Positions 1 through 64,000 of a stretch of DNA of 64,000 nucleotides are shown here, piece by piece. The position numbers and the translations under genes are program-made. The stretch is from a virus, in the IMG/VR virus record IMGVR_UViG_3300040781_000091, positions 1-64,000 of that record, one strand, 5' to 3'. Positions within the stretch are counted from its first letter, which is position 1, and the number at the start of each line of letters is the position of its first letter. The notes beneath the pieces were generated by a model. It was given only the letters and a program-made list of their open reading frames with translations. It ran no database searches and was not told the DNA's origin.

Positions 1-1178
1 CCACCGCCCATTCCAAATGCAATATTGCTGATGCTCCACTTGCTCCGAAGCATAAGAGAAACAATTGCTTTTACATCTTCGATGTCGATGCCATCGCCCT
101 GGATAACTCGCACATTATTCAGAACCTTATAACCCGATTTGTTTACAGTATAACCAAACACCTTGCCGAGCTCGCGTACCACTTGCACAGGAGTCTGCAC
201 AGGATCACCACTGTCCGGACGAAATACCCAGGTGGCTCCGCTTGCATCTAATCGATCTTTAAACTTCGGTGCAATTTTACGCACCCAGTTTACCCAGTCG
301 TAGCTATCAATGACAGTCGCAAAGATTGCGCCAGGTTTTGCGTAAGCATCGAACATCTGCGTAATCAGTTGTTCTTCGCCTTCGCGGCCATGCATGGTAG
401 TTGTGCTATGTTCGCTTGCAGGGATACTGAAAGAACTCATCTCACAATTGTAACCAATATTCGCTGCAAGAACAGCAAGAACAGTGTCACTTCCGAGAAA
501 AGAAACTAAGTGGCCGGCGCCAGCGAAAGCGGCTCCTTCGCTCGAAGAAATACCACGGCTACCAAAGTCGTGTAGCTTGAAAGGAATTTCTGCATAGGCA
601 TCGTCTGAGGATCGTTTCAGACCGTCGAGGATTACTTCGCGGATGGCATAGCTCTCTGTAGCAACAGTCGTCGGCGACCATACGCGGACTAATTTAGTTT
701 CGAAGTAGCTAACCAACGAGAACAGACGCTCGTCATCTACTGTGCTTTCCACGGTAATCAACACATTCTTAACGGGAATGAGCAAGCCTTCCTCGGCTGC
801 TCGTATACGAATAGGAAACCACCCGTCGTACTCGTCGACTACTGCGCGAAGTGCAACTTCGAGGTCATCGGTGTGATTACCCATAAAATGTGCTGCTTCG
901 AATGCAACAATGTTGTTCACTTGTTCGTGTGTTAATTGCTGGAGAAAAAATTCTTTGATCAAGAGTTGAAGACCAAAGAACAAAATAGTGTCGTGTTTGC
1001 CGCCACGACTCTCGATGTAAGATACCATTCTCTTGGCACCTTTCGGGTACTGGGCGTGGTGAGTCATTTTATAGGAATCGGTATCGGCGACAGTTCCATA
1101 CTGCTCACGGATAGTTGCCATAATTCCCATTGGATTGAATTTCATCTTCGGTACCGTTTTTACTTTTTGTGCTTTCAT
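1..1178 (-). CDS. nadV: Nicotinamide phosphoribosyltransferase, C-terminus off window
   Basis: Joins nicotinamide and PRPP to make nicotinamide mononucleotide (NMN), the first step of NAD salvage. The frame is open from an ATG at 1178 to the left edge (392 codons), so roughly the last 100 residues of this ~490-residue family are missing. Family motifs seen in order are DTDSYKMTHH near residue 40, the SYIESRGG stretch, HDFGSRGISSSEGA, SIPASEHSTT, RPDSGDP and VIQGDGI. GAGGAG lies within a hairpin just before the ATG. A sigma70-type promoter sits about 60 bases upstream. The NMN adenylyltransferase at 5849-6928 would complete the route to NAD. Confidence 0.95.
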   Translation of the reverse strand, partial: MKAQKVKTVPKMKFNPMGIMATIREQYGTVADTDSYKMTHHAQYPKGAKRMVSYIESRGGKHDTILFFGLQLLIKEFFLQQLTHEQVNNIVAFEAAHFMGNHTDDLEVALRAVVDEYDGWFPIRIRAAEEGLLIPVKNVLITVESTVDDERLFSLVSYFETKLVRVWSPTTVATESYAIREVILDGLKRSSDDAYAEIPFKLHDFGSRGISSSEGAAFAGAGHLVSFLGSDTVLAVLAANIGYNCEMSSFSIPASEHSTTTMHGREGEEQLITQMFDAYAKPGAIFATVIDSYDWVNWVRKIAPKFKDRLDASGATWVFRPDSGDPVQTPVQVVRELGKVFGYTVNKSGYKVLNNVRVIQGDGIDIEDVKAIVSLMLRSKWSISNIAFGMGG

Positions 1179-1195
1179 AATTGAGCTCCTCAATT
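1179..1195 (-). promoter_or_regulatory. RBS hairpin of nadV
   Basis: On the minus strand the bases before the start codon read AATTGAG-GAG-CTCAATT-ATG. This is a perfect 7-bp stem with a 3-base loop, and the Shine-Dalgarno GAGGAG spans the 5' arm and loop. The same element with a compensated base pair precedes the NMN adenylyltransferase gene at 6929-6946. Confidence 0.6.
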
Positions 1196-1239
1196 TTAAC
1201 ATGCCTGTGTCTTTCGCAGGACTTCTTGTGTTGTTGTTT

Positions 1240-1267
1240 ATTATAACACCATTGTTATAAATGTCAA
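1240..1267 (-). promoter_or_regulatory. Sigma70-type promoter for nadV
   Basis: Minus strand TTGACA (1267-1262), 16-bp spacer, TATAAT (1245-1240), with GTGT just before the -10. It overlaps the end of the purA-like gene and leaves a leader of about 55 bases before nadV. Confidence 0.75.
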
Positions 1268-2391
1268 CTATTTCTTGCTGGGCCAAACGTAGTGGTTATA
1301 TCGTCTGTACCGACAGCATCTGCCACTCTATGGGCAATTTTAGAATAGTTGGCGCCGCATAGTGTGTCTTGGTCGCAGTGAGTTAACACTGCTTTCTTTT
1401 TGTAATCAAACCATGTAAAATACGCCTCGTCGACCATTACATCTCGCTTCATACGCTCGTAATCGAGTGGAGCATATCTTAACGTTTCTTGGAATTCATT
1501 CGGAACGTTTGTATCGTCCTTGAATCCGGGATTAGGCACCTCACCAGGCAACGGCCCGGCGCCGTGTCGAGTTAGGTAGGTTCGAGTAACATAATGAACA
1601 TTAATGTCGGCCTCTGTGCCCTCTAGAAGCATAGCTGGATTTTCTAAGCCAGTACTCGATCGTGTTACAAACGGAAAGTCCTCGCTACGTTGCCCGATAC
1701 GCAAGCCTTGCGCTCCTTCCATTACTATGTTAGTGAATGCAGACATAGCAACCGTGTCTTCCTTCACACCCACATTCATAATAAAGTCAGTAGCATCGCG
1801 TTGAAATATTTCCTGAGCATCTGCAAGAACGGTCAGATTAGGATCTATGCTTAATTCTTCTAACCTCTCCGGCAAATAATTGTTTTCGATCTCTTTGAGC
1901 TTCCAGATCATCTCTTCGGTTTCTTGTAAATCTGCTACAGTAAGAGAATAGCCTCTCTCATGTCGTTCGATTGTTTCGCCTATACCTAAACCACAGCTAC
2001 CGTGTCGTTCTTTTCCTCGGGCACGTTCTATGGCCTGATTAATGAACACATCGTACGGTGTAGTAACAGGACAGTTAGGATCGACGTAGACCCTGGGGAG
2101 ACCGGCTGACAATTTTCCGTACAGATCGAGTGCCTCTCTCCAGAACATAATCGGATTTACTATAAAGAAGCGACTCAGAATAGTTGGAAAACTATCGATG
2201 GTGCCGGCACCGAAGTGATGAAACACATGCCGTCTGCCGTCTGGGAGAACAACAGTGTGTCCTGCTTGGGCGCCACCGTTAAATCTCACAACAGCAGTTC
2301 CTTTGCCTCGTTCGTGTGCTAACCTCTCGGTAGTTGCACCCTTACCTTCGTCGCCGTAGTTAAGTCCGATTACGATATCTACGTTCTGCAT
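1264..2391 (-). CDS. purA: Adenylosuccinate synthetase-like protein (PurA/PurZ family)
   Basis: PurA joins IMP and aspartate using GTP to form adenylosuccinate, the committed step to AMP. Visible motifs are the N-terminal phosphate loop NYGDEGKG (residues ~11-18), FNGGAQAGHTVV, HHFGAGTI and the late TRHGAGPLPGE. At 375 residues it is shorter than the ~430-residue bacterial enzyme and closer to compact archaeal and phage forms. The second lysine of the usual GDEGKGK is replaced by alanine. The aspartate of GDEGKG, reported as replaced in the phage diaminopurine enzyme PurZ, is retained, so PurA-like activity is more likely. PurZ activity cannot be excluded by eye. The SD is AAGAGGAATAGG before the ATG. 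Confidence 0.85.
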   Translation of the reverse strand: MQNVDIVIGLNYGDEGKGATTERLAHERGKGTAVVRFNGGAQAGHTVVLPDGRRHVFHHFGAGTIDSFPTILSRFFIVNPIMFWREALDLYGKLSAGLPRVYVDPNCPVTTPYDVFINQAIERARGKERHGSCGLGIGETIERHERGYSLTVADLQETEEMIWKLKEIENNYLPERLEELSIDPNLTVLADAQEIFQRDATDFIMNVGVKEDTVAMSAFTNIVMEGAQGLRIGQRSEDFPFVTRSSTGLENPAMLLEGTEADINVHYVTRTYLTRHGAGPLPGEVPNPGFKDDTNVPNEFQETLRYAPLDYERMKRDVMVDEAYFTWFDYKKKAVLTHCDQDTLCGANYSKIAHRVADAVGTDDITTTFGPARNS

Positions 2392-2405
2392 TCCTATTCC
2401 TCTTG

Positions 2406-3290
2406 TTATTGCCCTGCTCCGTACAGTGCGTACTCGACTGCTTTCTTAGCTCCTGCGCCCTGAGCAGCAGATATAGCATCCTCAGGATCCATTCCTTCGT
2501 TGACCTGAATCACAGCAGTAATAACTTCACTAATGTACTTGTGATCGTTTAGAAAGATTGCTTTCTTTCCTAACACCCTAGTCCAGTTCTTGCGAACCAT
2601 TGCACCGGAGTGCTGAAAGTAGTGTCCTTCTTCAACTACTACGTGAAACACATTGTAGCGTTCTTGCGCTTCTTTCAGATACTCGTCTGCCGTCATATCT
2701 GTCTGGCTGTTGATTCCCATGCTTTCTTTAATCAACTCACGGCTCGCAGTGCGCGGAGGAAGTTCATCACCGATAGTAAACAAGTATCCTTTCTTCCCTC
2801 GCTTGTCAAAGCAATCAATCTTTGTCTTACGGGCAGCGAAAGCCCAAGGTAGGTCATAGCTTTCATAGCTGTTACCACCCCCGCCACCTTCCAGCCACAG
2901 TTCGGTCAACTGATCAGCAATACGTATGTCTGCTTCAAACTGTGTTACCTGTAGTGGCGCACGGTCACACTGAATGTCTCCGATTGCCATCATCATTAAA
3001 TGTGGATCAGTGACTGGCTTAGTGTCTATAATAGACTCAACTAGTGTGCCCAGGCCGTTCTTTGCAATGTGTTCTGCAATAAAGCCCATCGATCCCGTTA
3101 CGTCGAGACCCACAATAATAGCGGTAGACTCTGGATTCTCGTCCGAGTCTACCGACTCTCGAACTGTGATATAACGCGGATCAAACTCTTTGTTAATGCT
3201 CCGCTTTTGGAATACCTGTTCTCGGCTCTTGCCGCTGTAACTAGATGCTCTGGTACTGTATGCTGATCTATCCCATGTTGCATTTCCCAT
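2406..3290 (-). CDS. von Willebrand factor A (vWA) domain protein
   Basis: A 294-residue protein. After a ~55-residue polar N-terminus comes a vWA-type fold with the metal-site motif D63-V-T65-G-S67-M, followed by an IGD element (MAIGDIQCD) and a glycine run (EGGGGGNS) before SYDLPWAF. vWA proteins bind partners through a coordinated Mg or Mn ion and often work with an AAA+ ATPase, but none lies next to this gene. It starts after a good GGAG site and sits just downstream of the Met-rich protein, so the two are probably co-translated and may interact. Specific role unknown. Confidence 0.75.
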   Translation of the reverse strand: MGNATWDRSAYSTRASSYSGKSREQVFQKRSINKEFDPRYITVRESVDSDENPESTAIIVGLDVTGSMGFIAEHIAKNGLGTLVESIIDTKPVTDPHLMMMAIGDIQCDRAPLQVTQFEADIRIADQLTELWLEGGGGGNSYESYDLPWAFAARKTKIDCFDKRGKKGYLFTIGDELPPRTASRELIKESMGINSQTDMTADEYLKEAQERYNVFHVVVEEGHYFQHSGAMVRKNWTRVLGKKAIFLNDHKYISEVITAVIQVNEGMDPEDAISAAQGAGAKKAVEYALYGAGQ

Positions 3291-3310
3291 TTTACTTCTC
3301 CTTTATTATT

Positions 3311-4024
3311 TTAATTGTTGTCAAAAAAGCCAGACATGTTGCCTTTGCCTTTGCCGTCTTTCATCATGCTCATCATCATCATCATTGGCATCATGTTTTG
3401 CATACCCATGGCGTTCGAGCCGTCACCGTTTGCGCCGAGCTGACTCATAAGCATCATTGGCATGATCTTCTCGAAGTCCATGTCACCGCCCATCATCATC
3501 ATTGGCATTAACATGCCTTGCATATTGCTAAGACCTGCTTTACCATCGGGCAGCATATTCATCAAGCTACGCAACACCATTACGCCACTGTCGAACCCAA
3601 GCATAGAAACCTTGGGTGGAGTCCAGGTATTGCTGACGCCGCCCGGAGTCATCATCTTGAAACGCTTAACCTCGCCTTGCACTACGGTCGCTGGCTCACC
3701 TTCGACAGTCGAAGGCATGGTAGTAGATGCTCCACGCACCACTTCCACTACCCAGCCCTTGAGACTATTGCCCTGGTAGATCAGGTCACCAACTGCAACG
3801 GAATTTAGCGGGGTGTTCTGTGCAAACGCAGGCACTGGCATTCCGAATTGATCCATCAAGTTAATTGCTACTTGTGCATCTTCGCCTTCGCCTTCGATTG
3901 TCACGATGCCGTCGGCAGTCTGAACTCCTACACGGCCAGTGAACATATCCCACACCACGTTGTCAACCTGGCGGAAGAATTGGTTCATCATTTTCTTGCT
4001 AATGTTATTCATATTCATATTCAT
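3311..4024 (-). CDS. Unknown protein with methionine-rich C-terminus
   Basis: A 237-residue protein of unknown function. Residues ~1-150 look folded, including a GDLIYQGNSLKGWVVEVV stretch like a small beta barrel. The last ~80 residues are strikingly rich in methionine, glycine and asparagine, with runs such as PMMMMMSMM and LMPMMMMGGDM. The start is the first ATG of an MNMNMN series, because GGAG lies 9 bases upstream. It lies directly upstream of the vWA gene. A role as flexible oligomerising or client-binding tail is speculation. Confidence 0.7.
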   Translation of the reverse strand: MNMNMNNISKKMMNQFFRQVDNVVWDMFTGRVGVQTADGIVTIEGEGEDAQVAINLMDQFGMPVPAFAQNTPLNSVAVGDLIYQGNSLKGWVVEVVRGASTTMPSTVEGEPATVVQGEVKRFKMMTPGGVSNTWTPPKVSMLGFDSGVMVLRSLMNMLPDGKAGLSNMQGMLMPMMMMGGDMDFEKIMPMMLMSQLGANGDGSNAMGMQNMMPMMMMMSMMKDGKGKGNMSGFFDNN

Positions 4025-4265
4025 TTTCTTTTACTCCTTCTTCGGTTCGTCGTTCTTTGTATTCACCACCGAAAGTTAATACAAAGTTGTGGGCATCATC
4101 TTCGCACTCAAACTCGACGCCCCTTTCTGATCCAATTGCTCGATCTCTCCAGCCACCGGAATCGAATACATGATCACCTCGCAAATTGCTGTCCAGCCAA
4201 TCTTGTACGTCATGGCGGCGAATAGTTTTTACAAAGTGCTTAAACCTAATTGCTAGTGTTTTCAT
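4005..4265 (-). CDS. Hypothetical small protein
   Basis: An 86-residue protein beginning MKTLAIRFKHF, chosen because AGAGGAG precedes this ATG and it overlaps the upstream stop as ATGA. It contains an SGGWRDRAIGSERGVEFEC stretch and ends in a highly charged tail (KENEYEYE). It overlaps the Met-rich gene by 20 bases. Function not recognised. Confidence 0.6.
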   Translation of the reverse strand: MKTLAIRFKHFVKTIRRHDVQDWLDSNLRGDHVFDSGGWRDRAIGSERGVEFECEDDAHNFVLTFGGEYKERRTEEGVKENEYEYE

Positions 4266-4447
4266 TTCTGTTTCTCCTCTAGCACTGCTCTTAACGCTGC
4301 GATCTCTGCATTTAGACACGCCATCTCTGCTTGTATCTGTTCTCTGGCATATGCCTTGCCTGCTTCGAAATATGCATCTTTTAGAGCTTCTAGACTATCT
4401 TTTACATTCTTCTCTATTACGATGCGCTCTTCGTCGAGCTTGCTCAT
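4262..4447 (-). CDS. Small coiled-coil protein
   Basis: A 61-residue, almost wholly helical protein with heptad-like spacing of Leu, Ile and Ala (for example NAEIAALRAVLEEKQ at the C-terminus). It overlaps both neighbours by ATGA-type junctions, so it is translated as part of the operon from 6928 down to 2406. Function unknown; probably a dimer or helical bundle. Confidence 0.6.
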   Translation of the reverse strand: MSKLDEERIVIEKNVKDSLEALKDAYFEAGKAYAREQIQAEMACLNAEIAALRAVLEEKQK

Positions 4448-4881
4448 AATTCCTCCATCGCTGTTCCAAACCTTGCGGGCTCGCTGCCTGGCAAAGGTTC
4501 ACGAATTTGGTCAACGTCGTCCTGCCTTCTCAACTCAACTAACTTGTGTACGTTCATGTGAGGGCAAAAGATCATTTCGCCCTGAAACTTAAAGCGTTCC
4601 TCTAGCTCGTGCATCGTTGCAGCCTTTGCAGCATGCCATGCAGTTCGAACTACTTCGCTGTCACACATTGTATCCTGTAGTGGCCAAATACGACAGAACT
4701 GGCGCTCTACTTTTCTCATCCACGGTAGCTTGTCAGCCGACTCGTTATCAAGTGCGTTGAACTGTATCTGCAAGGAATAGTCGCCGTTGCGTTCACGGAT
4801 GACAAATTCAAAGTCTCCACACTCTACTTGCGACAACAATGCGCGAAAGGTGTCTGCATTCTGTAATTTTTTATCGGCCAT
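4444..4881 (-). CDS. Hypothetical protein
   Basis: A 145-residue protein starting MADKKLQNADTF, with GGAG in the proper place. It has mixed alpha/beta character and a central WHAAKAATMHELEERF helix. No catalytic motif was recognised. It overlaps the genes on both sides. Confidence 0.6.
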   Translation of the reverse strand: MADKKLQNADTFRALLSQVECGDFEFVIRERNGDYSLQIQFNALDNESADKLPWMRKVERQFCRIWPLQDTMCDSEVVRTAWHAAKAATMHELEERFKFQGEMIFCPHMNVHKLVELRRQDDVDQIREPLPGSEPARFGTAMEEL

Positions 4882-5326
4882 TTTCTTTCTCCGGGATATC
4901 AACCCACTCCATGTCCAGCCTGTTTATTACGTCTACTGGTATTGCAATTCTACCAGACTTGTTAATATCCCGGTCTGGTGAATACACAATTTGCAAAGTC
5001 AGATCGTCGGTCTGCTGCACGGGATTTGGTTGCGTCCTGTTCTTTATATTCATCTTCGTAATTTTGAAGATAGTTCCTGCCGGAAAAACAACATCGTATC
5101 TAATGTCGGTATTATGGTTCTGACGATGAATTTGTTTTCCAGTTTTGACATCTGTCCTTCCTGCTACATAATACTGTCCGCGTTCTTTCTCGAGTTCGAC
5201 GAACCCTTTTCGCTCTAAAATCTTTTCTTCTGCTGGACTAGCGCCATACCAGGGCGACAGTGACAAGGTACTGTCAGAAACCAACGCCATTGCTACGCCG
5301 ACTTGCGGAATAAATACCTTATTCAT
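4871..5326 (-). CDS. Hypothetical protein
   Basis: A 151-residue protein. The start MNKVFIPQVG is preferred because GGAG lies 7 bases before this ATG; the ATG two codons earlier would be too close to it. The protein is beta-rich with a central VVFPAGTIFKITKMNIK segment. Function not recognised. It overlaps the upstream stop by 8 bases. Confidence 0.55.
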   Translation of the reverse strand: MNKVFIPQVGVAMALVSDSTLSLSPWYGASPAEEKILERKGFVELEKERGQYYVAGRTDVKTGKQIHRQNHNTDIRYDVVFPAGTIFKITKMNIKNRTQPNPVQQTDDLTLQIVYSPDRDINKSGRIAIPVDVINRLDMEWVDIPEKENGR

Positions 5327-5849
5327 CGTCATACTCCATTTGTTCGGTTTCGACATCGTTGTAGATAACGTTGCCGTCCTCGTCGTATAGCGTGTCGTTG
5401 TCTACACCCATATTCTGTAACTGTTTGAACAGCTCGTCAACTGTCTGGCCTTCGTCGGCGAGCCCAAAGTCAATTACAGCATTTCCAGGTAAAGAAAAGT
5501 CACCGATCTTCCTTAATTCTCGTAGGATGTGAACATGACATGCACAGTTGTACAAATGACGATCACGATCAGTATCTAACTTTTCAATATCGCCGATGTA
5601 TGGGCCGGACACCATTAGGGCAATAAATGCCAGTGTTGACGGCAATGTAAAAACATCGAGGTGCATAGGATTGTAAACGGAAACCTTGTCAATGTGGTTG
5701 TAAGCAATCGGCCCCCAATAGTCAGTGTCTTCGACAAATTCCATATACGGGAGGACATCGAACTTGCCGGGGTATTGCTCACACAGTTTAACAATCGCTT
5801 TGTCGATTGCATCTTGGTCGATCGGTTTTGTGGGATCTGTTTGTTCCAT
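5319..5849 (-). CDS. Hypothetical acidic protein
   Basis: A 176-residue protein with a helical middle region (STLAFIALMVSGPYIGDIE) and a very acidic C-terminal tail (TLYDEDGNVIYNDVE). Its ATG overlaps the stop codon of the NMN adenylyltransferase/Nudix gene, so translation is likely coupled. Function not recognised. Confidence 0.6.
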   Translation of the reverse strand: MEQTDPTKPIDQDAIDKAIVKLCEQYPGKFDVLPYMEFVEDTDYWGPIAYNHIDKVSVYNPMHLDVFTLPSTLAFIALMVSGPYIGDIEKLDTDRDRHLYNCACHVHILRELRKIGDFSLPGNAVIDFGLADEGQTVDELFKQLQNMGVDNDTLYDEDGNVIYNDVETEQMEYDDE

Positions 5850-6928
5850 TACTTTGCCCTCGCAGTTAACATAGAAATAATGCTGTGATGATCTTCGAAC
5901 AGCTGGTCGCTCATCTCAAGTGCCTCGCTCACCGGAAACCACTTTGCTGCCTCGGCGTCGTCCATCCCTTTTACCTTCGGCAGTTTGCCATCGGGTGGAC
6001 CGGGCAACTCGATAAGAAACGCATTGGTGATAGTTCGCCCTCGCAGGCTACGGTCGGGGTGATCGAAAACCTGCTGATGAGTAATATTTGCCTCGAGCAC
6101 AGGTACCGGCACCTTTACCGCTGTCTCTTCTTTAAGCTCACGGATCATGCCCTGGCGATGCGTTTCTTTCTGATTAAGATACCCGCCGGGCAGAGCCCAT
6201 AGTCCTTTTCCTGGTGCAGACTTGCGCTTAATTAAAAGCACATGGCCGCCCTGAAGAAGAACAGCATCAACCGTACAGAAAGTAACCGGATAGGGTGCAG
6301 CTCTCCATTGCTCTTTGTAACGTTGGATGAAGTTGTACTCTTCGAGTGTATGCTCGAACTCCGGGGAACCGAAGTAGTGCTCAGTCATCCATTGATTTGT
6401 CGGTTCGTGCAGTGCGCCGGCCACAAGTCGATACTGACGATTAAACATCAGGGTGCGTATTTGAGTAGCATCAATTGGGCGCTCGCCCATTTCGACGAAC
6501 TTGTCAGCGTTAACGAAATCGTAGGAAGGAAACCACTTCAGGTAGTAGGTAGTGTGGTCTTTATCGTGACCGACCAAACAGACTTTTGCACCGGTACCGT
6601 GCAGACCCATTTGGTGACAGTTGTCCTGGATGGTCTGTTGCACCTGCTTGATCCACTTGTTATCTTCGTAAAAGTAATCGCGCAGAGGAGCAAACCACAA
6701 CCTTTGATCGGTGTCGTCCTCGAAGTATTGGGGAAGTGCGTTAGTGATCATTTCTTCGCGTTCTTCGTATGTGAAGGGATTGCGAGGATCACGGGCCTGG
6801 AATGCGCTGCCAATTAACACCAAAACATTATCTGCTTGTCTAAATGCTTCGGTAATTAAGGCGTCGTGGCCCAAGTGAAAGGGTTGGAATCGTCCGATGA
6901 CGACGGCAAGTTCATATTTCTTTGGCAT
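5849..6928 (-). CDS. nadM: Bifunctional NMN adenylyltransferase / Nudix hydrolase
   Basis: A 359-residue fusion. Residues 1-~190 are a nucleotidyltransferase of the NadM type that adenylates NMN to NAD: GRFQPFHLGH (12-21), GSAFQARDPRNPFT near 40-53. Residues ~215-355 are a Nudix hydrolase with the box starting at G249 (E255, R263, E264, E267, E268); its usual last glycine is alanine (A270). The longer frame starts at a TTG inside the ribosome site; the ATG at 6928 fits GAGGAG. It completes NAD salvage with nadV and shares that gene's RBS hairpin. The Nudix half may hydrolyse ADP-ribose or another nucleotide (inference from related fusions). Confidence 0.93.
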   Translation of the reverse strand: MPKKYELAVVIGRFQPFHLGHDALITEAFRQADNVLVLIGSAFQARDPRNPFTYEEREEMITNALPQYFEDDTDQRLWFAPLRDYFYEDNKWIKQVQQTIQDNCHQMGLHGTGAKVCLVGHDKDHTTYYLKWFPSYDFVNADKFVEMGERPIDATQIRTLMFNRQYRLVAGALHEPTNQWMTEHYFGSPEFEHTLEEYNFIQRYKEQWRAAPYPVTFCTVDAVLLQGGHVLLIKRKSAPGKGLWALPGGYLNQKETHRQGMIRELKEETAVKVPVPVLEANITHQQVFDHPDRSLRGRTITNAFLIELPGPPDGKLPKVKGMDDAEAAKWFPVSEALEMSDQLFEDHHSIISMLTARAK

Positions 6929-6946
6929 TATTGAGCTCCTCAATAA
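6929..6946 (-). promoter_or_regulatory. RBS hairpin of nadM
   Basis: Minus strand TATTGAG-GAG-CTCAATA immediately before ATG: a 7-bp stem, 8 if the A of ATG is paired. GAGGAG lies in the arm and loop. The outer pair is T-A here and A-T in the nadV copy (1179-1195), which supports pairing. Confidence 0.6.
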
Positions 6947-6977
6947 AATTTGGGTGACAAGTCTATCTCGTCAAAGT

Positions 6978-6985
6978 TATTTATC
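6978..6985 (-). promoter_or_regulatory. Late promoter (GATAAATA) before nadM
   Basis: Minus strand GATAAATA, one base from the T4 late consensus TATAAATA, about 50 bases before the nadM start. It lies downstream of the sigma70-type promoter of the same gene. Confidence 0.45.
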
Positions 6986-6994
6986 TATGTGCTT

Positions 6995-7023
6995 ATAATA
7001 ACACCAGATAATTGATTTGTCAA
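6995..7023 (-). promoter_or_regulatory. Sigma70-type promoter for nadM operon
   Basis: Minus strand TTGACA (7023-7018), 17-bp spacer ending GGTGT, TATTAT (7000-6995). It resembles the nadV promoter and gives a leader of about 60 bases. Confidence 0.65.
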
Positions 7024-7277
7024 GGCCAAGGCGGATTTAATTTGTATAAAATCATCTGCTCTGGGTCAATCTTAACTAAATCGTGTGGATAGAACAATTC
7101 GCTTTTATCGCGCTTGCCGTACTCTACACGTACCATTTTGGGTGTGAAACGAGTAATACGACCTATACCAAACACCCTATCTATCCTACCGGGTTTATTA
7201 ATAACAACATAGTCGTTCAGTTCTATCGGCTGTCCGATAAAATCCGGGAGTTTCTCCGTGCGCTTATCTAGTTCCAC
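7020..7277 (-). CDS. Small SH3/KOW-like beta-barrel protein
   Basis: An 85-residue protein starting with GTG. The core from LNDYVVINKPG through GIGRITRFTPKMVRVEY to LVKID looks like a small five-strand barrel. It is a clear paralogue of the next gene: LGDTVVTN and VGKIIKFTPKACRVEY align with it. The two genes overlap by 14 bases, pointing to tandem duplication. Function unknown; such barrels bind nucleic acid or protein. Confidence 0.6.
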   Translation of the reverse strand: MELDKRTEKLPDFIGQPIELNDYVVINKPGRIDRVFGIGRITRFTPKMVRVEYGKRDKSELFYPHDLVKIDPEQMILYKLNPPWP

Positions 7278-7494
7278 TTTTCTTTAACCAATACACAATA
7301 GCAACTTCTTCTTCAACAAGTGCTATTTGAGATGTTTGACACAATTTGGTATCGTTTGAGTTAGGTCTATATTCTACCCTACATGCTTTTGGTGTGAATT
7401 TGATAATTTTGCCGACCCGTAGATCCGCGTATCCGGTTTCGTTTGTGACAACCGTGTCGCCTAATTTTAATTCGTTTCCGAGGATGTCTTTCAT
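7264..7494 (-). CDS. Small SH3/KOW-like beta-barrel protein, paralogue
   Basis: A 76-residue protein beginning MKDILGNELKLGDTVV. The ATG at 7494 forms an ATGA overlap with the upstream stop and is preferred over the longer frame. It is paralogous to the gene at 7020-7277 over about 50 residues, including the shared (I/T)RF/KFTPK...VEY segment. Function unknown. Confidence 0.6.
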   Translation of the reverse strand: MKDILGNELKLGDTVVTNETGYADLRVGKIIKFTPKACRVEYRPNSNDTKLCQTSQIALVEEEVAIVYWLKKSGTR

Positions 7495-7856
7495 CCACTT
7501 AGTTCCATGTCGTATAATTCGTTGCATGTGATGCAGCGGTAAGCGGGGGTAAAACGAGGTGCGAATTGGATCATTTCCCATTCGTGTATATGGTCTTTAA
7601 ATTGTTCCAAGACATAACCGTATCCGTAGCAGTTCGGGCATCTACACTTAAAGTGTTTTCCTATGCCGTATTTTCCTAGTTCTAAGTTCCAGCCACCATA
7701 TCCCTTACACTGCTTGCATTCGTGTGTTAAGCGGTCTTTTTTCTCCGGATTTTGGCCAGTTTGCAGCCGGACCATAACTGCTACGTGTGCAGGGCACTCC
7801 TTCTTCTCCATGCCAAGGAAAGCACCGGGATCATCTGGAGTAAGGTATTCGCTCAT
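7491..7856 (-). CDS. Zinc-knuckle protein, DnaJ-like CxxCxGxG pattern
   Basis: A 121-residue protein. The middle holds CKQCKGYGGW and, after about 20 residues, CRCPNCYGYGY. These are two half-sites like the cysteine-rich zinc domain of DnaJ. The C-terminus has another CITC pair. No J domain is present. It probably binds one or two zinc ions and could act in protein or RNA binding. It overlaps both neighbours by ATGA junctions. Confidence 0.65.
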   Translation of the reverse strand: MSEYLTPDDPGAFLGMEKKECPAHVAVMVRLQTGQNPEKKDRLTHECKQCKGYGGWNLELGKYGIGKHFKCRCPNCYGYGYVLEQFKDHIHEWEMIQFAPRFTPAYRCITCNELYDMELSG

Positions 7857-8266
7857 TCCTCGTCATCTGATTCGTCTAACTCGATATCGAATCCCAATTC
7901 TTCCAGGAGCTTCAGCGTAACATCTCCGTGTACCTCAGCATCGAGACTGAACATCTTACGCTCTTGCATACCTTGCTCGCTTCCGCCGGCATTGTAAACA
8001 AGGGTTCCGATCTCTTTGTGGTTCGAGATAAAATTGTTTATTGCCTGTTCTATCCCGGCATCCGTGTAGCACAGACCGTACTTGTTTGCGTCAGTGTCGT
8101 GGTATGCATTAATACTTGCATACCAGTCGTCGGGATCAAACGACTTAATCTCGACCTCAAGACGGTTAAACTTAACTACCGTTCCGGGTTCCATGCCATA
8201 GAGACCAGACCCATCAGCTACGCCTTCGAAATCTACAACATAAGTCTTAGTAGTCCAGATATCCAT
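7853..8266 (-). CDS. Hypothetical protein
   Basis: A 137-residue acidic protein ending in DESDDEE. It has a beta-rich N-terminal half (TKTYVVDFEGVADGSG) and no recognised catalytic motif. It is the first gene after the sigma70-type promoter at 8297-8324 and heads the small operon down to 7020. Confidence 0.6.
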   Translation of the reverse strand: MDIWTTKTYVVDFEGVADGSGLYGMEPGTVVKFNRLEVEIKSFDPDDWYASINAYHDTDANKYGLCYTDAGIEQAINNFISNHKEIGTLVYNAGGSEQGMQERKMFSLDAEVHGDVTLKLLEELGFDIELDESDDEE

Positions 8267-8296
8267 TTAACTGTCCTGCTTGTTTAAGTTGTGTAT

Positions 8297-8324
8297 ATTA
8301 TACAACTTTTAGCAGAAAAGTCAA
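8297..8324 (-). promoter_or_regulatory. Sigma70-type promoter
   Basis: Minus strand TTGACT (8324-8319), 16-bp spacer, TATAAT (8302-8297), preceded by TTG. It drives the operon starting at 8266. Confidence 0.7.
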
Positions 8325-8330
8325 CCACTC

Positions 8331-8546
8331 TTAAAATTTTGTACTCAGTATATCAGCGGCGTCAGTGATGTTTTCTACTGCTAATCGCAATTCTTCTTCG
8401 GCCCTCTCGCAATCGTCAATTAGTTCGCCGATGTCGCTTTCCATTTGCCTGAGCGAATCTCTGCGCTTAGAGAGTATGCCCATTTCTTTCTCTAGCTGTT
8501 TTGCCATCGACTTTAGTTTACGATCGATTTTGGGTTCAGTTGTCAT
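8331..8546 (-). CDS. Small coiled-coil protein
   Basis: A 71-residue, highly charged helical protein with regular hydrophobic spacing from KLKSMAKQLEKEMG to ELRLAVENITDAAD. Its ATG lies 1-2 bases after the upstream stop. Function unknown. Confidence 0.55.
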   Translation of the reverse strand: MTTEPKIDRKLKSMAKQLEKEMGILSKRRDSLRQMESDIGELIDDCERAEEELRLAVENITDAADILSTKF

Positions 8547-8547
8547 A

Positions 8548-8931
8548 TCATAGTCCTAATTGTAGTATAAGGGTAATTGAGTCTTCTTTACTGAAGTGCA
8601 AACACACCTGCTCGAACCCATGGAATGTATATTCTGCATCAGGATAGTAGTTGTCTATTACTTCCCGCAATAATTTCTGTGCTCTCGTCCATTCTTCGTC
8701 TTTTGCTCTAAATCCAAATTGCAAATAACAATCGAATTTCTGTCGCGGGTGCCCTTTATGTTTTCCTACTTTCGTCTTTAGGAAGATTGGCAAGACGTTG
8801 TGATCTTTCTGCTCATCGTATGGTCGTGGTATAGACGGATATATGTCAGTGATAAATTCACCAGACGGACGAGCGTATATCCAAACACTGTTTGCTTCGA
8901 GCCACGCCAGAATGTCTTCTGTTTTATGCAT
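8548..8931 (-). CDS. Hypothetical protein
   Basis: A 127-residue protein starting MHKTEDILAWLE. This ATG lies inside the last codons of the upstream gene and fits the usual overlap. It contains a KHKGHPRQKFDCYLQFGF stretch and probable alternating strands and helices. Function not recognised. Confidence 0.55.
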   Translation of the reverse strand: MHKTEDILAWLEANSVWIYARPSGEFITDIYPSIPRPYDEQKDHNVLPIFLKTKVGKHKGHPRQKFDCYLQFGFRAKDEEWTRAQKLLREVIDNYYPDAEYTFHGFEQVCLHFSKEDSITLILQLGL

Positions 8932-9211
8932 TCTCGTTAATACGATAGAAATACCGTTGTGTGTCAACTACGTGGGTCATCGGCAACTTCTGCCAAATCT
9001 TTCCGTCGGGGGACCGTTCTATTACTACTCCGCCGTTTGCAATAGTCTGTATTACAAACGCCGGAGGAATAAGAGTAAACCCTTCGTAATAGTCAACACG
9101 ATTAAACCAGGCTTCCTCGACTGCCTGCCATGGATTATCCATATAGTATGGATCGCCGTCGACCGAAGAAAGAAATGCATTCCATTCGTCAATTTGAACC
9201 TGATTTCTCAT
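8924..9211 (-). CDS. Hypothetical protein
   Basis: A 95-residue protein with several aromatic residues (YYMDNPWQAVEEAWF) and a beta-rich C-terminal half. It follows rtcB by one base, so it is in the same transcript. Function not recognised. Confidence 0.55.
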   Translation of the reverse strand: MRNQVQIDEWNAFLSSVDGDPYYMDNPWQAVEEAWFNRVDYYEGFTLIPPAFVIQTIANGGVVIERSPDGKIWQKLPMTHVVDTQRYFYRINENA

Positions 9212-9212
9212 A

Positions 9213-10448
9213 TTACCCCTTTACACACACAACCTGTTTGAGCGTATGAACAATCTCAACTAGGTCTTCTTGCGCCTTCATTACGGCATCGATATCCTTA
9301 TATGCCTTTGGAGACTCGTCGATTACACCGATGTCCTTACGACACTCGACACCCGCCGTTGACTTCTCGTGGTCGTCTAGTGTAAGAACACGCTTCGCTT
9401 CCGAGCGCGACATAACTCGTCCTGCGCCGTGAGAACACGAGCAGAAAGAATCTGCATTACCGAGGCCACGCACAATAAAGGACTTCGCACCCATAGATCC
9501 AGGAATAATGCCAAGGTCTCCTACGCGAGCCCGAACTGCACCCTTGCGAGTAACATGTACGTTAGCACCAAAGTGGTGCTCGGTCGACACATAATTGTGA
9601 TGACAGTTGATCGCCTCTTGGGTGATTGTAAACGCTGGCAACGTAGAGCGCAATGCTGTCAACACCAGTTCCATCATGACCACACGGTTGTGCATCGCAT
9701 AACCCTGGGCCCACTCGACTGCTTCTACATAGTTCTCGTATTGCTCCGAACCATCTACTAAGTATGACAAATCACGGTCAGGCAAAGAAATAAAGTGTCG
9801 CTCCATTTCCTTCTTAGCAGTTGCAATAAAGTGGCGGCCGATCATATTACCTGGGCCACGAGAACCCGAGTGCAATACAACCCATACGTCGTTGTTCTCG
9901 TCTAAGCACAATTCGATGAAATGGTTACCTCCACCCAACGAACCTATTTGGCGATACAACTTTGCGTCTGGCTCTTTTGCAAGCGTTTCGATCACCGGAG
10001 ATTTCGCGACGATACGCTCCCAGCCTCGACGTAAGTCTCGGTTAGCATTGTCTAGCAATTGTGTTGTGTTACGATGCGCTTTGTGAGACAACCGCTGCTC
10101 GTTATGCTCGTCTTGACCAACAGGGACCATACGCTCGATTTCATCACGCACAAGTGCCAGGGACTCTGGCAAGTCTTCTGCAGTCAACGACAATCTAACA
10201 GCATTCATTCCGCAGCCGATATCAACACCAACTGCTGCTGGTATGATAGCGCCTTTGGTTGCAATTACAGAGCCTACCGTTGCGCCGAGTCCTAAGTGGA
10301 CGTCAGGCATTACTGCAACGTGCTGATGTATAAACGGCATAGATGCAATATTCCGCAACTGATCGAGAGCCTGGGATTCCACAGGGACTCCACGTGTCCA
10401 CATTTTGATTAGTGCGTTGTTTGATTTTACTACATCATAGTTTGCCAT
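9213..10448 (-). CDS. rtcB: RtcB-type RNA ligase
   Basis: A 411-residue GTP-dependent ligase that joins RNA ends carrying 2',3'-cyclic or 3'-phosphate to 5'-OH ends, as produced by tRNA-cutting toxins. Metal-site residues are seen in VGVDIGCGM (D76, C79), GGGNHFIEL (~173-181), HSGSRG and CHHNYVS, and the guanylylated histidine is in SHGAGR (H340). The length matches the bacterial enzyme (~408). It heads an operon driven by a strong sigma70-type promoter at 10478-10506. In a phage it could repair tRNAs cut by host anticodon nucleases (inference). Confidence 0.95.
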   Translation of the reverse strand: MANYDVVKSNNALIKMWTRGVPVESQALDQLRNIASMPFIHQHVAVMPDVHLGLGATVGSVIATKGAIIPAAVGVDIGCGMNAVRLSLTAEDLPESLALVRDEIERMVPVGQDEHNEQRLSHKAHRNTTQLLDNANRDLRRGWERIVAKSPVIETLAKEPDAKLYRQIGSLGGGNHFIELCLDENNDVWVVLHSGSRGPGNMIGRHFIATAKKEMERHFISLPDRDLSYLVDGSEQYENYVEAVEWAQGYAMHNRVVMMELVLTALRSTLPAFTITQEAINCHHNYVSTEHHFGANVHVTRKGAVRARVGDLGIIPGSMGAKSFIVRGLGNADSFCSCSHGAGRVMSRSEAKRVLTLDDHEKSTAGVECRKDIGVIDESPKAYKDIDAVMKAQEDLVEIVHTLKQVVCVKG

Positions 10449-10477
10449 TTTCTTTTTCCTCTGTATTGTAGTCCTGT

Positions 10478-10506
10478 ATTATACAGAACACCTTATTTAG
10501 TGTCAA
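10478..10506 (-). promoter_or_regulatory. Sigma70-type promoter for rtcB
   Basis: Minus strand TTGACA (10506-10501), 17-bp spacer, TATAAT (10483-10478), with a leader of about 28 bases and an AGAGGAAAAAG ribosome site before rtcB. Confidence 0.75.
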
Positions 10507-10532
10507 GGAAAAATTAACAACTATTTTTTTGA

Positions 10533-10967
10533 TCAGATGTCGCCGTCTTCTCTTACTTCGGAATGGAAAACATTGAATTCTCCCATGGGATAACGGGTCT
10601 CAAGTTTCTTGATATTCTCGATAATAATTGTCACCGGGTCCATACCGAGCGCAATACATGCATTCATCCAATACCAAATAACATCACCTAGCTCACGCTT
10701 CATGTGGTATACGTTGTCGAAGTTATATGGCTTGCCTTGGAAAAATATCTTCTTAACAATTTCGTTAAACTCGCCGCCTTCTGCGCTAAGTCCGTATCCA
10801 GCAGTAAGTAACCTTGCAGGATCTCCACCTAGCTCGTCTACTGCACGAATACGTGCAATAAATGCTTCGGTGTCTTTGCTTTCTTTGGAAGTTACTCCGT
10901 CTACAAATTTCATGTAGTTATTTAGAAACTCTCTTGCCTGTTGTTCCATTTCAGTTTTTTGTTCCAT
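10533..10967 (-). CDS. mazG: MazG-like nucleoside triphosphate pyrophosphohydrolase
   Basis: A 144-residue all-alpha NTP-PPase. The signature is GLSAEGGEFNEIVKK (metal-binding ExxE) followed about 20 residues later by ELGDVIWYW (ExxD). These enzymes cut (d)NTPs to (d)NMP and pyrophosphate. Phage forms may adjust nucleotide pools, remove unwanted dNTPs or alter (p)ppGpp. GAGGGA lies 8 bases before the ATG. It overlaps the Skp-like gene by 17 bases. Confidence 0.85.
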   Translation of the reverse strand: MEQKTEMEQQAREFLNNYMKFVDGVTSKESKDTEAFIARIRAVDELGGDPARLLTAGYGLSAEGGEFNEIVKKIFFQGKPYNFDNVYHMKRELGDVIWYWMNACIALGMDPVTIIIENIKKLETRYPMGEFNVFHSEVREDGDI

Positions 10968-11487
10968 TTAACATTCCCTCATTATAGTTATTATCCATTA
11001 CGTCTAATACTTGTTGCGTAATATCAGAGCCGTCATTGTAAAGTATATTTTCTGCGTTATCGTCTACTGTAATTACAAGACTGAGCTTATTGCGTTTCAT
11101 GACTACCTTAATCGCATAATCTATGTCCTCGCGAATGGCATCTAGTCTAGTTTGATAGTCGGCGTGTATTCTTGAGAAATATTTTTCTCTTTCTTTTAAA
11201 AATCGAAGGCGTAACTTTTCGAATTCTTTTTCTTTTTCTTCTCTAACATTGTCCGGCATCGGTTTAGTGAGTTCCTCTGACAGTGCAATTAATACTCGGG
11301 CAGATGCGTCTAACATATTTGCCGCTGCCTTTTGTTGAGCCTCAATTGGAGTAAGAAGCGCCTGTCCCGCCCATGAATCTTCTACTAATATTTGAGTATT
11401 CACAACTGCGATATTATCAGCATGTGCTAAAGCACCTACTAATAATATTAGTACAAGTGCTAAATTAAAGGTTCGCATAATCTTCAT
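10951..11487 (-). CDS. Skp/OmpH-family periplasmic chaperone-like protein
   Basis: A 178-residue protein with a clear signal peptide: basic MKIMRTFN, a hydrophobic core (LALVLILLVGALA) and a likely cut at AHA/D (23/24). The mature part begins IAVVNTQ, then has a long charged coiled coil (EKEKEFEKLRLRFLKE) and ends VITVDDNAENILYNDGSDITQQVLDVM. This is the Skp layout, where beta strands at both ends flank a long helical hairpin. Skp trimers hold unfolded outer-membrane proteins in the periplasm. The start could also be the ATG three codons later. Confidence 0.75.
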   Translation of the reverse strand: MKIMRTFNLALVLILLVGALAHADNIAVVNTQILVEDSWAGQALLTPIEAQQKAAANMLDASARVLIALSEELTKPMPDNVREEKEKEFEKLRLRFLKEREKYFSRIHADYQTRLDAIREDIDYAIKVVMKRNKLSLVITVDDNAENILYNDGSDITQQVLDVMDNNYNEGMLNGTKN

Positions 11488-12385
11488 CGCTAAACTCTTC
11501 TCCGTTCCATTCGTCGCATTCCAGTTCCCTGGCTTCGGCGATATCGATAATCATACTAGCAAGTAATTGGTGTGCTCTCGTGTCGCCTTCTTGTCCGGCG
11601 TATCCTGGTATTTGCCACTGGCGGTGTGTTTGCTGCATGAATGAATTTAGTACCTCCATCTGTATTGCATTTTCTACAATAGGATATACTTGTTCCTCGG
11701 TTCCTCCCATCTCAATTGCTGCTTTAATAATCACACGAGCATCCATGACACCACAGCTCTTGTTATACATGTTATCGCACAGAGCTAACGAAATGTGATT
11801 ATCGCGGTCGGGATTGTTTCCGAGTGGGTCAGTCCAACGTTTTAAAATATCGTCCGACTCTAGCGATTCTTTCGCCTTTCTATAAAATACCGGATAATCG
11901 TCTATTATGTCTGCAAACGTAGGCTGGTCGCCGTAAGATCCTTCCTTCCACCAGCATGTTAAATGATTTTCCATGATAGTGTCGAACACATCGCGACGAA
12001 CTTGGAGGTGTTTGATTGGAGTTATAATTTTCTTTTGGCCTACAGAAATTTCCGATTTAAGTCGGTCTTGTCTATCGGCAAGCATGATGCTGTCCCAGGT
12101 AAAACTTTCCGGAACTACTTCGTTTTCGTGGTATTGGTTTTCGCCGGCTTCTACTGGCAAACAACGACTAGACAGAGTAGAAATTATAACAGCGAGCATA
12201 GTTCCGCGTTCGTTTTCTACCTGTCCATAATCGTCGTATCTTCCTTCGCTATAAAAAGGAAATGGGGTTAGATATTTGCGCGGATCTTCGTTGCCCGGTA
12301 CTTCGCTTGTAAAGAATGTAACAACTTCGGTGCCAGCAGTAATTGGCAAATTCGATACTGCACATGTTTGATTCCAACTGCCCAT
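11465..12385 (-). CDS. Conserved phage protein of unknown function (GSWNxTC type)
   Basis: A 306-residue protein. The start MGSWNQTCAVSNLPI is chosen because a longer frame would overlap the upstream gene deeply. The N-terminal pattern (GSWN-TC-SNLPI--G) recurs, to my recollection, in hypothetical proteins of several large phages. The middle and end are helical, with an acidic C-terminus (DEWNGEEFSDEDY). No catalytic site was recognised. Confidence 0.6.
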   Translation of the reverse strand: MGSWNQTCAVSNLPITAGTEVVTFFTSEVPGNEDPRKYLTPFPFYSEGRYDDYGQVENERGTMLAVIISTLSSRCLPVEAGENQYHENEVVPESFTWDSIMLADRQDRLKSEISVGQKKIITPIKHLQVRRDVFDTIMENHLTCWWKEGSYGDQPTFADIIDDYPVFYRKAKESLESDDILKRWTDPLGNNPDRDNHISLALCDNMYNKSCGVMDARVIIKAAIEMGGTEEQVYPIVENAIQMEVLNSFMQQTHRQWQIPGYAGQEGDTRAHQLLASMIIDIAEARELECDEWNGEEFSDEDYANL

Positions 12386-12401
12386 AACTCTGCCTCGTTG
12401 T

Positions 12402-12689
12402 TTACCAGTACTCGTTGCCTGCGAGTTTAGCCTTAGTTTCCTGCAAGCTATACTCGTAAAAGATTTTCTCGATCGTGAGCTTTTCGTCTTTGACATCAAC
12501 CGGTACTAGCTCAAAGGTTACTAGCTTGCAACCGTCGTACACATCGCGCCTGGTCTTTTTAAACAGGGCAAGGTGGTTAACCAGCTGTGCTGGTCCTTCC
12601 CAAGACTTGCCTGTCTTGTGAAATCTTGGAAAAGACCCACCCGTAGAAAATAATCCGTCAGATTCTCGTTGTATTTTGTACAGGCGCAT
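12402..12689 (-). CDS. Conserved hypothetical phage protein
   Basis: A 95-residue protein beginning MRLYKIQRESDGLFSTGG with a HKTGKSW stretch. It resembles small hypothetical proteins of large phages that start with similar Y-I-x-R-K-S-D-G-x-F-S patterns (from memory). No function known. Confidence 0.55.
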   Translation of the reverse strand: MRLYKIQRESDGLFSTGGSFPRFHKTGKSWEGPAQLVNHLALFKKTRRDVYDGCKLVTFELVPVDVKDEKLTIEKIFYEYSLQETKAKLAGNEYW

Positions 12690-12693
12690 GTCT

Positions 12694-13182
12694 TTACCTT
12701 GCGTTAGGGGAGTTCTTGATAAGTTCGATCAGCCGGAATTCGAATTCAGTAAATTCTTCGACTGGTGCCTCCGGCGCGTACAGATCGCCCATGAAGTATG
12801 TTCTGGTGCTCTTATCGAAACGATTGTTGGCGCCGTACAACTTCACCCCGGTGTCCCATATGCGGTCAGGAACAACAATAGCAACACAAGTCAGTGCATT
12901 GTTAAGGGCCGGTTCTTCTTCGTGGAAAAATCCCCAGGGCAAATAAACACCATCTGCCGACAGTAGCCACTGTTTGATTTCCTGTAGTTGCGCCTCGGCG
13001 CCACCGTTCTTACAGATCATCGTCTTGTGGTTATTCAGCCACTCGTGAAACACCGTAGTACTTCCCTCGTAGCAAGTAACAGGATACTTAATTGCCATCT
13101 CGCCCAGGGCGTGTGCCGCCTGGATGCCTTGCTGGATACTCGACAGGTAAAAGTTGCCAAATGTGTAAAGTCTGTATTCCAT
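12694..13182 (-). CDS. Possible peptidyl-tRNA hydrolase II-like (PTH2 fold) protein
   Basis: A 162-residue protein. FYLSSIQQGIQAAHALGEMA resembles the PTH2 segment with A-Q-x-A-H-A. After it come WLNNHKTMICKNGG, comparable to W---GQ-K(V/I)--K, and NNALTCVAIVVPDRI, comparable to the conserved T--AIGP strand. PTH2 enzymes release peptides from peptidyl-tRNA. The match is distant and key residues cannot be confirmed by eye. The gene follows a sigma70-type promoter at 13216-13243. Confidence 0.4.
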   Translation of the reverse strand: MEYRLYTFGNFYLSSIQQGIQAAHALGEMAIKYPVTCYEGSTTVFHEWLNNHKTMICKNGGAEAQLQEIKQWLLSADGVYLPWGFFHEEEPALNNALTCVAIVVPDRIWDTGVKLYGANNRFDKSTRTYFMGDLYAPEAPVEEFTEFEFRLIELIKNSPNAR

Positions 13183-13215
13183 TCTTAACCCTCTTAATTG
13201 CTGTAGTAGCGTTCT

Positions 13216-13243
13216 ATTATAACACTAAATCAGTAGATGTCAA
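13216..13243 (-). promoter_or_regulatory. Sigma70-type promoter
   Basis: Minus strand TTGACA (13243-13238), 16-bp spacer ending AGTGT, TATAAT (13221-13216). It drives the genes from 13182 leftwards. Confidence 0.72.
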
Positions 13244-13545
13244 GAATATAATTTAGCTAGAATTTTGTATGCTTCGTATGCTTCTCGAAGCTCTGGAAAC
13301 TGCCTACGTAAATTTTTCTCGCGCATGACTGTGATAAGGTCGTCTAATACTGCCTTTGATGCTGCATAGGAGTGTGGGCCAAAGGAGACCTCCAGATTTA
13401 AAGAAGTGCCATCGTAGATAGAATGAGACATAGCTGTGCCTGTTAGATAACAGGAATGCGTCTCGTCGATGATTTTAATGTCCTTAACACGACCGCCCAT
13501 CTCTTCGATGATCGACACGATGTTTCTTATCTGTTCGTCGCTCAA
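13240..13545 (-). CDS. Hypothetical protein, TTG start
   Basis: A 101-residue protein of alpha/beta character (NIVSIIEEMGGRVKDIKII, then VLDDLITVMREK). The start codon is TTG in a TTGA overlap with the upstream stop, implying translational coupling. Function not recognised. Confidence 0.55.
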   Translation of the reverse strand: MSDEQIRNIVSIIEEMGGRVKDIKIIDETHSCYLTGTAMSHSIYDGTSLNLEVSFGPHSYAASKAVLDDLITVMREKNLRRQFPELREAYEAYKILAKLYS

Positions 13546-13721
13546 TGTTCTAGCTCGACTAGTCTCTTTTTTGTATAGTCATGCAAAACTAGATAGCGAG
13601 ACTTTTCTTCGCCGTCGGGCAATTCGTCGACAATTCTTTCATAGTTTTCATTCAGAAGAATAATATCTTCTTTTTCGGATGCATTAATAATTTCAATAAT
13701 TTGTTCGAAATCAATTGTCAT
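13542..13721 (-). CDS. Small hypothetical protein (59 residues)
   Basis: Reads MTIDFEQIIEIINASEKED and ends TKKRLVELEH before TGA. It starts at an ATG preceded by AAGAGGT, is the first gene after tandem late and early promoters, and is coupled by TTGA to the next gene. It is a charged, mainly helical protein. Function unknown. Confidence 0.6.
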   Translation of the reverse strand: MTIDFEQIIEIINASEKEDIILLNENYERIVDELPDGEEKSRYLVLHDYTKKRLVELEH

Positions 13722-13745
13722 GGCAGATACCTCTTGTATGTGTTA

Positions 13746-13774
13746 ATTGTAAGTTGCTTGAACAAAACTGTCAA
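13746..13774 (-). promoter_or_regulatory. Sigma70-type promoter
   Basis: Minus strand TTGACA (13774-13769), 17-bp spacer, TACAAT (13751-13746), upstream of the 59-residue gene. Confidence 0.65.
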
Positions 13775-13784
13775 GCACTACCGC

Positions 13785-13792
13785 TATTTATA
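13785..13792 (-). promoter_or_regulatory. Late promoter TATAAATA
   Basis: A perfect T4-type late element on the minus strand, placed just upstream of the sigma70-type promoter at 13746-13774. The 59-residue gene may therefore be transcribed both early and late. Confidence 0.6.
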
Positions 13793-13805
13793 AGATACCA
13801 TACTG

Positions 13806-14099
13806 CTATTTTAAATATTTCAACTTAAAATAGACCATATCTTCCTTATTACGAAAGCGCAACCTTGTACCCTTGGTAATCAAATTAAATGCACCTAGCT
13901 GTTTTCTTTCCAGCGAAATTTGTTGCCTAGTAATGTCTAGGTTATCTGCATCGACTTCGTTATGTTCGCCAAACAGATGCCACAGAAGTTGGAACTCGTT
14001 GGTTCTTTGTTCTAGTGTAGGATTTACGGTACCAAATCGGGCCTTGAGTTCTGCATCCGTATAGAACTCCCGTAGGCCCTTTCCTAGCTTCGGCTTCAC
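13806..14099 (-). CDS. Hypothetical protein
   Basis: A 97-residue basic protein beginning MKPKLGKGLREFYTDAELKARFG. It is helical in the middle and ends with a beta-like NKEDMVYFKLKYLK. It may bind nucleic acid through its basic ends (speculative). It lies directly downstream of clpP. Confidence 0.5.
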   Translation of the reverse strand: MKPKLGKGLREFYTDAELKARFGTVNPTLEQRTNEFQLLWHLFGEHNEVDADNLDITRQQISLERKQLGAFNLITKGTRLRFRNKEDMVYFKLKYLK

Positions 14100-14104
14100 A
14101 GTGA

Positions 14105-14698
14105 CTATCGAGTAAGTTGTACGCTATCTGCCAAACCCTTTTCTACTGTTTCTTGTGCATTCAGCCAGTAGTCTCGATCTAACATAGTAACCATATCTGC
14201 TCGTGTTATAGACGGGTTAGTACAATGCTCCATATAGAGATCCGTTAATTCCTCTTTGAGGCGCAGACCTTCTTTTAGATCAATTTCCATGTCTGTAATT
14301 TTACCACTAGTGCCCCAGCTAGGCTGATGAATCATCATTCTAGCTCTCGGTAGTATGTAACGATGTCCTTTTTCTCCGCCACTCGACAAAAACGAACCCA
14401 TAGAACATGCCTGACCAATTACGTAAGTATGCACCGGACATTTGATGTACCGCATTACGTCATAAATTGCCATGCCAGCAGTAACAGATCCGCCGGGGGA
14501 GTTAATATAGAAATTAACAGGTCGGACCGGGTCTTCTGCTTCTAAAAACAGCAATGATGCAACAATACGATCTGCTTTGTGATCGACAACTTCTCCCGTT
14601 AGGAAAATAAGGCGCTCCTTCAGCAAACGACTATAAATATCAAAAGAGCGTTCGCCCTTTGAAGTTTGCTCAATTACTACTGGTGTTAAATCACTCAT
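14105..14698 (-). CDS. clpP: ATP-dependent Clp protease proteolytic subunit
   Basis: A 197-residue serine peptidase that forms the barrel of the Clp protease. Catalytic residues are S99 in [11 protein letters not shown]124 in MMIHQP and probably D176 in LDRDYWLNA; the Ser-His spacing of 25 equals E. coli. [10 protein letters not shown] supplies the oxyanion-hole region. No long propeptide is visible. The SD is AAGGA. The matching ATPase (28217-29446) and adaptor ClpS (27005-27331) are elsewhere in the window, so the phage can build its own ClpXP. Confidence 0.95.
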
Positions 14699-14716
14699 TT
14701 TTACGTTTCCTTTTTT

Positions 14717-14724
14717 GATAAATA
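14717..14724 (+). promoter_or_regulatory. Late promoter GATAAATA, plus strand
   Basis: GATAAATA ends 5 bases before the ATG of the only plus-strand gene. Initiation 6-7 bases downstream of such an element would place the transcript start at or next to the ATG. No Shine-Dalgarno sequence is visible. Confidence 0.55.
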
Positions 14725-14729
14725 ATGTT

Positions 14730-15113
14730 ATGAAAATTAAAGATATATTAACTGAAAATACTGCGCCACTTATTATGACTGATCAAACTCAGTTCGACGA
14801 AGAGTTTGACACATTCTATAATCCCCAAGCAGACATGATTGCTAATATGAATCGCGACTACTATAAGAAGTATTTTAAAGAATTCTTTACCGACGGCAGT
14901 GTTCCTGTCTTCACAGAAGCCGACAATTATCCTCCCTCCGAAGACGAAGAAGATTGGACTACTAAGCCCAATCCCGAAGCACCACAATCTGCAGGATACC
15001 GCGGACAACAAAATGCTCTACATAGAGCAGGTGTACCACACGATAAAAATGTCGGTGGGTACGACTCTGGTCCGGTTATTCCGCTCACACCTAAAAACCT
15101 AGATACGATATAA
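14730..15113 (+). CDS. Putative capsid-targeted internal protein, only plus-strand gene
   Basis: A 127-residue acidic protein. It begins [13 protein letters not shown], matching the short N-termini of other proteins in this window and ending in LTE/N, an (I/L)xE prohead-protease-like site. The rest is Asp/Glu- and Pro-rich and probably disordered ([17 protein letters not shown]). It has no SD and appears leaderless. It converges on and overlaps the gene at 15091-15411 by 23 bases. It is probably a virion internal protein (inference). Confidence 0.65.
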
Positions 15114-15411
15114 CTAGAAATAACAACACTAGCATCAGTACTGTAGATGTCTTAGTGAAGAATAACATCTGACGTTCAAATGGCAATGCAAATTCTGTAA
15201 CTTTAGCATCTTCTTGCAAGATTAGCAAAGATGCCTCTTCGGGCGTAAAGTACTCGTACCACCCAGCATAGTCGGGGGATCCGATCGGATCCCATTCGCA
15301 GTACCTATAGTAAATTTTACGCAACCATATACGCTTGCCAGACACTAGCTTAACTGGCCAGATTGCAAATCCCTTACGGAGATCTGATTTTGGTAGTTCG
15401 AGGTGACTCAT
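15091..15411 (-). CDS. Hypothetical tail-anchored membrane protein, paralogue A
   Basis: A 106-residue protein with a soluble N-terminal part containing FAIWPVKLVSGKRIWLRK and a C-terminal hydrophobic segment ([18 protein letters not shown]) that looks like a membrane anchor. It is paralogous to the next gene. ATGA overlap with the upstream stop. Function unknown. Confidence 0.6.
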   Translation of the reverse strand: MSHLELPKSDLRKGFAIWPVKLVSGKRIWLRKIYYRYCEWDPIGSPDYAGWYEYFTPEEASLLILQEDAKVTEFALPFERQMLFFTKTSTVLMLVLLFLVISYLGF

Positions 15412-15653
15412 CTCGAAATAAACATAAACAAATCAGTAAGAGAGGACTGATCAGACATATTCGATCCTTGTAAAATTAGTACCATAGCGTCTGCTTCGTT
15501 GTAACATTCTATCCAACTATACTCGGAGTGTATCAATGATATCGGTATACAGAATCGATAATACACGGGTCTTAACCAAATCCATCTTTTAGAAGTAAGG
15601 CGTACAGGCCACCATGCAAATACTTTACATATGTCGCTGTACTCTGTTTGCAT
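15408..15653 (-). CDS. Hypothetical protein, paralogue B of the tail-anchored gene
   Basis: An 81-residue protein whose FAWWPVRLTSKRWIWLRPVYYRFC segment (two blocks) aligns with the gene at 15091-15411, followed by a similar ADAMVLILQ. It lacks the C-terminal membrane segment. The pair probably arose by tandem duplication. TAATG overlap with the exonuclease gene. Confidence 0.6.
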   Translation of the reverse strand: MQTEYSDICKVFAWWPVRLTSKRWIWLRPVYYRFCIPISLIHSEYSWIECYNEADAMVLILQGSNMSDQSSLTDLFMFISR

Positions 15654-16435
15654 TAACTCATCATCTTCTCAAGTGCAATTGCTACGCTTGCAGCAAAGTC
15701 TTTATCGAAATTTTCTTTGGTCTCGTCTAACGAATCCATGTTCGCTAATGCCCACTGCCAGTAGTCGAGCGGAACCTCTTCGAGTCGTTTTCCTTTGTGC
15801 TTACCCATCGGCATAGTTTCGAACACAATAGGCTCGTCTAACCATTCTTGCAATTGTTGTAAATACGGCTCATTTTCTTCGAGTACTTCTTGTTGAATTA
15901 ATACATCAACAAAATGTGATAATAGATATGCAGTTACCAGAGCATCGCTGTCTGCTCTGTGTGCATCGATTTTATGATCTGCAGGGTCGAGTATGTTAAA
16001 CCGGTATCTAAGATAGGGCAAGTTAAACGCAGACACAGTTGGGTCATTTCCGTATAACTTCTTAGCAATACGCATTGTGCATACCCAGGTTTTGTGCGAT
16101 ACATCGTACCTCTCTAACACTTTCATATCGTAGAAACTGTTATGTGCTACAATTGCTGCATCTTGTCCCAGAGCGCCTAACAACATTTTTAGATCATCGA
16201 CACCTTCGTCGAAATTGCGGCAACCAGCGACCATTTTATTAGTGATATTGGTTATCGCCGAAACTTCCGGAGTAATCGGCTCGTTCGGTTTGTACAACTC
16301 AACAAAGCGTTCCCAATTACCATCGTTATACATCACATAGCCGAGTTCGGTAACTTCTGCTTCGTTATAGTCCTTACTTGTGGTTTCTGTATCAAGAATG
16401 AGACAGTTTGTTAGAAATTCTGTTTTACGGTCCAT
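15653..16435 (-). CDS. DEDDh 3'-5' exonuclease, ExoX-like
   Basis: A 260-residue protein. Exonuclease motifs are LDTETT (D15, E17), AHNSFYDMKVLER and HRADSDALVT, giving the DEDDh set used by DNA polymerase III epsilon and exonuclease X. After ~190 residues a C-terminal domain begins PMGKHKGKRLEEVPLDY, like the FGKHKG domain of ExoX. It degrades DNA from 3' ends, for host DNA turnover or repair. The start at ATG 16435 follows GGGG at the right distance; an upstream GTG is possible. A sigma70-type promoter precedes it. Confidence 0.88.
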   Translation of the reverse strand: MDRKTEFLTNCLILDTETTSKDYNEAEVTELGYVMYNDGNWERFVELYKPNEPITPEVSAITNITNKMVAGCRNFDEGVDDLKMLLGALGQDAAIVAHNSFYDMKVLERYDVSHKTWVCTMRIAKKLYGNDPTVSAFNLPYLRYRFNILDPADHKIDAHRADSDALVTAYLLSHFVDVLIQQEVLEENEPYLQQLQEWLDEPIVFETMPMGKHKGKRLEEVPLDYWQWALANMDSLDETKENFDKDFAASVAIALEKMMS

Positions 16436-16464
16436 ACGCACCCCGTTATTATGTTATTACAGTA

Positions 16465-16493
16465 ATTGTAACACAACAATAAGGAGACGTCAA
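16465..16493 (-). promoter_or_regulatory. Sigma70-type promoter for exonuclease operon
   Basis: Minus strand TTGACG (16493-16488), 17-bp spacer ending TGTGT, TACAAT (16470-16465). Confidence 0.6.
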
Positions 16494-16499
16494 TCTAAT

Positions 16500-17915
16500 T
16501 TAGCTAATACTAAATGCAATCTTATCTTTGGGGCGCGAGGTTGCGTAATAGTTGGAGCCAGCGTTAAATTCTATCTTACCTTTCACTACTGGCGGATACT
16601 TAACATTGAACCTATCAAATACCAAATCATCACCGGATTTTCTCACGTGACTATGTAACTGTATGAAAGAGATTCTTGCAAGTACCTTCTTAAAAAATGT
16701 AGTTGGCTTCATTGCATTTAAGTGTGCAGAAACTAACCGTGCTAGACCTGCCATAGTGTGAAAGCCTGCAGTATACGCAGGGTGATCTAGTTTAGCGTCA
16801 GGGTATGCTTTTAGTAATTTTTTGATATTTTTAGAATTACCTAAATACTCTTTGTCGCCATTCTTAATTAGATAAACAATTTCCTCAGCATCACTACGAT
16901 CAATCATACCATACATCTGACCTAGCTTCAGCGGTCCGCTTAGACTGGTATTTTCGGAGATAATATTAATTGCATCGATAAGTGGCTTATACTTTGCAAG
17001 GAATTGGTCGTCAAACTCGTGTGTGTTTAAAATGTGAACAATAGATTTCAAGCTAGCAGAAACACCACCTTTAGCTTTCGAGCTAATGCCAATTTTATCG
17101 CCACCACCCGATACGAAAGAGTCGACGAGAGGAGTAGATTGTCCGGGTGGAAATGTAATCCACGATAAATCAGTAAAGCTCTTGTCTACTAATAAATCCC
17201 TTTGTGCTCTTTGCCAATCGCCCGTTAATAAATTTGGAGATTTTAATAAAGCAATCGGACCAGCTATCTCACCGATGTATTTCTCGATAACTTGTCTGTA
17301 CTCTGCTGCGCCAGTAACTGGCTCGGAAGTACCGTTGTACACCTGTAATAAGATATTATATATTATCCCCTTTAGCGGTTCTTTTATATTAGACTGCTTG
17401 ACGACTTTTAGAATTCCGGCGGGCGTTAATCTCTTTCCTCCGATTAAATCACTCGGCTTTACTTTTGCAGTCTCTGAGTGTGTTACTTTAGAATCCTTTA
17501 AGGTGAACCCGTATTCGTTTTTAAACTGTGTATTAGTCCATGCGTTGCCGTGTTGACTAACATCCGTCCTTTGCCCATAACGAACAAATGCAACTCTACG
17601 ATTATCTTCTGTTTTCCAGACGGTCATCATAGCCGCCTTATTAGGGCTGTTAGAGAAGTGTAAATCACTCTTGCGGATTCTTAACTGACGTGCTTTTTCT
17701 AAAACTGCGTTTTGTGCTTTTTCGGCCGCAGTTAATGGCTCCGGCTCGTCGGAAGAATCATCTTCAAACGCACCTGAGTCAGGAAAGTTAAAGATTGCCC
17801 AGAGTGTAATTTCTTGTTTTGTTTTAGGATTAACAAAGACTTGGCCAGGGCGAGTCGAGCCTATTCTACTAGCCTCGTCTATACGCCCTGGCGCAAACAG
17901 TTCTACTAACCGCAT
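16500..17915 (-). CDS. Putative virion protein with capsid-targeting-like N-terminus
   Basis: A 471-residue protein. The N-terminus MRLVELFAPGRIDEAS has the M(K/R)-hydrophobic-acidic pattern seen on other small proteins here and an IDE/A site of the (I/L)xE type. No enzymatic motif was recognised in the remaining ~450 residues, which look mainly globular alpha/beta. It could be an injected internal protein (inference). The SD is weak. It follows the acidic gene at 17922. Confidence 0.6.
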   Translation of the reverse strand: MRLVELFAPGRIDEASRIGSTRPGQVFVNPKTKQEITLWAIFNFPDSGAFEDDSSDEPEPLTAAEKAQNAVLEKARQLRIRKSDLHFSNSPNKAAMMTVWKTEDNRRVAFVRYGQRTDVSQHGNAWTNTQFKNEYGFTLKDSKVTHSETAKVKPSDLIGGKRLTPAGILKVVKQSNIKEPLKGIIYNILLQVYNGTSEPVTGAAEYRQVIEKYIGEIAGPIALLKSPNLLTGDWQRAQRDLLVDKSFTDLSWITFPPGQSTPLVDSFVSGGGDKIGISSKAKGGVSASLKSIVHILNTHEFDDQFLAKYKPLIDAINIISENTSLSGPLKLGQMYGMIDRSDAEEIVYLIKNGDKEYLGNSKNIKKLLKAYPDAKLDHPAYTAGFHTMAGLARLVSAHLNAMKPTTFFKKVLARISFIQLHSHVRKSGDDLVFDRFNVKYPPVVKGKIEFNAGSNYYATSRPKDKIAFSIS

Positions 17916-17921
17916 AAAGTA

Positions 17922-18998
17922 TTAACCGAATAGTGCGTTTAGTGCTTTTACCACATCAACGTCTGCACCTTCTTTCAGGGATTCGTCGATGTTATCTTGT
18001 GAGTTAGAAAAGTTAGCGTATGCTTCGCTTTCGTCATCAGCTGCCTGAGTCTGCATTTCGGATTCGCTACCCTCTGGCACCGGACGATAATCGTCGTCAC
18101 TAATTTCTTCGCCGCCCATATCGTAGTCGCTATCGTCGATTTCTTCTGCGTCGAGTTCTTCAACATCATATCCGTCTATTGATTCGCCCACTACTTTGGC
18201 ATGTATGCGCTGAATAAATTCAGGCTTCATTGCCCATAGCTTGTCTGCATCGTAGTAACGATCGCTCATCGAAATACCCATATCTTGCATGTACTGGATT
18301 TTAGCAATAAGATCCCCTATGTCAGTATCTGCATCTGAGTATTTAACTTCGCCTGTAGGCTCAGAAACAACCTCCGGTTCTAGGTCTGGGTCGTCGCCGA
18401 GATCAACAATCGTGTCGTCGACTTCGACTTCATCTTCGTCTTCGACATCCGGCTCTGCTTCTTCTAGGTCTTTATTCATCGATGAATCAGTGAAAGGTGA
18501 ATCTTCGCCATCGGCGTTATCATACTGCTCTCCGATGCCATCTATACCAGCTAATGCTCTAAGCTCTTCCATGTCTGGATCCCATTCTTGCTCCCACTCT
18601 GGAAGTTCGTCGTCGAAGTAGTCTGCATCAGCAGAAGTCCACTCTTCCTCTGGTTCTGAAACAACAACAACCGGTGTTTCGTCTAGCTCGACGTCATCGG
18701 ACTCTGTGTCGGTACCGTCGGTATATTCGTTGTCGTACTCATAATCTTCCGGCTCGTCAATTTCGTCTTCTGCAAGATCGATAACCTGGTCGTAGATTTC
18801 GTTTTCTTCGATAGTAGATTCTGTTACATCGTTAGACGGAAAACAAGACTCGCAATCATAGCTGCCGCATCCGCAACCAGCTTCCTCGAGCTCCTCTGAT
18901 CCTTCTTCTTCCTGATCTGCTAATACTTCTTCTGCATCAGGACCATCTTCGATGATCTTCATCCATTTTTCTAAGTCTTCCATATGTGTTCCACTCAT
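17922..18998 (-). CDS. Very acidic protein with four-cysteine knuckle
   Basis: A 358-residue protein extremely rich in Asp and Glu, largely low-complexity. Residues ~40-55 hold GCGCGSYDCESCFPS (C42, C44, C49, C52), a compact cluster suited to zinc. DMEELRALAGIDGIGE is a short helix recalling the LQELAGIEE of the protein at 46967. I recall similar CGCG-x-(W/Y)-DC-x-x-CFP clusters in marine T4-like phage proteins. The start at 18998 follows GGAGAAGAAC. It may be a DNA mimic, scaffold or assembly protein; function unknown. Confidence 0.6.
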   Translation of the reverse strand: MSGTHMEDLEKWMKIIEDGPDAEEVLADQEEEGSEELEEAGCGCGSYDCESCFPSNDVTESTIEENEIYDQVIDLAEDEIDEPEDYEYDNEYTDGTDTESDDVELDETPVVVVSEPEEEWTSADADYFDDELPEWEQEWDPDMEELRALAGIDGIGEQYDNADGEDSPFTDSSMNKDLEEAEPDVEDEDEVEVDDTIVDLGDDPDLEPEVVSEPTGEVKYSDADTDIGDLIAKIQYMQDMGISMSDRYYDADKLWAMKPEFIQRIHAKVVGESIDGYDVEELDAEEIDDSDYDMGGEEISDDDYRPVPEGSESEMQTQAADDESEAYANFSNSQDNIDESLKEGADVDVVKALNALFG

Positions 18999-19566
18999 GT
19001 TCTTCTCCTTTAAACTTTATTTCGTCCCGGTTGTCTTCGCCATAAGACATCGGGGATAGTGATCCGTCGTTACCGGTCGAAGCAAAGTTATCTGCTGCTA
19101 GTTCTTCCGGGGCTAGTGTTACGTTAGAAATTGGATATGTACCGTCTTGACTATCGACGTTGCAAATGACGCTCTTACCGTCGAGTGCATATGCAACAAA
19201 AACGCCGAATCCTTCGCCGTTTCCTGCACCGTATATATCGTTGATCTTTACCATGTCGCCGGCTTGGAGCTCCGGCTTATCGAGGAGGGAGTGAACATCG
19301 TTGTCGATCTCGTCGTAACGTTGTTCGTCTGAATTTCCAACATAAAAGCTATCTGCTGAATCAACAACTGCTTCTAAGTCAGAAACGGGATATTCTTGGT
19401 TAGTTCCTTTTACGTCTACAATACACTTACCACTAACAGGAGAAAATCCAACATATCGCCCTACTCCGCCGCCATATTCCTTGCTTATCTGCACAACTTC
19501 ACCTTCTTCAAAAGGTACGGTTTGACCTCCGTTGATTGCAGTTAACCATGTATACATGTCTGACAT
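18937..19566 (-). CDS. Protein with two SH3-like repeats
   Basis: A 209-residue protein starting MSDMYTWLTAINGG; the longer frame runs into the promoter. Two repeats align: FEEGEVVQISKEYGGG...GKCIVDV...YPVSDLE and LQAGDMVKINDIYGAG...KSVICNV...YPISNVT. Each is about 50 residues and looks like a small beta barrel. The C-terminus is acidic. A late promoter lies about 30 bases upstream, so expression is probably late. Confidence 0.65.
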   Translation of the reverse strand: MSDMYTWLTAINGGQTVPFEEGEVVQISKEYGGGVGRYVGFSPVSGKCIVDVKGTNQEYPVSDLEAVVDSADSFYVGNSDEQRYDEIDNDVHSLLDKPELQAGDMVKINDIYGAGNGEGFGVFVAYALDGKSVICNVDSQDGTYPISNVTLAPEELAADNFASTGNDGSLSPMSYGEDNRDEIKFKGEEHEWNTYGRLRKMDEDHRRWS

Positions 19567-19595
19567 TGATAAACACCTTTTTCTTATGTTTCGTG

Positions 19596-19603
19596 TATTT
19601 ATC
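19596..19603 (-). promoter_or_regulatory. Late promoter GATAAATA
   Basis: Minus strand GATAAATA followed by a leader of about 25 bases with AAAGGTG before the ATG at 19566. Confidence 0.6.
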
Positions 19604-19655
19604 AAAGTTATTGGAATTGAGCTGTAAAAGTTTCTCCGGTTAAAAATGTAGGTAG

Positions 19656-20999
19656 TTACTTGATTTTGCTAGAGTGATCTGCTTCTTCTTTATCTTCGCG
19701 CAATTCTACAAAGCGAGGCAAAAACAAGCTATCTACGCCCTGGCGAGATTTGTCCTTGCTTGCAATTCGTTCATTGTACAACACAGTTACTATACGACCC
19801 ATCCATTCTTGGATATTTGCAGTAATCTCATCTCGCAATTCGTCGCTGAATCCACTAATACTAACTTCTAGCATACGATCAGATGATGCACACACAAGAG
19901 AGCCCATTTTATTCTCGTTTTTAGTACCAGGGGTGCCTGGGTTCCAGCCGATTACTTCTAGGTCACAATCATTTTCGGCCTTCATTTTTACAAGGTGCTG
20001 ACTACGCTTATCTTCCCAAGGACTGGTTATGTTCTTGAGCATAATTCCCTCTTCGCCAGCAGCAAGTGCTTCTTCGTAATGCGCCAGGGCCTCGTCGAGG
20101 GATTGCACTATTCTCCACTCTATGAGATGGTACATATCACTTTTCGGAGCATCGTTAATTACTGTCTGTAAATTAGCAAAACGGGTTTTGTACGGAGTAC
20201 TATCTTTAAATTCGAAGAATGCATCGTAATCAATCATATCCCAAATACGCATACGGACCCGGGATGCTTCTGCTTTACTAATTGTTCCCCTTACTGCTTT
20301 GTTAAGGATTCCGTTTCCTTTTTTGCGGGACATAACCGAGCCATCAGTTTCGAGAACAACAAGCTCACCGTCGAAGACAACACTCGATCCCACCGTGTTC
20401 CCAAGAGCAATAAAGTCGACATCAAAACAGTCGTACAAATCAACCAACTTACCAGAGCGGCCCCGTATAGTGATACTCTCCCCATTTCCATCGTTTGCTT
20501 GATAAATGACATTAACACGCATCCCATCGGCCTTAAGTTGACTGTAAGCAGGCCATTGTATTTTTTGAATAGTTTTGTCGTCGTACCCCTTTCCTAGCAA
20601 GCACGGATAGGTAGGAACTAATCCTTTCCATACTTTATTTACCGTGGATTCTTGTACCCCACATCGCAGATCTTTTTTAATAATGCGCTCTGCAACAACA
20701 GCGGAGTCCGGGTCCATATTCGATAGTAGTTCGGTGAGAAGTTTGATTGCGGCATTGCCGGTGACTTTGCGTTCGGAGAATTGGTCTAGGTGAGAGATGA
20801 ACCACGCAACGTCTTTGGTGCCGGTTGCAGTGTATTCTGGAATTTTTCTAATATAAAACTGAATGAACGGGCTGAGTGCGTGATAGATTGCATCCTGCAA
20901 CTGTGTATTAGTTGCATTGTCCTTTAGGATTTCAATCTTGTCATTACGGCCGGAAGTATTTTCCAGCAAGTTCATTACACTATATACTTCGCAAGTCAT
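19656..20999 (-). CDS. ATP-dependent DNA ligase
   Basis: A 447-residue ligase of the T4 gp30 type. The adenylated lysine is K156 in QLKADGMRVNV. Later nucleotidyltransferase motifs are FDGELVV, EGIMLKN and HLVKMK, followed by an OB-fold region (GWNPGTPGTKNENKMGSL). A helical N-terminal domain of ~140 residues precedes the catalytic core, as in T4. It seals nicks during replication and recombination. It overlaps the preceding gene by 20 bases; AAAGGA precedes the ATG. Confidence 0.95.
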   Translation of the reverse strand: MTCEVYSVMNLLENTSGRNDKIEILKDNATNTQLQDAIYHALSPFIQFYIRKIPEYTATGTKDVAWFISHLDQFSERKVTGNAAIKLLTELLSNMDPDSAVVAERIIKKDLRCGVQESTVNKVWKGLVPTYPCLLGKGYDDKTIQKIQWPAYSQLKADGMRVNVIYQANDGNGESITIRGRSGKLVDLYDCFDVDFIALGNTVGSSVVFDGELVVLETDGSVMSRKKGNGILNKAVRGTISKAEASRVRMRIWDMIDYDAFFEFKDSTPYKTRFANLQTVINDAPKSDMYHLIEWRIVQSLDEALAHYEEALAAGEEGIMLKNITSPWEDKRSQHLVKMKAENDCDLEVIGWNPGTPGTKNENKMGSLVCASSDRMLEVSISGFSDELRDEITANIQEWMGRIVTVLYNERIASKDKSRQGVDSLFLPRFVELREDKEEADHSSKIK

Positions 21000-21270
21000 C
21001 CCAATTGTCCTTTATGTGTATAACTCGTTTAAGACGTTCTAACACCATATCATCGACGGAAAGAACACCAAATCCCTCACTTTCACAAACATAGTATACA
21101 TCCATTCTATTAATAATGCTACCTTTTCCTGACAGAAAATTTTCTTCGGCAACTTGCTTGATGTATACCGTTCCTTTTTCCGGCACGAGCGGCCGCGGAC
21201 TAGGAGCACAATATCCGCCCCCACCATCACCATCTAGTTTACAATTTATAAACTTCGGAATTCTTTTCAT
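20980..21270 (-). CDS. Hypothetical protein
   Basis: A 96-residue protein with a glycine-rich loop (GDGGGGYCAPSPRP) and two probable strands (GTVYIKQV, MDVYYVCE). It overlaps both neighbours by 20-30 bases. Function not recognised. Confidence 0.5.
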   Translation of the reverse strand: MKRIPKFINCKLDGDGGGGYCAPSPRPLVPEKGTVYIKQVAEENFLSGKGSIINRMDVYYVCESEGFGVLSVDDMVLERLKRVIHIKDNWDDLRSI

Positions 21271-21622
21271 ATGGGCATTGCATGTTGTTTTTTTGCAGAC
21301 ATTCGTAATACTGTAAATCTTTGTTTTCTAACCATTCCCACCCTGACACAGAAAATAGATAACCATTACAGTCTCGACACATTACCTTCACTTCGTCGTC
21401 ATATGCCGGCTCTACATCCTTGGCCCAATCCAACTGCTCGACATCAGGATACAGTATCTTAATCATAGTTGCATCTTCGTCGGTTACTTGATAATACTTT
21501 GCATCACGTATGCCCCACTCTTTATGGGGAGACACTGATCTATACTTACGGTCTTCCATGTAATTATGGAAATTCCTGTGTTCCAGTTTTACGACAGGTG
21601 CCCGGTATCCTAATAATTTCAT
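21239..21622 (-). CDS. Hypothetical protein with possible zinc site
   Basis: A 127-residue protein. The C-terminal third has CRDCNGYLF and, about 20 residues on, CLQKNNMQCPY, which could form a four-cysteine zinc site. The N-terminal part is basic and tyrosine-rich. TAATG overlap with the upstream gene. Function unknown. Confidence 0.5.
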   Translation of the reverse strand: MKLLGYRAPVVKLEHRNFHNYMEDRKYRSVSPHKEWGIRDAKYYQVTDEDATMIKILYPDVEQLDWAKDVEPAYDDEVKVMCRDCNGYLFSVSGWEWLENKDLQYYECLQKNNMQCPYEKNSEVYKL

Positions 21623-21906
21623 TAGTGTATTACCCTCGCAATTTCGTATCCGAGATCAGCAAACAACTCTGAATTCTGTTCATATATCTCTAGGGCCTGC
21701 ATCAACGATTCGTTATCGTCTGGGTCAAACTCAGGAAGAATAATAACCCGAACAATATCATATCCTGCAAACACATCGTCAAAAATTTCAGATCGACTGT
21801 GTTGTGATCCCCGAGGAACAAAGACAGCAATAAAATCATCAAAGCTAATTTTGTCGTCTGCGGGTATAAGGACACAGTTTTCATCAAAAGTAATTATATC
21901 GTTCAT
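21622..21906 (-). CDS. Hypothetical acidic protein
   Basis: A 94-residue acidic alpha/beta protein (DDFIAVFVPRGSQHSRSEIFD; EFDPDDNESLMQALE). It is coupled to ftsH by an ATGA overlap. Function unknown; an FtsH adaptor is conceivable from position alone. Confidence 0.5.
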   Translation of the reverse strand: MNDIITFDENCVLIPADDKISFDDFIAVFVPRGSQHSRSEIFDDVFAGYDIVRVIILPEFDPDDNESLMQALEIYEQNSELFADLGYEIARVIH

Positions 21907-23684
21907 TTCTCATCCATAATCTGCGAAATAATATCTTCGCCGATTGTTTCGTGTTCAATTAGTGCTGCGGCCATGGCGTCTAATTTGTCACGATTAGCCT
22001 CTAGTATTCTCGTCGCTTGCTTGTAATTTTTCTCCAAAATTTCAGCAATTTGTGACTCGACTTGACCCAAGGTTATACTTGATAGCACACTAGATCCTAC
22101 TTTATCTAATTTACTAAAATTCATGACACCTAGTTCGCTGAATCCCCATTCGGTTACCATCTTACGCGCAATCTCAGTTGCCCTAGCAATATCACTGCTC
22201 GCGCCGGTGGTAACTTTATTAGAACCATACTTCAGCTCTTCTGCAATGCGCCCTCCGAACAAGGAGCAGATAGAACTGTTTAGATATTCGAGGCTATGAC
22301 TGTAGCGTTCCTCTTCTGGTAAAAATTGCGTCACACCCAGGGCGCGGCCCCGGGGAATGATACTGACCTTGTAAACAGGATCATGGTCCGGTGAGAGCCT
22401 ACCGACGATAGCATGACCGGCTTCGTGGTAAGCAGTTTGCTCTAGATCTAGTGGCTTCATTTCCTTAGGACTTTCAGCACCCATCATTACCTTATCCTTA
22501 GACCTTTCTAAATCGGATATAGTAACCTCTGACCGCTGTTCACGTGCAACAAAAATTGCAGCTTCGTTGATTAGCTTTTTAAGTTCGGCGCCGGAGAAGC
22601 CGGGTGTTCCTTTTGCAATTTGCTGCACATCTACAAGGCTAACATCTCGGTTAATTTTCTGAAGGTGTAAATTGAGAATCTTTTCTCTGGCCTGTACGTC
22701 TGGTAGGCTAATATTAATAATACGATCAAATCTACCAGGACGCATCAATGCAGGATCAAGTACATCGGGTCGGTTAGTTGCAGCAATTACCAACACCCCA
22801 TGATCATCTTCGAATCCATCCATCTCTACAAGGAGCTGGTTAAGAGTTTGATCTTGTTCGCGTCCAGAGCCGCTAGCAGCATCTCCGCGAGATCTTCCTA
22901 GGGCATCGATCTCGTCGATAAAAATGATAGAAGGTGCTACCGACTTGGCCTGGGTGAATAAGCTACGCACCCTGCCGGCACCTACACCCACAAACATCTC
23001 AACAAATTCAGACCCAGATACTTCAAAAAACGGAACGCCGGCTTCGCCTGCAATTGCTCTTGCTAGTAGTGTCTTACCGGTTCCCGGCTCTCCGGCTAAT
23101 AGTATTCCTTTAGGAAATTCTGCTTTTGCTTTACGGTAGTCCTCGGGTCTTTTTAGAAAGTCAATTACTTCCTTTGCTTCGTCGTGTTCGCCGGGGTTTG
23201 AAATTACATCGCTAAGGCGTGTTTTATTCTTCTCTGGGTCAATTAAACGGGCTTTTGTCTTTCCGAAGCTAAGAATGCCGTCGCCGTTTTTCTTACCTAA
23301 CCGGACAATAAAGAACACTAGTATAAGCACAGGAATTACACCGAACATTAGCATCCCGAACCAACCAATTGGCTGTGGCGGCAGTTCTGCATTTACTAAT
23401 GCACCGTGAGAAATCGCCTTGTCTACTATATACGCAGGGTCGCCTGCAGACACGGTACGGTATAATTCGGAGTTACCTTTTAGAGTATAAACAATTGTCC
23501 GTTCGTCTGACTCGATGTCAATTTCGTCAACCAACTGAACATTAGTAACGAGGTGCGAATAAGGAGAATTGTTGTAGTCCGGGCCGAAGAACAATGGTTT
23601 GATAATAAACAACCAAGCTAGGCCGCCGATGGCACATAACCAAACTATACCCACAAGGCCATTGCGTGTTTTTGATTCACTCAT
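21903..23684 (-). CDS. ftsH: FtsH membrane AAA+ zinc protease
   Basis: A complete 593-residue FtsH. Two membrane helices (~12-30 and ~108-128) flank a short outer domain. The AAA+ module has Walker A GEPGTGKT (198-205), pore segment [14 protein letters not shown], Walker B IIFIDEID (253-260) and [20 protein letters not shown]. The peptidase has HEAGH (H420, H424) and the probable third zinc ligand D498 in SSDIARAT. It extracts and degrades membrane and soluble proteins. Phage FtsH could remove host membrane or photosystem/respiratory proteins, or regulators; the target is unknown. Confidence 0.97.
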
Positions 23685-23685
23685 A

Positions 23686-23895
23686 CTATACCTTCCAGGT
23701 TATGCTCGACGTAAGTAACGTGTCGATTTCTTTATTGACAACTCTGTCGATGTCTTCAACAGTAGCAGTCTGATATGCTCGGGGATAGTGTATCTCGCAA
23801 TATGCGGTTCGTATTACAGTGGGGAGTCTACATTCGCATTCTAGGTGGTCGATCCACTGACAGGTCTTGGGGATAAATTCGATTTGATTATTCAT
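23686..23895 (-). CDS. Small zinc-type protein resembling the GcrA C-terminus
   Basis: A 69-residue protein. CQWIDHLECECRLP, then YCEIHYPRAYQ resembles the C-terminal CQW...C(G)...YC--H--RAY region of GcrA, a cell-cycle transcription factor of Alphaproteobacteria. The DNA-binding N-terminal helix-turn-helix of GcrA is absent. It could be a stand-alone zinc module that competes with a host factor (speculative). Good GGAGG site; a sigma70-type promoter is just upstream. It is followed by ftsH. Confidence 0.5.
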   Translation of the reverse strand: MNNQIEFIPKTCQWIDHLECECRLPTVIRTAYCEIHYPRAYQTATVEDIDRVVNKEIDTLLTSSITWKV

Positions 23896-23914
23896 ACAAC
23901 CTCCGTTTTGTTTT

Positions 23915-23942
23915 ATTATACACTAAAACAGGTCGATGTCAA
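23915..23942 (-). promoter_or_regulatory. Sigma70-type promoter for GcrA-like gene and ftsH
   Basis: Minus strand TTGACA (23942-23937), 16-bp spacer ending AGTG, TATAAT (23920-23915). Confidence 0.72.
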
Positions 23943-24264
23943 GATCATCCTCTGTTAACAGCTCGATTATGACATATTCATAATCGTGCTCTAAACATAC
24001 ATCAATTATATCCATTAAATCATAATCTATCTCGGTAGTGGCGTGCCAATAAACCTTGAGGGGATCGTTTGCAAATCCGGATAATACTTCTTTCGAATTT
24101 TGTAAATATTCATCAAATGATCGACATTGATTATCGTCGAATACACCGATTGCAGAACGAAGAATATCTTGCTGCTGTATTAATTTAATTTTTCTTATTA
24201 GCACACCGTCTGGGCCGACGATATTATATTCTGTTCCGAGACTGTTTAAATTTTTTGTCCGCAT
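23923..24264 (-). CDS. Hypothetical protein
   Basis: A 113-residue acidic protein starting MRTKNLNSLGTEYN; a TTG four codons upstream is possible. It ends in a strand-helix pattern (YEYVIIELLTEDDLDIDLF). Function not recognised. It is downstream of the sulfotransferase-like gene. Confidence 0.5.
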   Translation of the reverse strand: MRTKNLNSLGTEYNIVGPDGVLIRKIKLIQQQDILRSAIGVFDDNQCRSFDEYLQNSKEVLSGFANDPLKVYWHATTEIDYDLMDIIDVCLEHDYEYVIIELLTEDDLDIDLF

Positions 24265-24276
24265 ATTATTATCCAA

Positions 24277-25056
24277 TCAATCTTCCATTTTCAAGTGTGC
24301 TTTTGCTTCTGCGATCCACTTTGTAACTTCGTCGTAGTTCTTGATAATTTCTTCTGGTTCGAATTTTTTGGTCGGTTTAGATTTAATAAAATCAAAGTTT
24401 GGTAATACTTCTTTATAATCATCTAATCCCATTTGCTCAAAAAGTACTCCGTAGTTGTCTTTGAAGTCTTCGTAATAAACAACCGAATGATTTACCCAGT
24501 TGTAATAATCTCGCATGTCTTTTAGAAAGAATACTTTTTGATCGATAAAGTCTTTCTTAATTTCGATTGCAGTCCATGTAAACTCTTCCTCATCTTTACC
24601 GAAGTTAAAATTTCTACGATTTGCATCGTGGTGCCACTTATTAGTTTTCGATGCTACAACATGCGACACAACTTGTGCAAGCATATCGCGGCGCTCAATA
24701 AACCCAAAATAGTATCCATTTCTTGCAAGATACTGCATTGTTGCAATGGGCGAAGAACGATAGATAATCTTATTTAGGTAATACTTTCCCTTCTTCGCCT
24801 GGCGATCAATTAATTCTAGGCGACTTGCAATTTCGGCATTAGGTTCGATTTCTTTTTTAATACCCTCTTGTGCAAGTAGTTCGCCGTGTTTAATCTTTGC
24901 CTTAATAAACCCTTTTGTATTTTTTAGTGTCGTGGTACATAAGAATTCGTAGTATGGTGCTCGACTATAATTATATTTATTTACTAGATATTCTTCCATT
25001 AGCTGGCTCGCAAGGAAAGATCCTGAGCGAGGCAGACAACATAATGCATACTTCAT
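24277..25056 (-). CDS. Sulfotransferase-like protein (Stf0-type)
   Basis: A 259-residue protein. LPRSGSFLASQLM at residues 8-20 matches the 5'-phosphosulfate-binding loop (PRSG(T/S)) of PAPS-dependent sulfotransferases. A second region, YFGFIERRDMLAQVVSHVVA, fits the conserved R-R-D/N...Q-x-x-S element that binds the 3'-phosphate, and SVVYYEDF fits the later Y-E-D/E-L strand. It could sulfate a surface glycan, lipid or small molecule during infection. Substrate unknown. Confidence 0.7.
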   Translation of the reverse strand: MKYALCCLPRSGSFLASQLMEEYLVNKYNYSRAPYYEFLCTTTLKNTKGFIKAKIKHGELLAQEGIKKEIEPNAEIASRLELIDRQAKKGKYYLNKIIYRSSPIATMQYLARNGYYFGFIERRDMLAQVVSHVVASKTNKWHHDANRRNFNFGKDEEEFTWTAIEIKKDFIDQKVFFLKDMRDYYNWVNHSVVYYEDFKDNYGVLFEQMGLDDYKEVLPNFDFIKSKPTKKFEPEEIIKNYDEVTKWIAEAKAHLKMED

Positions 25057-25090
25057 TTATACTACCTGTGTTGTGTTTGTGTTTAGTATA

Positions 25091-25378
25091 TTAAGTGTTT
25101 TTGGCTTGACGGGCTGCTCGGCGAGCGGCTCTTGCTGCCTTTTGCTCGTCAGTAAGCCCTGCTTCGCGACGGGCCCGGCGGGCTGCTCTTTTTTCTTCTG
25201 GTGTTGCATCTGGATTCTCGATATTAAACCTAACTCGTTCCAACAGTTGCTTAGGAGCGCCGACTCCTCGTCTTACTGTACCATCGCAGGTTGCGGCGTG
25301 TGCGTCGCGCCTTGCTTCAATTAAAAAAGATGCGGCGCAAGCAGGGCAGTCGAATATTTCTGTAAATCTTTGTGGCAT
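25091..25378 (-). CDS. Zinc-finger protein with Ala/Arg-rich tail
   Basis: A 95-residue protein. CPACAASFLIEARRDAHAATC (two halves CPAC and HAATC) looks like a C2HC finger. From residue ~60 the chain is almost only Ala, Arg, Glu and Lys, with near-repeats EKRAARRARREAG and AARAARRAARQ. The tail is likely a basic helix that binds nucleic acid. A late promoter lies about 30 bases upstream, with AGGAG before the ATG. Confidence 0.6.
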   Translation of the reverse strand: MPQRFTEIFDCPACAASFLIEARRDAHAATCDGTVRRGVGAPKQLLERVRFNIENPDATPEEKRAARRARREAGLTDEQKAARAARRAARQAKNT

Positions 25379-25409
25379 GATAAAAACTCCTAAAATTATA
25401 GTTATATCG

Positions 25410-25417
25410 TATTTATC
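25410..25417 (-). promoter_or_regulatory. Late promoter GATAAATA
   Basis: Minus strand GATAAATA upstream of the zinc-finger/Ala-Arg gene (start 25378). Confidence 0.55.
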
Positions 25418-25422
25418 GTTAT

Positions 25423-25713
25423 TTAGACATCATAATACGATATTGTAAAATCATTCTCTACGGTAGCACACACACTAGACAATCTTGTTAGTTCTACAGC
25501 GTCAGTCCAACCCGGTGGCCCTTCTTGCCACGATACCTGGGCATCTGCATAATACTGACCCTGTGTTAAGACAGCTCGCTTATCTAATACTCTAATACCG
25601 TTTGGATCGTATCCCTCTTTCTTTGCTATCTCTCTCAGCTGGAATGCTAGATTCTGAGCTGCGTGATAAGATGCTTGCTCTTTGCAGGCTTCCCAGTGTG
25701 CTTTAGTTCTCAT
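25423..25713 (-). CDS. Hypothetical protein
   Basis: A 96-residue protein with a helical N-terminus rich in Ala and Gln (EQASYHAAQNLAFQLREIA) and a beta-rich C-terminal half. GAGGGAG precedes the ATG and a sigma70-type promoter lies just upstream. Function not recognised. Confidence 0.55.
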   Translation of the reverse strand: MRTKAHWEACKEQASYHAAQNLAFQLREIAKKEGYDPNGIRVLDKRAVLTQGQYYADAQVSWQEGPPGWTDAVELTRLSSVCATVENDFTISYYDV

Positions 25714-25727
25714 TATTACTCCCTCTG

Positions 25728-25757
25728 ATTATATGTATACGGAAGTTTGCGTATCAA
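25728..25757 (-). promoter_or_regulatory. Possible sigma70-type promoter
   Basis: Minus strand TTGATA (25757-25752), 18-bp spacer, TATAAT (25733-25728). Confidence 0.45.
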
Positions 25758-26287
25758 TTTAATCTACTATTTACTACATTCCAGTCTATAATCTTCCAGA
25801 TCTCATTTAAATATGTCTCTTTATCTGGTCCGTAATCTAAATAATAAGAGTGTTCCCACATATCGACAATCAGAGCAACATTTTCTGTAATCTGATGATT
25901 CGGTATCGTTTTAATCTTGCCAGCAGTGTCCATATAACACCACCCAGAGCCCTTTATATCCATAGCTTCTGTGATGAAGCTATGCTTAAAATGCATAAAT
26001 CCGTTATGTGCTGCGTTAATTAGATCTTTAGATTTTCCATGCGGGGTGTTATTCATCCGTTCGGGAAATAATTGCTCGAAGAATAAACGGTGTAGTTCTT
26101 CACCTGCTACTGCAAACGTATTAGATTCGTCTTCTTGTGCCTTTTCTATATAATTTTTATATAGGATATTATAGTGGTAATCTAAATTTTTATTGCTCAG
26201 TACAGAGTTGTCGGATTCTAATATCCGAAGAATAGGCACCGCTTCTGTTTGCTGTGTGGCGTACTTAATAAAATCGTAGTTTGGCAT
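25754..26287 (-). CDS. sodB: Fe/Mn superoxide dismutase family protein
   Basis: A 177-residue protein. All four metal ligands can be placed: H38 in LDYHYNILYKNYI, H66 in EELHRLFFEQL, and D142 and H146 in DMWEHSYYLDY. GSGWCYMD corresponds to the conserved GSGW. The H38-H66 gap is 28 residues against 55 in E. coli MnSOD, so the helical hairpin between them is shortened. It converts superoxide to peroxide and oxygen. A late promoter ends 8 bases before the ATG with no visible SD, suggesting a near-leaderless late message. Confidence 0.88.
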   Translation of the reverse strand: MPNYDFIKYATQQTEAVPILRILESDNSVLSNKNLDYHYNILYKNYIEKAQEDESNTFAVAGEELHRLFFEQLFPERMNNTPHGKSKDLINAAHNGFMHFKHSFITEAMDIKGSGWCYMDTAGKIKTIPNHQITENVALIVDMWEHSYYLDYGPDKETYLNEIWKIIDWNVVNSRLN

Positions 26288-26291
26288 AGTG

Positions 26292-26609
26292 TTAGTATTT
26301 ATCCGGTAACCACTGAGCTGCTTTTGCGCCCCATGTCGACAATTTAAACTTTAGCAAATCTTCGTCTGCTAAAAAGTAAAAGAATATTTGTGAACCAATA
26401 CCTTCGTTCTGTTCCTTTATTATGATTTCGCTTTCTAGCTGGTCCATCATCCAATAACGACATTCACTAAATTCTGCTGGTTGTATGCCCCTTGGATTGT
26501 ACCTGCCTAACCACGATATATATACCTTGGTGTAGTCATCTAAATTATACCAACGTGCAATTTGTTTATCGTTCTTATAAATTTCGTGGTAGAACCTAAT
26601 AATAGCCAT
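26292..26609 (-). CDS. Hypothetical protein
   Basis: A 105-residue protein rich in aromatic residues (IIRFYHEIYKND, FFYFLADEDLLKF). Its start lies inside the end of the upstream gene. Function not recognised. Confidence 0.5.
   Translation of the reverse strand: MAIIRFYHEIYKNDKQIARWYNLDDYTKVYISWLGRYNPRGIQPAEFSECRYWMMDQLESEIIIKEQNEGIGSQIFFYFLADEDLLKFKLSTWGAKAAQWLPDKY
26296..26303 (-). promoter_or_regulatory. Late promoter GATAAATA for superoxide dismutase
   Basis: Minus strand GATAAATA ends 8 bases before the sodB ATG at 26287, so the transcript would begin at about +1 or +2 of the coding region. Confidence 0.55.
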
Positions 26610-27003
26610 TTTCGGAATCTTGACCTCGTAGCTTGCGAAGTATTTTTAACTGTTTGTCTTTTTTTTCCCGGCGCAATCTTTTTTTGACCTGGTACCATAG
26701 TATATGTCGATCTAATATCCGAAATAATGGAATTATGTCTTCTTTTCCAGATTCGTACCGACTTAAAAATCGGGGACCATTTCCTATCCACAGACAAACT
26801 GTATTCGGACCTTCAAAATCCCATAACCCTTCCTCGAACATACGCTGAACCACTGCATAAGAATATTCGACATCGTCGGGGATGGGCCTTACTTCTCTAG
26901 TCTCTATCCACATAGTGAATTCTGCTCGGCGCCACCATATAGTATCGTCATTGAGCTGGTCATACAGTATTTTATTCTCGTCTGTTAGCAGACAACGGAA
27001 CAT
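26596..27003 (-). CDS. Hypothetical protein with basic C-terminus
   Basis: A 135-residue protein with several tryptophans (DDTIWWRRAEFTMWIE). It ends in a strongly basic helix (KKRLRREKKDKQLKILRKL). It follows clpS by one base and overlaps the next gene. Function not recognised; nucleic-acid binding is possible. Confidence 0.5.
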   Translation of the reverse strand: MFRCLLTDENKILYDQLNDDTIWWRRAEFTMWIETREVRPIPDDVEYSYAVVQRMFEEGLWDFEGPNTVCLWIGNGPRFLSRYESGKEDIIPLFRILDRHILWYQVKKRLRREKKDKQLKILRKLRGQDSENGYY

Positions 27004-27004
27004 A

Positions 27005-27331
27005 CTATATCTTTTCGTATGTTACTTGGAGGGGGTATCCAGAAGTTCTTGCGAGTCTAATAGCTTCTTCGGTTTTTTCTTCTGCAATCTCTCTAGTATA
27101 TATTCCAGCAATGCCTCTTCCTTTGTGGTGTATCGAGAGTGTTATTTCCGCGGCTTCTTCTAGGTCCTTATGAAATACCATTTGCAATAATGTAATAACA
27201 AAATCTACAGTAGTCTTGTCATCGTTGTGAAGTACTACTCGGAACATATTGGGTTCCTGAGTTTTCTGTTTTTCTTTTTCTTTTTCTATGGACGAAATCT
27301 TTTCTAAGATGTCGAAATCTGTAGTTGCCAT
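27005..27331 (-). CDS. clpS: ClpS-type N-degron adaptor
   Basis: A 108-residue protein with a charged N-terminal extension and the ClpS core: FRVVLHNDDKTTVDFVITLL, HHKGRGIAGIYTREIAEEK and a final SGYPLQVTYEK. ClpS brings proteins with bulky N-terminal residues to the Clp ATPase. NDD and the IAGIYTREIAE segment correspond to the substrate pocket and fold core. Host ClpS works with ClpA; here the phage supplies ClpX and ClpP, so its partner is open. It has its own strong promoter with flanking inverted repeats. Confidence 0.9.
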   Translation of the reverse strand: MATTDFDILEKISSIEKEKEKQKTQEPNMFRVVLHNDDKTTVDFVITLLQMVFHKDLEEAAEITLSIHHKGRGIAGIYTREIAEEKTEEAIRLARTSGYPLQVTYEKI

Positions 27332-27352
27332 CTAACTCTCCGATTTAGAAGC

Positions 27353-27400
27353 CCCCGATAAGAAGCGCAAGTATTTTTTAATTATACGATCTTATCGGGG
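27353..27400 (-). repeat. Inverted repeat around the clpS promoter -10
   Basis: Perfect 10-bp arms CCCCGATAAG (27353-27362) and CTTATCGGGG (27391-27400) are separated by 28 bases. One arm lies in the spacer between -35 and -10, the other in the early leader. No U-tract follows, so it is not an ordinary terminator. It looks like an operator or a 5'-leader structure. Confidence 0.55.
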
Positions 27401-27409
27401 TCTAGTCAA
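27381..27409 (-). promoter_or_regulatory. Sigma70-type promoter for clpS
   Basis: Minus strand TTGACT (27409-27404), exactly 17 bp, TATAAT (27386-27381). The transcript would start near 27374, about 43 bases before clpS. Confidence 0.72.
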
Positions 27410-27421
27410 CTAAAATTAAAC

Positions 27422-27889
27422 TTAACTATTACCTAATGAAGGTGTACTGTTAATTTCGATTAACTTAGGCTTGGCAGCCTCGGGGATCTCTTGTTCGAGA
27501 ACAATAGTTAAGATACCGTCTTCGAGCTCTGCGCCAGTAACTTCCATATATTCAGCAAGAGTCCAGCTTAACTTAAAGGAGCGCTCTGAAATTCCCTTGT
27601 GGTGGTATTTGAGTTCTGTTCCTTCTGGCGGTGGCGTCTTCTTGCCGGAGATGGTAAGTTTACCCTGATGTTGTTCAATTTCAATTTCGGATTTTTTAAA
27701 CCCTGCAACTGCAATCTCCAGAGAAATTACGCCGTCTTGATTTTTAACGACATTATACGGAGGATAGTTTGAAGTACTAGCATTGGTCCAGCGATTTTCG
27801 ATATCGTGGAAGATATTATCATATCCTAATGCTACGCGGTTTAAGTTATCGAATAAATTTGAGATGTTAGAGGTTCTAATGCTTGTCAT
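27422..27889 (-). CDS. Small heat-shock protein (Hsp20, IbpA-like)
   Basis: A 155-residue alpha-crystallin-type chaperone. An N-terminal region with IRTSNISNLFDNLNRVA is followed by the crystallin core (YNVVKNQDGVISLEIAVAG, then GKLTISGKK) and ERSFKLSWTL. It continues with the typical A-x-L-x-D/E-G-I-L-T-I-x-L (AELEDGILTIVL) and ends with a short PKLIEI tail like the IXI motif. It holds unfolded proteins, perhaps virion proteins, in soluble oligomers. A late promoter with a 5' hairpin precedes it. Confidence 0.93.
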   Translation of the reverse strand: MTSIRTSNISNLFDNLNRVALGYDNIFHDIENRWTNASTSNYPPYNVVKNQDGVISLEIAVAGFKKSEIEIEQHQGKLTISGKKTPPPEGTELKYHHKGISERSFKLSWTLAEYMEVTGAELEDGILTIVLEQEIPEAAKPKLIEINSTPSLGNS

Positions 27890-27926
27890 GATAGACTCCT
27901 TATATTAAGCAAGTTTATTTAAATTA

Positions 27927-27955
27927 TGTAGGACCTGCCCTTGCAGCATCCTACA
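27927..27955 (-). promoter_or_regulatory. 5' hairpin in the hsp20 leader
   Basis: Minus strand TGTAGGA ... TCCTACA arms with an inner CTGC/GCAG pair, just downstream of a late promoter and so at or near the 5' end of the message. It does not cover the AAGGAG ribosome site. Confidence 0.45.
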
Positions 27956-27959
27956 CGTT

Positions 27960-27967
27960 TATTTATC
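27960..27967 (-). promoter_or_regulatory. Late promoter GATAAATA for hsp20
   Basis: Minus strand GATAAATA about 70 bases before the hsp20 ATG. Confidence 0.6.
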
Positions 27968-27999
27968 ATCGTAGTCGTTAAGTACTACTGAAATGTGGC

Positions 28000-28233
28000 T
28001 TACGCCTGGGTCGGCGCGTTCATTTGCTCTAGCTTCTTGAGCCAACGCTTGCGCGCCATTTTCTTCTTTCGTTGCTTCTTCTCGGAAGGTGGCTCATAAT
28101 ACATGCGATCTCTTACTTCTTTTAAGATGCCTGCTTCTTGAACCTTTTTTCCGAATAGTCTAAGTGCTTTGTTAAAGTCACGATCAACTGTAACTGACAA
28201 ACCAGATGGTCTGCTATTATGCCGTCTTGCCAT
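28000..28233 (-). CDS. rpsU: Ribosomal protein bS21 homologue
   Basis: A 77-residue, very basic protein. SVTVDRDFNKALRLFGKKV, EAGILKEVRDRMYYEPPSEK and a Lys/Arg-rich tail (KKQRKKKMARKRWLKK) follow the bS21 pattern closely. bS21 sits on the 30S subunit near the anti-Shine-Dalgarno end and affects mRNA selection. A phage copy may replace the host protein and bias ribosomes to phage messages (inference). It overlaps the end of clpX by 17 bases. Confidence 0.92.
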   Translation of the reverse strand: MARRHNSRPSGLSVTVDRDFNKALRLFGKKVQEAGILKEVRDRMYYEPPSEKKQRKKKMARKRWLKKLEQMNAPTQA

Positions 28234-29446
28234 TTTTGTTTACCTGTTTTGATTTTCTTTTGTAAATGTATTTAGGTGTACCCGTTGGATCTACAACAAT
28301 TTTATTTACTCCGGCCTTAGCAAGGTCTGGCAAATTAAACTGTGTCTCTTGTAGAGTCTTTTCAATTATAGCCCGAAGTCCCCGAGCTCCGGTTTTCTTC
28401 TCTAGGCTACTATGTGCAACTCCGTGTATGTACTTATCGTCGAACTCTAGTCGAACACCGTCCAAACTGAACAACTGCTTGAACTGCTGTATGATGTTGT
28501 TCTTTGGTTCGGTTAAAATTTGAACTAACATTTCTTCTGTGAGGTCTCCTAATGTAACTACAACAGGAAAACGGCCAACAAACTCGGGTATAAGCCCGTA
28601 GTGTATAATATCTTGTGGAGACACATCGTGTAACAGCCCTATGTCGGCTGTCTTATCTTGTATAGATGCATTAATACCAATTGACGTAGCTGACTTACCC
28701 TTTCTGATAATTTTGTCTAGTCCGATGAATGCTCCACTAGCAACAAACAAAACATTCGTAGTGTCGAAATCAAACGACTCTGACGAATTTCGACGACTCA
28801 TTTTAATAGTAGTGCCTTCTACTAATTTCAAGAGTGCTTGCTGCACACCCTCCCCTGATACATCACGCGATAAGGTAGAACTTTCGCTACGACGAGATAT
28901 CTTATCGATTTCGTCTATAAAGATTATTCCTCTCTGCGCTTTTTCAATATCATAGTCGGCTTTTTCTAAGAGCATCTCGATTAAATTTTCAACATCGTCG
29001 CCAACATAGCCGGATTCGGTGAGTGTGGTCGCATCGGCAATTACACACGGAGCATCGAATATCGTAGCAACAGTCTTGACAAGTAATGTCTTACCGGAAC
29101 CACTCGGACCGATCATTAACAGATTAGATTTATCAATCTCAATATCCGATGTGTCGAATACACGTTTATAATGATTATATACTGCTACACTTATTGCATA
29201 TTTGGCATCCTCCTGACCGATCACATACTTGTCTAGGTGTGCCTTAATTTCTTTCGGAGTAAATGAAACTTCGTACTCGTCGTCGACTGTTTCGTCGTTG
29301 TCGGTTTCGTGAATAACATCGTAGCTGAAATCTACGCACTGATCACATATATAAATTGTAGACCCTGCAAACTCGGGCCCGGCAATCATTTGTTTGACTC
29401 TGCTTCGTGTTTTGTTACAAAATGAACAGCGTATAGCTTTTGCCAC
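28217..29446 (-). CDS. clpX: ClpX AAA+ unfoldase
   Basis: A 409-residue ClpX with a GTG start. N-terminal zinc domain: C7, C10, C34, C37. Walker A GPSGSGKT (113-120), pore loop GYVG (146-149), Walker B IIFIDE (174-179). Two functional loops differ from E. coli: the ClpP-docking IGF is IGI (256-258), and the RKH substrate loop is replaced by a sequence MSRRNSSESFDFD without RKH. It should unfold substrates for ClpP but may choose different ones. It lies two bases downstream of the membrane-protein gene and is coupled to bS21. Confidence 0.96.
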   Translation of the reverse strand: MAKAIRCSFCNKTRSRVKQMIAGPEFAGSTIYICDQCVDFSYDVIHETDNDETVDDEYEVSFTPKEIKAHLDKYVIGQEDAKYAISVAVYNHYKRVFDTSDIEIDKSNLLMIGPSGSGKTLLVKTVATIFDAPCVIADATTLTESGYVGDDVENLIEMLLEKADYDIEKAQRGIIFIDEIDKISRRSESSTLSRDVSGEGVQQALLKLVEGTTIKMSRRNSSESFDFDTTNVLFVASGAFIGLDKIIRKGKSATSIGINASIQDKTADIGLLHDVSPQDIIHYGLIPEFVGRFPVVVTLGDLTEEMLVQILTEPKNNIIQQFKQLFSLDGVRLEFDDKYIHGVAHSSLEKKTGARGLRAIIEKTLQETQFNLPDLAKAGVNKIVVDPTGTPKYIYKRKSKQVNKNGKTA

Positions 29447-29448
29447 AA

Positions 29449-30921
29449 TTAATCCCTCTTATTCCTTATCCAATTCGGTGACCTGACTTTGTCTGGTTCT
29501 ATGCCGTCTTTTATTTTTGCGCTCGGTGGTAGTATCGGTGTTTTATCTTTATTACCGTCCCCTTCTTGTATCTCAGCTGATATGGTTTTGCTCTTACCAC
29601 TATCCGTTTTCCCAGCAGAGCTCCGAGCTTTTTTATCTTTCGCTTTCGTCGTAGTCTTTTTCTGAACACCCTTGTCTTCAATTATTCTCTCTTTACCATC
29701 AACGGGGTGTTTGCGTCGCGCGGGAGCCAGCACGGAGTCAGTTTGTTTTTCTTGTATCTCCGATGGTATGGTTTGGATGGCTCCTGGATTAATTTTTCGA
29801 TCCACCGTCGAATTTCTACGAGATGTTTGTGTTTTTCTTTTTTTGTTAGACGTCCCATTTATTTGCTCGACAGGTACCACGTCTTGCCGTTTCTCGTTCC
29901 GAAGTAAATTGTCTCCCCTTTCCGATACCTCAGCTGATACTGCATAGCCAGCGGCAAGGGACAGACACGCATCTTTTTCTCGATTACTCTTTTTTTGTGC
30001 TGGCGCCGCGATTTTTTCATCTAATAATATCTCGTGTTGCGGGACTTCGTTCGATAGTTCATCACATAGGGTGGTGGCATGCGTGAGGTTACTGTTGGGT
30101 ACTTCCATAACCTTAGGGTCGGCAGTTGCTTCTGTACCGACTTTGGGTTCTTCCACGGCACGTTTTTCTTTTTCATTTCTTGCCCTTAGTAACGACTGGT
30201 TTGCCGCTATTAACAGTAATACAGCAAGTGGGTCAAATACAATCACTAAAATTAATATCACCCAGCGAACAGCATCATCTAATTTATCAGAGGAATCGTC
30301 GTAGATTAACTCTGCAACATACCGAATTGGCCCGACCTCAAGTTCTACCTCCCTTACTGCCGAGCTTAATTCGAATTTTTCGTCTTCTAGTTTGTCTATA
30401 GTTTTTTGCGCTGCATCCACTATAGTCCTTAAAGACTGTCGTTCTTCGTTTTGCGATTTACGTATAGCAATAGCACCGGTACTGCCGCTTATCTTTTCAA
30501 ACTTGATAAGTGTATTTACTGCTTCGTCTAGTTGCGCTACTACTTTTTCGGCATCTTCGATTTCTCGTTGTTCACGTGCTATTCGAAGATCAATTCTTTC
30601 TATCTTCGCAATGTTATTTCCAACTGGACTAGCTTGATCTAGGTGTGCTTTCGATAAGAATCCAAAAATACCCATGCTTGTAATAAACATTAGTATTATA
30701 ACTGATATTGTTAGATATGTTTTTAATAAGAATCCGGTGGTTTTCCAGTTCCGGTACAGCCAGCTAGCTGTTACTAGTTTGCCAACTTCTAATACTGACC
30801 CCATTATTAGTATAGGAATAGTTGATGCCGAAAATATCGACATCAGCCCAATAATTGAAAACCACGCTGCGGTACTAGCAATTGCTAATGCAGTTAATAG
30901 TGTTATTAATGTAAAGAACAT
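29449..30921 (-). CDS. Four-helix membrane protein with coiled coil and long basic tail
   Basis: A 490-residue protein. Three hydrophobic helices (~2-28, ~34-52, ~66-90) contain MGSVLEVGKLVTASWLYRN. Then come a charged coiled coil (~105-195), the segment VGPIRYVAELIY, and a fourth helix (VFDPLAVLLLIAANQ, ~220-242). The last ~245 residues are Lys/Ser/Glu-rich and probably disordered. I recall related proteins in marine T4-like phages, with no known function. A perfect late promoter ends 4 bases before the ATG and there is no SD. Confidence 0.7.
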   Translation of the reverse strand: MFFTLITLLTALAIASTAAWFSIIGLMSIFSASTIPILIMGSVLEVGKLVTASWLYRNWKTTGFLLKTYLTISVIILMFITSMGIFGFLSKAHLDQASPVGNNIAKIERIDLRIAREQREIEDAEKVVAQLDEAVNTLIKFEKISGSTGAIAIRKSQNEERQSLRTIVDAAQKTIDKLEDEKFELSSAVREVELEVGPIRYVAELIYDDSSDKLDDAVRWVILILVIVFDPLAVLLLIAANQSLLRARNEKEKRAVEEPKVGTEATADPKVMEVPNSNLTHATTLCDELSNEVPQHEILLDEKIAAPAQKKSNREKDACLSLAAGYAVSAEVSERGDNLLRNEKRQDVVPVEQINGTSNKKRKTQTSRRNSTVDRKINPGAIQTIPSEIQEKQTDSVLAPARRKHPVDGKERIIEDKGVQKKTTTKAKDKKARSSAGKTDSGKSKTISAEIQEGDGNKDKTPILPPSAKIKDGIEPDKVRSPNWIRNKRD

Positions 30922-30925
30922 GTAG

Positions 30926-30933
30926 TATTTATA
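30926..30933 (-). promoter_or_regulatory. Late promoter TATAAATA
   Basis: A perfect T4 late element on the minus strand, ending only 4 bases before the ATG of the membrane-protein gene, so the message would be leaderless. Confidence 0.7.
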
Positions 30934-31191
30934 CTACAAAATGCCCTTCAATCTTAGCACAGTAGCATCCTCGGAGCAGATTGTGTATATGTCCACATCT
31001 GCTCCGATTATAAGTGCCTCAACGCCGGGCGGCAAAACTTTGCTAAGGGCATCCTTAGCACTATTGCGATACGCCTCTGACATCATATCAGTGGTCCTCG
31101 GAACCCGAAATACGAGCACTTCTCCCTTGACTACTGGTATCGTAGCTAAGTCTCCGGCTTTGCCACCAAATCTGTCCGGGACTGATATCAT
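30934..31191 (-). CDS. Hypothetical protein
   Basis: An 85-residue protein starting MISVPDRFGGKAGDLA, with an ATGA overlap to the queD-like stop. Alternating strands and helices (GEVLVFRVPR; GVEALIIGADVDIYTI). Function not recognised. Confidence 0.5.
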   Translation of the reverse strand: MISVPDRFGGKAGDLATIPVVKGEVLVFRVPRTTDMMSEAYRNSAKDALSKVLPPGVEALIIGADVDIYTICSEDATVLRLKGIL

Positions 31192-31679
31192 GATTCGTAC
31201 CAAGCTGAGTTCGACGGAGTTTCTCTTACTTCTACTTTACGACAACGAACACCATCATTCGGATAGTTGTCTGGTAGCCAGATTTCATTTAAATAGTCGT
31301 GTAAGAATTTAGCAAGGGCTTCACAGCCAGTAGCTTCTACTGCTACCATCTTTGCTAGTCCCTTGTTATGTAACATTTCAAATGTTGCAAACTCGGGGTC
31401 GTCTAAAGCAACTAACATCGTGTGATCAAATGTTTCTTTCAGGAACTCTTTAAATGTTCTTAAAGAACCGAAATCCACAACCCAGTTTCTTGCATCGAGT
31501 GTTTCGCACTCGAACTCAAACGTAAATCCTAGTGCATACCCATGAAGAGCACAGCACCCCGGTATCTCATCATGAGTATAGACACCGCTCGTCTTACCGC
31601 TTTTACGATCTGCGCGCCACTGTCTATAGCAAACTGCAAAGCCCTCCGAAGGACCGTAATGTTTCGTTGAGACATACAT
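31188..31679 (-). CDS. queD: 6-pyruvoyl/6-carboxy-tetrahydropterin synthase family (QueD-like)
   Basis: A 163-residue protein. CCALHGYALGFTFEFE corresponds to the C---HGH zinc/catalytic segment, with the last His as Tyr. LDARNWVVDFGSLRTFKEFL and FDHTMLVALDDPE match the family core, and ATGCEALA the later E. The usual first zinc histidine is not obvious: the place reads FAVCYRQWRAD. This variant type is, as I recall, found in Alphaproteobacteria and phages. With FolE upstream it would lead from GTP to carboxy-tetrahydropterin on the way to 7-deazaguanine compounds. Confidence 0.8.
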   Translation of the reverse strand: MYVSTKHYGPSEGFAVCYRQWRADRKSGKTSGVYTHDEIPGCCALHGYALGFTFEFECETLDARNWVVDFGSLRTFKEFLKETFDHTMLVALDDPEFATFEMLHNKGLAKMVAVEATGCEALAKFLHDYLNEIWLPDNYPNDGVRCRKVEVRETPSNSAWYES

Positions 31680-31680
31680 G

Positions 31681-32391
31681 TTACGCCCCCTTCGCGAGTG
31701 ACATAAATTCTGCGCGAGTTGCTGGATCGTCTTTAAATGCTCCGCCTAGTTTACTTGTAACAGTGTGTGAGTGGTAATCCTGGATACCACGATTCTTAAC
31801 ACAACCATGTTCAGCATCAATCAACACTGCTACGTTCTCAGTTTCGAGAATGAATTGCAAGGCGTGAAAGATCTGTCCAGTGAGACGCTCTTGTACTTGA
31901 GGACGTCTACAGAAATAATCAGTTACACGATTAAGCTTCGACAAACCGAGTACTTTCTCATTCGGAATATATGCAATTGTTGCACTGCCAGTAATAGGCT
32001 GAAAGTGGTGTTCACAAAATGAAGTTACGTTAATAGATTTCTCCATTACCATTTCGTCGTATTGCATTTTGTTATCTACCACAGTACACTTCGGAAAAGT
32101 ATCGGTATCTAAACCATAAAACAATTCTGCCACATACATTTTTGCAACACGATTAGGTGTGTCACACATACTGTCATCGCTCAGGTCTAGTCCCAGAACA
32201 GTCATGATATCTTTCATGTGAGTTTCGATTTGTGCGATTCTCTCTTTAACTGAGAGAGGTCGGTATTCTCCAACTGTACCGCTTATATGCACCTGGTCGG
32301 GCTTTGTCGGAGTATCCATTCCAATTGATTCTAAATATTTTTGAACTCTTAGACCGAGTTCGGGGTCGCACTTGCGTTTGTCTAAGGACAT
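31681..32391 (-). CDS. folE: GTP cyclohydrolase I
   Basis: A 236-residue enzyme that converts GTP to dihydroneopterin triphosphate. SFCEHHFQPITG and EHGCVKNRG give the zinc Cys-His-Cys set, and LGLSKLNRVTDYFCRRPQVQERLT (two blocks) is the family signature. The start is set by AGGAGG 9 bases before ATG 32391; the longer frame enters the leader. A late-type promoter and a leader hairpin precede it. queD follows at once, suggesting a deazapurine or pterin pathway. Confidence 0.95.
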   Translation of the reverse strand: MSLDKRKCDPELGLRVQKYLESIGMDTPTKPDQVHISGTVGEYRPLSVKERIAQIETHMKDIMTVLGLDLSDDSMCDTPNRVAKMYVAELFYGLDTDTFPKCTVVDNKMQYDEMVMEKSINVTSFCEHHFQPITGSATIAYIPNEKVLGLSKLNRVTDYFCRRPQVQERLTGQIFHALQFILETENVAVLIDAEHGCVKNRGIQDYHSHTVTSKLGGAFKDDPATRAEFMSLAKGA

Positions 32392-32429
32392 GTTTGATAA
32401 CCTCCTGTTATCGTTATTATTATTTTGAT

Positions 32430-32458
32430 ACGACACAAACCGCCTGCTTGTGTGTCGT
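32430..32458 (-). promoter_or_regulatory. Leader hairpin of folE
   Basis: Arms ACGACACA (32430-32437) and TGTGTCGT (32451-32458) with a 13-base loop, directly after a late-type promoter and about 40 bases before the folE ATG. It does not cover the AGGAGG site. I could not fit it to a known preQ1 riboswitch. Confidence 0.45.
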
Positions 32459-32461
32459 TTG

Positions 32462-32469
32462 TATTTATT
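32462..32469 (-). promoter_or_regulatory. Possible late promoter AATAAATA for folE
   Basis: Minus strand AATAAATA, one base from the late consensus, upstream of the folE leader hairpin. Confidence 0.35.
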
Positions 32470-32470
32470 A

Positions 32471-32803
32471 TTAATAGATGCCGTACCGAGCAGATAATGA
32501 ACTGAGCTCGGCTGTCGCTTCGTATGCATTTTTAGTTAACTTAGACAACACAGCGACAACTGTCTTTATTTCTTCTTGACGTTGATATTCGGCCGATTCT
32601 AGTTCTAATATTTTCGATTCAAGGAACTGCACATGACCGGCCAATGCTTCGACTATGTTTGTATGAGAAGTTGACCCTTCGCCCTTTAGGCGAGCAACTA
32701 CACGATGTTCTTCTGCTTCGGCTGATGCTGTTTTTGCTATACTCGAGTTCAAAATGTCGGACAATAACATTAGCTGTTTTTGTTCTTCGTCTGTTATCTT
32801 CAT
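32471..32803 (-). CDS. Helical coiled-coil protein
   Basis: A 110-residue, mainly helical protein (HVQFLESKILELESAEYQR; TVVAVLSKLTKNAYEATAE). It starts one base inside the stop of the upstream gene. Function unknown. Confidence 0.55.
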   Translation of the reverse strand: MKITDEEQKQLMLLSDILNSSIAKTASAEAEEHRVVARLKGEGSTSHTNIVEALAGHVQFLESKILELESAEYQRQEEIKTVVAVLSKLTKNAYEATAELSSLSARYGIY

Positions 32804-33006
32804 TATCGTTTTCCTTTTAGCTTGTCGACTACCATTTGTTGTCTAATCGTTTCCATATGCCTTGCATACTGCAACGCCTCTTCGCTTGTGCCGAATCTTG
32901 CAATTAACGAGTCGTCTTTATATTCTACAGAATAGGGATACCGAGTAAACTTCGACCGATATATCGTAGCAGTGGCATGTTTAGTCCACTCTGTTTTACT
33001 CATCAT
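32803..33006 (-). CDS. Hypothetical protein
   Basis: A 67-residue basic protein with TRYPYSVEYKDDSLIARFG followed by a helix (SEEALQYARHMETIRQQ). It overlaps the upstream gene by 11 bases. Function unknown. Confidence 0.5.
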   Translation of the reverse strand: MMSKTEWTKHATATIYRSKFTRYPYSVEYKDDSLIARFGTSEEALQYARHMETIRQQMVVDKLKGKR

Positions 33007-33220
33007 AGTCGGTTGCCCGATGCTCGAAAATTACATCAGTAGCACAATGCGAGGCAAAGATTCTTGCCTTTTCAAACGAGCTAAAACTTTTACGGGAACT
33101 GCTGTACGAAGACTCATCTAAGACTTCTGACCACCACTTGAACGGGCCGAATCCCCTCCTAATACTAACACGGTATGTGGATTTTTGTGAATCGAACCAA
33201 ACACGAGTTTTTATTGTCAT
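32996..33220 (-). CDS. Hypothetical protein
   Basis: A 74-residue protein starting MTIKTRVWFDSQKSTYRVS. GFGPFKWWSEVLDESS and FSSFEKARIFASHCA resemble a small beta-strand/helix fold, and the general layout is like the next gene (strands, then a SFEKA/SEEAL helix). Function unknown. Confidence 0.5.
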   Translation of the reverse strand: MTIKTRVWFDSQKSTYRVSIRRGFGPFKWWSEVLDESSYSSSRKSFSSFEKARIFASHCATDVIFEHRATDYDE

Positions 33221-33221
33221 A

Positions 33222-34082
33222 TTATACCGCCATCGGTGGTTTATTTTTGAGGTCAGGTAGAGGATCGTAGCACAGTAACTCGACGTCTGTCCCATATTCT
33301 AGACTCAACAAATCGTCGAATGTGTTTATCGGTCTATGTATTGCTAATATCGGCAGGTCGCCTGGTTCTCTCTGTATTTGTTCTTTGCACATTTCAATTT
33401 GATTTTGGTATATGTGTGCATCCCAGCCAAAGTAAACCAATTCGCCCGGTTCTAGTCCGAGATATTTTGCAAACAAGCAGTTAAGTAATGCATACGACAT
33501 AATGTTAAACGGAAGTCCAAACGGTATATCGTTTGAACGCATTATAAATGAACTGTTCAATTTATTATTAGCAGGATCGATTGTGTACATATGCATCAAG
33601 TGACACGGAGGCAACGGTGTTCCGGCTAGTTGCGTCGGGTTCCAGGCGCTAATTAAATGTCTGCGACTCGTAGGATTATTACGCATGTCGTCGAGCATGT
33701 CTCTTACTTGGTCAACACCATCGAACTTCCCTACGGTCCCGCCGAAGTTTCTCCATTGGTGCGAGTAGCCGGTTCCAATGCTGCCTTCCGGGAGGTGCTG
33801 GAGATTATGTTTGTCTAAAAATTCTCGAGTGGTGTTACCCTTCCATATAGGAATACCTTTCGCTTCGAGTATTTTTGTGTCTGTTTCTCCTCGTAAGAAA
33901 AACATCGTCTCCTCGAACGCAAACCTAAACGGTACACGTCTGGTTGTTAGGGCCGGAAAACCCTTGCTAAGATCCCAACGTAGTGTTGCACCATTAATAA
34001 ATCGAGAACCAATTCCCGTGCGGTCTGGGCGGTCGATGCCGTCGTCTAGAACCTGTCTAATTAGATCTAGATAATTTTTCAT
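33222..34082 (-). CDS. thyA: Thymidylate synthase (ThyA type)
   Basis: A 286-residue enzyme that methylates dUMP to dTMP with methylene-tetrahydrofolate. Catalytic C160 in PLPPCHLM. The R-S-x-D loop reads RSND (182-185). N193 in FGLPFNI is the residue that selects dUMP, so this is not a dCMP hydroxymethylase. HIYQNQ is also conserved. It supplies dTTP for replication together with NrdAB. Confidence 0.96.
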   Translation of the reverse strand: MKNYLDLIRQVLDDGIDRPDRTGIGSRFINGATLRWDLSKGFPALTTRRVPFRFAFEETMFFLRGETDTKILEAKGIPIWKGNTTREFLDKHNLQHLPEGSIGTGYSHQWRNFGGTVGKFDGVDQVRDMLDDMRNNPTSRRHLISAWNPTQLAGTPLPPCHLMHMYTIDPANNKLNSSFIMRSNDIPFGLPFNIMSYALLNCLFAKYLGLEPGELVYFGWDAHIYQNQIEMCKEQIQREPGDLPILAIHRPINTFDDLLSLEYGTDVELLCYDPLPDLKNKPPMAV

Positions 34083-34537
34083 TTGCGGGACATACGTCTT
34101 TGTCTAATCACCGGCATTTTCTGTATGCCGCTGGCGGCATGCACCGCGGCCCATTTTTCTTCTAGTTCGGCGAGATGATCATCGACTTCATCCAGCGGCT
34201 CATCTTTTAGTTTAGCAAGTACTCGTTTTACTCTTAAATTTTTGCGGCGGATAGTATATGCTATCCCCCATATAATTCCAACAATAGCAGTTGCTGGCCA
34301 CACTAAAGACAGAATCAATATACTACCAGTGTACAGAAGTACATCCGCAAATATTCCTGCAGGATGACTTCCGGTATTAAATAACCTGCCGTCGAGGACT
34401 ATGTTTGAGTCATCGAAATCATCAATAGGAACACACGTAGCATATTGTTTCAGGAGTTTACAAATCCTAACTACAGCATGGCCAATTAAAATTACAAATA
34501 GAACCGCCATAAATATAATAGCACCAAATTCATACAT
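34079..34537 (-). CDS. Two-helix membrane protein, possible holin
   Basis: A 152-residue protein starting MYEFGAIIFMAVLFVILIG (first membrane helix, ~4-24). A second long hydrophobic segment lies at ~64-92 (SILILSLVWPATAIVGIIWG). The last ~60 residues are charged and helical. The gene overlaps the SleB-like hydrolase upstream and thyA downstream. Position beside a lysin and the two helices suggest a holin; sequence alone does not prove it. Confidence 0.5.
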   Translation of the reverse strand: MYEFGAIIFMAVLFVILIGHAVVRICKLLKQYATCVPIDDFDDSNIVLDGRLFNTGSHPAGIFADVLLYTGSILILSLVWPATAIVGIIWGIAYTIRRKNLRVKRVLAKLKDEPLDEVDDHLAELEEKWAAVHAASGIQKMPVIRQRRMSRK

Positions 34538-35051
34538 CGTCTTGCTTCCTCTTTTTGCGATAAAACTTATGATTACCGTATGTTGTGGTATGTTGCAATC
34601 TATTAATCCATCCTGGTTGTGCAATGTCAGTATTGACAAAATGTGTGGCGCCATCGGTGTTATCGGCTGCAATTTCTGCCATGGTCATAAGTGCAATTAC
34701 TGCTGCGGTTTCAAACGCAGACACTTCCTGCACTATCTCTTTATTGCCCCGATATAATTTTATTTCATTCGGAATGTCGTCGCAATACCAAGAAAACTGA
34801 CAAACGTATCCATTGTCTACTTTTTTAACCTGTCTGACAACATCACAAATTGTGTCAGGATATCTTTTAGAATCAACACGTTGCAATGTCGTGTGTGCTA
34901 CTGCAAATTGCCCAGCAACGGGCTCGCCCCTAGATTCATAATAAACATTCTTAGCAAGACAAAATGCCTCTTCGAGATCAATATTAGAGGCCTCGATGCC
35001 TAATGCATTGTTCTGCAAAATTGTCAGTAGTATGAGTTTAGCAGTAATCAT
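34530..35051 (-). CDS. Cell-wall hydrolase, SleB/CwlJ family (lysin candidate)
   Basis: A 173-residue protein. After a hydrophobic N-terminus (KLILLTILQ) that may act as a signal or anchor, it has CLAKNVYYESRGEP with the family glutamate, GQFAVAHTTLQRV, YPDTICDVVRQ and CQFSWYCD. SleB proteins cut peptidoglycan glycan strands. It is followed by a membrane protein, so the two may form the lysis module. A TATTAT element ends 6 bases before the ATG. Confidence 0.82.
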   Translation of the reverse strand: MITAKLILLTILQNNALGIEASNIDLEEAFCLAKNVYYESRGEPVAGQFAVAHTTLQRVDSKRYPDTICDVVRQVKKVDNGYVCQFSWYCDDIPNEIKLYRGNKEIVQEVSAFETAAVIALMTMAEIAADNTDGATHFVNTDIAQPGWINRLQHTTTYGNHKFYRKKRKQDDV

Positions 35052-35082
35052 GCAATCATAATAACAGGATACTAGAAAAGAA

Positions 35083-35436
35083 TCAAGTGAAATCTATTAT
35101 CACTACTGTCTTGTCTTGCTTCTTTGCGTGGTTGATAGAGTTTAATGTGCCTCTGCTTTTGCCGTCCCAAAATGCAACTAACTCGTCACACTCGTCGACT
35201 ATCTGTTTGTTCCTGATAAACCCTGCGGCCTTGCCGTGTGTGTCCCAGTCAGCCGGAAAAACTTGTAGGTCTAAGTCGCGATCAACTGCATATTTTTCTG
35301 CTAGACGATCCGCGCCGCGGGCGCCGCCTGAGATAATCTTAATATTATTGTCGTATTCGATGCAATACTCGTCGAGGACAAAGGAAAGCAGGTCATAATC
35401 ACCGAACGACCTACTACCAATTACAGCTAGCTTCAA
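35083..35436 (-). CDS. SLOG-superfamily nucleotide-binding protein (DUF2493/YspA-like)
   Basis: A 117-residue Rossmann-type protein. KLAVIGSRSFGDY at the N-terminus, IISGGARGADRLAEKYA and ELVAFWDGKSRGTLNSI match the SLOG pattern, in which G-S-R and G-G-A-x-G-A bind a nucleotide-like ligand. The start is a TTG in a TTGA overlap with the phosphoesterase stop. SLOG proteins often sense or process nucleotide signals. Function in phage unknown. Confidence 0.75.
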   Translation of the reverse strand: MKLAVIGSRSFGDYDLLSFVLDEYCIEYDNNIKIISGGARGADRLAEKYAVDRDLDLQVFPADWDTHGKAAGFIRNKQIVDECDELVAFWDGKSRGTLNSINHAKKQDKTVVIIDFT

Positions 35437-36194
35437 ATATCTAACCAGAAGTTGTGATCGAAACCGAGGTCCTTTTCGTATCCGACATAACCTCGTTGGT
35501 TGGTAACGACATGGGTGTCTCCGAGGAAAGTATTTACAGGACGATGCGTGTGACCAAACAACCAATAATCAATTTTGTAATTGTTGAACAACTCGTCGCA
35601 GTTAGCATGGAAGTACGGATTCACGCTAGAACCTGCAAATTCATCGCACACCAACGATGGAGACGGCGAAAAGTGCGTTACTACTACCGTCTTTCCGTCG
35701 AATTCAGTATCGAGTTCTTTCTTTAAGTAATACATAGCATTAGAGAAGAATGCAACAGTGTCCTCGGGACGGAGTTTTCGATAATTTTCTCCGAGCTTTA
35801 TCTTTACAACACGATAATCGTTAATATTTTTGGCTGCCTGCATAGCAAACCAATCACGGTTGTTCATATCCGACCAAAGCGTAGTTCCAAGAAATCTTAC
35901 ATCGTCGACAATAAGCGTTTCATTATGGAGCACATGCAAGTTATCTATCCTTGCTTCGATATCTTTCCACTGCTGTATTACTTTAAAATACTCGCCGTGA
36001 TAAAACTCGTGATTACCTAATACATAAATTACCTTCCGAAACTGCTTGCAGCAACGTTCGACAAAAATCTCAGCACGAATTTGCTCAGCAATGTCGCCGG
36101 CAAGCACCAGAACACTATCGGCATCACCCGGAAGGGGGTTGATGTGATAGTCGCCTAGTTCTAAATGTAAATCACTGTATAATCTAATCTTCAT
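35433..36194 (-). CDS. Calcineurin-like metallophosphoesterase
   Basis: A 253-residue protein. Metal motifs: SDLHLE (D8, H10), LAGDI, LGNHEFYHG, VVTHFSPSP and FGHTH. These form the two-metal site of the family, which hydrolyses phosphodiesters or phosphomonoesters. It starts MKIRLYSDLHL within the end of the upstream gene. It is coupled to the SLOG gene, so the two may act on the same nucleotide (inference). Confidence 0.9.
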   Translation of the reverse strand: MKIRLYSDLHLELGDYHINPLPGDADSVLVLAGDIAEQIRAEIFVERCCKQFRKVIYVLGNHEFYHGEYFKVIQQWKDIEARIDNLHVLHNETLIVDDVRFLGTTLWSDMNNRDWFAMQAAKNINDYRVVKIKLGENYRKLRPEDTVAFFSNAMYYLKKELDTEFDGKTVVVTHFSPSPSLVCDEFAGSSVNPYFHANCDELFNNYKIDYWLFGHTHRPVNTFLGDTHVVTNQRGYVGYEKDLGFDHNFWLDI

Positions 36195-36582
36195 TTGTCG
36201 GCCAATCCACCGGGTACCATCCCATATCATTTAAAGTTCTTAATACCCTAGGCGAAACATTTCCTTCTCGTCCGGCACAATACCAATCTAGGTATTCTTC
36301 TTCTGCGTGGACGCCTGCATTATTGCGTAAGGTTGCGACTATATGCCCTGATCCTCGCCACGACGTAGACCAACAGTCTTTACGCCAATTGAAATCCTCG
36401 GGCACAGAGTATTTGAGTCTATGCAATACACGCTCATCTTCGGACTCTGGCAACTTATACCACATCATATTACACAATGCAGCATATAGTTCTTCAGCAA
36501 AATCCTTGTCTAGAACAAGAGTGGCGATCTTTTTAGAGGAAATCAGCTCATCCTCTAAGTTATATTTGTAAATTTCTTCCAT
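36184..36582 (-). CDS. Hypothetical protein, apparently leaderless
   Basis: A 132-residue protein beginning MEEIYKYNLEDELIS, with RKDCWSTSWRGSGHIVATL and EEYLDWYCAGREGN stretches. No function recognised. TATAAT ends 5 bases before its ATG and no SD is present. Confidence 0.6.
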   Translation of the reverse strand: MEEIYKYNLEDELISSKKIATLVLDKDFAEELYAALCNMMWYKLPESEDERVLHRLKYSVPEDFNWRKDCWSTSWRGSGHIVATLRNNAGVHAEEEYLDWYCAGREGNVSPRVLRTLNDMGWYPVDWPTNED

Positions 36583-36587
36583 GTGGT

Positions 36588-36616
36588 ATTATAACAAACT
36601 ATCAAGTCGTGGTCAA
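36588..36616 (-). promoter_or_regulatory. Sigma70-type promoter, leaderless layout
   Basis: Minus strand TTGACC (36616-36611), 17-bp spacer ending TTTGT, TATAAT (36593-36588). The ATG follows at 36582, so initiation 6-7 bases downstream falls on the start codon. Confidence 0.65.
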
Positions 36617-37392
36617 GTCCAGAGTGAGTGACGAATTTTAATAAGGCGGATCAAGTTTTCGTCGTCTTCGCGGCCCCACGCCTCTTCCTGGACGCGCACT
36701 GCATCGGCCCAGTCCTTTCTAGCTTTATATGCATTAGGATGATCTCGTTTAAATCTGTCAGACATTGTATACAAAATGCCATATTTACTTACACCATCGA
36801 ATTCATCTTCCGGTAGAGGAAGTTCTTCCCGGGCCGGACGAATATCTTTCCACCAAAGATACAGATCGAGTACTTCTCTAGCGACTCGTGCCTGGTGATC
36901 ACTGCGTTCGTGATCATCTAGCTCGGGATCGTCTAAAGTGATTTCCCAGTTTAGATGCTCTATTCCTAATTCACGGCTACGGAAAGTAATATTATTCCAC
37001 GTCCGACGAAAAGGAATGTACCTTTTTAGATGACGAAACGGTGCATTGTCCTCTCGTTCGTTGCTTCCCTTTTGCATCCATGCCTTTTCGATCTCAACAA
37101 AATCAACTAATAGCTGAAAGTTAGCATGAAGCATTTTAGTTTCTAACTCATAATATCCGGGTTTCAATCCGGTGTGAATTACATGATATCGGACAATGCG
37201 ATATCGAACCCAATCTACTATGTTAGTGTATTTCCACGAAACTCTTTTCCAAGAAACATAAGGCAACTTGTGCGTCAAGAAATAACGAACGGGTGCATTA
37301 CTTTTGAATTGGACCTCGAAGTCGACCCATTCGTCGGCTGTGCCTGCAGCGGGCGGGTTATACTTCATCCAACGTTTGAGTTTCGTGTACAT
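36613..37392 (-). CDS. Hypothetical protein
   Basis: A 259-residue protein rich in Trp, Tyr and Arg (VSWKRVSWKYTNIVDWVRY; REVLDLYLWWKDIRP). The C-terminal part is a charged helix (DWADAVRVQEEAWGREDDE). I recall proteins of this general type in large phages, without function. No catalytic site recognised. Confidence 0.6.
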   Translation of the reverse strand: MYTKLKRWMKYNPPAAGTADEWVDFEVQFKSNAPVRYFLTHKLPYVSWKRVSWKYTNIVDWVRYRIVRYHVIHTGLKPGYYELETKMLHANFQLLVDFVEIEKAWMQKGSNEREDNAPFRHLKRYIPFRRTWNNITFRSRELGIEHLNWEITLDDPELDDHERSDHQARVAREVLDLYLWWKDIRPAREELPLPEDEFDGVSKYGILYTMSDRFKRDHPNAYKARKDWADAVRVQEEAWGREDDENLIRLIKIRHSLWT

Positions 37393-37398
37393 CGCGCA

Positions 37399-37605
37399 TT
37401 ATTTCCCTTCGGTAGATTGCGATACAAATCCATTAAGTTTTTCTGCTTCTGCAAGCACTTCGTCTGTGGTTGGTGCCTTTGTTATTAGTGCAGTAGGAGC
37501 AACGGCTTCTGCTGCACACTCTGCCTCTTTTTGTCCTCTAACAATTCTATATGCTAGTTCAAGCAAATCTAAACGTATTTCGTACGGTGTCTTTCCGTTT
37601 TTCAT
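37399..37605 (-). CDS. Small conserved phage protein
   Basis: A 68-residue protein beginning MKNGKTPYEIRLDLLELAY, with an Ala-rich middle. Similar GKTPYEIRL(D/E)LL openings occur in marine T4-like phage hypotheticals (from memory). Function unknown. An AT-rich promoter-like inverted repeat lies upstream. Confidence 0.55.
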   Translation of the reverse strand: MKNGKTPYEIRLDLLELAYRIVRGQKEAECAAEAVAPTALITKAPTTDEVLAEAEKLNGFVSQSTEGK

Positions 37606-37636
37606 TATTATTATTCCGTATATATTGTGATTGTGT

Positions 37637-37670
37637 TTGCAATTATATATTTAAATTATATAAATTGCAA
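37637..37670 (-). promoter_or_regulatory. AT-rich inverted repeat with promoter-like elements
   Basis: TTGCAATTATATA and TATATAAATTGCAA form an imperfect palindrome. On the minus strand TTGCAA and TATAAT are 17 bp apart, giving a weak sigma70-type promoter for 37605. Confidence 0.35.
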
Positions 37671-37674
37671 GTGT

Positions 37675-37992
37675 TTATGCAATTATCTTTTTAGGTTGTG
37701 GTACTACAAGATCAGATGTTGCAGATGCATATGCAGACTTAACATCTTTTTCTGGTGCGAAGTGCCCGGAGATTCCCGAACGGTATAGAACTACATCTGT
37801 TTTTGGCTCTGCCATCATCATCATCGGACCAAATGCTACTCCTTCTGGAGTCTGCATTAATTGCAAAGGCGCATGAACTACGACCTCCGTGTCGCTGACA
37901 GAAAGCACCTTGCAAATAATTTCTCTACCCGAATTCAATAAAAGGCATACTGTTTCGTTTTCTTTTAACTGTGGTGTGTTTTGTATTAACAT
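37675..37992 (-). CDS. Sm/Lsm-like small protein
   Basis: A 105-residue protein. ETVCLLLNSGREIICKVLSV followed by EVVVHAPLQLMQ looks like the Sm1 strands (L-N-x-G--I-G-x-(L/V)), and TDVVLYRSGISGHFAPEKDV follows. Related small proteins are common beside nrd genes of T4-like phages in my recollection. It may assemble into a ring. It overlaps the nrdB stop by one base. Confidence 0.45.
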   Translation of the reverse strand: MLIQNTPQLKENETVCLLLNSGREIICKVLSVSDTEVVVHAPLQLMQTPEGVAFGPMMMMAEPKTDVVLYRSGISGHFAPEKDVKSAYASATSDLVVPQPKKIIA

Positions 37993-39128
37993 TATAATTT
38001 TAATCCTGCAAATGTATCGCTACCGATATCGTTATTGATACCCCCGATGAGGTATGATGTGATCTCTTCTTCCTGTGGTGCTACTTGTGTATCTTTTGAA
38101 CTTACCCAGTGCTCTGTCCAGGGCAAGGGGTTAGAGGGCTGATTATACGGTCCCTTTAGCCCTAATGTTCTCATGCGCTTATTAGCGATAAACTGAACAT
38201 ATTCTTTTAGGATATCTGCGTTTAATCCTACAATCGAACCCTTACTAAACAGATACTCTGCCCACTGTTCTTCTTGCAGTACTGCGTCAGCGAACATGTC
38301 ATAAACTTGCGGTTCACATTCTGCTGCAATTTGTGCCATCAGCGGACCTTCGCTACCATCTCTCCACTTCTTCAAAATATGCGAAGTAATGGCTAGGTGT
38401 AAATTCTCGTCCCGGCAGATCATTTTAATGATCTTTGCAGACTTTTCCATGATGTGCATCGACTCAGCGAACGCCCAGGTACATGCAAAGCTCACATAGA
38501 ATCGAACACCCTCTAATATATTAATTGCAACCATCAATAGATACAATTTTGTCTTTAGCTCGTGTTCGTCGACTACAATAGTATCTCCGTTTACTTTGTG
38601 AGTTCCGAATCCTAACATATTATACCAATTAGCATACTCGATAAAGTCGTCGTAATACTTTGTGACTGCTTGGGCTCGTTCGATAATCGGCTCTATGTCT
38701 AATATGCCGTCTAGCATCTTACTAGGATCATTATAAATTCCACGAATAATGTGCGTGTACGAACGAGAATGAATTGTTTCTACAAAGCTCCAGGTTTCGA
38801 TTAATGTTTCTAGCTCCGGCAAGGAACAATGCGGCAACAGTGCAACACTCGGTGCTCTGCCCTGAACACTGTCTAACAATATCTGGTAATACAGATTGCT
38901 AGTAAATATGTGCTGGCCACCTTCCGACAATTGCTTATGGAAGTTTGCAGCATCCTGATTCATTGAAATTTCCTCAGGTACCCAGAAGAAGCTCATTTGC
39001 TTGCGTATTTGCTTCTCAAAGAAGTCATATTTCTGTTTATCGTATCTAGCTACGTTAACGGGTGCCCCGAAGAACATCGGCTCTTTAGTTGCGTCATTTT
39101 TGGCTAAATTAAACGTCTTAAACTTCAT
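37992..39128 (-). CDS. nrdB: Ribonucleotide reductase class Ia, beta subunit
   Basis: A 378-residue ferritin-like protein that carries the di-iron/tyrosyl radical. ETIHSRSYTHI holds metal E and H and the radical tyrosine; DENLHLAITSHIL holds the second E--H pair. The start overlaps the nrdA stop as ATGA. With nrdA it makes dNDPs for replication. Confidence 0.96.
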   Translation of the reverse strand: MKFKTFNLAKNDATKEPMFFGAPVNVARYDKQKYDFFEKQIRKQMSFFWVPEEISMNQDAANFHKQLSEGGQHIFTSNLYYQILLDSVQGRAPSVALLPHCSLPELETLIETWSFVETIHSRSYTHIIRGIYNDPSKMLDGILDIEPIIERAQAVTKYYDDFIEYANWYNMLGFGTHKVNGDTIVVDEHELKTKLYLLMVAINILEGVRFYVSFACTWAFAESMHIMEKSAKIIKMICRDENLHLAITSHILKKWRDGSEGPLMAQIAAECEPQVYDMFADAVLQEEQWAEYLFSKGSIVGLNADILKEYVQFIANKRMRTLGLKGPYNQPSNPLPWTEHWVSSKDTQVAPQEEEITSYLIGGINNDIGSDTFAGLKL

Positions 39129-41401
39129 AATTTACAGCCTCCGTCCGTGCAATCATCATCGTCATCAAACAGTATTTCGTCTGATTGTCCATCATATGTA
39201 TTGCAGTAATATAATGTTTTGCCGCCGATGCGATAGAAATAGATATCGTCCTGTATCATTTTAGACATAGGAATTTCTTCGCCTGGGAAGTTTTGTGGAT
39301 TGTACCAAGTGTTCGCAGAAATAGTCTGATCAAAGTATTTCTGCGAAATTGCAATCAGGTTTAAGTAACCTGTGGTGTTTGGCATATCCCAGGCTAGCTC
39401 ATACTTGTTCTTCAATCTGGGATATCCGGGCACAACCTGACGTAGTCTTCCTTCGCCGGATCCCTTTACAGTAATAAATCCACGTGGTGGCTCAAATCCG
39501 TTAGTACCATTAGCAATCTGGGCAGAAGTTTCTGCAGGCATGCCTGCTGACAACGTCGAGTTCATCATACCGTGTTCTTTCACTTGCGCTCTTAGCCAAT
39601 CCCAGTCCATTTTTAAATTAGGAGCAACTACTTCTGTGTCTATGTCTCGCTTGTATGTGTCAATTGGCATAATACCCTGACTGTATTTTGTCTCATTAAA
39701 CTTAGGACATGGTGCGCCTCTCTCTTTCGCTACTGTCATGCTAGCCTTAATGAGATAGTACTGGAAAGCTTCCATGACTTCATCCCAATGTGCCACTGCG
39801 CTATTGTCCGAATACTTATAGCCATTCTTTGCTAGCCAATAAGCAAGGTTAAAAATTCCGATACCGAGTGGCCTACGATTAAGCGTTGCGTTTTCTGCTG
39901 CGGCGACTGGATAATGCTGATAGTCCAATAACTCATTTAATGCACGGACTAGCAATTCTAACGGCTTCTCTAGATCAGCTGTTGTTTTCAGTTTGCCTAA
40001 GTTGGCAGCGGCCAATGTACACAATGCAATCTCACCGTTCGGATCGTTAGGATATTCTAACGGCTTAGTTGGTAGCGTAATCTCAGCACACAAATTAGAC
40101 ATTCTAACAGGAGCCACTGCTTCTAAGAAACTGCTGTGGGTGTTTGCATGATCTACATTGAGTTTGTAGATACGACCTGTTTCTTTTCGCTGGGTATGGT
40201 ACAAAGCAAACAACTCTGCTGCTGGAATAGATTTCTTAGTTATGCTTGTTTTTCTTTCATACATCTCATACAGTTCACGAAACTTTGCTTGATCATTGAA
40301 GAACGCCTCGTGCATATCAGTTACTTCGTGCGGACTAAACAATGTAATGTTCTCACCCTTAATCAATCTTTCATACATCAAGCCATTAAACTGAATACCA
40401 TAATCCATATGGCGTACTGCGGTTTCTTCTGTTCTTGTGTTGCTGCGAAGTGTTAAAATGTTTTCGATTTCTAAATGCCACAGAGGAGCATATAGTGTTG
40501 CTGCTCCGCCCCGAACGCCACCTTGGCTACAGGACTTAACTGCTGCCTGGAATAGACGATAGAAAGGCTGAATGCCAGTGTGTCGTGTGTCGCCACCGCG
40601 GATCTCAGAGTCAACTGCTCTAATATGTCCGCCCTCGATGCCAATTCCCGCCTTACGACTAATGTAATCGACGATTGCAGTAGTGGTGGCGTTAATAGAT
40701 CCTAAAGAATCGCCACATTCAATTAACACACAAGAACTAAACTGCTTCACTTTAGTACGCATGCCTGCCATAATAGGAGTTGGCAGAGAAATATCGCCTA
40801 AGCTAAGTGCATCATAAAATTCCTTTACATATTTTAGTCTTGTTTCAGCAGGATAACGATGAAACATTACTGCCGAAATTAGCATATTCAGATACTGGGG
40901 AGTCTCGTATACTTCTTTTGTTACTCTATTCTGTACTAAATATTTGCCATGGAACTGTTCCATGCCTGCAAACGAGTGACTAAAGTCCCTCTGATGATCA
41001 ATGACTGTATCTAAATATTCCCAATCTGCATCCGAGTACCACTCGAACAATTCCGGAGTGTAATACTTTAGTTCGATGTTTCGCTGTATTAGTTTCTTGA
41101 GTGGCCAAGGATCAAATTGCCCTAGTGCTTCTTTTCGTAATTGGAAAAGTCTAAGACGAGCTGCTACCCACTGATAATTTGGCGTGTCCTCGGAGATCAA
41201 CTCATGAGCTGTTGCAATCATTATCTCATGGATCTCGTCGGTAGGTATACCTGGGTATAGCTGAAGTTGTGATTTTGTCTCTATCTGCGAAACCGAAACA
41301 CCACTAACGTCTTCGGTGGCCCAGAAAAGTATTTTATGTATTTTGTCGGGGTCGAATAATTCTTTTTCACCATCCCGCTTGGTTACCAGTATTTGCTTCA
41401 T
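39125..41401 (-). CDS. nrdA: Ribonucleotide reductase class Ia, alpha subunit
   Basis: A 758-residue catalytic subunit. An N-terminal ATP-cone begins KRDGEKELFDPDKIHKIL. Active-site cysteines are seen in SSCVLIECGDS and NLCAEITLP, and the C-terminal redox pair in CTDGGCKL, preceded by five aspartates. The ATP-cone implies dATP feedback control. It is followed by nrdB with a 4-base overlap. The SD is AAGGAAAG. Confidence 0.97.
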   Translation of the reverse strand: MKQILVTKRDGEKELFDPDKIHKILFWATEDVSGVSVSQIETKSQLQLYPGIPTDEIHEIMIATAHELISEDTPNYQWVAARLRLFQLRKEALGQFDPWPLKKLIQRNIELKYYTPELFEWYSDADWEYLDTVIDHQRDFSHSFAGMEQFHGKYLVQNRVTKEVYETPQYLNMLISAVMFHRYPAETRLKYVKEFYDALSLGDISLPTPIMAGMRTKVKQFSSCVLIECGDSLGSINATTTAIVDYISRKAGIGIEGGHIRAVDSEIRGGDTRHTGIQPFYRLFQAAVKSCSQGGVRGGAATLYAPLWHLEIENILTLRSNTRTEETAVRHMDYGIQFNGLMYERLIKGENITLFSPHEVTDMHEAFFNDQAKFRELYEMYERKTSITKKSIPAAELFALYHTQRKETGRIYKLNVDHANTHSSFLEAVAPVRMSNLCAEITLPTKPLEYPNDPNGEIALCTLAAANLGKLKTTADLEKPLELLVRALNELLDYQHYPVAAAENATLNRRPLGIGIFNLAYWLAKNGYKYSDNSAVAHWDEVMEAFQYYLIKASMTVAKERGAPCPKFNETKYSQGIMPIDTYKRDIDTEVVAPNLKMDWDWLRAQVKEHGMMNSTLSAGMPAETSAQIANGTNGFEPPRGFITVKGSGEGRLRQVVPGYPRLKNKYELAWDMPNTTGYLNLIAISQKYFDQTISANTWYNPQNFPGEEIPMSKMIQDDIYFYRIGGKTLYYCNTYDGQSDEILFDDDDDCTDGGCKL

Positions 41402-41413
41402 TCACTTTCCTTG

Positions 41414-41854
41414 TTATGATATTTTTTTTATTTGTTCGTTGTATTTGCACACAACCTGTGTATTCTTCGAAAGCTCTTGCCATGTACTTATCGCGCCCAA
41501 TTCGTAATTCAAAACATATTGACCGTCTGCTACTACTATCAGAAATCTATCTTCCTTTGTGTCCACTAACCATATTTCTGTTTCTAATTCAAACTGAGGC
41601 AGAAGCACCAATGTATAGTAGATTAAAAGACTAATCGAGTTCTGACAGAATGTTCGGTGGTATAATATTTCCCAAGGATCAGGCCATGATTCCGGAGTAT
41701 AATAATCTAGGCTCCGGCTGCCAATTGGTGTCCTTGCAAAAAATTCTGCAACTCTGTTTAATTGCTCTTGTGTTGTTAGATTTTTTATTTCATCTCTGAA
41801 CGTTTTCCAGAGCGACAAACGTTGCTCCGGAAAAGAAGCTTGATCTGTTAGCAT
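41414..41854 (-). CDS. Conserved hypothetical phage protein
   Basis: A 146-residue protein beginning MLTDQASFPEQRLSLWKTF, with LDYYTPESWPDPWEILYH near the middle. The E-I-L-Y-H and LP-F-E-x-E-I-W-L stretches recall hypotheticals of marine T4-like phages. No function known. Confidence 0.55.
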   Translation of the reverse strand: MLTDQASFPEQRLSLWKTFRDEIKNLTTQEQLNRVAEFFARTPIGSRSLDYYTPESWPDPWEILYHRTFCQNSISLLIYYTLVLLPQFELETEIWLVDTKEDRFLIVVADGQYVLNYELGAISTWQELSKNTQVVCKYNEQIKKIS

Positions 41855-41896
41855 GTGCCAACCTTTAACTATGTGTTATGTGTTTGTTGTATTTAG

Positions 41897-42901
41897 TTAA
41901 AAACTTAACCAGCGACGAGTGTTAGTAGTAAAGGTCATCGTCGGCACTGGAAAAGAAGTAATGTATTCTACAGCAAGAGTTGTTCCGCTTACAACTGCAC
42001 GGAATTCAACAGTAATGCTATCTCCGCTAGTATCGATATCTGTGCCAGAATCTATTAAACTAGCAGTCGTACCATCAGTAGTAATATGTAATGTTCCTAC
42101 TTTTGTGTATTCTGTCGGTGCATTTGTGATGTCGTATAGACTATAATCAACTACAAATGCATCTGCAGATGTTAGCTGAAAAGTAAACCCGGAAATCGGT
42201 GTCCATGTAGCTACACTAGGCGGCAACGTAAAACGTATGCCTGGCATAAGAATATTACTATTGTCGCCGCCACCACCACCGCTGACCTGAGTAGTTTCTG
42301 TGTAGATCTCTACGTTTTGTCTTACGGTAACAAGACCCGGACGATTCATCGTTACCGGTTCTTCGAATACAAAGTTCATTACTTCAGCAGCGGCGCCGGC
42401 ATATTGTACTGTATAGATGTTATCATCCATCACTAGAGCAACAGCGCCACTAACGACAACAAACTCATTTGTCGGGTTACCCAAGGGGTCGCCGAACCAA
42501 CGTGCAGGGCCCTGAGTTATTGTTGGAATAGTTCCGGGTGGCGTGAAATAACCAAGAAAGGACATGCCACTAGTAGGAACACCCTGAGTATCGTATTCGT
42601 ATGCAGTAACTACAATGTCGGCACCATATTCGCCGTCTAATACAGGAGTGTTAACATCTGTTAGTGTAACCTGAATAACTTGTGTCTGGGCAACACTATT
42701 CGCATATAGCATTGACTGAGTATCTGGTGTAAAAGTTTCTATAACTGGCGAAATTACGCTGTTAATGTTGTCTGGGTCTGCACCAATAAACAACTGCAAC
42801 GTATCGAGACAGAATCCTAATTCACCCGGCAACAGAGGTTGCGGCAAATCTCTACGTAATCCCCTGCGATTTTCAATTTTAGCAACTATGACATCAGACA
42901 T
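41897..42901 (-). CDS. Virion appendage protein with fibre-type N-terminus
   Basis: A 334-residue protein. The N-terminal RRGLRRDLPQPLLPGELGF then DTLQLFIG is the common attachment motif of phage tail fibre-like proteins (R-G----LP--L--GELG---D----IG). The rest is beta-rich, Thr/Val/Gly-heavy, with a GGGG linker (~residue 208) before a C-terminal domain. A late promoter lies upstream. It is likely a tail fibre or head decoration subunit. Confidence 0.7.
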   Translation of the reverse strand: MSDVIVAKIENRRGLRRDLPQPLLPGELGFCLDTLQLFIGADPDNINSVISPVIETFTPDTQSMLYANSVAQTQVIQVTLTDVNTPVLDGEYGADIVVTAYEYDTQGVPTSGMSFLGYFTPPGTIPTITQGPARWFGDPLGNPTNEFVVVSGAVALVMDDNIYTVQYAGAAAEVMNFVFEEPVTMNRPGLVTVRQNVEIYTETTQVSGGGGGDNSNILMPGIRFTLPPSVATWTPISGFTFQLTSADAFVVDYSLYDITNAPTEYTKVGTLHITTDGTTASLIDSGTDIDTSGDSITVEFRAVVSGTTLAVEYITSFPVPTMTFTTNTRRWLSF

Positions 42902-42925
42902 GTACCTTTCCTCAAACTTTTCATG

Positions 42926-42933
42926 TATTTATC
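42926..42933 (-). promoter_or_regulatory. Late promoter GATAAATA
   Basis: Minus strand GATAAATA about 25 bases before the ATG at 42901; GAGGAAAGG is the ribosome site. Confidence 0.6.
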
Positions 42934-43600
42934 ATAATCCGAACTTCTCGTAATATGTATATAATCGCTCATACCACTTAGTCACGTACGAGTCATATTC
43001 TTCACCTTCGATAATAAACTCCAGGTAGTGTCCGGTATGACATCCCATCATCACTACACCTTTTCGGATATTAGTTCCGAACATTTGATTATGGGATTCG
43101 CCGTATGCTGCTAATTGGCAGAAATAATCTTCAACCCACGCTCTTTGCTTATATTTACGTGAGTTTTTAAAATCCATTATGGCCGGAGTGCCTTTGTGTA
43201 CACCTACGAGATCTGTTGTTCCTGCGTACAGCTCGGAAGAATACAGTCCCACCTCTGTTCCCCATACTTCGTCGACATTACACAGACCACGTTTAATAAC
43301 GAGATCAGTAAGGATGCGCGTCAACATATTGCCCTTTGCCTTTGCACCGGTCAAGATATACTGTTCCAAGTTATCGTGTAGCTGATTTCCGATTGTAGTT
43401 GCTTGTTCTACAATTTTGTTTGCTTCTTCCTCGCCAATGCTGTCTCTCCATTTTACTAGGAAAGACTTGTCTGCGGTTTCACCGAGGATAGTTGTTACGC
43501 TTGGAAGAGAACGAGCCTCGCCGACGTCATAATGTCGTATGCCGTTTGGTAGTGTTGTTCTCCCGTATTCTTTATAGTTATAGGGATTAGTTAGAATCAT
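42932..43600 (-). CDS. PD-(D/E)XK family exonuclease
   Basis: A 222-residue RecB/MGME1-like nuclease. LPSVTTILGET is the family opening, GNQLHDNLEQYI holds a conserved His/Glu helix, GTTDLVG supplies the metal Asp, MDFKNSRK the D-x-K, and CQLAAYG the following Q--AY motif. It probably trims DNA ends in recombination or replication. It stands alone among virion genes with its own early and late promoters, and looks leaderless from the early one. Confidence 0.82.
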   Translation of the reverse strand: MILTNPYNYKEYGRTTLPNGIRHYDVGEARSLPSVTTILGETADKSFLVKWRDSIGEEEANKIVEQATTIGNQLHDNLEQYILTGAKAKGNMLTRILTDLVIKRGLCNVDEVWGTEVGLYSSELYAGTTDLVGVHKGTPAIMDFKNSRKYKQRAWVEDYFCQLAAYGESHNQMFGTNIRKGVVMMGCHTGHYLEFIIEGEEYDSYVTKWYERLYTYYEKFGL

Positions 43601-43606
43601 TGCAGC

Positions 43607-43635
43607 ATTATATAATAAAAACTCGGAAAAGTCAA
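43607..43635 (-). promoter_or_regulatory. Sigma70-type promoter, leaderless layout
   Basis: Minus strand TTGACT (43635-43630), 17-bp spacer, TATAAT (43612-43607), then six bases to the exonuclease ATG. No SD is visible. Confidence 0.65.
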
Positions 43636-43640
43636 GTCAA

Positions 43641-43648
43641 TATTTATA
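43641..43648 (-). promoter_or_regulatory. Late promoter TATAAATA
   Basis: A perfect late element directly upstream of the sigma70-type promoter at 43607-43635 and just past the stop of the upstream gene. Confidence 0.55.
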
Positions 43649-44803
43649 TCAGCACCAGCAGATTTCCCACTCGATTGTTCCATTCTCAGTAGGTCTAACC
43701 TGAATCATATATCCGAGATTAGTAAAGTATGCCAGTACCTGCTCTATTTGATCTTTTATGTTGCAATCGTCTAATTCGCCCATAACAACAAGATAATACG
43801 CATATGGGTCAGTCCCATACGGATTAGAATTCACAACTACATCAACTGTTGCGCCGTTTCCGCTCGAAGTCGGCGCAGGTATTACTGCTGCTGTTGTAGT
43901 GTCATCGTAGTTTGCTCCTGCGCTCACTACTTCGACACTTAAAAGTTCACCAGTGAGATCATCTACAGTAGGTAGCGCAACTGCGCCTGTGCCGAATCCG
44001 GTAATCTCAATGTAAGGAAGAATTGGACTGTAGAGTATTCCACCGTCCTGTACCGATACACCGGTAATTGCACCGGTCCCATCTACAGCCACTTCGCCAA
44101 CAAATCCCTGTCCTACGGGATGATTGATTGCTATCTGTGCTGTAATCGGTTGATAGTTTTCTCCACCGTCGCTAACGCCAACTGTTAAGATTTCGCCCCC
44201 GCTACCAACAGACTGAATAAACAAGGACGCGCCTGTACCGTCCGGATGTGTTACTGTTATAGGTGATGCAGTAGTATAGTTGAAACCCGGATTAACAACA
44301 ACTACGTCTGTTATTGCACCTGTAATGCTATCAACAACTAACGAAAGAACTGCTGTAGTGGACCCTGGCTGCCCTACGACTGCTTGTGCTAAAATAGGAT
44401 CATACCCAGTACCACCTGCTGTTACTGTGATACTTTCTATTACCCCGCTCGGATACACAACAACATCTGCCGTTGCTCCTGTGCCTGGCGCGCCAGTAGG
44501 TCCGGTAAAGGTAGCTGTAGCAATTACAGGAAAGTAATCTATCCCAGGAGCAGTTACATTAATTGCAGTAACTCCTGCTGCCCAAGTCATCGGGGTGGCT
44601 CCACTCATTGTAACACAGAACGCGCCGTTCTTTCTTACACAAGTCATTGTGTTGGTATCTAGTTCGCAGTTTGGAGTAGTTGCCGCTAAGATTCCTTGCT
44701 GTATCGCACAAACCTCAGAAAAGATAATCTTGTTATCTCTCGCTAAGAGTTTGGCAGTACTTGCGTCTGGAAATGTAACACTACTATTGCAATTCGTTGC
44801 CAT
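43649..44803 (-). CDS. Repetitive beta-solenoid-type virion protein
   Basis: A 384-residue protein. The middle holds about six repeats of ~40 residues with the pattern G-x-I-x-x-V-x-V-x-x-x-G-x-x-Y followed by P-x-G-x-G-A (for example GAITDVVVVNPGFNY, GAITGVSVQDGGILY, GELLSVEVVSAGANY). Such repeats form elongated beta structures in tail fibres. A cysteine-containing N-terminal domain precedes them. The C-terminal ~70 residues form a distinct domain ending EICWC. Likely a fibre or spike component. Confidence 0.7.
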   Translation of the reverse strand: MATNCNSSVTFPDASTAKLLARDNKIIFSEVCAIQQGILAATTPNCELDTNTMTCVRKNGAFCVTMSGATPMTWAAGVTAINVTAPGIDYFPVIATATFTGPTGAPGTGATADVVVYPSGVIESITVTAGGTGYDPILAQAVVGQPGSTTAVLSLVVDSITGAITDVVVVNPGFNYTTASPITVTHPDGTGASLFIQSVGSGGEILTVGVSDGGENYQPITAQIAINHPVGQGFVGEVAVDGTGAITGVSVQDGGILYSPILPYIEITGFGTGAVALPTVDDLTGELLSVEVVSAGANYDDTTTAAVIPAPTSSGNGATVDVVVNSNPYGTDPYAYYLVVMGELDDCNIKDQIEQVLAYFTNLGYMIQVRPTENGTIEWEICWC

Positions 44804-44826
44804 CTACTCTTATCCCCTAACTGTTT

Positions 44827-45150
44827 TTAAATATCAACTGCGTCTTGCGCCATCTGCGAGACTCTTTCTTTATTTTCTTCTTCTGCTTCTCTATCGCCGC
44901 TTTGTGCTGCTACATCGTCTGGCTTTAAATTCACTTGTTCGGGTGTTGCTGTTTGAACAAACGGATTGCCATTTAAAATGGTCATAATTGAATTATTATT
45001 TACATTGTGTCCCATAGCCTGAAGTTGAGTTACCAATAACTCCGTAGGTACATCAGACATGCCACGGCCTTTGGCCGCAGCAAGTAGGTCTTGTAAATCA
45101 ACTTCTAGCTGTTCGCCATAGCCCTCAACTAGAATTTCAATTGCTCTCAT
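44827..45150 (-). CDS. Putative capsid-targeted protein
   Basis: A 107-residue protein beginning MRAIEILVEGYGE. The LVE/G fits an (I/L)xE prohead-protease site after a short amphipathic leader. A helical PTELLVTQLQAMGHNV segment and an acidic C-terminus follow. It is coupled by TAATG to the next gene upstream. Probably packaged or part of the prohead core (inference). Confidence 0.6.
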   Translation of the reverse strand: MRAIEILVEGYGEQLEVDLQDLLAAAKGRGMSDVPTELLVTQLQAMGHNVNNNSIMTILNGNPFVQTATPEQVNLKPDDVAAQSGDREAEEENKERVSQMAQDAVDI

Positions 45151-46481
45151 TACGCAGTTTCTTTTAACGCCTTTGCACTAGCAAGAAGCTTTTTCATTTC
45201 TGCAATTTTCTTCTTCATGTTCTCTGCAGATTCTTTCTTAGCGCGGCCAAGTGGCTCGTCGTCTGGGCCACTCGCTGCTGGGTCGCCACCGAATTCATCT
45301 TCTATATCTAGATCAATTTCTGCATCGCCTAGATCTGAATCTAGGTCGCCGCCTAGTTCTGCTCCGAGGTCACCTGCAAGTTCATCGCCTGCAATTTCGG
45401 TGTCCATGTCCACGTCGGCAGCTAAGTCGCCAGCGCCGCTTGCCATCTTAGTGACGGTAGCATCGACTTCGTCTTTCGACTGATAAAGCGAATCCATAAC
45501 TGTCTGAAGTGCAGCATTTGTGGTGTTTTGAAAATTAGATGCAATATTAGGACCGTACGTATCACGTACTTGATCTGACAAAGGAGGAAGATCTTCGTTC
45601 TGTAGGCGACCAATCTTCTCAATCATATCTTGAATAGTCTTGCCAATGCCTTTTACAGCAATAATAATCTCTGCTTCGTCAACTTCCGACTCTAACAAAG
45701 CTCGTAGCTGTCTTACAAAATTTTCTCTCATTTCGGTCTTCCTCTTTGGTATTTGTTTGCTTCTTGCTATTTTTTGTCTGTTATATGCAGTCTGACCTTG
45801 CATAGTTTCTATGCCTTGGTCTCTGTCGTCATCCGCCATTGATAATGTACTACCGTCTAGATAGCTATCAACTGCACTCTGACCCTTAGGTACCATTTTG
45901 GCACGACCGGACTTATCGAGTAGATCGTCCCATGCACTTTCATCGAATTCTGCTTCGGTTTCTGTATCGATCATACAATCGCTAGATTCGAAAGCATGTT
46001 CCCGTTGGCCTACCTTTTCGATTGCCTTAGCACGACAATCAAAACGTACAGCTTCGTCTGGAAAACGCCACTTACTAGAACGATATTCTTTCATTGCTTG
46101 GTCACATGCATCTTCGATGTCATCACCTAACTCTAAGTTCTGTGCAACAAAATCAGACAACCAATCAATAACACGACGGTATGGACCAGAGGATGAAAAA
46201 TCCTGTCTTAGCTCGTCTAAGCGTTTGTTCTCAATGAGCGACTCAACGCACTCTAGAATAAGTAAGTTTTTTGATAATTCTGGGCAAGTTCTAGATACGC
46301 TACCGTTGATTTTGAGTTGCTGAACTGTTTCAAACACCTCATCTCTGGCTTGTTCTAATTTGCGCTGCGAAGTCTTCGGGGATATCGTTATACCATAGCG
46401 TTCGCCTAGCATACGATTTATCCGCTTAAATCGCTTAGAACTATCCTTTTTAAATTCTTCTAAAAGCATAGTAAGATCCAT
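45150..46481 (-). CDS. Putative prohead/core-type structural protein
   Basis: A 443-residue helical protein. MRENFVRQLRALLESEVDEAE and EKIGRLQNEDLPPLSDQVR are strongly amphipathic and recall a conserved protein of marine T4-like phages (from memory). The segment from ~350 is Asp/Gly/Ala-rich and repetitive (AGDELAGDLGAELGGDLD), then a Lys-rich helix (MKKKIAEMKKLLASAKAL). Acidic-helical composition suits a scaffold or internal protein. Late promoter upstream. Confidence 0.6.
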   Translation of the reverse strand: MDLTMLLEEFKKDSSKRFKRINRMLGERYGITISPKTSQRKLEQARDEVFETVQQLKINGSVSRTCPELSKNLLILECVESLIENKRLDELRQDFSSSGPYRRVIDWLSDFVAQNLELGDDIEDACDQAMKEYRSSKWRFPDEAVRFDCRAKAIEKVGQREHAFESSDCMIDTETEAEFDESAWDDLLDKSGRAKMVPKGQSAVDSYLDGSTLSMADDDRDQGIETMQGQTAYNRQKIARSKQIPKRKTEMRENFVRQLRALLESEVDEAEIIIAVKGIGKTIQDMIEKIGRLQNEDLPPLSDQVRDTYGPNIASNFQNTTNAALQTVMDSLYQSKDEVDATVTKMASGAGDLAADVDMDTEIAGDELAGDLGAELGGDLDSDLGDAEIDLDIEDEFGGDPAASGPDDEPLGRAKKESAENMKKKIAEMKKLLASAKALKETA

Positions 46482-46502
46482 TCCTTTATTGTGATTTTCT
46501 AT

Positions 46503-46510
46503 TATTTATC
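46503..46510 (-). promoter_or_regulatory. Late promoter GATAAATA
   Basis: Minus strand GATAAATA about 22 bases before the ATG at 46481, with AAAGGA as ribosome site. Confidence 0.6.
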
Positions 46511-46970
46511 ATTTTCTTGACAAACCGTCGTACATTTTCCGTATCTTAAGTTTGACATCTTTAGCATACAATCTAGCATTTTCATATCTAGATTGCTGAA
46601 TAGACATTTTATCGTAATCACCTATTGCTTTAGCATGTTTGTACGAATGTGAGAAATATGTCATATCGGTATACTGTGCAGTATACGCAGACTCTAACTT
46701 CAATACTGTTTTAACACGCTCGTGATTCTTTAATTGATGATATTTAGCTAATAAAAGTGCCGCCTCAATTAAATAAAGATCGTCGTATAGTGTTGCCCTA
46801 GTATTTTTATCTAATACACAATATACTTTATCTTTCTTTGCTACTACTAAATTGCCTATGACCATTTCCTTTTTGCTGTTCGCAAGAGGGGACATTTTGT
46901 CGCGGGCAGAGATAATTACGTTATCTAATATTTTAGAAAAATTAGTTTTTAAGTTTTGAGTTGTGCTCAT
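46509..46970 (-). CDS. Hypothetical helical basic protein
   Basis: A 153-residue basic, helix-rich protein (LIEAALLLAKYHQLKNHERVK; YENARLYAKDVKLKIRKMY). It lies between putative internal proteins and is coupled upstream by ATGA. Function unknown; virion location is a guess from position. Confidence 0.55.
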   Translation of the reverse strand: MSTTQNLKTNFSKILDNVIISARDKMSPLANSKKEMVIGNLVVAKKDKVYCVLDKNTRATLYDDLYLIEAALLLAKYHQLKNHERVKTVLKLESAYTAQYTDMTYFSHSYKHAKAIGDYDKMSIQQSRYENARLYAKDVKLKIRKMYDGLSRK

Positions 46971-47716
46971 TTCTTTTTCTTCTCTTTCTCTCTGCGTAAT
47001 CTAGCTCGCAGTCGGTCAGTGGGTCGATGTGCTGTATTTCCTACTACAGACGGTGCGGAGGCAATTGCTCCTGCTCCTGTACTTCCAGCAGAAGCAGTTT
47101 CCTCTATTCCTGCTAGCTCTTGTAGCCGCCTAATCTCGTCGTGCTCTGCAGAGTTCTTCATAGAAACTTTCTTCGAGGCAGCAAATTGCTTACCCTTATT
47201 TACACCGCGCATAGCTGCATTCTTTACAGTACCTAAAAACGATGCGGTTTTATCTACAATACTTTTATCTTTAAGCTCGCCGGGGCCCATCATTTTATCA
47301 ACTGGAACTTTAAATCTCTGGCCGTCTTCTGTCTCGACCTCGAACTCGTTGCCGATCCTGCGCTTAATTGTGACTCCGGCTTCGTTTCCTGCTGCTGTTG
47401 TAGTATATGCAGTGGTTCCGGTTTTTGCTTTTGCAGGATTAAACTTTCCAGTAACTGGGTCAAAAGGACTGTTTGGATCTGGTGCGGTTGCTGCTTTGTT
47501 TGATTTTGCGTTTGCAGGCTCCTTGCCGGGCGTAGTGTCTACGTGATTGGTATTCATATCGATCGAAGCCTCACGTAGCTTTACATATTCAGCAAAGCTA
47601 AGATTCTTTGCAATGTCTCTTGCTTCGCTCAAAGAAACACCCCGCTCGCCCATAATAAGCGTCTCAATCTTTTCCTGCATCTGTGCATTAATTTTACTTG
47701 CCAAATTATCTAACAT
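46967..47716 (-). CDS. Putative internal virion protein with TGAG motif
   Basis: A 249-residue protein. N-terminal helices (SEARDIAKNLSFAEYVKLRE), a flexible Pro/Ala/Thr middle, and a domain with IGNEFEVETEDGQRFKVP. Near the end LQELAGIEETASAGSTGAG precedes a very basic tail (RARLRREKEKKKK). IEE/T fits an (I/L)xE cleavage site, and the following ASxGxTGAGxIA recurs in the protein at 60959. Probably processed during head maturation (inference). Confidence 0.6.
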   Translation of the reverse strand: MLDNLASKINAQMQEKIETLIMGERGVSLSEARDIAKNLSFAEYVKLREASIDMNTNHVDTTPGKEPANAKSNKAATAPDPNSPFDPVTGKFNPAKAKTGTTAYTTTAAGNEAGVTIKRRIGNEFEVETEDGQRFKVPVDKMMGPGELKDKSIVDKTASFLGTVKNAAMRGVNKGKQFAASKKVSMKNSAEHDEIRRLQELAGIEETASAGSTGAGAIASAPSVVGNTAHRPTDRLRARLRREKEKKKK

Positions 47717-48003
47717 TACGAACTCCTATTTAATCGTTGCACACGCTTAGACGCAGGATTAAACCGCTTTGTCTTACGAGCTTTCTTGGCCATTCTAAAT
47801 CCCTTAGATGCCCTAGTCTTTTTCATAGTCCGACTTTTCTTCATGTTCTTAGGCTTGCTACATTGCGCTGGATCAGATACAACACGACCCTTTCTCGGAC
47901 CAGACATGCAACGTGTCTTACGTATGACTTTGTTGCCTGACTTAGCCCATACCCGTTTTTCGAGTAATGTATCAAAATCTAATGTGATCTCTTCTATTAA
48001 CAT
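47716..48003 (-). CDS. Very basic conserved phage protein
   Basis: A 95-residue protein with an acidic leader (MLIEEITLDFDTLLEKRVW) and an extremely Lys/Arg-rich body. RCMSGPRKGRVVSDPAQC is followed by KKARKTKRFNPASKRVQRL. I recall close relatives in cyanophage-type T4-like genomes. LLE/K could be a prohead-protease site that removes the acidic leader and frees a DNA-binding body. Possible DNA-condensing internal protein (inference). Confidence 0.65.
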   Translation of the reverse strand: MLIEEITLDFDTLLEKRVWAKSGNKVIRKTRCMSGPRKGRVVSDPAQCSKPKNMKKSRTMKKTRASKGFRMAKKARKTKRFNPASKRVQRLNRSS

Positions 48004-48498
48004 TTATATCTGAGACACCATGACAAATTCCATGTTCTGTGGGTTGCCAGACGGACTACCGGGTACGGTTGTAATTCTCACTCCACTGTCTATAATTACA
48101 CCATCAATTTCCTTTACTAGTAACCCAACTGGATCTCTAGTCTTAAAATCTTCCCACGTATCAGGTCGCTCACATGCAAACTTCCACACAAAGCCCTCGC
48201 CCACTAATGTTGGCGCACCTTCTGCTTCGAGGCTAGGCACTGCTACGGGATTGTTCATGATTGTAGGAACGGCTCTTAGGCCGATTGATTGGAAAAATAT
48301 TTCAAAATTCTTCTGGCTCTGATCTTGTATTTCTTCTGTAACCTGAATATTTACTTGACGTATTTGCTCTTCTGGCTCAGGCGGATTTGGGTTAGGGTCA
48401 GTGTATGCGCCAGGGGACAGGGCGTATGCAATATAAAATTGCAAATCGCCTGTGAGGTTTTGCATCGCAGACGATGTTCCGTTTATTTGTGCAGTCAT
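48004..48498 (-). CDS. Appendage-family protein (MTxxxNG type)
   Basis: A 164-residue protein beginning MTAQINGTSSAMQNLTGDLQF. The (V/I)NG...L-G-L--F opening recurs at 56367, 59255 and, less clearly, 60484. The middle has NIQVTEEIQDQSQKNFEIFF and GLRAVPTIMNNP. It has its own late promoter and AGGAG site. Likely a small virion or fibre-associated protein. Confidence 0.55.
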   Translation of the reverse strand: MTAQINGTSSAMQNLTGDLQFYIAYALSPGAYTDPNPNPPEPEEQIRQVNIQVTEEIQDQSQKNFEIFFQSIGLRAVPTIMNNPVAVPSLEAEGAPTLVGEGFVWKFACERPDTWEDFKTRDPVGLLVKEIDGVIIDSGVRITTVPGSPSGNPQNMEFVMVSQI

Positions 48499-48519
48499 TG
48501 GCCATCTCCTATTTTATAC

Positions 48520-48527
48520 TATTTATC
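48520..48527 (-). promoter_or_regulatory. Late promoter GATAAATA
   Basis: Minus strand GATAAATA about 22 bases before the ATG at 48498. Confidence 0.6.
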
Positions 48528-48546
48528 ACGGAGACAGCCTCTACCT

Positions 48547-49509
48547 TTAATTTACTGTCTGCTCTCTAAACAGTTCCATAATAACAGATAAGTTCCAGTT
48601 AGAGTTAGAATTATTTACACACTTAACCCTAACAAAATAACCCGGCGGAACTTCGGCAGTTTCGTCCGAGGACATTGTAAAATAGTTAGATGTCGAACCG
48701 AAACACGGTATCTTATTAATATACTTACTAACAGCATATTCTTGTTCACAAATGAGGTATTCGCCTGTGCCAGTAAAATTCGGAACTAAGCCATCTGTCT
48801 CATTATAATCCCAATCGCCGTCTTTAGTGCGCAATCTCGGAATAAGTATAGGATTTGCAGCGAATCCGTGTGTACCTGTGCCGGGGCCGCTAGGAGAATA
48901 TTTAACGAAGTTAACACCGAGACGTTCTTCTAAAACTAGATCAAGACTAGCAACCTGTTGTAACGGTGTCGGATTAGACATAATGTATGCACTTACGTAA
49001 TCGCCTATTCCGCCGTTTGCAAATTTCAAGTAAGCTTCGTGTATCCATACGCGACCAAATGCAGCATGGTTAAATATTACATCTTTAATTTCAAACGGCT
49101 TGCCGATGGTCAACTGGAACTGTAACAAATCACCACCGCCTACGATATTAGGATCAGGAGAATCGCCCGAGCCGGACCAAACTGCATACACGTGACTACC
49201 CTCAACATCTGGTTTACTGCTGCTATGTACAGATACCTTACCACCGAGGTCGGGGTTCATCTGGGTAATTGTCACCATCTTTATATCGTTGATAACATGA
49301 TCCCATGCATCAATCGGATCTAAAATATCTATTAGTCCGTTATTGATGATAATATCACCCGAAGATACATCCTGGAAGAATTTCACATCTTTAGAAAATC
49401 CAGACACCTCAGATGGCGACAACGAATACGTCTCTGCATCTAGTATTGTTTGCCCAGCATATGTTTTGTTTATGCCGGATATGTTTTTAATATTGATTAC
49501 TTTTGCCAT
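48547..49509 (-). CDS. Fibre-anchor family virion protein
   Basis: A 320-residue protein. MAKVINIKNISGINKTYAG ... LDAETYSLSPSEVSGF ... IIINNGLIDILDPIDAW aligns with the N-terminal anchors of the 1041- and 969-residue fibres. The remaining ~240 residues form a jelly-roll-like, ligand- or receptor-binding type domain (beta-rich, aromatic). Probably a short fibre or tip. Confidence 0.65.
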   Translation of the reverse strand: MAKVINIKNISGINKTYAGQTILDAETYSLSPSEVSGFSKDVKFFQDVSSGDIIINNGLIDILDPIDAWDHVINDIKMVTITQMNPDLGGKVSVHSSSKPDVEGSHVYAVWSGSGDSPDPNIVGGGDLLQFQLTIGKPFEIKDVIFNHAAFGRVWIHEAYLKFANGGIGDYVSAYIMSNPTPLQQVASLDLVLEERLGVNFVKYSPSGPGTGTHGFAANPILIPRLRTKDGDWDYNETDGLVPNFTGTGEYLICEQEYAVSKYINKIPCFGSTSNYFTMSSDETAEVPPGYFVRVKCVNNSNSNWNLSVIMELFREQTVN

Positions 49510-49527
49510 GTGTTATCTACCTATTGT

Positions 49528-50307
49528 TTATGCGAAGTCATCCGTAAAGGAATCTGATTTATTATTTGTCGTACCCGATATCACCATGAACGTTAGTTGA
49601 ACTAGGGGGTGGTCCAGCTTGTCGCCGTCGATGTACACGGCAGCATAATCCCCTGCGCTGAATAATACATCGGCCGGGCCAAAGTTTTGCTCGACTGCTG
49701 AACGTGCATTAGATATGTTTAAAGTATATACCAATTCTTTATTTGCTTTAGGTTCGTAACTATATTCTGTTTTCCAGAGTTCCACCGATGTACTTATATC
49801 ATCGGATGCATTTATGAAGGTTATAGAAATAAGCCTACTATCCCAAGGAATAACAAAGGGCACTCTATTCGACGACTGGCCGGTATCTGCTGTTTGCTGG
49901 GACAACCACATCCTCGATGCCTTATTTGAATTAGCTGCAAACCCCACATCAAACGTTTTTCCTACTAAGCTAACTATCCCTGTGGCAATATTACTAATCT
50001 CGGAATCTACGTACTCTGCAATTTTACTCGAAGACCATATACCGTCTGGTGCAGTGGTATTGTCGTCTATTACTGCATCTTCTAACAAACTTACGGTCGG
50101 TATAGGCGGACAGGTCCAGCTTGCCAACATAGAATCTAATTCTGATTCTTCTGTCGGTGAAAGATTACTGTCGAATTCGAATATTACATCTGGGCCCTCG
50201 GCATTAATCAGCTGGATTAAATTAGAAGAAATTCCAGCATTTTCTGTTATAGCCGTAAACAAATCGCCTAAGCATTCGGTTGTAAATGTTCTTGTATAGT
50301 ATGCCAT
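49528..50307 (-). CDS. Tail-fibre tip-type protein
   Basis: A 259-residue protein. Near residue 85 TTAPDGIWSSSKIAEYVDSEI is the short helix seen in fibre connectors. The C-terminal part contains KASRMWLSQQTADTGQSS and VELWKTE, comparable with the terminal domain of the 958- and 969-residue fibres. TAATG overlap with the fibre gene upstream. Likely a receptor-binding subunit or fibre end. Confidence 0.55.
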   Translation of the reverse strand: MAYYTRTFTTECLGDLFTAITENAGISSNLIQLINAEGPDVIFEFDSNLSPTEESELDSMLASWTCPPIPTVSLLEDAVIDDNTTAPDGIWSSSKIAEYVDSEISNIATGIVSLVGKTFDVGFAANSNKASRMWLSQQTADTGQSSNRVPFVIPWDSRLISITFINASDDISTSVELWKTEYSYEPKANKELVYTLNISNARSAVEQNFGPADVLFSAGDYAAVYIDGDKLDHPLVQLTFMVISGTTNNKSDSFTDDFA

Positions 50308-53300
50308 TATGATGGATTATCCAGTTCTTGTATTGTTAGTCTGCATGCCTGTGGGAGAGTGGACATTGTGCCACCATTTATTAGTCCCTGCGAATAAAGT
50401 GTCTGACCCGAAGTCATATTGACAACAGCGGACGTGGCTACCGTGTTTCTACCGTCGCTCGTGTTTCTGTGGTAACCGTAAGCAAGCGTTCCAGGGACTT
50501 CTACTCCGCTCCTCATTATTCGTGTAGTAGATGTTGCTCTGTTATTCTGACCTTCGTAGCTATTTTCTACTGTTATTCTAAACCAACCGGTTTTATTAAC
50601 AGTGACCACTCCTGCACTGTAAGAATATATAGTGTCGGCCCTGACAATAGTGTTAGGCTGGATAGTTACAAACGTTGTTCCAATTGTCTGCGTACTAGCT
50701 CCGTTGTGGGAATTAAACACTTGCTTAGCCGGAGCGCCGCCTGGAACATTAATTATTGCTGTTCCTGCTGAACCGGTTGCTGTGACACCTGCGCCCGTGA
50801 AATTCAAGGTAGTAAACGGACCGTTTGGTACAGTTACACCTTCGTCTCTTACTAAAATAGAAGACCCCACACCCGGAATACCCTGATCACCTTTGTCGCC
50901 TTTGGTCCCTTGCAACTTTTTGACTGTCATGATGGTGCCAGCTAACATAAACTCAGCGTCGGTGATAGTATCTACCTGGAAGGTAAGGAAATCACCAGCA
51001 GTTAAGTTAGCAAGAACAGCAACAGTTCCCTGTGTCTGGATCTGGTTTACATCAGCCTTGTCGCCCACCTCTTTTAAGGAGCCAGGGATAACTGTAGTAT
51101 CGTTTATTCGTATGCGGCCGTCGAATTCGTCGTCGGCTACGCCGTTATATGTAATCTCGTATAACCCGGTTTCCTTAATAAGAACTCTGTCTGCATTAAC
51201 CGGATCCCATTCTATTACGCTTGTATTATTTTGTAAATCGACAGTATCGAAGACAAAATCAGTCCAAGTAGTCGGCAGCGGATTAAGCTCAGTCGACCGT
51301 CTAATCTGCAATGCTGGTAGGGGACTAGCGGGCGCAGTAGTCGACGCAATTGTAATTGTGTTTCCAGCTCTAGTAGTTGTTATTCCGGCTCCAGCAGCAA
51401 GAGTTAATGTATCTGTCGGCGATGCTGCTGTTGCAGTGCCGCCGGTTGTTGCTGCTACGTTGAGGAATAAATTCTGTGGACCAGTTGCTCCATCGGCCAC
51501 GTTTAGTATAGTACGAACCTGTGCTGCTGTTAGGTCAGTAGGAGCACCTGTTCCTGCACCAGATGCTCTACCTTTAATCGTGGACTGTACCATGTCTGCA
51601 AGTTTTGCATTGGTAATTGCAGCGTCGGTTACTTGTGCAGTTACTACCTGAGTTGCTACTATATTTGCACCCTGACGACCCAACACAGTGTTTGTGCCTA
51701 TAGTTAGATCTGTAGGAACGCCCGTTGTTGCTTGGTTTCTAACCTTGACTGTATTAGCAGCCATATTTGCGAGTTTTGCATTAGTCACAGCACCATTTGA
51801 AATTGTTGCAACCTGCGAACCGGTTCCTGGTCCTGCTGTCACGTCGCCAGTTAACTGATTTAATCCTGCCTGCGATGCTGTAATATAGCCTGCGTCATTG
51901 ACGAATACAGATACATTATCACCTGCACTCGTGTAGTTTGCATCGTTGACCAATTCACTTACATTGTCACCCGGCTGTAATGCGGTGTCGGCCAATGCGC
52001 CTTGTGCGGTTGTTGCATAGAAGGCACTGTAATCACTACCCTGCGCTACGACTGCTCCAGTTCTACCGAACACCGAATCAACTGGCGCGGGCGGCGCAGT
52101 CGATGCAATAGTAATCGTGTCGCCTGCTCGCGTCGTGCTTATTCCTGTTCCGCCTGCGAGTGTTAATGTATCAGTTAATGAATTTGCTGTCGCAGTACCG
52201 CCAATATCTGCTGTTATGTTTAGCCATAGATTTTGTGCTGCTGCTGCGCCGTCTGCCACATTAAGTAACGTGCGGACCTGTGCTGCTGTCAAGTCAGTGG
52301 GAGAGCCAGTTCCGGCTGTTACTCTACCTTTAATTGTTCCTGTTGTTACATTTGCTAATTTATTATTTGTAACGACACCATTAGCAATCGTAGCTACCTG
52401 CGAGCCGTCACCTGGCCCGGCTGTTACATCACCGGTTAGTTGATTTATTCCGCTGACACCCAACACATTAAACAGTAACACCACGCTGCAAACCTGATTA
52501 TTTCCGGGCACAGGACCGGCAGCCGAATCAACACTAACATTAATTGTATGCCATCCGGTGTTGTCTATTACTGATACTACTGTAAATAGAATAGCAGATG
52601 CAGCATTGCTGGTTTCTTGAATATATAACTTGTCGCCGACACCCAACGAACTGAGGAGCGTCGAGGCGTCGACGCCCGAGTCTGATGTATTGTTTATATA
52701 AATTGCCGAAACCGAAGCGGCTGATGCATTATTATATTTAAATGTTTTGTTTCCGGGGTCGGACGCAGTAGTTGACGTGCTAAATCTCCACTGAAGCTGA
52801 AAGGAACCTGCGCCGCCAATAGTCGACGATTCCACATTTACCCAGTTTGTTCCGTTATACTGAAGAACTTGACCTGCAGTGGCAGGAGCAGAAGTAACGT
52901 CACTTAGATCGTTGATACTTTCTGACTCGATGTTTGTTAAGTAACCAACATCATTAATTAAGTCGCTTATATTGTCACCCGGCTGGACGGCAGTATCTGC
53001 CATATCACCCTGAGTAATAGAAGCGTAAGTACTATCAAGATTGATTGCCCCAGACGACCCATCTACTGTAGTTACAACCGGAGACGGTACCATAGTAGCC
53101 GAACTCCATACAAGTGCTTGGCCATCTATAATTCCCGTTAAGTCTACGTCGTTTAGTTGAGTGAGGGCTCCGCCGAATATTCTATAATTCGGCGCATTAG
53201 CATTAGCAATAACCTGAAGACCATCCGAAATACTAAGCGGTGTAGAATCGTCAAGGGGGTCTAATACTACAATAGAACTTGCCGATACTAGTGCCGGCAA

Positions 53301-53432
53301 GTCCTCACTTATTGCAATATCCTGACCTGCTTCTTGATTCAGATTTGCTTCGTCGCCCGGGTTGATTAACTCGATTCCGAGATCGTCAACTGTTACGGGT
53401 CCCGCGGATATATTCCTAATTATAAAACCCAT
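50307..53432 (-). CDS. Long tail fibre with collagen-like linker and C1q-type tip
   Basis: A 1041-residue fibre. Anchor at the N-terminus (IIRNISAGPVTVDDLGIEL ... IVVLDPLDD). Then modules DLTGIIDGQALVW, DGSSGAINL and PGDNISDLINDVGYLT. A ~200-residue unit is present twice: each starts NQLTGDVTAGPG and runs through TDLTAAQVRT and NVADGA to TTRAG(D/N)TITIAS. Near the end GTKGDKGDQGIPGVG is collagen-like, and the last ~150 residues resemble a C1q/TNF-type trimeric tip. Such tips bind host surface sugars. Confidence 0.82.
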   Translation of the reverse strand: MGFIIRNISAGPVTVDDLGIELINPGDEANLNQEAGQDIAISEDLPALVSASSIVVLDPLDDSTPLSISDGLQVIANANAPNYRIFGGALTQLNDVDLTGIIDGQALVWSSATMVPSPVVTTVDGSSGAINLDSTYASITQGDMADTAVQPGDNISDLINDVGYLTNIESESINDLSDVTSAPATAGQVLQYNGTNWVNVESSTIGGAGSFQLQWRFSTSTTASDPGNKTFKYNNASAASVSAIYINNTSDSGVDASTLLSSLGVGDKLYIQETSNAASAILFTVVSVIDNTGWHTINVSVDSAAGPVPGNNQVCSVVLLFNVLGVSGINQLTGDVTAGPGDGSQVATIANGVVTNNKLANVTTGTIKGRVTAGTGSPTDLTAAQVRTLLNVADGAAAAQNLWLNITADIGGTATANSLTDTLTLAGGTGISTTRAGDTITIASTAPPAPVDSVFGRTGAVVAQGSDYSAFYATTAQGALADTALQPGDNVSELVNDANYTSAGDNVSVFVNDAGYITASQAGLNQLTGDVTAGPGTGSQVATISNGAVTNAKLANMAANTVKVRNQATTGVPTDLTIGTNTVLGRQGANIVATQVVTAQVTDAAITNAKLADMVQSTIKGRASGAGTGAPTDLTAAQVRTILNVADGATGPQNLFLNVAATTGGTATAASPTDTLTLAAGAGITTTRAGNTITIASTTAPASPLPALQIRRSTELNPLPTTWTDFVFDTVDLQNNTSVIEWDPVNADRVLIKETGLYEITYNGVADDEFDGRIRINDTTVIPGSLKEVGDKADVNQIQTQGTVAVLANLTAGDFLTFQVDTITDAEFMLAGTIMTVKKLQGTKGDKGDQGIPGVGSSILVRDEGVTVPNGPFTTLNFTGAGVTATGSAGTAIINVPGGAPAKQVFNSHNGASTQTIGTTFVTIQPNTIVRADTIYSYSAGVVTVNKTGWFRITVENSYEGQNNRATSTTRIMRSGVEVPGTLAYGYHRNTSDGRNTVATSAVVNMTSGQTLYSQGLINGGTMSTLPQACRLTIQELDNPS

Positions 53433-53440
53433 TTAGATTT

Positions 53441-56350
53441 TTACGCCCCTCTCCATTTAACCCATAGTGTAACAACAACATCTTCGATAAATCCACCAGT
53501 AGATGCGCCACGTAGTTGTAGTTTTTCGCCTGCGGCAACATCGATATTTAGTGTAGTGTCGCTATATGTGTTTTCGCCGTTTACGGCCGGGTTGAAGTCG
53601 ACAATCCCTGCGGTAGTCGATACACCATCTATGTAGAGATCGATTGCCTTGGTGTTGTTGTTGTCGTCTGCTGTTTGTGCAGTAACCATAACAATTGTTG
53701 CGTCCAACGGCATAATATAACCGGACGTCGAATCAACCGCTGAGCCGATCTGTAACCATTCATTATTGCCGAGTCTATTCTCAGACCATGTAAGATCGGT
53801 TGATTCAACTGACAACACTTTGTTCGAGCGGGTAGAATCGATTAACGTAAGAACATTCTGGCCGCCAATTGTAGTAACTGCTAGGCCACCTGGTAGACTA
53901 ATTAAGTTAGAAATACCATCTGCAAGTTCCTGACCAGTCATCTTCTCATTAGCAGAAGCCGAGGCATTGTAAACAATAATTTCGTCAGTAGCTGCAAGAT
54001 TTTCGCCTGCTGCTGCTGTGCCAGTGATATCTAATCCAATGGTTGGATTTCCAGCTTGGCCATCGCCATTAGTAATTGTTAGGCCGGCCTCGGCGCCTGC
54101 TCCACTCACTGCAATATCTACTGCTGTGATATTACCCGAACCGTCGGCTACTAATAGACCCGTTGCTGATCCAATACCTGTAGCAATATCAAAGTCTTCG
54201 ATGACATCTGCAAAGGTATATTTTAGAGTTGCTGTGCCATCATACACTGCAATGGTATCAGTCGATACAAGTGTCTCGGCGCCTGCGGTCAAACCGTTAA
54301 CATCAAGTGCAAAACTAACTGCTGCATTGGTTCCAGCTGTTGCAGTGATCGTAATACCTGTGCCGGTGAATGCTACAGTATCTGCAGGCGAATCCGCTGT
54401 AGCAGTACCAGTATCACCTGTAATCACACCAAACGCATTCGCTGCGCCAGCATTTGCAATTTCACTTACAGTGTAGTATTCGTTTGCACCCGAAGTAACA
54501 TTGTAAACTGCTAGTCTATCAGCAAGATCAACTGCATCACTGCGTACAGGAAGTCCATTGATATCTAAACCAATAGTTGGGTTGCCTGCTGTTCCGTCTG
54601 CATTAGCAATTGCCAAACCATCTAGTGCCCCAGCGCCATCGACTGCAATTTCTACTGTAGAATATGTGCCGCCATTGTTGATAACAATACCGTCTGTGGT
54701 AACCCCATTAGGAATGTCTAATGCAGTTAGTAAATCATCGATCGTAGTGCTGCGAGTTGTGTTTGTTGCACTTACGTCATTAAATGCAATTTCGTCAGCA
54801 CCTGTAATCGTAGCGGATGTTAGGTTGTCTATGTCTAAGCTGAATACCGAACCATTTAATGCTAAACCCGAACCAGCAGTATAGGAAGAACTCTCCGAGA
54901 ACTGAACCCAAACAATCGGGTCGACGTTTAGGGTTAGTACACCATTACCCTGTAGCACCCAGCCAGATGTAGCAAGAGTGGTACCGTTCTCAACGAATGT
55001 ATAGTTGCCGCCGGATACCTCTGCTGCTGGATCACCGTTTTGGTCTGGAGCACGCTCTAACGCGCCGCTGGCACCTGCTGTCGTAACAACATAGATACCG
55101 TTCTGTACATCACTCGATGTAAGGTCGAGTGTGGCTCCTGCTCCTGCTGTGCTATCTGTTGTTGTAGCAACTGGGTTAGCAGGAAGTACAGTGTAGTCGC
55201 CTGGATCAGTTAAAGAAATAGCTGTAATTACGCCGGAGCCGTCTACAGCATCTACATTAAATGTTGCTGCTGTTGTAAACGTGCCGCCTGACACAGTAAG
55301 TGTGTCGCCTACTTCGTAATCTGCGCCGCCACTGTTAATTTCGCCGGCGGATACTGAACCAAACTGATTCTTAATAAGTATTCTGTCGCCAACTACAAAT
55401 GCATCTATAGCCGGAACACCGTCGAAGATTACGTTTGATGTTAGGTCAACGCCCGTGAACCCGCCCGTTCCTGCTGTGCCGCCTGCTGGATTGTAAACTC
55501 CGCCGACACCAGTTACTGTGCCAGCTTTAACCGATTCCTTTGGATCTAGACCAGATGCAACACTATCGACATATTCTTTGTTGGCTGCATCTGTAGGATT
55601 AACGGGTTGGTCTGCAATTGTTAGTGTTGCGCCAGATGAAACTGCGATTGCCGCGCCGGATGCAATTGTTAATGTACCAGAGTCTAACGTATCGCCTGTG
55701 TTACGTAAAAATACATCGTCAACGTTGACTTGCATGGTGCCAGCGGCATCACTATAAACAAATGTTGTATCGGTACCATCTGTAAATGCGGCGCCAATAA
55801 TATCTTCTACTGCTTCGATGACGTCGGTGTCAGTTGAAAAATCAACTACTACTAAGTCAGTGCCATCGCCTTTGTATATGTAAGGTACGCCATTGGTGTG
55901 AGCTGTGCCGTCAATTACATCACTCAAATCGTCGAGTGAAATATCAGAAGCTATTGTAGACGGATCTACCGGAACATATTCGGTGCCTACTAATTGTAAT
56001 ACCTGACCAGCTGTTGGAGCAGTGGAAGACACATCGTCCAAATCGGACATCTTTGCACCCTGGATACCATAGTGCAGGTCGTTTGTAGACTGAATTGCTG
56101 TTAAGCTATCTGCTTGACTAAGGTTGCCAGTATAGCCTACACGAGGGTCTACTACCACAAGCTCCGGAACAGAAAACGGTGCAGTACCGTTAATCGCGGC
56201 TTCTAGGTCGCCTCCGACTGCCGAAAGATAGATATTATTTGCTTGTTCGTCTGTTAGATTATAAACGGTACCTAAAAGACCAGTAATTGTAATACCAAGG
56301 TCGTTTAATTCTACCGCGTCGTTTGTTAATTTATATAACTGAATACTCAT
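53441..56350 (-). CDS. Long tail fibre
   Basis: A 969-residue fibre. The anchor (LTNDAVELNDLGITI ... ELVVVDPRVG) aligns with the other anchors. KMSDLDDVSSTAPTAGQVLQ and SLDDLSDVIDG are connector repeats. Further on come PTDAANKEYVDSVASGLDPKE and many Thr/Gly/Ala-rich units with ITGDTGTATADSPADT. The last ~130 residues (LSVESTDLTWSENRLGNNEW ... IDLYIDG ... LWVKWRG) match the end of the 958-residue fibre and form the probable tip. No sugar-cleaving motif was seen. Confidence 0.8.
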   Translation of the reverse strand: MSIQLYKLTNDAVELNDLGITITGLLGTVYNLTDEQANNIYLSAVGGDLEAAINGTAPFSVPELVVVDPRVGYTGNLSQADSLTAIQSTNDLHYGIQGAKMSDLDDVSSTAPTAGQVLQLVGTEYVPVDPSTIASDISLDDLSDVIDGTAHTNGVPYIYKGDGTDLVVVDFSTDTDVIEAVEDIIGAAFTDGTDTTFVYSDAAGTMQVNVDDVFLRNTGDTLDSGTLTIASGAAIAVSSGATLTIADQPVNPTDAANKEYVDSVASGLDPKESVKAGTVTGVGGVYNPAGGTAGTGGFTGVDLTSNVIFDGVPAIDAFVVGDRILIKNQFGSVSAGEINSGGADYEVGDTLTVSGGTFTTAATFNVDAVDGSGVITAISLTDPGDYTVLPANPVATTTDSTAGAGATLDLTSSDVQNGIYVVTTAGASGALERAPDQNGDPAAEVSGGNYTFVENGTTLATSGWVLQGNGVLTLNVDPIVWVQFSESSSYTAGSGLALNGSVFSLDIDNLTSATITGADEIAFNDVSATNTTRSTTIDDLLTALDIPNGVTTDGIVINNGGTYSTVEIAVDGAGALDGLAIANADGTAGNPTIGLDINGLPVRSDAVDLADRLAVYNVTSGANEYYTVSEIANAGAANAFGVITGDTGTATADSPADTVAFTGTGITITATAGTNAAVSFALDVNGLTAGAETLVSTDTIAVYDGTATLKYTFADVIEDFDIATGIGSATGLLVADGSGNITAVDIAVSGAGAEAGLTITNGDGQAGNPTIGLDITGTAAAGENLAATDEIIVYNASASANEKMTGQELADGISNLISLPGGLAVTTIGGQNVLTLIDSTRSNKVLSVESTDLTWSENRLGNNEWLQIGSAVDSTSGYIMPLDATIVMVTAQTADDNNNTKAIDLYIDGVSTTAGIVDFNPAVNGENTYSDTTLNIDVAAGEKLQLRGASTGGFIEDVVVTLWVKWRGA

Positions 56351-56366
56351 TTTTTAATCTCCTAAT

Positions 56367-59243
56367 TTATGATCGCCACTTTAGCACTAACTTTATTACG
56401 GTATCCTTTATCTTGCCAGGAATACCGTCAGCGGCTCTTAATCGAATTTTATCGCCTTGGTTGAAGTCGATATCTAGTGTTGTATTTATAAAGGAAGCAT
56501 CGGTTCCGCCGGACAATAGTCCAATCGGGCCGAGGTCCGTATCGTTTATGTATAGGTGTATATTTTTAGTTGCAAGACCAGTATCAACACAATATGCAGA
56601 AGCATATGTAAGTGTTCCGTCGAACTCCGATATGTATCCACTATTTGCATTGATTGTGTTACCTATTCTTATCCATTGTAAATTGTCTAGCCTGCTATCG
56701 GAAAATACAACGGGATTCTCCGAAACAGATAATGTCTTCGATCGTACTGTATCTAAAAATACGATCGTAGGTTGTCCGTTTATAACTTCGTTAAATGTTG
56801 GGGTACTAGTAATATAGCCAGCATCATTAACCAACTCGCTTACATTATCGCCTGGTTGCAAGGCAGTGTCTGCCAACGCACCCTGAGCAGTTGTTGCATA
56901 GAAGGCTGCATAGTCGCCTGCTTCCGCAGTGACATCACCAGTTCTTCCGAATACAGAACTAACATCACCGCCTGTTCCGGAGTTTAATGTATATACATTT
57001 GTATCTCTCCAGTCGACGTAATCGTTACCCTCGTCTGTGCTCTGAAAACTTACTTTTGGTGTATTGGTATATGTATCTCTAGTCTCAAGTATAACTGTTG
57101 CAATTGGTGTAAATTCTTGAAAAGGCAATCCGAACAGTGAGTTGATTTCTGTTTGGGCGTTTTCTTGTGCGGCAGTTTTACTATTATAGTTTTCAATTCC
57201 CTGTATCGCTACGACAGGATTTAGTACATCATTTGTTGCAAAATAATGAACTAATATAAACGAGTTGTTTGCTGCTTCTGTTAGCTGCCAAGTTAATCCG
57301 GTAAACTGGTTATACGGTGGGCGGCCATTTGCACCAATAAAAACAATACTGTCGCTAAAAATAAAAGGAAAACTGCTTGCTTCTTTTTTACTCCAATCGC
57401 CGAGAGCCCCTGTTCTAAACCATACAGGTATCTGAGCAACAGGAGACAGATTTTGCCTCAAATCGTAATTGTTAATAACAGGTGCATTATTATCTAATAT
57501 TAAATGCCCTAAATCTTCATCACGTATGTAACCATTCTCTACAATAAACTGTGCGTCTGCATTCGTAGGATTTGCAGGGTCGACACTCATATTCAATAGT
57601 GCTAGGCCGGAAATATACTGAGCACCGAATGACTCATGAAAATGTATATGCGTCGCGGAATCCATTGTGATTCCGTGTCTTTCGTCGCCTAACGTCACAA
57701 GCCCTGTTGTTCCGGCTGCTGGGGTATCGTTCCACGTTAAGTTGGCCACATACGAGTTATCTACTAGTATAGTAGTAAAATCTGGATTTAATGTTGCCTG
57801 CAATGTTACAGTGTCGTCTAAATAGAAGAAATATGTTCCTGTTGTATCGGGTATAGTAACTGACAGCGGGGCCGAGACTGTATACTTAACTCCGTGAATA
57901 TAGTAATCGAAGCTTGTCGCAGGAGCTAATGGCTCTACTGTAAATGTTCTGGTCGCAATTACAAAAGAAAATGTAGAATCAGTTCTATTAAGGAATCCAG
58001 TTGGTTCGTCTGTATCTTCGGCAATTTCACTCGCAAGCGAAGTGACGAACTCAACTGCATCTCCTGCAGAGTTAACCTGAAGGACTTTTCCTTCCGCACC
58101 GGTATAACTAGCGGGTGTATCAGTTAGCCCGATGAATGTTGTAGAGCCTGTTGTCTTGTTTCCAGGGACAAACTCCGTACCGTTCCATTCGATGATCTGC
58201 CCAGTCGTAATTCCTGTTATGTCTACATCTGATAAATCGCCAATCGACTGCGCTGATATCGTAGTCAGATACCCTGCATCATTAACTAATTCGCTTACAT
58301 TATCGCCGGGTGCTAGTGTGTTTGCTAGAAGCCAGTCGAGTGCATCTGAGACAGAGACACCAGTTACACCGCTTACGTTGGTTATTTGATCGGAATCATA
58401 ATCACCCACTTCTGCAACAACAACTCCGGTCCTACCGAACACAGAATCAACTGCACCAGTTCCTCCGGTGCCGGGTTCCCATTCGCCACTGACCGAATTA
58501 TACGTCAGTACATTGCCATTCGCTGCACCGGTTGTATCGACATCGATTAGATCGCCTAGTGCTAGATTAGCAAGAGTATTCTCTATGTTAGTAATATCGG
58601 TGGTGTTAGTATCGACTAGTGCATCTAATTCGTCTATTGCTGCCTGAACATCTGTTGCCGATAAACCACTTATAGTGCTATCATAGTCAACTTGTATTGC
58701 ATCGTAATCGCCTGCTTCTGCGACAACCACACCCACACGACCGAAAACACTAGTTACTGCTCCTGTACCGCCGCCGGGTACAAATATCAACCCGTCTTCG
58801 GTGGCATTTACAACAACCGTCTGACCAGCAAAGCCGGCATAAGACGCGGGAGTGTCAGTTAACTCTATAAACTGAGTAACACCGGATCCGAGGGGTATCA
58901 AATTATAATAAACCTGTTCGACTGTGACGTTAGACACATCGACTTGATCGACACCGATTGTTCCAAGTGATCGTACTAAAATTTCAATTTCTGCTGCTGT
59001 CCAATCTGCTCGGTTTGTCTCTAATGCAAAGGACATACCAAGCGGGTTAGTAATCGGATTCATAATCGAAATTGTTGCCCGATCAGACAACAGTGTATAG
59101 ATAATCTCAGCAGCCGATCCCTGAACAGGCTGACCATACATGTCAACTGCCCCAGAGAAGTCGGCCCCGATTATCCTAAAATGTTGTAACGAGCCTGTAA
59201 GTACTTGATCACAGAATCCCCCGCCGTTAACCCTAACTGGCAT
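56367..59243 (-). CDS. Long tail fibre / baseplate-attached fibre
   Basis: A 958-residue fibre. Its N-terminus (VRVNGGGFCDQVLTGSLQHF ... TAAEIEILVRSLGTIG) aligns with the 167-residue protein at 59255 rather than with the other anchors. Repeats include FIELTDTPASYAGFAG, SVFGR(V/T)GVVVAE-GDYD and DLSDVDITGITTGQIIEW. A large central domain around residues 400-750 is unique. The C-terminal ~130 residues match the tip of the 969-residue fibre. AAAGGAG precedes the ATG. Confidence 0.8.
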   Translation of the reverse strand: MPVRVNGGGFCDQVLTGSLQHFRIIGADFSGAVDMYGQPVQGSAAEIIYTLLSDRATISIMNPITNPLGMSFALETNRADWTAAEIEILVRSLGTIGVDQVDVSNVTVEQVYYNLIPLGSGVTQFIELTDTPASYAGFAGQTVVVNATEDGLIFVPGGGTGAVTSVFGRVGVVVAEAGDYDAIQVDYDSTISGLSATDVQAAIDELDALVDTNTTDITNIENTLANLALGDLIDVDTTGAANGNVLTYNSVSGEWEPGTGGTGAVDSVFGRTGVVVAEVGDYDSDQITNVSGVTGVSVSDALDWLLANTLAPGDNVSELVNDAGYLTTISAQSIGDLSDVDITGITTGQIIEWNGTEFVPGNKTTGSTTFIGLTDTPASYTGAEGKVLQVNSAGDAVEFVTSLASEIAEDTDEPTGFLNRTDSTFSFVIATRTFTVEPLAPATSFDYYIHGVKYTVSAPLSVTIPDTTGTYFFYLDDTVTLQATLNPDFTTILVDNSYVANLTWNDTPAAGTTGLVTLGDERHGITMDSATHIHFHESFGAQYISGLALLNMSVDPANPTNADAQFIVENGYIRDEDLGHLILDNNAPVINNYDLRQNLSPVAQIPVWFRTGALGDWSKKEASSFPFIFSDSIVFIGANGRPPYNQFTGLTWQLTEAANNSFILVHYFATNDVLNPVVAIQGIENYNSKTAAQENAQTEINSLFGLPFQEFTPIATVILETRDTYTNTPKVSFQSTDEGNDYVDWRDTNVYTLNSGTGGDVSSVFGRTGDVTAEAGDYAAFYATTAQGALADTALQPGDNVSELVNDAGYITSTPTFNEVINGQPTIVFLDTVRSKTLSVSENPVVFSDSRLDNLQWIRIGNTINANSGYISEFDGTLTYASAYCVDTGLATKNIHLYINDTDLGPIGLLSGGTDASFINTTLDIDFNQGDKIRLRAADGIPGKIKDTVIKLVLKWRS

Positions 59244-59254
59244 AGGTTACTCCT

Positions 59255-59758
59255 TTAAGCTAATTCGAACGGTACTTGTGTAATTGCAACTGTAGTTGAT
59301 ACGTTAGCTGTGACCGGTGGTGCGCCTGCTGCGCCTGCTGATACTGGCACTGTTAGTGTTGCTCCAATAGCAGCAATAGCATCCTGCATAGCAACAACAT
59401 CCACATCGCCGCCAGTTCCATCTGGTAGTACCGGTGTAATCCATCCAAATGCCGTTCCGTCTACGGAAAAGTCGATTTCGGTTTCTGCGCCTGGCGCACC
59501 AATTACACCAATATCTACAACGGTGCATTTCTCCATAATTGCTTCTAATGCCCAGTTAGCTAGAGAACCTGGTACTGGGCGATCCTCGCCAACAGTAAAA
59601 TATGTTGTAGCAGGAGTTGCGCCGCCAGTTACAGGCGAGTCAAGTGTTACTGTACCATCACTAACAGTCCAAGCAAAGGCCCCTGTCATCTTAAAGTATA
59701 GTAATTTGCCAGCAAGCATTTGGTCTGTAATGATGCCACCGTTTACTTGTGTTGTCAT
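59255..59758 (-). CDS. Small appendage protein related to the fibre N-terminus
   Basis: A 167-residue protein. TTQVNGGIITDQMLAGKLLYF and SLANWALEAIMEKCTVVDIG align with the first ~110 residues of the 958-residue fibre, so it looks like the attachment domain on its own. The C-terminal half is Gly/Ala/Thr-rich with PVSAGAAGAPPVTANV. It has its own late promoter and GGAG site. Probably an abundant virion protein. Confidence 0.6.
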   Translation of the reverse strand: MTTQVNGGIITDQMLAGKLLYFKMTGAFAWTVSDGTVTLDSPVTGGATPATTYFTVGEDRPVPGSLANWALEAIMEKCTVVDIGVIGAPGAETEIDFSVDGTAFGWITPVLPDGTGGDVDVVAMQDAIAAIGATLTVPVSAGAAGAPPVTANVSTTVAITQVPFELA

Positions 59759-59789
59759 GTTAATTCTCCATAATGAAAATGTTTCTTGT

Positions 59790-59797
59790 ATTTATCA
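59790..59797 (-). promoter_or_regulatory. Late promoter GATAAATA
   Basis: Minus strand GATAAATA about 32 bases before the ATG at 59758, just past the terminator of the upstream gene. Confidence 0.65.
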
Positions 59798-59824
59798 ATA
59801 AAGTCAAACCTTTCGTGCAGTCAC

Positions 59825-59850
59825 AAAAAAGCAGCCCTAAGGCTGCTTTT
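59825..59850 (-). terminator. Rho-independent terminator
   Basis: Minus strand stem GCAGCC-TTAG-GGCTGC followed by TTTTTT, 18 bases after the gene at 59868. The preceding AAAA lets it work in both directions. The stem is identical to that at 60436-60463. Confidence 0.9.
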
Positions 59851-59867
59851 AAGCAAATATCAATTCC

Positions 59868-60374
59868 TTACGGTGTAGGTACTGGTGCTGGGGAATCAAC
59901 CGGGACTACAACAAATCCGCCGCCAATTGAAATCTCAAGAGTTGATCCTGGGTAAGGATAGCCAGTTAGTATCTGAACTATGAACTCGCTCAAGATAGGG
60001 TCGTCGCCGACTAAAGTAGGAGGATCGCCGATTACTGCGGCTGCTGTTCCTTTTACTGTTGTTCCTTCGATGAATTCTCCTGCTGCATACCCATAAGAAA
60101 CGTAAAGGTTAGCGCCGGTTCCGTCTTGTACTGGTGATTCGTCGTTGTTCATGCCGATGATTGTTCCGCGCTGCTCTAATACATTTATAACTTTCTGAGT
60201 GTAACCTTCTGTGGTCCACGGTGTTCCAAATGCGTTAAGAAACGGTGCGTCGGTTATATATGCACTAATAATCATCCATGCTACTTTCTTCTCGTTCCAG
60301 AAGCCGGGACGTGGCGCTGTTGCTGCATTAGGTGCAACATTGACAGTGTTTGGGTTGTTTGGTAAGAATGCCAT
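59868..60374 (-). CDS. Putative abundant virion appendage protein, paralogue A
   Basis: A 168-residue protein starting MAFLPNNPNTVNV; GGAG lies 9 bases before this ATG. KVINVLEQRGTIIGMN aligns with VMNILQTRGTVIGYT of the next gene, and both proteins are Gly/Ala/Thr/Pro-rich at the C-terminus (VDSPAPVPTP). It has its own late promoter and terminator, as expected for a highly made structural protein. Exact place in the particle unknown. Confidence 0.6.
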   Translation of the reverse strand: MAFLPNNPNTVNVAPNAATAPRPGFWNEKKVAWMIISAYITDAPFLNAFGTPWTTEGYTQKVINVLEQRGTIIGMNNDESPVQDGTGANLYVSYGYAAGEFIEGTTVKGTAAAVIGDPPTLVGDDPILSEFIVQILTGYPYPGSTLEISIGGGFVVVPVDSPAPVPTP

Positions 60375-60407
60375 ATTAAATTTCTCCATAAGAAAATATG
60401 TTTTGTA

Positions 60408-60415
60408 TATTTATC
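60408..60415 (-). promoter_or_regulatory. Late promoter GATAAATA
   Basis: Minus strand GATAAATA about 33 bases before the ATG at 60374, between the upstream terminator and the gene. Confidence 0.65.
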
Positions 60416-60435
60416 CATTATCAGAAAATCTAGTC

Positions 60436-60463
60436 AAAAAAAAGCAGCCCGGAGGCTGCTTTT
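60436..60463 (-). terminator. Rho-independent terminator
   Basis: Minus strand stem GCAGCC-TCCG-GGCTGC followed by eight T, shortly after the gene at 60484. Same stem as the terminator at 59825-59850 with a different loop. Confidence 0.9.
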
Positions 60464-60483
60464 CGAATCCTACTGCTACTCTA

Positions 60484-60885
60484 TTAAGGAGTGAAAGGAG
60501 GATCAGGCTGTACGTGAGTAACAACTGCAGGAGTTGCGCCAGCGAAGCCTTCGAATACAGTGATTGTACAAGTGCTGCTAGTAGCTGCATCGATTGCAAC
60601 TTGTAGCTCGTCGATAACAGTGTTAACGCCGCTTGGTACAGAACCGTCTGGTACAAGCTCTTCCCATGCGCCAGCAGATGTGCCGAATAGGTAGTTTGCT
60701 TCTGTAGCAGAAACAACAGTGTAACCAATTACAGTACCACGAGTCTGTAGGATATTCATAACTTGCTGGTTTACACCGTTGATGGTGTCAGCTGTTAGAT
60801 CAACAAGACCAGTGATGTTTAAGATTGATGTATCTTTCTCGTACCAAGAACCTTGGTAAAGCATTCCATTAACTTTTTGTGTCAT
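60484..60885 (-). CDS. Putative abundant virion appendage protein, paralogue B
   Basis: A 133-residue protein beginning MTQKVNGMLYQGSWYEKDTS. It shares the V-x-N-(V/I)-L-x-x-RGT-(I/V)-IG segment with the gene at 59868, and the VNG opening with the 59255 protein. It has a strong AGGAG site, its own late promoter and a terminator. Likely a structural protein made in quantity late in infection. Confidence 0.6.
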   Translation of the reverse strand: MTQKVNGMLYQGSWYEKDTSILNITGLVDLTADTINGVNQQVMNILQTRGTVIGYTVVSATEANYLFGTSAGAWEELVPDGSVPSGVNTVIDELQVAIDAATSSTCTITVFEGFAGATPAVVTHVQPDPPFTP

Positions 60886-60938
60886 TTTATTTCTCCTAAA
60901 AATTCTTTTAGCAAATCCTTATGATCTGCTGTTAAGTT

Positions 60939-60946
60939 TATTTATC
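60939..60946 (-). promoter_or_regulatory. Late promoter GATAAATA
   Basis: Minus strand GATAAATA about 53 bases before the ATG at 60885, overlapping the tail of the 60959 gene's 3' flank. Confidence 0.62.
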
Positions 60947-60958
60947 AAAATTATCGAA

Positions 60959-61249
60959 TTATTTGCTAATAGATAACTCTAAATCGTATATATGTCCGTC
61001 GTCTAACTCTACTTTAGCATAATACCCGTCTGCCTTAGCGTTTAGCTCGTGAAATTTAACGAAATGTGGGTTCTTTTTAAGTTCGTTATAAAAAGCAAAG
61101 CCCGAGGTGCCGTAAGACGATGGCTCCTGTTTTTCATCATAAATGCTAGCACGTTTGTTCATTTTGCCGGTACTATGACCGATAGTAGCGATATTTCCGG
61201 CTCCGGTTGCACCCATACTAGCAGATTCTTTTATGTCTTTAATTCTCAT
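60959..61249 (-). CDS. Putative capsid-targeted protein with TGAG motif
   Basis: A 96-residue protein beginning MRIKDIKESASMGATGAG. IKE/S fits an (I/L)xE processing site, and ASxGxTGAGxIA repeats the motif near the end of the 46967 protein. The C-terminal half is a small domain (ADGYYAKVELDDGHIYDLEL). ATGA overlap with the upstream gene. Confidence 0.62.
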   Translation of the reverse strand: MRIKDIKESASMGATGAGNIATIGHSTGKMNKRASIYDEKQEPSSYGTSGFAFYNELKKNPHFVKFHELNAKADGYYAKVELDDGHIYDLELSISK

Positions 61250-61512
61250 CGGAAAGGCGCCTCTTCATCTCTTGCCGGAGCAGATGGGTAATCACTCTGG
61301 AGTGTTGCAAGATCGTCGATTGTTGATCGAGTGCCATTTTTCTTTAATTGCTTTCCAGCTACTCTTAATAGATCAGCAAGTTCTTTATCGGATGGTTCGC
61401 CATCTAGGAAATCATTCACTATAGTTTTCACCATACTTCTAAGCGCACTCGGAGAGGACAACCCGATTGGGCTCTCGTCGAGACTTTCGTTTGTAATATC
61501 TTTAAACTTCAT
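61246..61512 (-). CDS. Putative capsid-targeted small protein
   Basis: An 88-residue protein starting MKFKDITNESLDESPIG; GGAGAGAG precedes this ATG. Helices ALRSMVKTIVNDFLDG and ELADLLRVAGKQLKK follow. The opening matches the M(K/R)-x-x-(D/E)-I family. No other function recognised. Confidence 0.6.
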   Translation of the reverse strand: MKFKDITNESLDESPIGLSSPSALRSMVKTIVNDFLDGEPSDKELADLLRVAGKQLKKNGTRSTIDDLATLQSDYPSAPARDEEAPFR

Positions 61513-61807
61513 GCTTCTTCTCTCTCCAAATATCGCCAAGTACTTTTATGTCCGACTTGCGTATATTTAGCATTAATTGAAGTAGCTGATTCGTAGTTTC
61601 TTGATTTGTACGAGAACTAAGAGAGTACTTAGATTTTATCTGACTAATTAGTGATTGCATTTCCTTTTCTCGTGCAACTGCTCCACGAAAAACACGATCG
61701 ATAGTCTCGAAGTCGACGTCGGCATATCGTTTACGTAACTCGGAAGCGGCTGCCGATTCGTCGTAGTTTACACCGATATCTCGTTTTGTCACTTCGTCGA
61801 GTTTCAT
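61502..61807 (-). CDS. Putative internal small protein
   Basis: A 101-residue helical, charged protein starting MKLDEVTKRDIGVNYDESA. The opening resembles the neighbouring capsid-targeting-like leaders but has no clear (I/L)xE site. LLQLMLNIRKSDIKVLGDIW forms the C-terminal helix. Overlaps both neighbours. Confidence 0.55.
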   Translation of the reverse strand: MKLDEVTKRDIGVNYDESAAASELRKRYADVDFETIDRVFRGAVAREKEMQSLISQIKSKYSLSSRTNQETTNQLLQLMLNIRKSDIKVLGDIWREKKHEV

Positions 61808-62820
61808 CCTACAAACCTCTGCCCTTTAAGATAACCCTCGGGCTTAGTTTGCATAGTTGCATATCGTCCGCCAGCACTATCCTTCTGATCGTCTTCTTGC
61901 AATTGGACATCACGTGGAACCTCTTCTTTAGAGATCACACCCGACTTTAGCGCCATTGAATAAATTCTTTCTACCATCGGATGCTTACGCATAACAGGAG
62001 CCTGATCTATATAAAAAGACAGGTTTTCAATCTCATCAGCAAGACGATCGGCAAATATAGCAACTTCTTCATATTGATATTCGGCTTCGTCGTGGTCACC
62101 GGCTTGTCCCCACATCTCACTTACCTTCTTAAGGTCTTTAATTATCCCTGCAAGATCGGGGTTCTCCATAGCGGTGTCTTCTTCTAGCTCCCCGGTGACT
62201 TCCCCTATAATGGTATGTGCGTCTTCGCTTCTAAGCCACGTTGCAACAGTTTTGTTATTAGCCGAATATATAGTATTGGGTTCACTCGGACGACCCGCTA
62301 CACGCCATGGTAGGGGATATTCTTCTGTCGGGCCGAATGTGGCGGCGTCTACTCCGTCGCCTATGCCAGCGAAGCCTTTTGCTTTAAATTCTGCATCGCG
62401 CTCTCGGCTTCTCTGGTGTAGTGCTTTTAGGGTCGGAGACTCTCTGCCTTCTTTGTCGCCTTCCTCTTGCAAACTTTCGTTCTTCTTATTCTCTCGATTC
62501 CAGGCAGTCGAATACAATACACGCTCCCAGTCCTTTCCGTATCGAGCTTTGAACTCAGGCTTGCGCTTTTTAATCCATTCTTCCTGACCGGGCGGAGCAA
62601 CCTCATTAACGGCCCACGAACTATATGTTCCAGGGCGAACCGCATGGCGGCGCTCTTGTTCTTTAGCAATATCCAATGCAGACTTTCCACGGAAGCGAGG
62701 ATCTGCTGCTAATTCCTCAAATCTTTTACGCAGCTCTTCGTTAGACATTGCAGCGAGCTTTTGCTTTTGTTTAGCAACTACCGACGGCATGCCTTCGTTT
62801 AATATATCATTAATTTTCAT
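61804..62820 (-). CDS. Putative capsid-targeted protein
   Basis: A 338-residue protein beginning MKINDILNEGMPSVVAK, with LNE/G as a clean (I/L)xE site. A basic helical part follows, then VAPPGQEEWIKKRKPEFKARY and YSTAWNRENKK, a small Lys-rich domain that I recall from marine phage proteins. Acidic helices lead to a final GGRYATMQTKPEGYLKGQRF. AAGGA precedes the ATG. Probably an internal or assembly protein. Confidence 0.62.
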   Translation of the reverse strand: MKINDILNEGMPSVVAKQKQKLAAMSNEELRKRFEELAADPRFRGKSALDIAKEQERRHAVRPGTYSSWAVNEVAPPGQEEWIKKRKPEFKARYGKDWERVLYSTAWNRENKKNESLQEEGDKEGRESPTLKALHQRSRERDAEFKAKGFAGIGDGVDAATFGPTEEYPLPWRVAGRPSEPNTIYSANNKTVATWLRSEDAHTIIGEVTGELEEDTAMENPDLAGIIKDLKKVSEMWGQAGDHDEAEYQYEEVAIFADRLADEIENLSFYIDQAPVMRKHPMVERIYSMALKSGVISKEEVPRDVQLQEDDQKDSAGGRYATMQTKPEGYLKGQRFVG

Positions 62821-62829
62821 AGTGTGTCC

Positions 62830-63228
62830 TTATACCGTTAGTTTAGGATTGCTGGTCATGAAATTCGGTTTACGCATCACTGTCTTAGCAATCAGTTCAA
62901 ACATTTTTCTACGTGGATTCCAGTTTAATACAAAGGGCGAATTAAGCTTACTTCCCACGTCATTTATAACAGCCTGTGCCTTATCTCCCATGTCTGCTAT
63001 TTGTTTTCCGTACTTTTGTTCGGCCTTTCCGAACATTTTAAATAATTCGCCTGTAGTAATCTGCTTTCTGTTACGCTGATCGTTTACGCGGTCAAGAAAG
63101 TGGCGAGTAAATTCTAGGTCGATGTCGTCCCTATTATACAAAGCATCTAGATATTTTTCAAGTGAATCTAGATCTTGCTGAGTAACAGGTTCGTCGGGCG
63201 AAGTTGATGTAAATTCGTATAATCTCAT
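62830..63228 (-). CDS. Conserved phage protein, possible virion protein
   Basis: A 132-residue protein starting MRLYEFTSTSPDEP. FTRHFLDRVNDQRNRKQIT and ELFKMFGKAEQKYG then SPFVLNWNPRRKMFELIAKTV are, as I recall, conserved in small proteins of T4-like marine phages. The R-H-F-x-x-R-V-N element resembles small RNase- or toxin-like folds, but no activity can be claimed. Confidence 0.55.
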   Translation of the reverse strand: MRLYEFTSTSPDEPVTQQDLDSLEKYLDALYNRDDIDLEFTRHFLDRVNDQRNRKQITTGELFKMFGKAEQKYGKQIADMGDKAQAVINDVGSKLNSPFVLNWNPRRKMFELIAKTVMRKPNFMTSNPKLTV

Positions 63229-64000
63229 GCCGCCCCCATATACTGTGCAATTTCCGGTGGGTAATCGTATTCACGTTTACCGATGTCGTGATGTTGTGAG
63301 AAATTCTTTGCCATCTGTTTAAATATTTCTTCTTGTGTTGCTTTATCGAACGATTTCTTTACGGCTTCGACAATTGATTCTGCGCTGTTCAAAACATTTG
63401 CTCCTGCTTTTCCGATGAATAATATCTTAGCGATATCTTCTGCTTTTTTGTAGGGCTTCCCTAAAATTACTTCGTCCTGCTTCTGGAGCCATTTCCCAGT
63501 CTTGGCGTTTTTTCTACTAGTACGTTTTACTTTTATTAATCCGTCGTTCGGTGACCACTTCCATCTAATTGTTTCTATCGGTCTTCCTTGATCGTCGACT
63601 TCTTTACTGGTTGCTCTATCTGTAAATCCTGCAAGGGTAGACAATGCAATATTACGGTGTGTTCCTTTTAATTTAGACTCGGTTTCGCTAGGAGAGTGCA
63701 GATATAATTTCAACCAATCTCTGTCGCCAAACATATAATCAACCTGCACATATCCTGTTCGAGGATGTCTAGCATCGTGCGCTGGGTTAAAGTTTTGTAT
63801 AGGCACCTTTGTCGTAAGTAGTTTACCTATCTTACGTACATTTACATCACCGAATGTCTTTCTTAGATCTGAGATAAATTGATCCATCTCTTCTTTGGTC
63901 TTCGGTTCTACTGCAAGATCAATGTCACCGCTGTATTCTTTTTTGCCAACCGAACCTAGCACACGGCCACCGATATCCTCGAGGTTAGTTTTTTTAGCAA
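63225..64000 (-). CDS. Nucleotidyltransferase-like protein, N-terminus off window
   Basis: The frame is open to the right edge (258 codons seen). Near the start of the visible part GGRVLGSVGKKEYSGDIDLAV is the nucleotidyltransferase signature in two blocks, G-S-x-G-K and D-I-D, which bind NTP and metals. RTGYVQVDYMFGD supplies a third acidic strand. Its natural start is beyond 64000. It overlaps the next gene by 4 bases. Related phage proteins are known only as predicted nucleotidyltransferases; target unknown. Confidence 0.75.
   Translation of the reverse strand, partial: AKKTNLEDIGGRVLGSVGKKEYSGDIDLAVEPKTKEEMDQFISDLRKTFGDVNVRKIGKLLTTKVPIQNFNPAHDARHPRTGYVQVDYMFGDRDWLKLYLHSPSETESKLKGTHRNIALSTLAGFTDRATSKEVDDQGRPIETIRWKWSPNDGLIKVKRTSRKNAKTGKWLQKQDEVILGKPYKKAEDIAKILFIGKAGANVLNSAESIVEAVKKSFDKATQEEIFKQMAKNFSQHHDIGKREYDYPPEIAQYMGAA

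Follow-up and report, generated by a model that had tools for sequence, protein, structure and literature searches.

A phage locus best read as an operon for NAD+ salvage with an undescribed NAD-linked module inside it

Depletion of NAD+ is a central weapon of bacteria against phages, and the answers of phages to it are only beginning to be catalogued. Enzyme pairs of the NARP2 type are a published phage theme against such depletion. A NARP1 operon can furthermore carry a nested signal-degrading gene, RyDEP (PMC13232231). In the Kongming defence, a dITP signal triggers NAD+ depletion, and RADAR makes ITP (PMC12774641, PMC12948488). In this study, the first 64,000 bases (hereafter, the window) of a linear 74,178-bp virus record, itself a fragment, were analyzed, and the features of interest are compiled in Table 1. 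An earlier note on this DNA had claimed two NAD+ enzymes in it, and both were confirmed to be real genes by comparison with Pfam, PHROGs, NCBIfam and PDB. As described below, this flagged pair is ordinary, and the novelty of the locus is the module embedded in it.

Table 1. Features between the start of the window and the promoter of the NadM gene
Feature	Position	Strand	Basis or remark
NAMPT (nadV), 3' end cut by contig start	3..1178	-	Pfam, PHROGs, NCBIfam, PDB comparison; start codon from shared leader
NAMPT ribosome-binding leader TTGAGGAGCTCAATTATG	1176..1195	-	almost identical to NadM leader
Extended -10 sigma70 promoter, TTGACA-16-TATAAT, before NAMPT, at 3' end of PurA-like gene	1240..1267	-	
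PurA-like (AdSS-like) ligase, 375 aa, phrog_1211	1264..2391	-	profile matches and residue comparison
VWA (MIDAS) protein, 294 aa, phrog_2971	2406..3290	-	profile match, MIDAS residues, AlphaFold2 model
Met-rich protein, 237 aa, conserved phage family	3311..4024	-	
Small ORF, no assigned function	4005..4265	-	between NadM and Met-rich gene
Possible fifth small ORF	4262..4447	-	same interval, NadM to Met-rich gene
Small ORF, no assigned function	4444..4902	-	between NadM and Met-rich gene
Small ORF, no assigned function	4871..5356	-	between NadM and Met-rich gene
Small ORF, no assigned function	5319..5849	-	between NadM and Met-rich gene
Bifunctional NMN adenylyltransferase/Nudix (ADP-ribose pyrophosphatase type), complete	5849..6928	-	profiles, 2qjo; start from leader
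Extended -10 sigma70 promoter, TTGACA-17-TATTAT, before NadM	6995..7023	-	

NAMPT was matched by Pfam NAMPT_N (E=8e-21) and NAPRTase (E=1e-30) and by phrog_448 (E=1e-102), and its nearest solved structure was that of Xanthomonas NAMPT (7yqo, E=2e-99). The visible part (~390 aa), which includes the SDT, PASEHS (catalytic His), RPDSG and DG motifs, ends with ...RPDSGDP...VIQGDGID...IAFGMGG. Since the gene runs off the first base of the record, the last ~80-100 residues are missing, and because no NAMPT tail was noticed at the far end of the contig, the gene is simply cut. In Namat, the third residue of the clamp motif GSX..TRD is aromatic (PMC12774641), whereas it is Gly (FGMGG) in the window's protein, the second aromatic position of the clamp lying off the contig. 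Moreover, no PF13793 match representing an Adps-type PRPP-synthetase domain was found in the 74-kb fragment of this incomplete genome. With Gly at the single visible clamp position, the enzyme looks like Nampt, not Namat, and the locus, as far as it is visible, does not look like NARP1.

The NadM/Nudix protein was matched by phrog_395 (E=1e-83) and by the NCBIfam bifunctional NMNAT/Nudix model (E=1e-112; 376 bits, slightly below the cut-off of 397), and the match to its nearest solved structure, the bifunctional NMN adenylyltransferase/Nudix hydrolase 2qjo (E=2e-79), extended over the whole length. The full-length protein has the GRFQPFHLGH motif. With this enzyme complete and the visible catalytic residues of NAMPT intact, the conversion of NAM to NMN and then to NAD+ is to be expected, as the earlier note had proposed. 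Such a NARP2-type salvage pair is ordinary and common in phages: matches to NAMPT and to NadM/Nudix were found in 1899 and 466 phage records, respectively. This phage also has genes for ribonucleotide reductase, thymidylate synthase and dihydrofolate reductase.

A strong sigma70 promoter had also been claimed ahead of each enzyme gene, and both were found in place on the minus strand. The NAMPT promoter, with TG, matched the consensus at 12 of 12 positions, and the NadM promoter, likewise with TG, at 11 of 12. Promoter sites with at least 11 of 12 matches numbered 12 on the minus strand versus 1 on the plus strand, against an expectation of about 1 per strand, and such sites were thus skewed 12 to 1 toward the coding strand. 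NAMPT and NadM have the leader ATTGAGGAGCTCAAT[A/T]ATG in common, which places their true starts at 1178 and 6928, respectively, and not at upstream TTG codons. The occurrence of the leader ATTGAGGAGCTCAATWATG in both genes suggested that they are co-expressed.

The two enzyme genes lie on the same strand at a distance of 4.6 kb, with seven ORFs inside; this interval holds the genes of the PurA-like, the VWA and the Met-rich protein, with the small ORFs ahead of them. These three genes had been overlooked in the two-gene account of the earlier note, which was incomplete in this respect. The Met-rich, VWA and PurA-like genes were revealed to occur in identical order and on the same strand in unrelated phages, including Vibrio phage Va1 (L004), Rhizobium phage RHph_TM3_3_6 (L005) and a gut phage (L006). 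By tblastn, VWA and PurA-like matches showed a nearly identical distribution over phage groups (188 and 189, respectively, in Mycobacterium, 10 and 10 in Rhizobium, and 6 and 6 in Vibrio phages). A single-protein scan of viruses gave only one relative, and profile scans, needed to recover the family, provided 80 viral and 80 bacterial loci for comparison. The PurA-like gene adjoins the VWA gene in 77 of the viral and 79 of the bacterial loci, and the module genes are all on one strand throughout the viral set. The gene ahead of VWA encodes the Met-rich protein in 16 viral loci and a DnaJ/kinase-like protein in 32, the latter also preceding VWA in 65 bacterial loci; the two were never found together in any viral locus. 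Among the loci with neither, comparison of the upstream genes gave no common family. The DnaJ/kinase-like protein usually has an HPD motif, and its kinase catalytic loop looks degenerate in most copies. The exact order NadM-Met-VWA-PurA-NAMPT was repeated in three further loci (L010, L058 and L079).

In a quick tree, the PurA-like proteins of the module were separated from three housekeeping PurA proteins (SH-aLRT ~94-95), phages of the Met type were spread over several clades, and the window's copy was grouped with L010, L011, L013, L009 and Va1 (98). PADLOC assigned no defence family to any of the three module proteins; for the gp246 kinase of phage Alice, it returned kinase-domain matches only. 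In a literature search, which left most subscription papers outside its reach, no paper tying AdSS-like and VWA proteins to NrtR or NAD was found.

The sequence profile of the VWA protein gave no match in PDB. Its AlphaFold2 model (pLDDT 92.3), with the Rossmann fold of VWA domains, resembled an integrin beta-I domain (Z 15.7) and other VWA domains (Z ~15), and the MIDAS residues (DxT/SxS...D) D63, T65, S67 and D175 were invariant. The Met-rich protein was modeled, at low confidence, as a beta-rich N-terminal part followed by a Met-rich helical tail; since its mean pLDDT was 62.7 and no PDB match was better than E 0.68, no fold is claimed for it.

To characterize the PurA-like enzyme, its residues were compared over 151 relatives; the counts were measured, and the roles of the named residues (contacts with the IMP phosphate, ribose, aspartate and GTP) we take to be those generally known for E. 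coli PurA. The chemical core was retained, with D13, K16, E221 and Q224 in all 151 sequences and H41 and T239 in 150. At the other positions, N38 was replaced by Gln in 146/151, T128 by Ser in 150/151, T129 by Cys in 129/151, R131 by an aliphatic residue and V273 by His in 151/151, and R143, K140, R147 and R303 were not retained. The Asp loop TTGRxR of PurA was changed to an N...Q loop with invariant N and Q and one retained Arg. Asp333 was mostly retained, which suggested a GTP-type donor for the enzyme.

This pattern bears on whether the protein is a true adenylosuccinate synthetase that acts on IMP and boosts AMP/ATP for NAD+ synthesis and DNA replication. While the retention of D13, K16, H41 and Q224, and mostly of the GTP-recognizing Asp333, would fit such a function, the changes at N38, T129, R131, R143, R303 and the TTG of the Asp loop, together with the invariant His at 273, oppose it. 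Host genomes, furthermore, already have PurA: all 22 of 22 bacterial genomes contained a separate housekeeping copy scoring 526-648 bits, versus 125-178 for the module copy. In addition, the NCBIfam purA score of the PurA-like protein was 110-115 bits against cut-offs of 395-402. We thus regard a true synthetase as clearly unlikely.

Phage AdSS homologues include PurZ, and the best PHROG of the protein, phrog_1211, is described as "2-aminooxy adenylosuccinate synthetase", both of which would be in line with a PurZ or PurZ0 gene for a 2-aminoadenine (Z) genome and with modified phage DNA. Position 13 is, however, Ser in 100% of phage PurZ/PurZ0 (PMC12884076), including PurZ of phiVC8, whereas it is Asp in the window's protein as in every relative. 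The NCBIfam PurZ score was 50.8 bits against a cut-off of 300, the quick tree set the module group apart from phiVC8 PurZ (on a very long branch), and the genes are also present in ordinary bacterial chromosomes. On account of Asp13 and the low PurZ score, the Z-genome reading was rejected, and we consider it extremely improbable. As judged from these residues and scores, the PurA-like enzyme is neither PurZ nor housekeeping PurA, but a separate paralogue, which is currently annotated as a gene of plain purine synthesis or of Z-genomes.

The linkage of the module to NAD genes was assessed by a proximity test over 50 viral records, in which the expectation assumed uniform placement and ignored shared ancestry. 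Of the 18 viral records with a NAMPT gene, 9 have it no more than 4 kb from VWA, against 1.9 expected (P ~5e-6), and this linkage was seen in at least three separate clades of the quick tree. By hand count, full-length NadM was within 4 kb of VWA in 7/14 viral records, and the control metabolic gene, thymidylate synthase, in 0/13. Most viral loci have the module with no NAD genes within 8 kb. The records of four module phages, isolated or assembled (Va1, RHph_TM3_3_6, gut MT835469 and Alice), contain no NAMPT, which indicated that the module does not need it.

NrtR is a regulator family known for ADP-ribose sensing, even though not every member senses this compound. In bacteria, 39 of the 80 loci have a regulator of the NrtR type (Nudix plus NrtR winged helix, PF21906) no more than 600 bp from the module. 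In whole genomes, NrtR was within 7.5 kb of the module in 17 of the 20 NrtR-bearing genomes, against 0.08 expected. NrtR was beside the module in 0/80 viral loci. Some bacterial copies are flanked by genes for NAMPT, microbial PARG, NadM or NadE, and the papers examined were not found to describe module genes within NrtR regulons. The linkage of the module to NAD metabolism is well supported by these observations, and the bacterial module is probably induced upon NAD+ breakdown.

These results also weigh on the simpler account that the locus is an ordinary NARP2, in which only NAMPT and NadM matter and the three module genes, unrelated to them and serving, for example, general nucleotide supply, have come to lie in the interval. 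The frequency of both enzymes among phage genes, the three nucleotide-metabolism genes of this phage and the existence of phages with the module but no NAMPT are compatible with it. The proximity of NAMPT to the module well over expectation with a clean negative control, the repetition of the exact gene order and the adjacency of NrtR in bacteria nevertheless speak against it, and we hold this account to be unlikely. The module might alternatively be a stress system of the Ter-like or chaperone type, built of VWA, DnaJ/kinase-like and Met-rich proteins, with the PurA-like enzyme making a nucleoside-type signal. VWA proteins do fall in the TerF theme (PMC7824862), a DnaJ/kinase-like gene often precedes VWA, and a PRTase_3 gene is located near the module in the Rhizobium phage; however, no Ter component (TerC/TerD/TelA) was noticed among the recurrent bacterial neighbours, and the recurrent neighbour was instead NrtR. 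Such a system appears distinctly improbable.

The best reading of the locus is that of an NAD+ salvage operon within which an undescribed module, linked to NAD, is nested. In the proposed scheme, for and against which we find the case about evenly balanced, it would be expressed early in infection and restore NAD+ through a known salvage layer and an undescribed module layer. In the first, of well-established chemistry, NAMPT would convert nicotinamide and PRPP to NMN, from which, with ATP, the NadM domain would form NAD+. The Nudix domain, by analogy with 2qjo, would cleave ADP-ribose; in this way, NAD+ lost to host NADases could be rebuilt. The second layer, which may act upon NAD+ breakdown, would consist of the Met-rich protein, the VWA/MIDAS protein and the non-canonical PurA-family ligase, a module common to phages and bacteria. 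The ligase may use GTP to activate O6 of a 6-oxopurine other than plain IMP, followed by amination, and the VWA protein may be a Mg2+-dependent scaffold, possibly of a complex. Inosine-type nucleotides arising from responses that attack NAD+ or ATP (e.g., dIMP/dITP or ITP) might in this way be led back towards adenine nucleotides. This specific substrate idea, drawn from genomic context and at most about a quarter likely in our estimation, would fit the dITP of Kongming, the ITP of RADAR and the nested signal-degrading enzyme of the NARP1 operon (PMC13232231). A counter-defence role against TIR or SIR2 defence, as in Thoeris or DSR, would be reasonable by analogy with published systems. More broadly, and with the balance tilted somewhat to the doubtful side, the combination of a Met-rich or DnaJ/kinase-like gene with VWA and PurA-like genes may constitute an undescribed NAD/ADP-ribose-responsive pathway with a new PurA subfamily aminating a non-IMP 6-oxopurine, which phages would have built into NAD+ restoration operons for erasing an immune signal or repairing deaminated nucleotides. 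A conserved NrtR-linked module located inside or beside the NAD+ salvage operons of phages would point to a step that is missing from the present picture of this conflict and of bacterial NAD+ homeostasis, with a PurA paralogue as its enzyme.

Compared with NARP2, the locus similarly has both enzymes in a phage, with promoters of one strong type, but its two genes are non-adjacent, adjacency being usual and not strictly defining, and are separated by the seven-ORF interval with the module; the 3' end of NAMPT lying off the contig limits this comparison. As in NrtR-regulated sets of NAD genes, bacterial module copies adjoin NrtR, sometimes together with NAMPT, NadM, NadE or PARG, whereas the phage copies have no NrtR beside them. 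The module enzyme resembles PurZ/PurZ0 in being a PurA-fold paralogue borne by phages, but differs in its Asp13, in a mostly retained GTP site of the Asp333 type, in its linkage to VWA and NAD genes and in its occurrence in bacterial chromosomes. With housekeeping PurA (e.g., E. coli 1ade), it shares the fold and the chemical core of D13, K16, H41 and Q224, while the contacts of PurA with the IMP 5'-phosphate, ribose and aspartate are replaced family-wide. Finally, the NARP1/RyDEP operon is alike in outline in having an extra enzyme nested within an operon for NAD+ reconstitution; here, no Adps domain was found in the fragment, and the putative nested enzyme is PurA-like and has VWA and Met-rich proteins as companions.

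Sigma70 promoters close to the consensus (at least 11 of 12 positions) were distributed unevenly over the window, with 12 on the minus strand as against a single one on the plus strand, where approximately one per strand was expected.

Neighbors of the module comprising Met-rich (or DnaJ/kinase-like), VWA, and PurA-like genes were identified in two other phages. The region upstream of the module in Vibrio phage Va1 includes a gene that matched NADAR (PF08719, E = 1e-48), and in Rhizobium phage RHph_TM3_3_6, a gene for the ComF-like phosphoribosyltransferase PRTase_3 (PF15610), adjoined by a HAD-like gene, was found 4–5 kb upstream. Downstream of the Va1 module, a further product read as a TROVE/Ro VWA protein-like sequence. 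The VWA protein gp247 of Mycobacterium phage Alice was observed to carry an insertion of approximately 270 residues containing intein-like sequence (LAGVYDGEG), positioned between the GD motif and the C-terminal part.

Feature coordinates in the window, in locus L002 (own numbering), and in the phage loci
Feature	Location	Position	Strand	Basis
Near-consensus sigma70 promoters (examples)	window	1267, 7023, 10506, 13243, 23942	-	
ORF with shared N-terminus	window	14715-15113	+	
ORFs with shared N-terminus	window	16500-17915, 44827-45150, 60959-63962		
ORF with shared N-terminus	L002	1226-2119		
FtsH-like AAA+ M41 protease	window	21903-23684	-	Pfam
ClpS	window	27005-27331	-	Pfam
ClpX-like AAA+ protein with C4 zinc finger	window	28217-29446	-	Pfam
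RNA_ligase-domain match	L002	2955-4433	-	PF09414
RtcB	L002	9213-10448		
ATP-dependent DNA ligase	L002	19656-20999		
NADAR	Va1	5239-5889		PF08719
TROVE/Ro VWA protein-like	Va1	11384-12892		
PRTase_3	RHph_TM3_3_6	2566-3420		PF15610
gp247 VWA protein	Alice	3930-5714		

As listed in the table, ClpS, ClpX-like, and FtsH-like genes co-occur in this single phage fragment, an uncommon combination of proteolysis components. L002 contains, on top of its RtcB and DNA ligase genes, a weak RNA_ligase-domain match (25.5 bits, slightly below the cut-off). Many ORFs of the window and L002 share an N-terminus resembling M[RK][ILF]x[DE]IxxE ([36 protein letters not shown]), which is reminiscent of a capsid-targeting leader removed by a prohead protease.

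Follow-up and report, generated by a model that had tools for sequence, protein, structure and literature searches.

We found that an intact open reading frame of 178 residues, exact in its limits, in a fragment of a phage genome almost certainly encodes a member of the OmpH/Skp family. The family itself is well known from bacteria, which send Skp into the space between their two membranes, where it works without ATP and where its usual clients are beta-barrel proteins; for a viral carrier we found no precedent. The gene, referred to here as skp, is truly phage-borne and lies in the first 64,000 bases (the window, i.e., the whole stretch of DNA that was analysed) of a virus record of 74,178 bases in total. 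Its position, the parts of its product and the genes discussed together with it are collected in Table 1.

Table 1 Features of the phage skp gene, its product, its neighbours and the phage proteostasis genes. Positions refer to the window.
Feature	Position	Strand	Evidence or remark
skp/ompH gene of the phage, 178 aa	10951..11487	(-)	PF03938 61.7 bits; bacterial-only profile 82.4 bits
Signal peptide, residues 1-23, predicted cleavage between AHA and D	11419..11487	(-)	Sequence reading, hydropathy scan, alignment with chromosomal Skp signal peptides
First arm helix, residues 39-73	11269..11373	(-)	AlphaFold single-sequence model, mature protein
Second arm helix, residues 79-133	11089..11253	(-)	AlphaFold single-sequence model, mature protein
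C-terminal core block LVITVDDNAENILYNDGSDITQQVL, residues 137-161	11005..11079	(-)	Alignments with E. coli and chromosomal Skps
Upstream neighbour, phrog_5960-type jumbo phage protein	11465..12499	(-)	Shares its last 23 bases with the start of skp
Downstream neighbour, MazG-like pyrophosphatase	10533..10967	(-)	Shares its first 17 bases with the end of skp
ClpP-type protease	14105..14698	(-)	PF00574 E=9.9e-67
FtsH-like membrane protease (AAA + M41), possible functional partner	21903..23684	(-)	
ClpS adaptor	27005..27331	(-)	PF02617 E=7.7e-30
Hsp20 small heat shock protein	27422..27889	(-)	phrog_432 E=8e-40
ClpX-type unfoldase with C4 zinc finger	28217..29446	(-)	

Family membership and layout of the phage protein

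Pfam assigns the phage protein a single family, OmpH (PF03938; E=1.2e-16, 61.7 bits with a cut-off of 32.4, covering profile positions 1-139 of 141), while neither PHROGs nor NCBIfam returned a family matching it. This score stands at the low end of what eight chromosomal OmpH proteins obtained with the same Pfam model (62-101 bits). Because coiled-coil proteins can match one another spuriously, we built our own profile from 29 bacterial Skps, with the phage row left out, and scored shuffled sequences alongside. By this bacterial-only profile, the phage protein reached 82.4 bits versus 11.1 bits for the top-scoring of 1000 shuffled versions of the mature protein and 9.9 bits for the next-best ORF in the window, a short coiled coil, and this rules out a coiled-coil artefact. 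The core without its arms still obtained 25.6 bits. Together with the full-domain Pfam match, these scores bear out the Skp/OmpH identity that the first-pass annotation had proposed from the sequence. Chromosomal hits were mostly located between bamA and lpxD, so the search retrieved true Skps. Identities between the phage protein and bacterial Skps ranged from 14 to 26% in the multiple alignment, and the nearest chromosomal match among 398 Pseudomonadota genomes (L093) was 31% identical (E=1.5e-8, calculated for one genome).

The N-terminus, read from the sequence as MKIMRTFNLALVLILLVGALAHA followed by DN at the predicted cut, is composed of a basic n-region, a hydrophobic core and an A-X-A cleavage motif, and a hydropathy scan ranked it as the strongest N-terminal hydrophobic stretch of all ORFs in the window. 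The signal peptide noticed earlier is thereby upheld, as a sequence feature of the Sec type. The C-terminal core block corresponds to the conserved D.N...DIT..VL region of Skp. It includes the ILYNDGSDIT motif that had been taken as a Skp-type ending; the motif does belong to the conserved DIT..VL block, but it is not the end of the protein, as it spans residues 148-157 and is followed by 21 more.

Single-sequence AlphaFold models had a mean pLDDT of 62 for the mature protein and 53 when the signal peptide was kept. At this pLDDT of 62, the mature protein was modelled as a long helix, another long helix, two short strands and a helix, in that order, with the N-terminal core strand unformed. 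When the model was compared by Foldseek with 350,542 solved chains, the first four rows were all Skp/OmpH and the Skp structure 1sg2 came sixth; the best E of the search was 0.0087, and probabilities were 1.00 and 0.93 for two chains of the type 9 translocon SkpA (8gl8), 0.95 for Caulobacter OmpH (4kqt) and 0.85 for E. coli Skp (1u2m). VIA-align placed 8gl8, 1u2m, 1sg2 and 4kqt at the top (Z of 9.7-10.2, rmsd of 2.1-3.3 over ~101 residues), but neither the E values nor a Z of ~10 are decisive for helical hairpins. By analogy with its family, the phage protein would form a Skp-type trimer, be exported and bind clients.

Compared to E. coli Skp (HlpA/OmpH; 1SG2, 1U2M), to which it is 26% identical by global alignment, the phage protein has in common the signal peptide, the two arm helices (modelled in the phage protein), the sequence of a short N-terminal core strand (DNIAVVN versus DKIAIVN in E. 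coli) and the C-terminal VD.NA......DIT..VL block. Unlike the E. coli gene, the phage gene is phage-borne and lies outside the bamA-lpxD locus, and its product is acidic rather than basic (mature protein pI 4.75 and net charge -8, versus pI 9.5) and ~13 residues longer at the C-terminus. The clients of this acidic Skp may differ from those of E. coli Skp. Two chromosomal Skp homologues are equally acidic. Reversed charge at the arm tips was considered and dropped, as the phage arms fall within the range of chromosomal Skps.

Genomic setting and the phage

The skp gene overlaps the phage genes on both sides, and in place of bamA upstream and lpxD downstream its flanks are the phrog_5960 and MazG-like phage genes. 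It is therefore a family member outside the bamA-skp-lpxD orthologous locus, and not host DNA. The gene run of clpP, small genes, phrog_5960, mazG, rtcB and nmnat is common to another virus contig (L003), in which skp is absent and just 33 bases lie between phrog_5960 and mazG; no OmpH gene was found anywhere in this 97-kb record. A second contig matches the record over 6.8 kb at 99.8% identity, with 15 differences in all. It starts within skp and continues through mazG, so that the skp 3' end is followed by mazG there as well. Synteny with the collinear relative and the second contig reject a chimeric contig, and the earlier claim that the chaperone is phage-encoded stands.

At neighbouring junctions of the same run, the relative carries a deoxycytidylate-deaminase-like gene (L003 9358-9960) and an AAA ATPase gene (11329-12378). 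With these junctions filled by other genes, the skp-bearing run looks like a site of gene exchange. The run also includes, in the window, a nucleotidyltransferase-Nudix protein (phrog_395, 5849-6943 (-)) and an RtcB RNA ligase (9213-10448 (-)), which represent NAD and RNA repair functions.

Genes of a large T4-like phage are present in the record, including ribonucleotide reductase, thymidylate synthase, DNA ligase, exonucleases, and baseplate and tail fibre proteins. The closest NrdA (65.5%) is that of the PA5oct group, Pseudomonas phages of 285 kb, and homologues of the phrog_5960 protein occur in the jumbo phages B23, GAP32 and CBB. From these relationships, the record probably represents part of the genome of a jumbo phage, allied to the PA5oct type, and most of that genome may be missing if it is as large as those of its relatives. 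The phage presumably infects Gram-negative bacteria. Besides NrdA, the PA5oct/MIJ3 jumbo phages have related FtsH (~42%) and ClpX (45%) proteins; they differ in that Skp was not found there by tblastn of phage records.

A near-complete bacterial-type proteostasis set, consisting of ClpP, FtsH, ClpS, Hsp20 and ClpX, is encoded in this one phage, all on the minus strand, with the genes for ClpS, Hsp20 and ClpX side by side within 2.5 kb. Adjoining the ClpX gene is a gene for a protein of 490 aa (29449-30921 (-)) with several membrane segments, a sub-threshold tetraspanin match and no PHROG. Two peptidoglycan hydrolases were observed. One is a SleB-type protein (Hydrolase_2; 34530-35051 (-)) whose N-terminus is hydrophobic, and the other, a GH108 endolysin, is encoded in the part of the record beyond the window (L281 338-943 (-)). 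Another gene (1264-2391 (-)) encodes an adenylosuccinate synthetase homologue matching phrog_1211, which is annotated as a modified-base type; together with the MazG-like gene it could hint at 2-aminoadenine DNA, but the aspartate found in ordinary PurA is retained in its GDEGKG motif, so the hint is equivocal.

Distribution among viruses and origin

No true Skp was returned when 50,697 phage records were searched by tblastn, whether the query was the phage protein, E. coli Skp or the family consensus, and a direct search of genome contigs, plasmids and phages returned no close relatives of the phage protein. OmpH over the cut-off was present in none of 50 virus records with related RtcB or MazG genes, and our Skp profile found nothing in 161 virus loci except the phage Skp itself. 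Pattern scans of IMG/VR recovered only the second contig of the same phage, which is weak evidence of absence since such scans need conserved 8-mers and Skp has few of them. A fold search of BFVD gave generic helical matches only, and text searches of the literature found no report of a phage-encoded Skp/OmpH. That such a gene is unusual for a phage, as the first-pass annotation had remarked, agrees with all of these searches.

Several candidate viral Skps were rejected, three of them phage records that E. coli Skp or the family consensus had hit. Of these, AFYI01000001 is deposited under the name of a Salmonella Infantis strain, and OR851534 spans just 1.7 kb and shares 90% identity with E. 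coli Skp. The third, MT835672, is an unverified faecal scaffold that carries the end of BamA, a pair of OmpH genes and genes resembling MurI and SusC (names by reading), and thus reads as Bacteroidota chromosome (MT835672.1 1-9000, our L280); filed as bacteriophage, it is a misfiled database entry. A sub-threshold OmpH match in G429 is a stretch within an 848-aa frame. The P. aeruginosa protein named 'ompH' in a phage-resistance paper is an efflux protein (TolC), not Skp.

In the tree, the phage Skp grouped weakly (86/62) with alphaproteobacterial and Rickettsiales-type OmpH proteins (L093, L088, L089 and Caulobacter CC_1914, whose structure 4KQT is also among the top fold matches of the phage model). 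It differs from them in its long branch, the longest end branch of the tree (1.62), which makes assignment of skp to a source lineage tentative. Codon use in skp is that of the phage, and its GC content is 0.369, versus 0.433 +/- 0.035 for the contig. Given the long branch and the phage-like codon use, the capture of skp was probably not recent.

Proposed role and rival readings

Known Skp is a holdase whose trimer surrounds unfolded outer-membrane proteins and can route those that have stalled to degradation (PMC9820271). Jumbo phages encode host-like chaperones and unfoldases, namely HSP60, HSP10, ClpA, ClpX and BCS1 (PMC7824862), and the main text of this survey of 224 jumbo phages has no mention of the periplasm or of Skp/OmpH. 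Like the phage Skp, these proteins are viral copies of host quality-control proteins; unlike the phage Skp, which is predicted to be periplasmic, they work in the cytoplasm or on the inner membrane. In the description of MIJ3, host-like genes, FtsH among them, were noted as unusual, and the authors speculated that its FtsH sustains host viability while the phage replicates (PMC6892783).

During infection, the host Sec machinery would export the phage Skp and the signal peptide would be removed, after which the mature protein would assemble into a Skp-type trimer and hold unfolded outer-membrane proteins, and perhaps other exported chains, in the periplasm without ATP. With host expression shut down by the phage, host Skp, SurA and DegP could not rise under envelope stress, and by supplying a periplasmic holdase of its own the phage would keep the cell intact until lysis. 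As the phage protein retains the core motifs, the same activity as in known Skp is expected, and holdase activity on unfolded outer-membrane proteins is likely. That envelope maintenance is its purpose is a tentative suggestion drawn from the genomic context. Since the same genome encodes ClpX, ClpP, ClpS, Hsp20 and FtsH, whose sites of action would be the cytoplasm and the inner membrane, Skp would add a periplasmic arm to them; an exported Skp-family holdase that maintains the infected envelope as part of this proteostasis set is thus the overall reading we favour, if cautiously. Related phages with RtcB and MazG are without Skp, so Skp is inessential to such a way of life. A bolder reading, which we regard as somewhat unlikely, is that a lytic jumbo phage runs quality control in three host compartments (ClpXP-ClpS-Hsp20 in the cytoplasm, FtsH at the inner membrane and Skp in the periplasm) and thereby takes over outer-membrane biogenesis during infection.

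The first-pass annotation had offered three purposes, namely superinfection exclusion by hindering the insertion of receptor proteins, protection of an exported phage protein and an influence on lysis, all of which are conjectural. Gene content favours a general part in envelope and protein quality control over receptor exclusion, in which the phage Skp would trap new receptor porins away from BAM, or direct them to DegP, so that fewer receptors are displayed and superinfection is prevented. Skp is able to divert stalled outer-membrane proteins to degradation (PMC9820271), the altered charge could point to different clients or to a modified hand-over, and skp is a lineage-specific insertion, as is frequent for exclusion genes. 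However, receptors already inserted in the membrane would remain, and the core motifs match those of working Skps with no trap features seen, which leaves exclusion unlikely. A dedicated chaperone for an exported protein of the phage itself, which might be an endolysin, a spanin or an outer-membrane protein whose gene lies elsewhere in the genome, seems improbable to us. The SleB-type hydrolase with its hydrophobic N-terminus and the GH108 endolysin are consistent with it, as is the probable absence of much of the genome from the record, but an N-terminal hydropathy scan of the window found neither a beta-barrel nor a clear Sec-secreted partner, skp lies apart from the lysis genes, and beta-barrels are the usual clients of Skp.

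The length of the end branch, the acidic pI and the C-terminal extension of ~13 residues would also agree with a Skp-derived protein that has taken on a new job, for example by binding a defence or stress protein or some other target in the periplasm; against this, the core motif and the whole-domain profile match are kept, and we consider such a change of function improbable. The view that the gene is not a phage gene at all, as a result of a chimeric contig or host contamination, or that its product is a coiled-coil look-alike, has been refuted in the main and is hardly credible. Viral relatives were not found in the searches and the GC content of skp is low, but the overlaps with phage genes on both sides, the collinear relative, the second contig with its few differences and the phage codon use all speak against a foreign gene, and the score of the shuffled sequences speaks against a look-alike.

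In the literature cited here, phage-encoded quality-control proteins belong to the cytoplasm or the inner membrane only, and a phage-borne Skp would show viral influence on the traffic of outer-membrane proteins. As a naturally divergent, acidic Skp, the phage protein is useful for studying client choice by the chaperone, and it offers a handle both on the envelope integrity of infected Gram-negative cells after host shut-off and on how phages tune receptor display.
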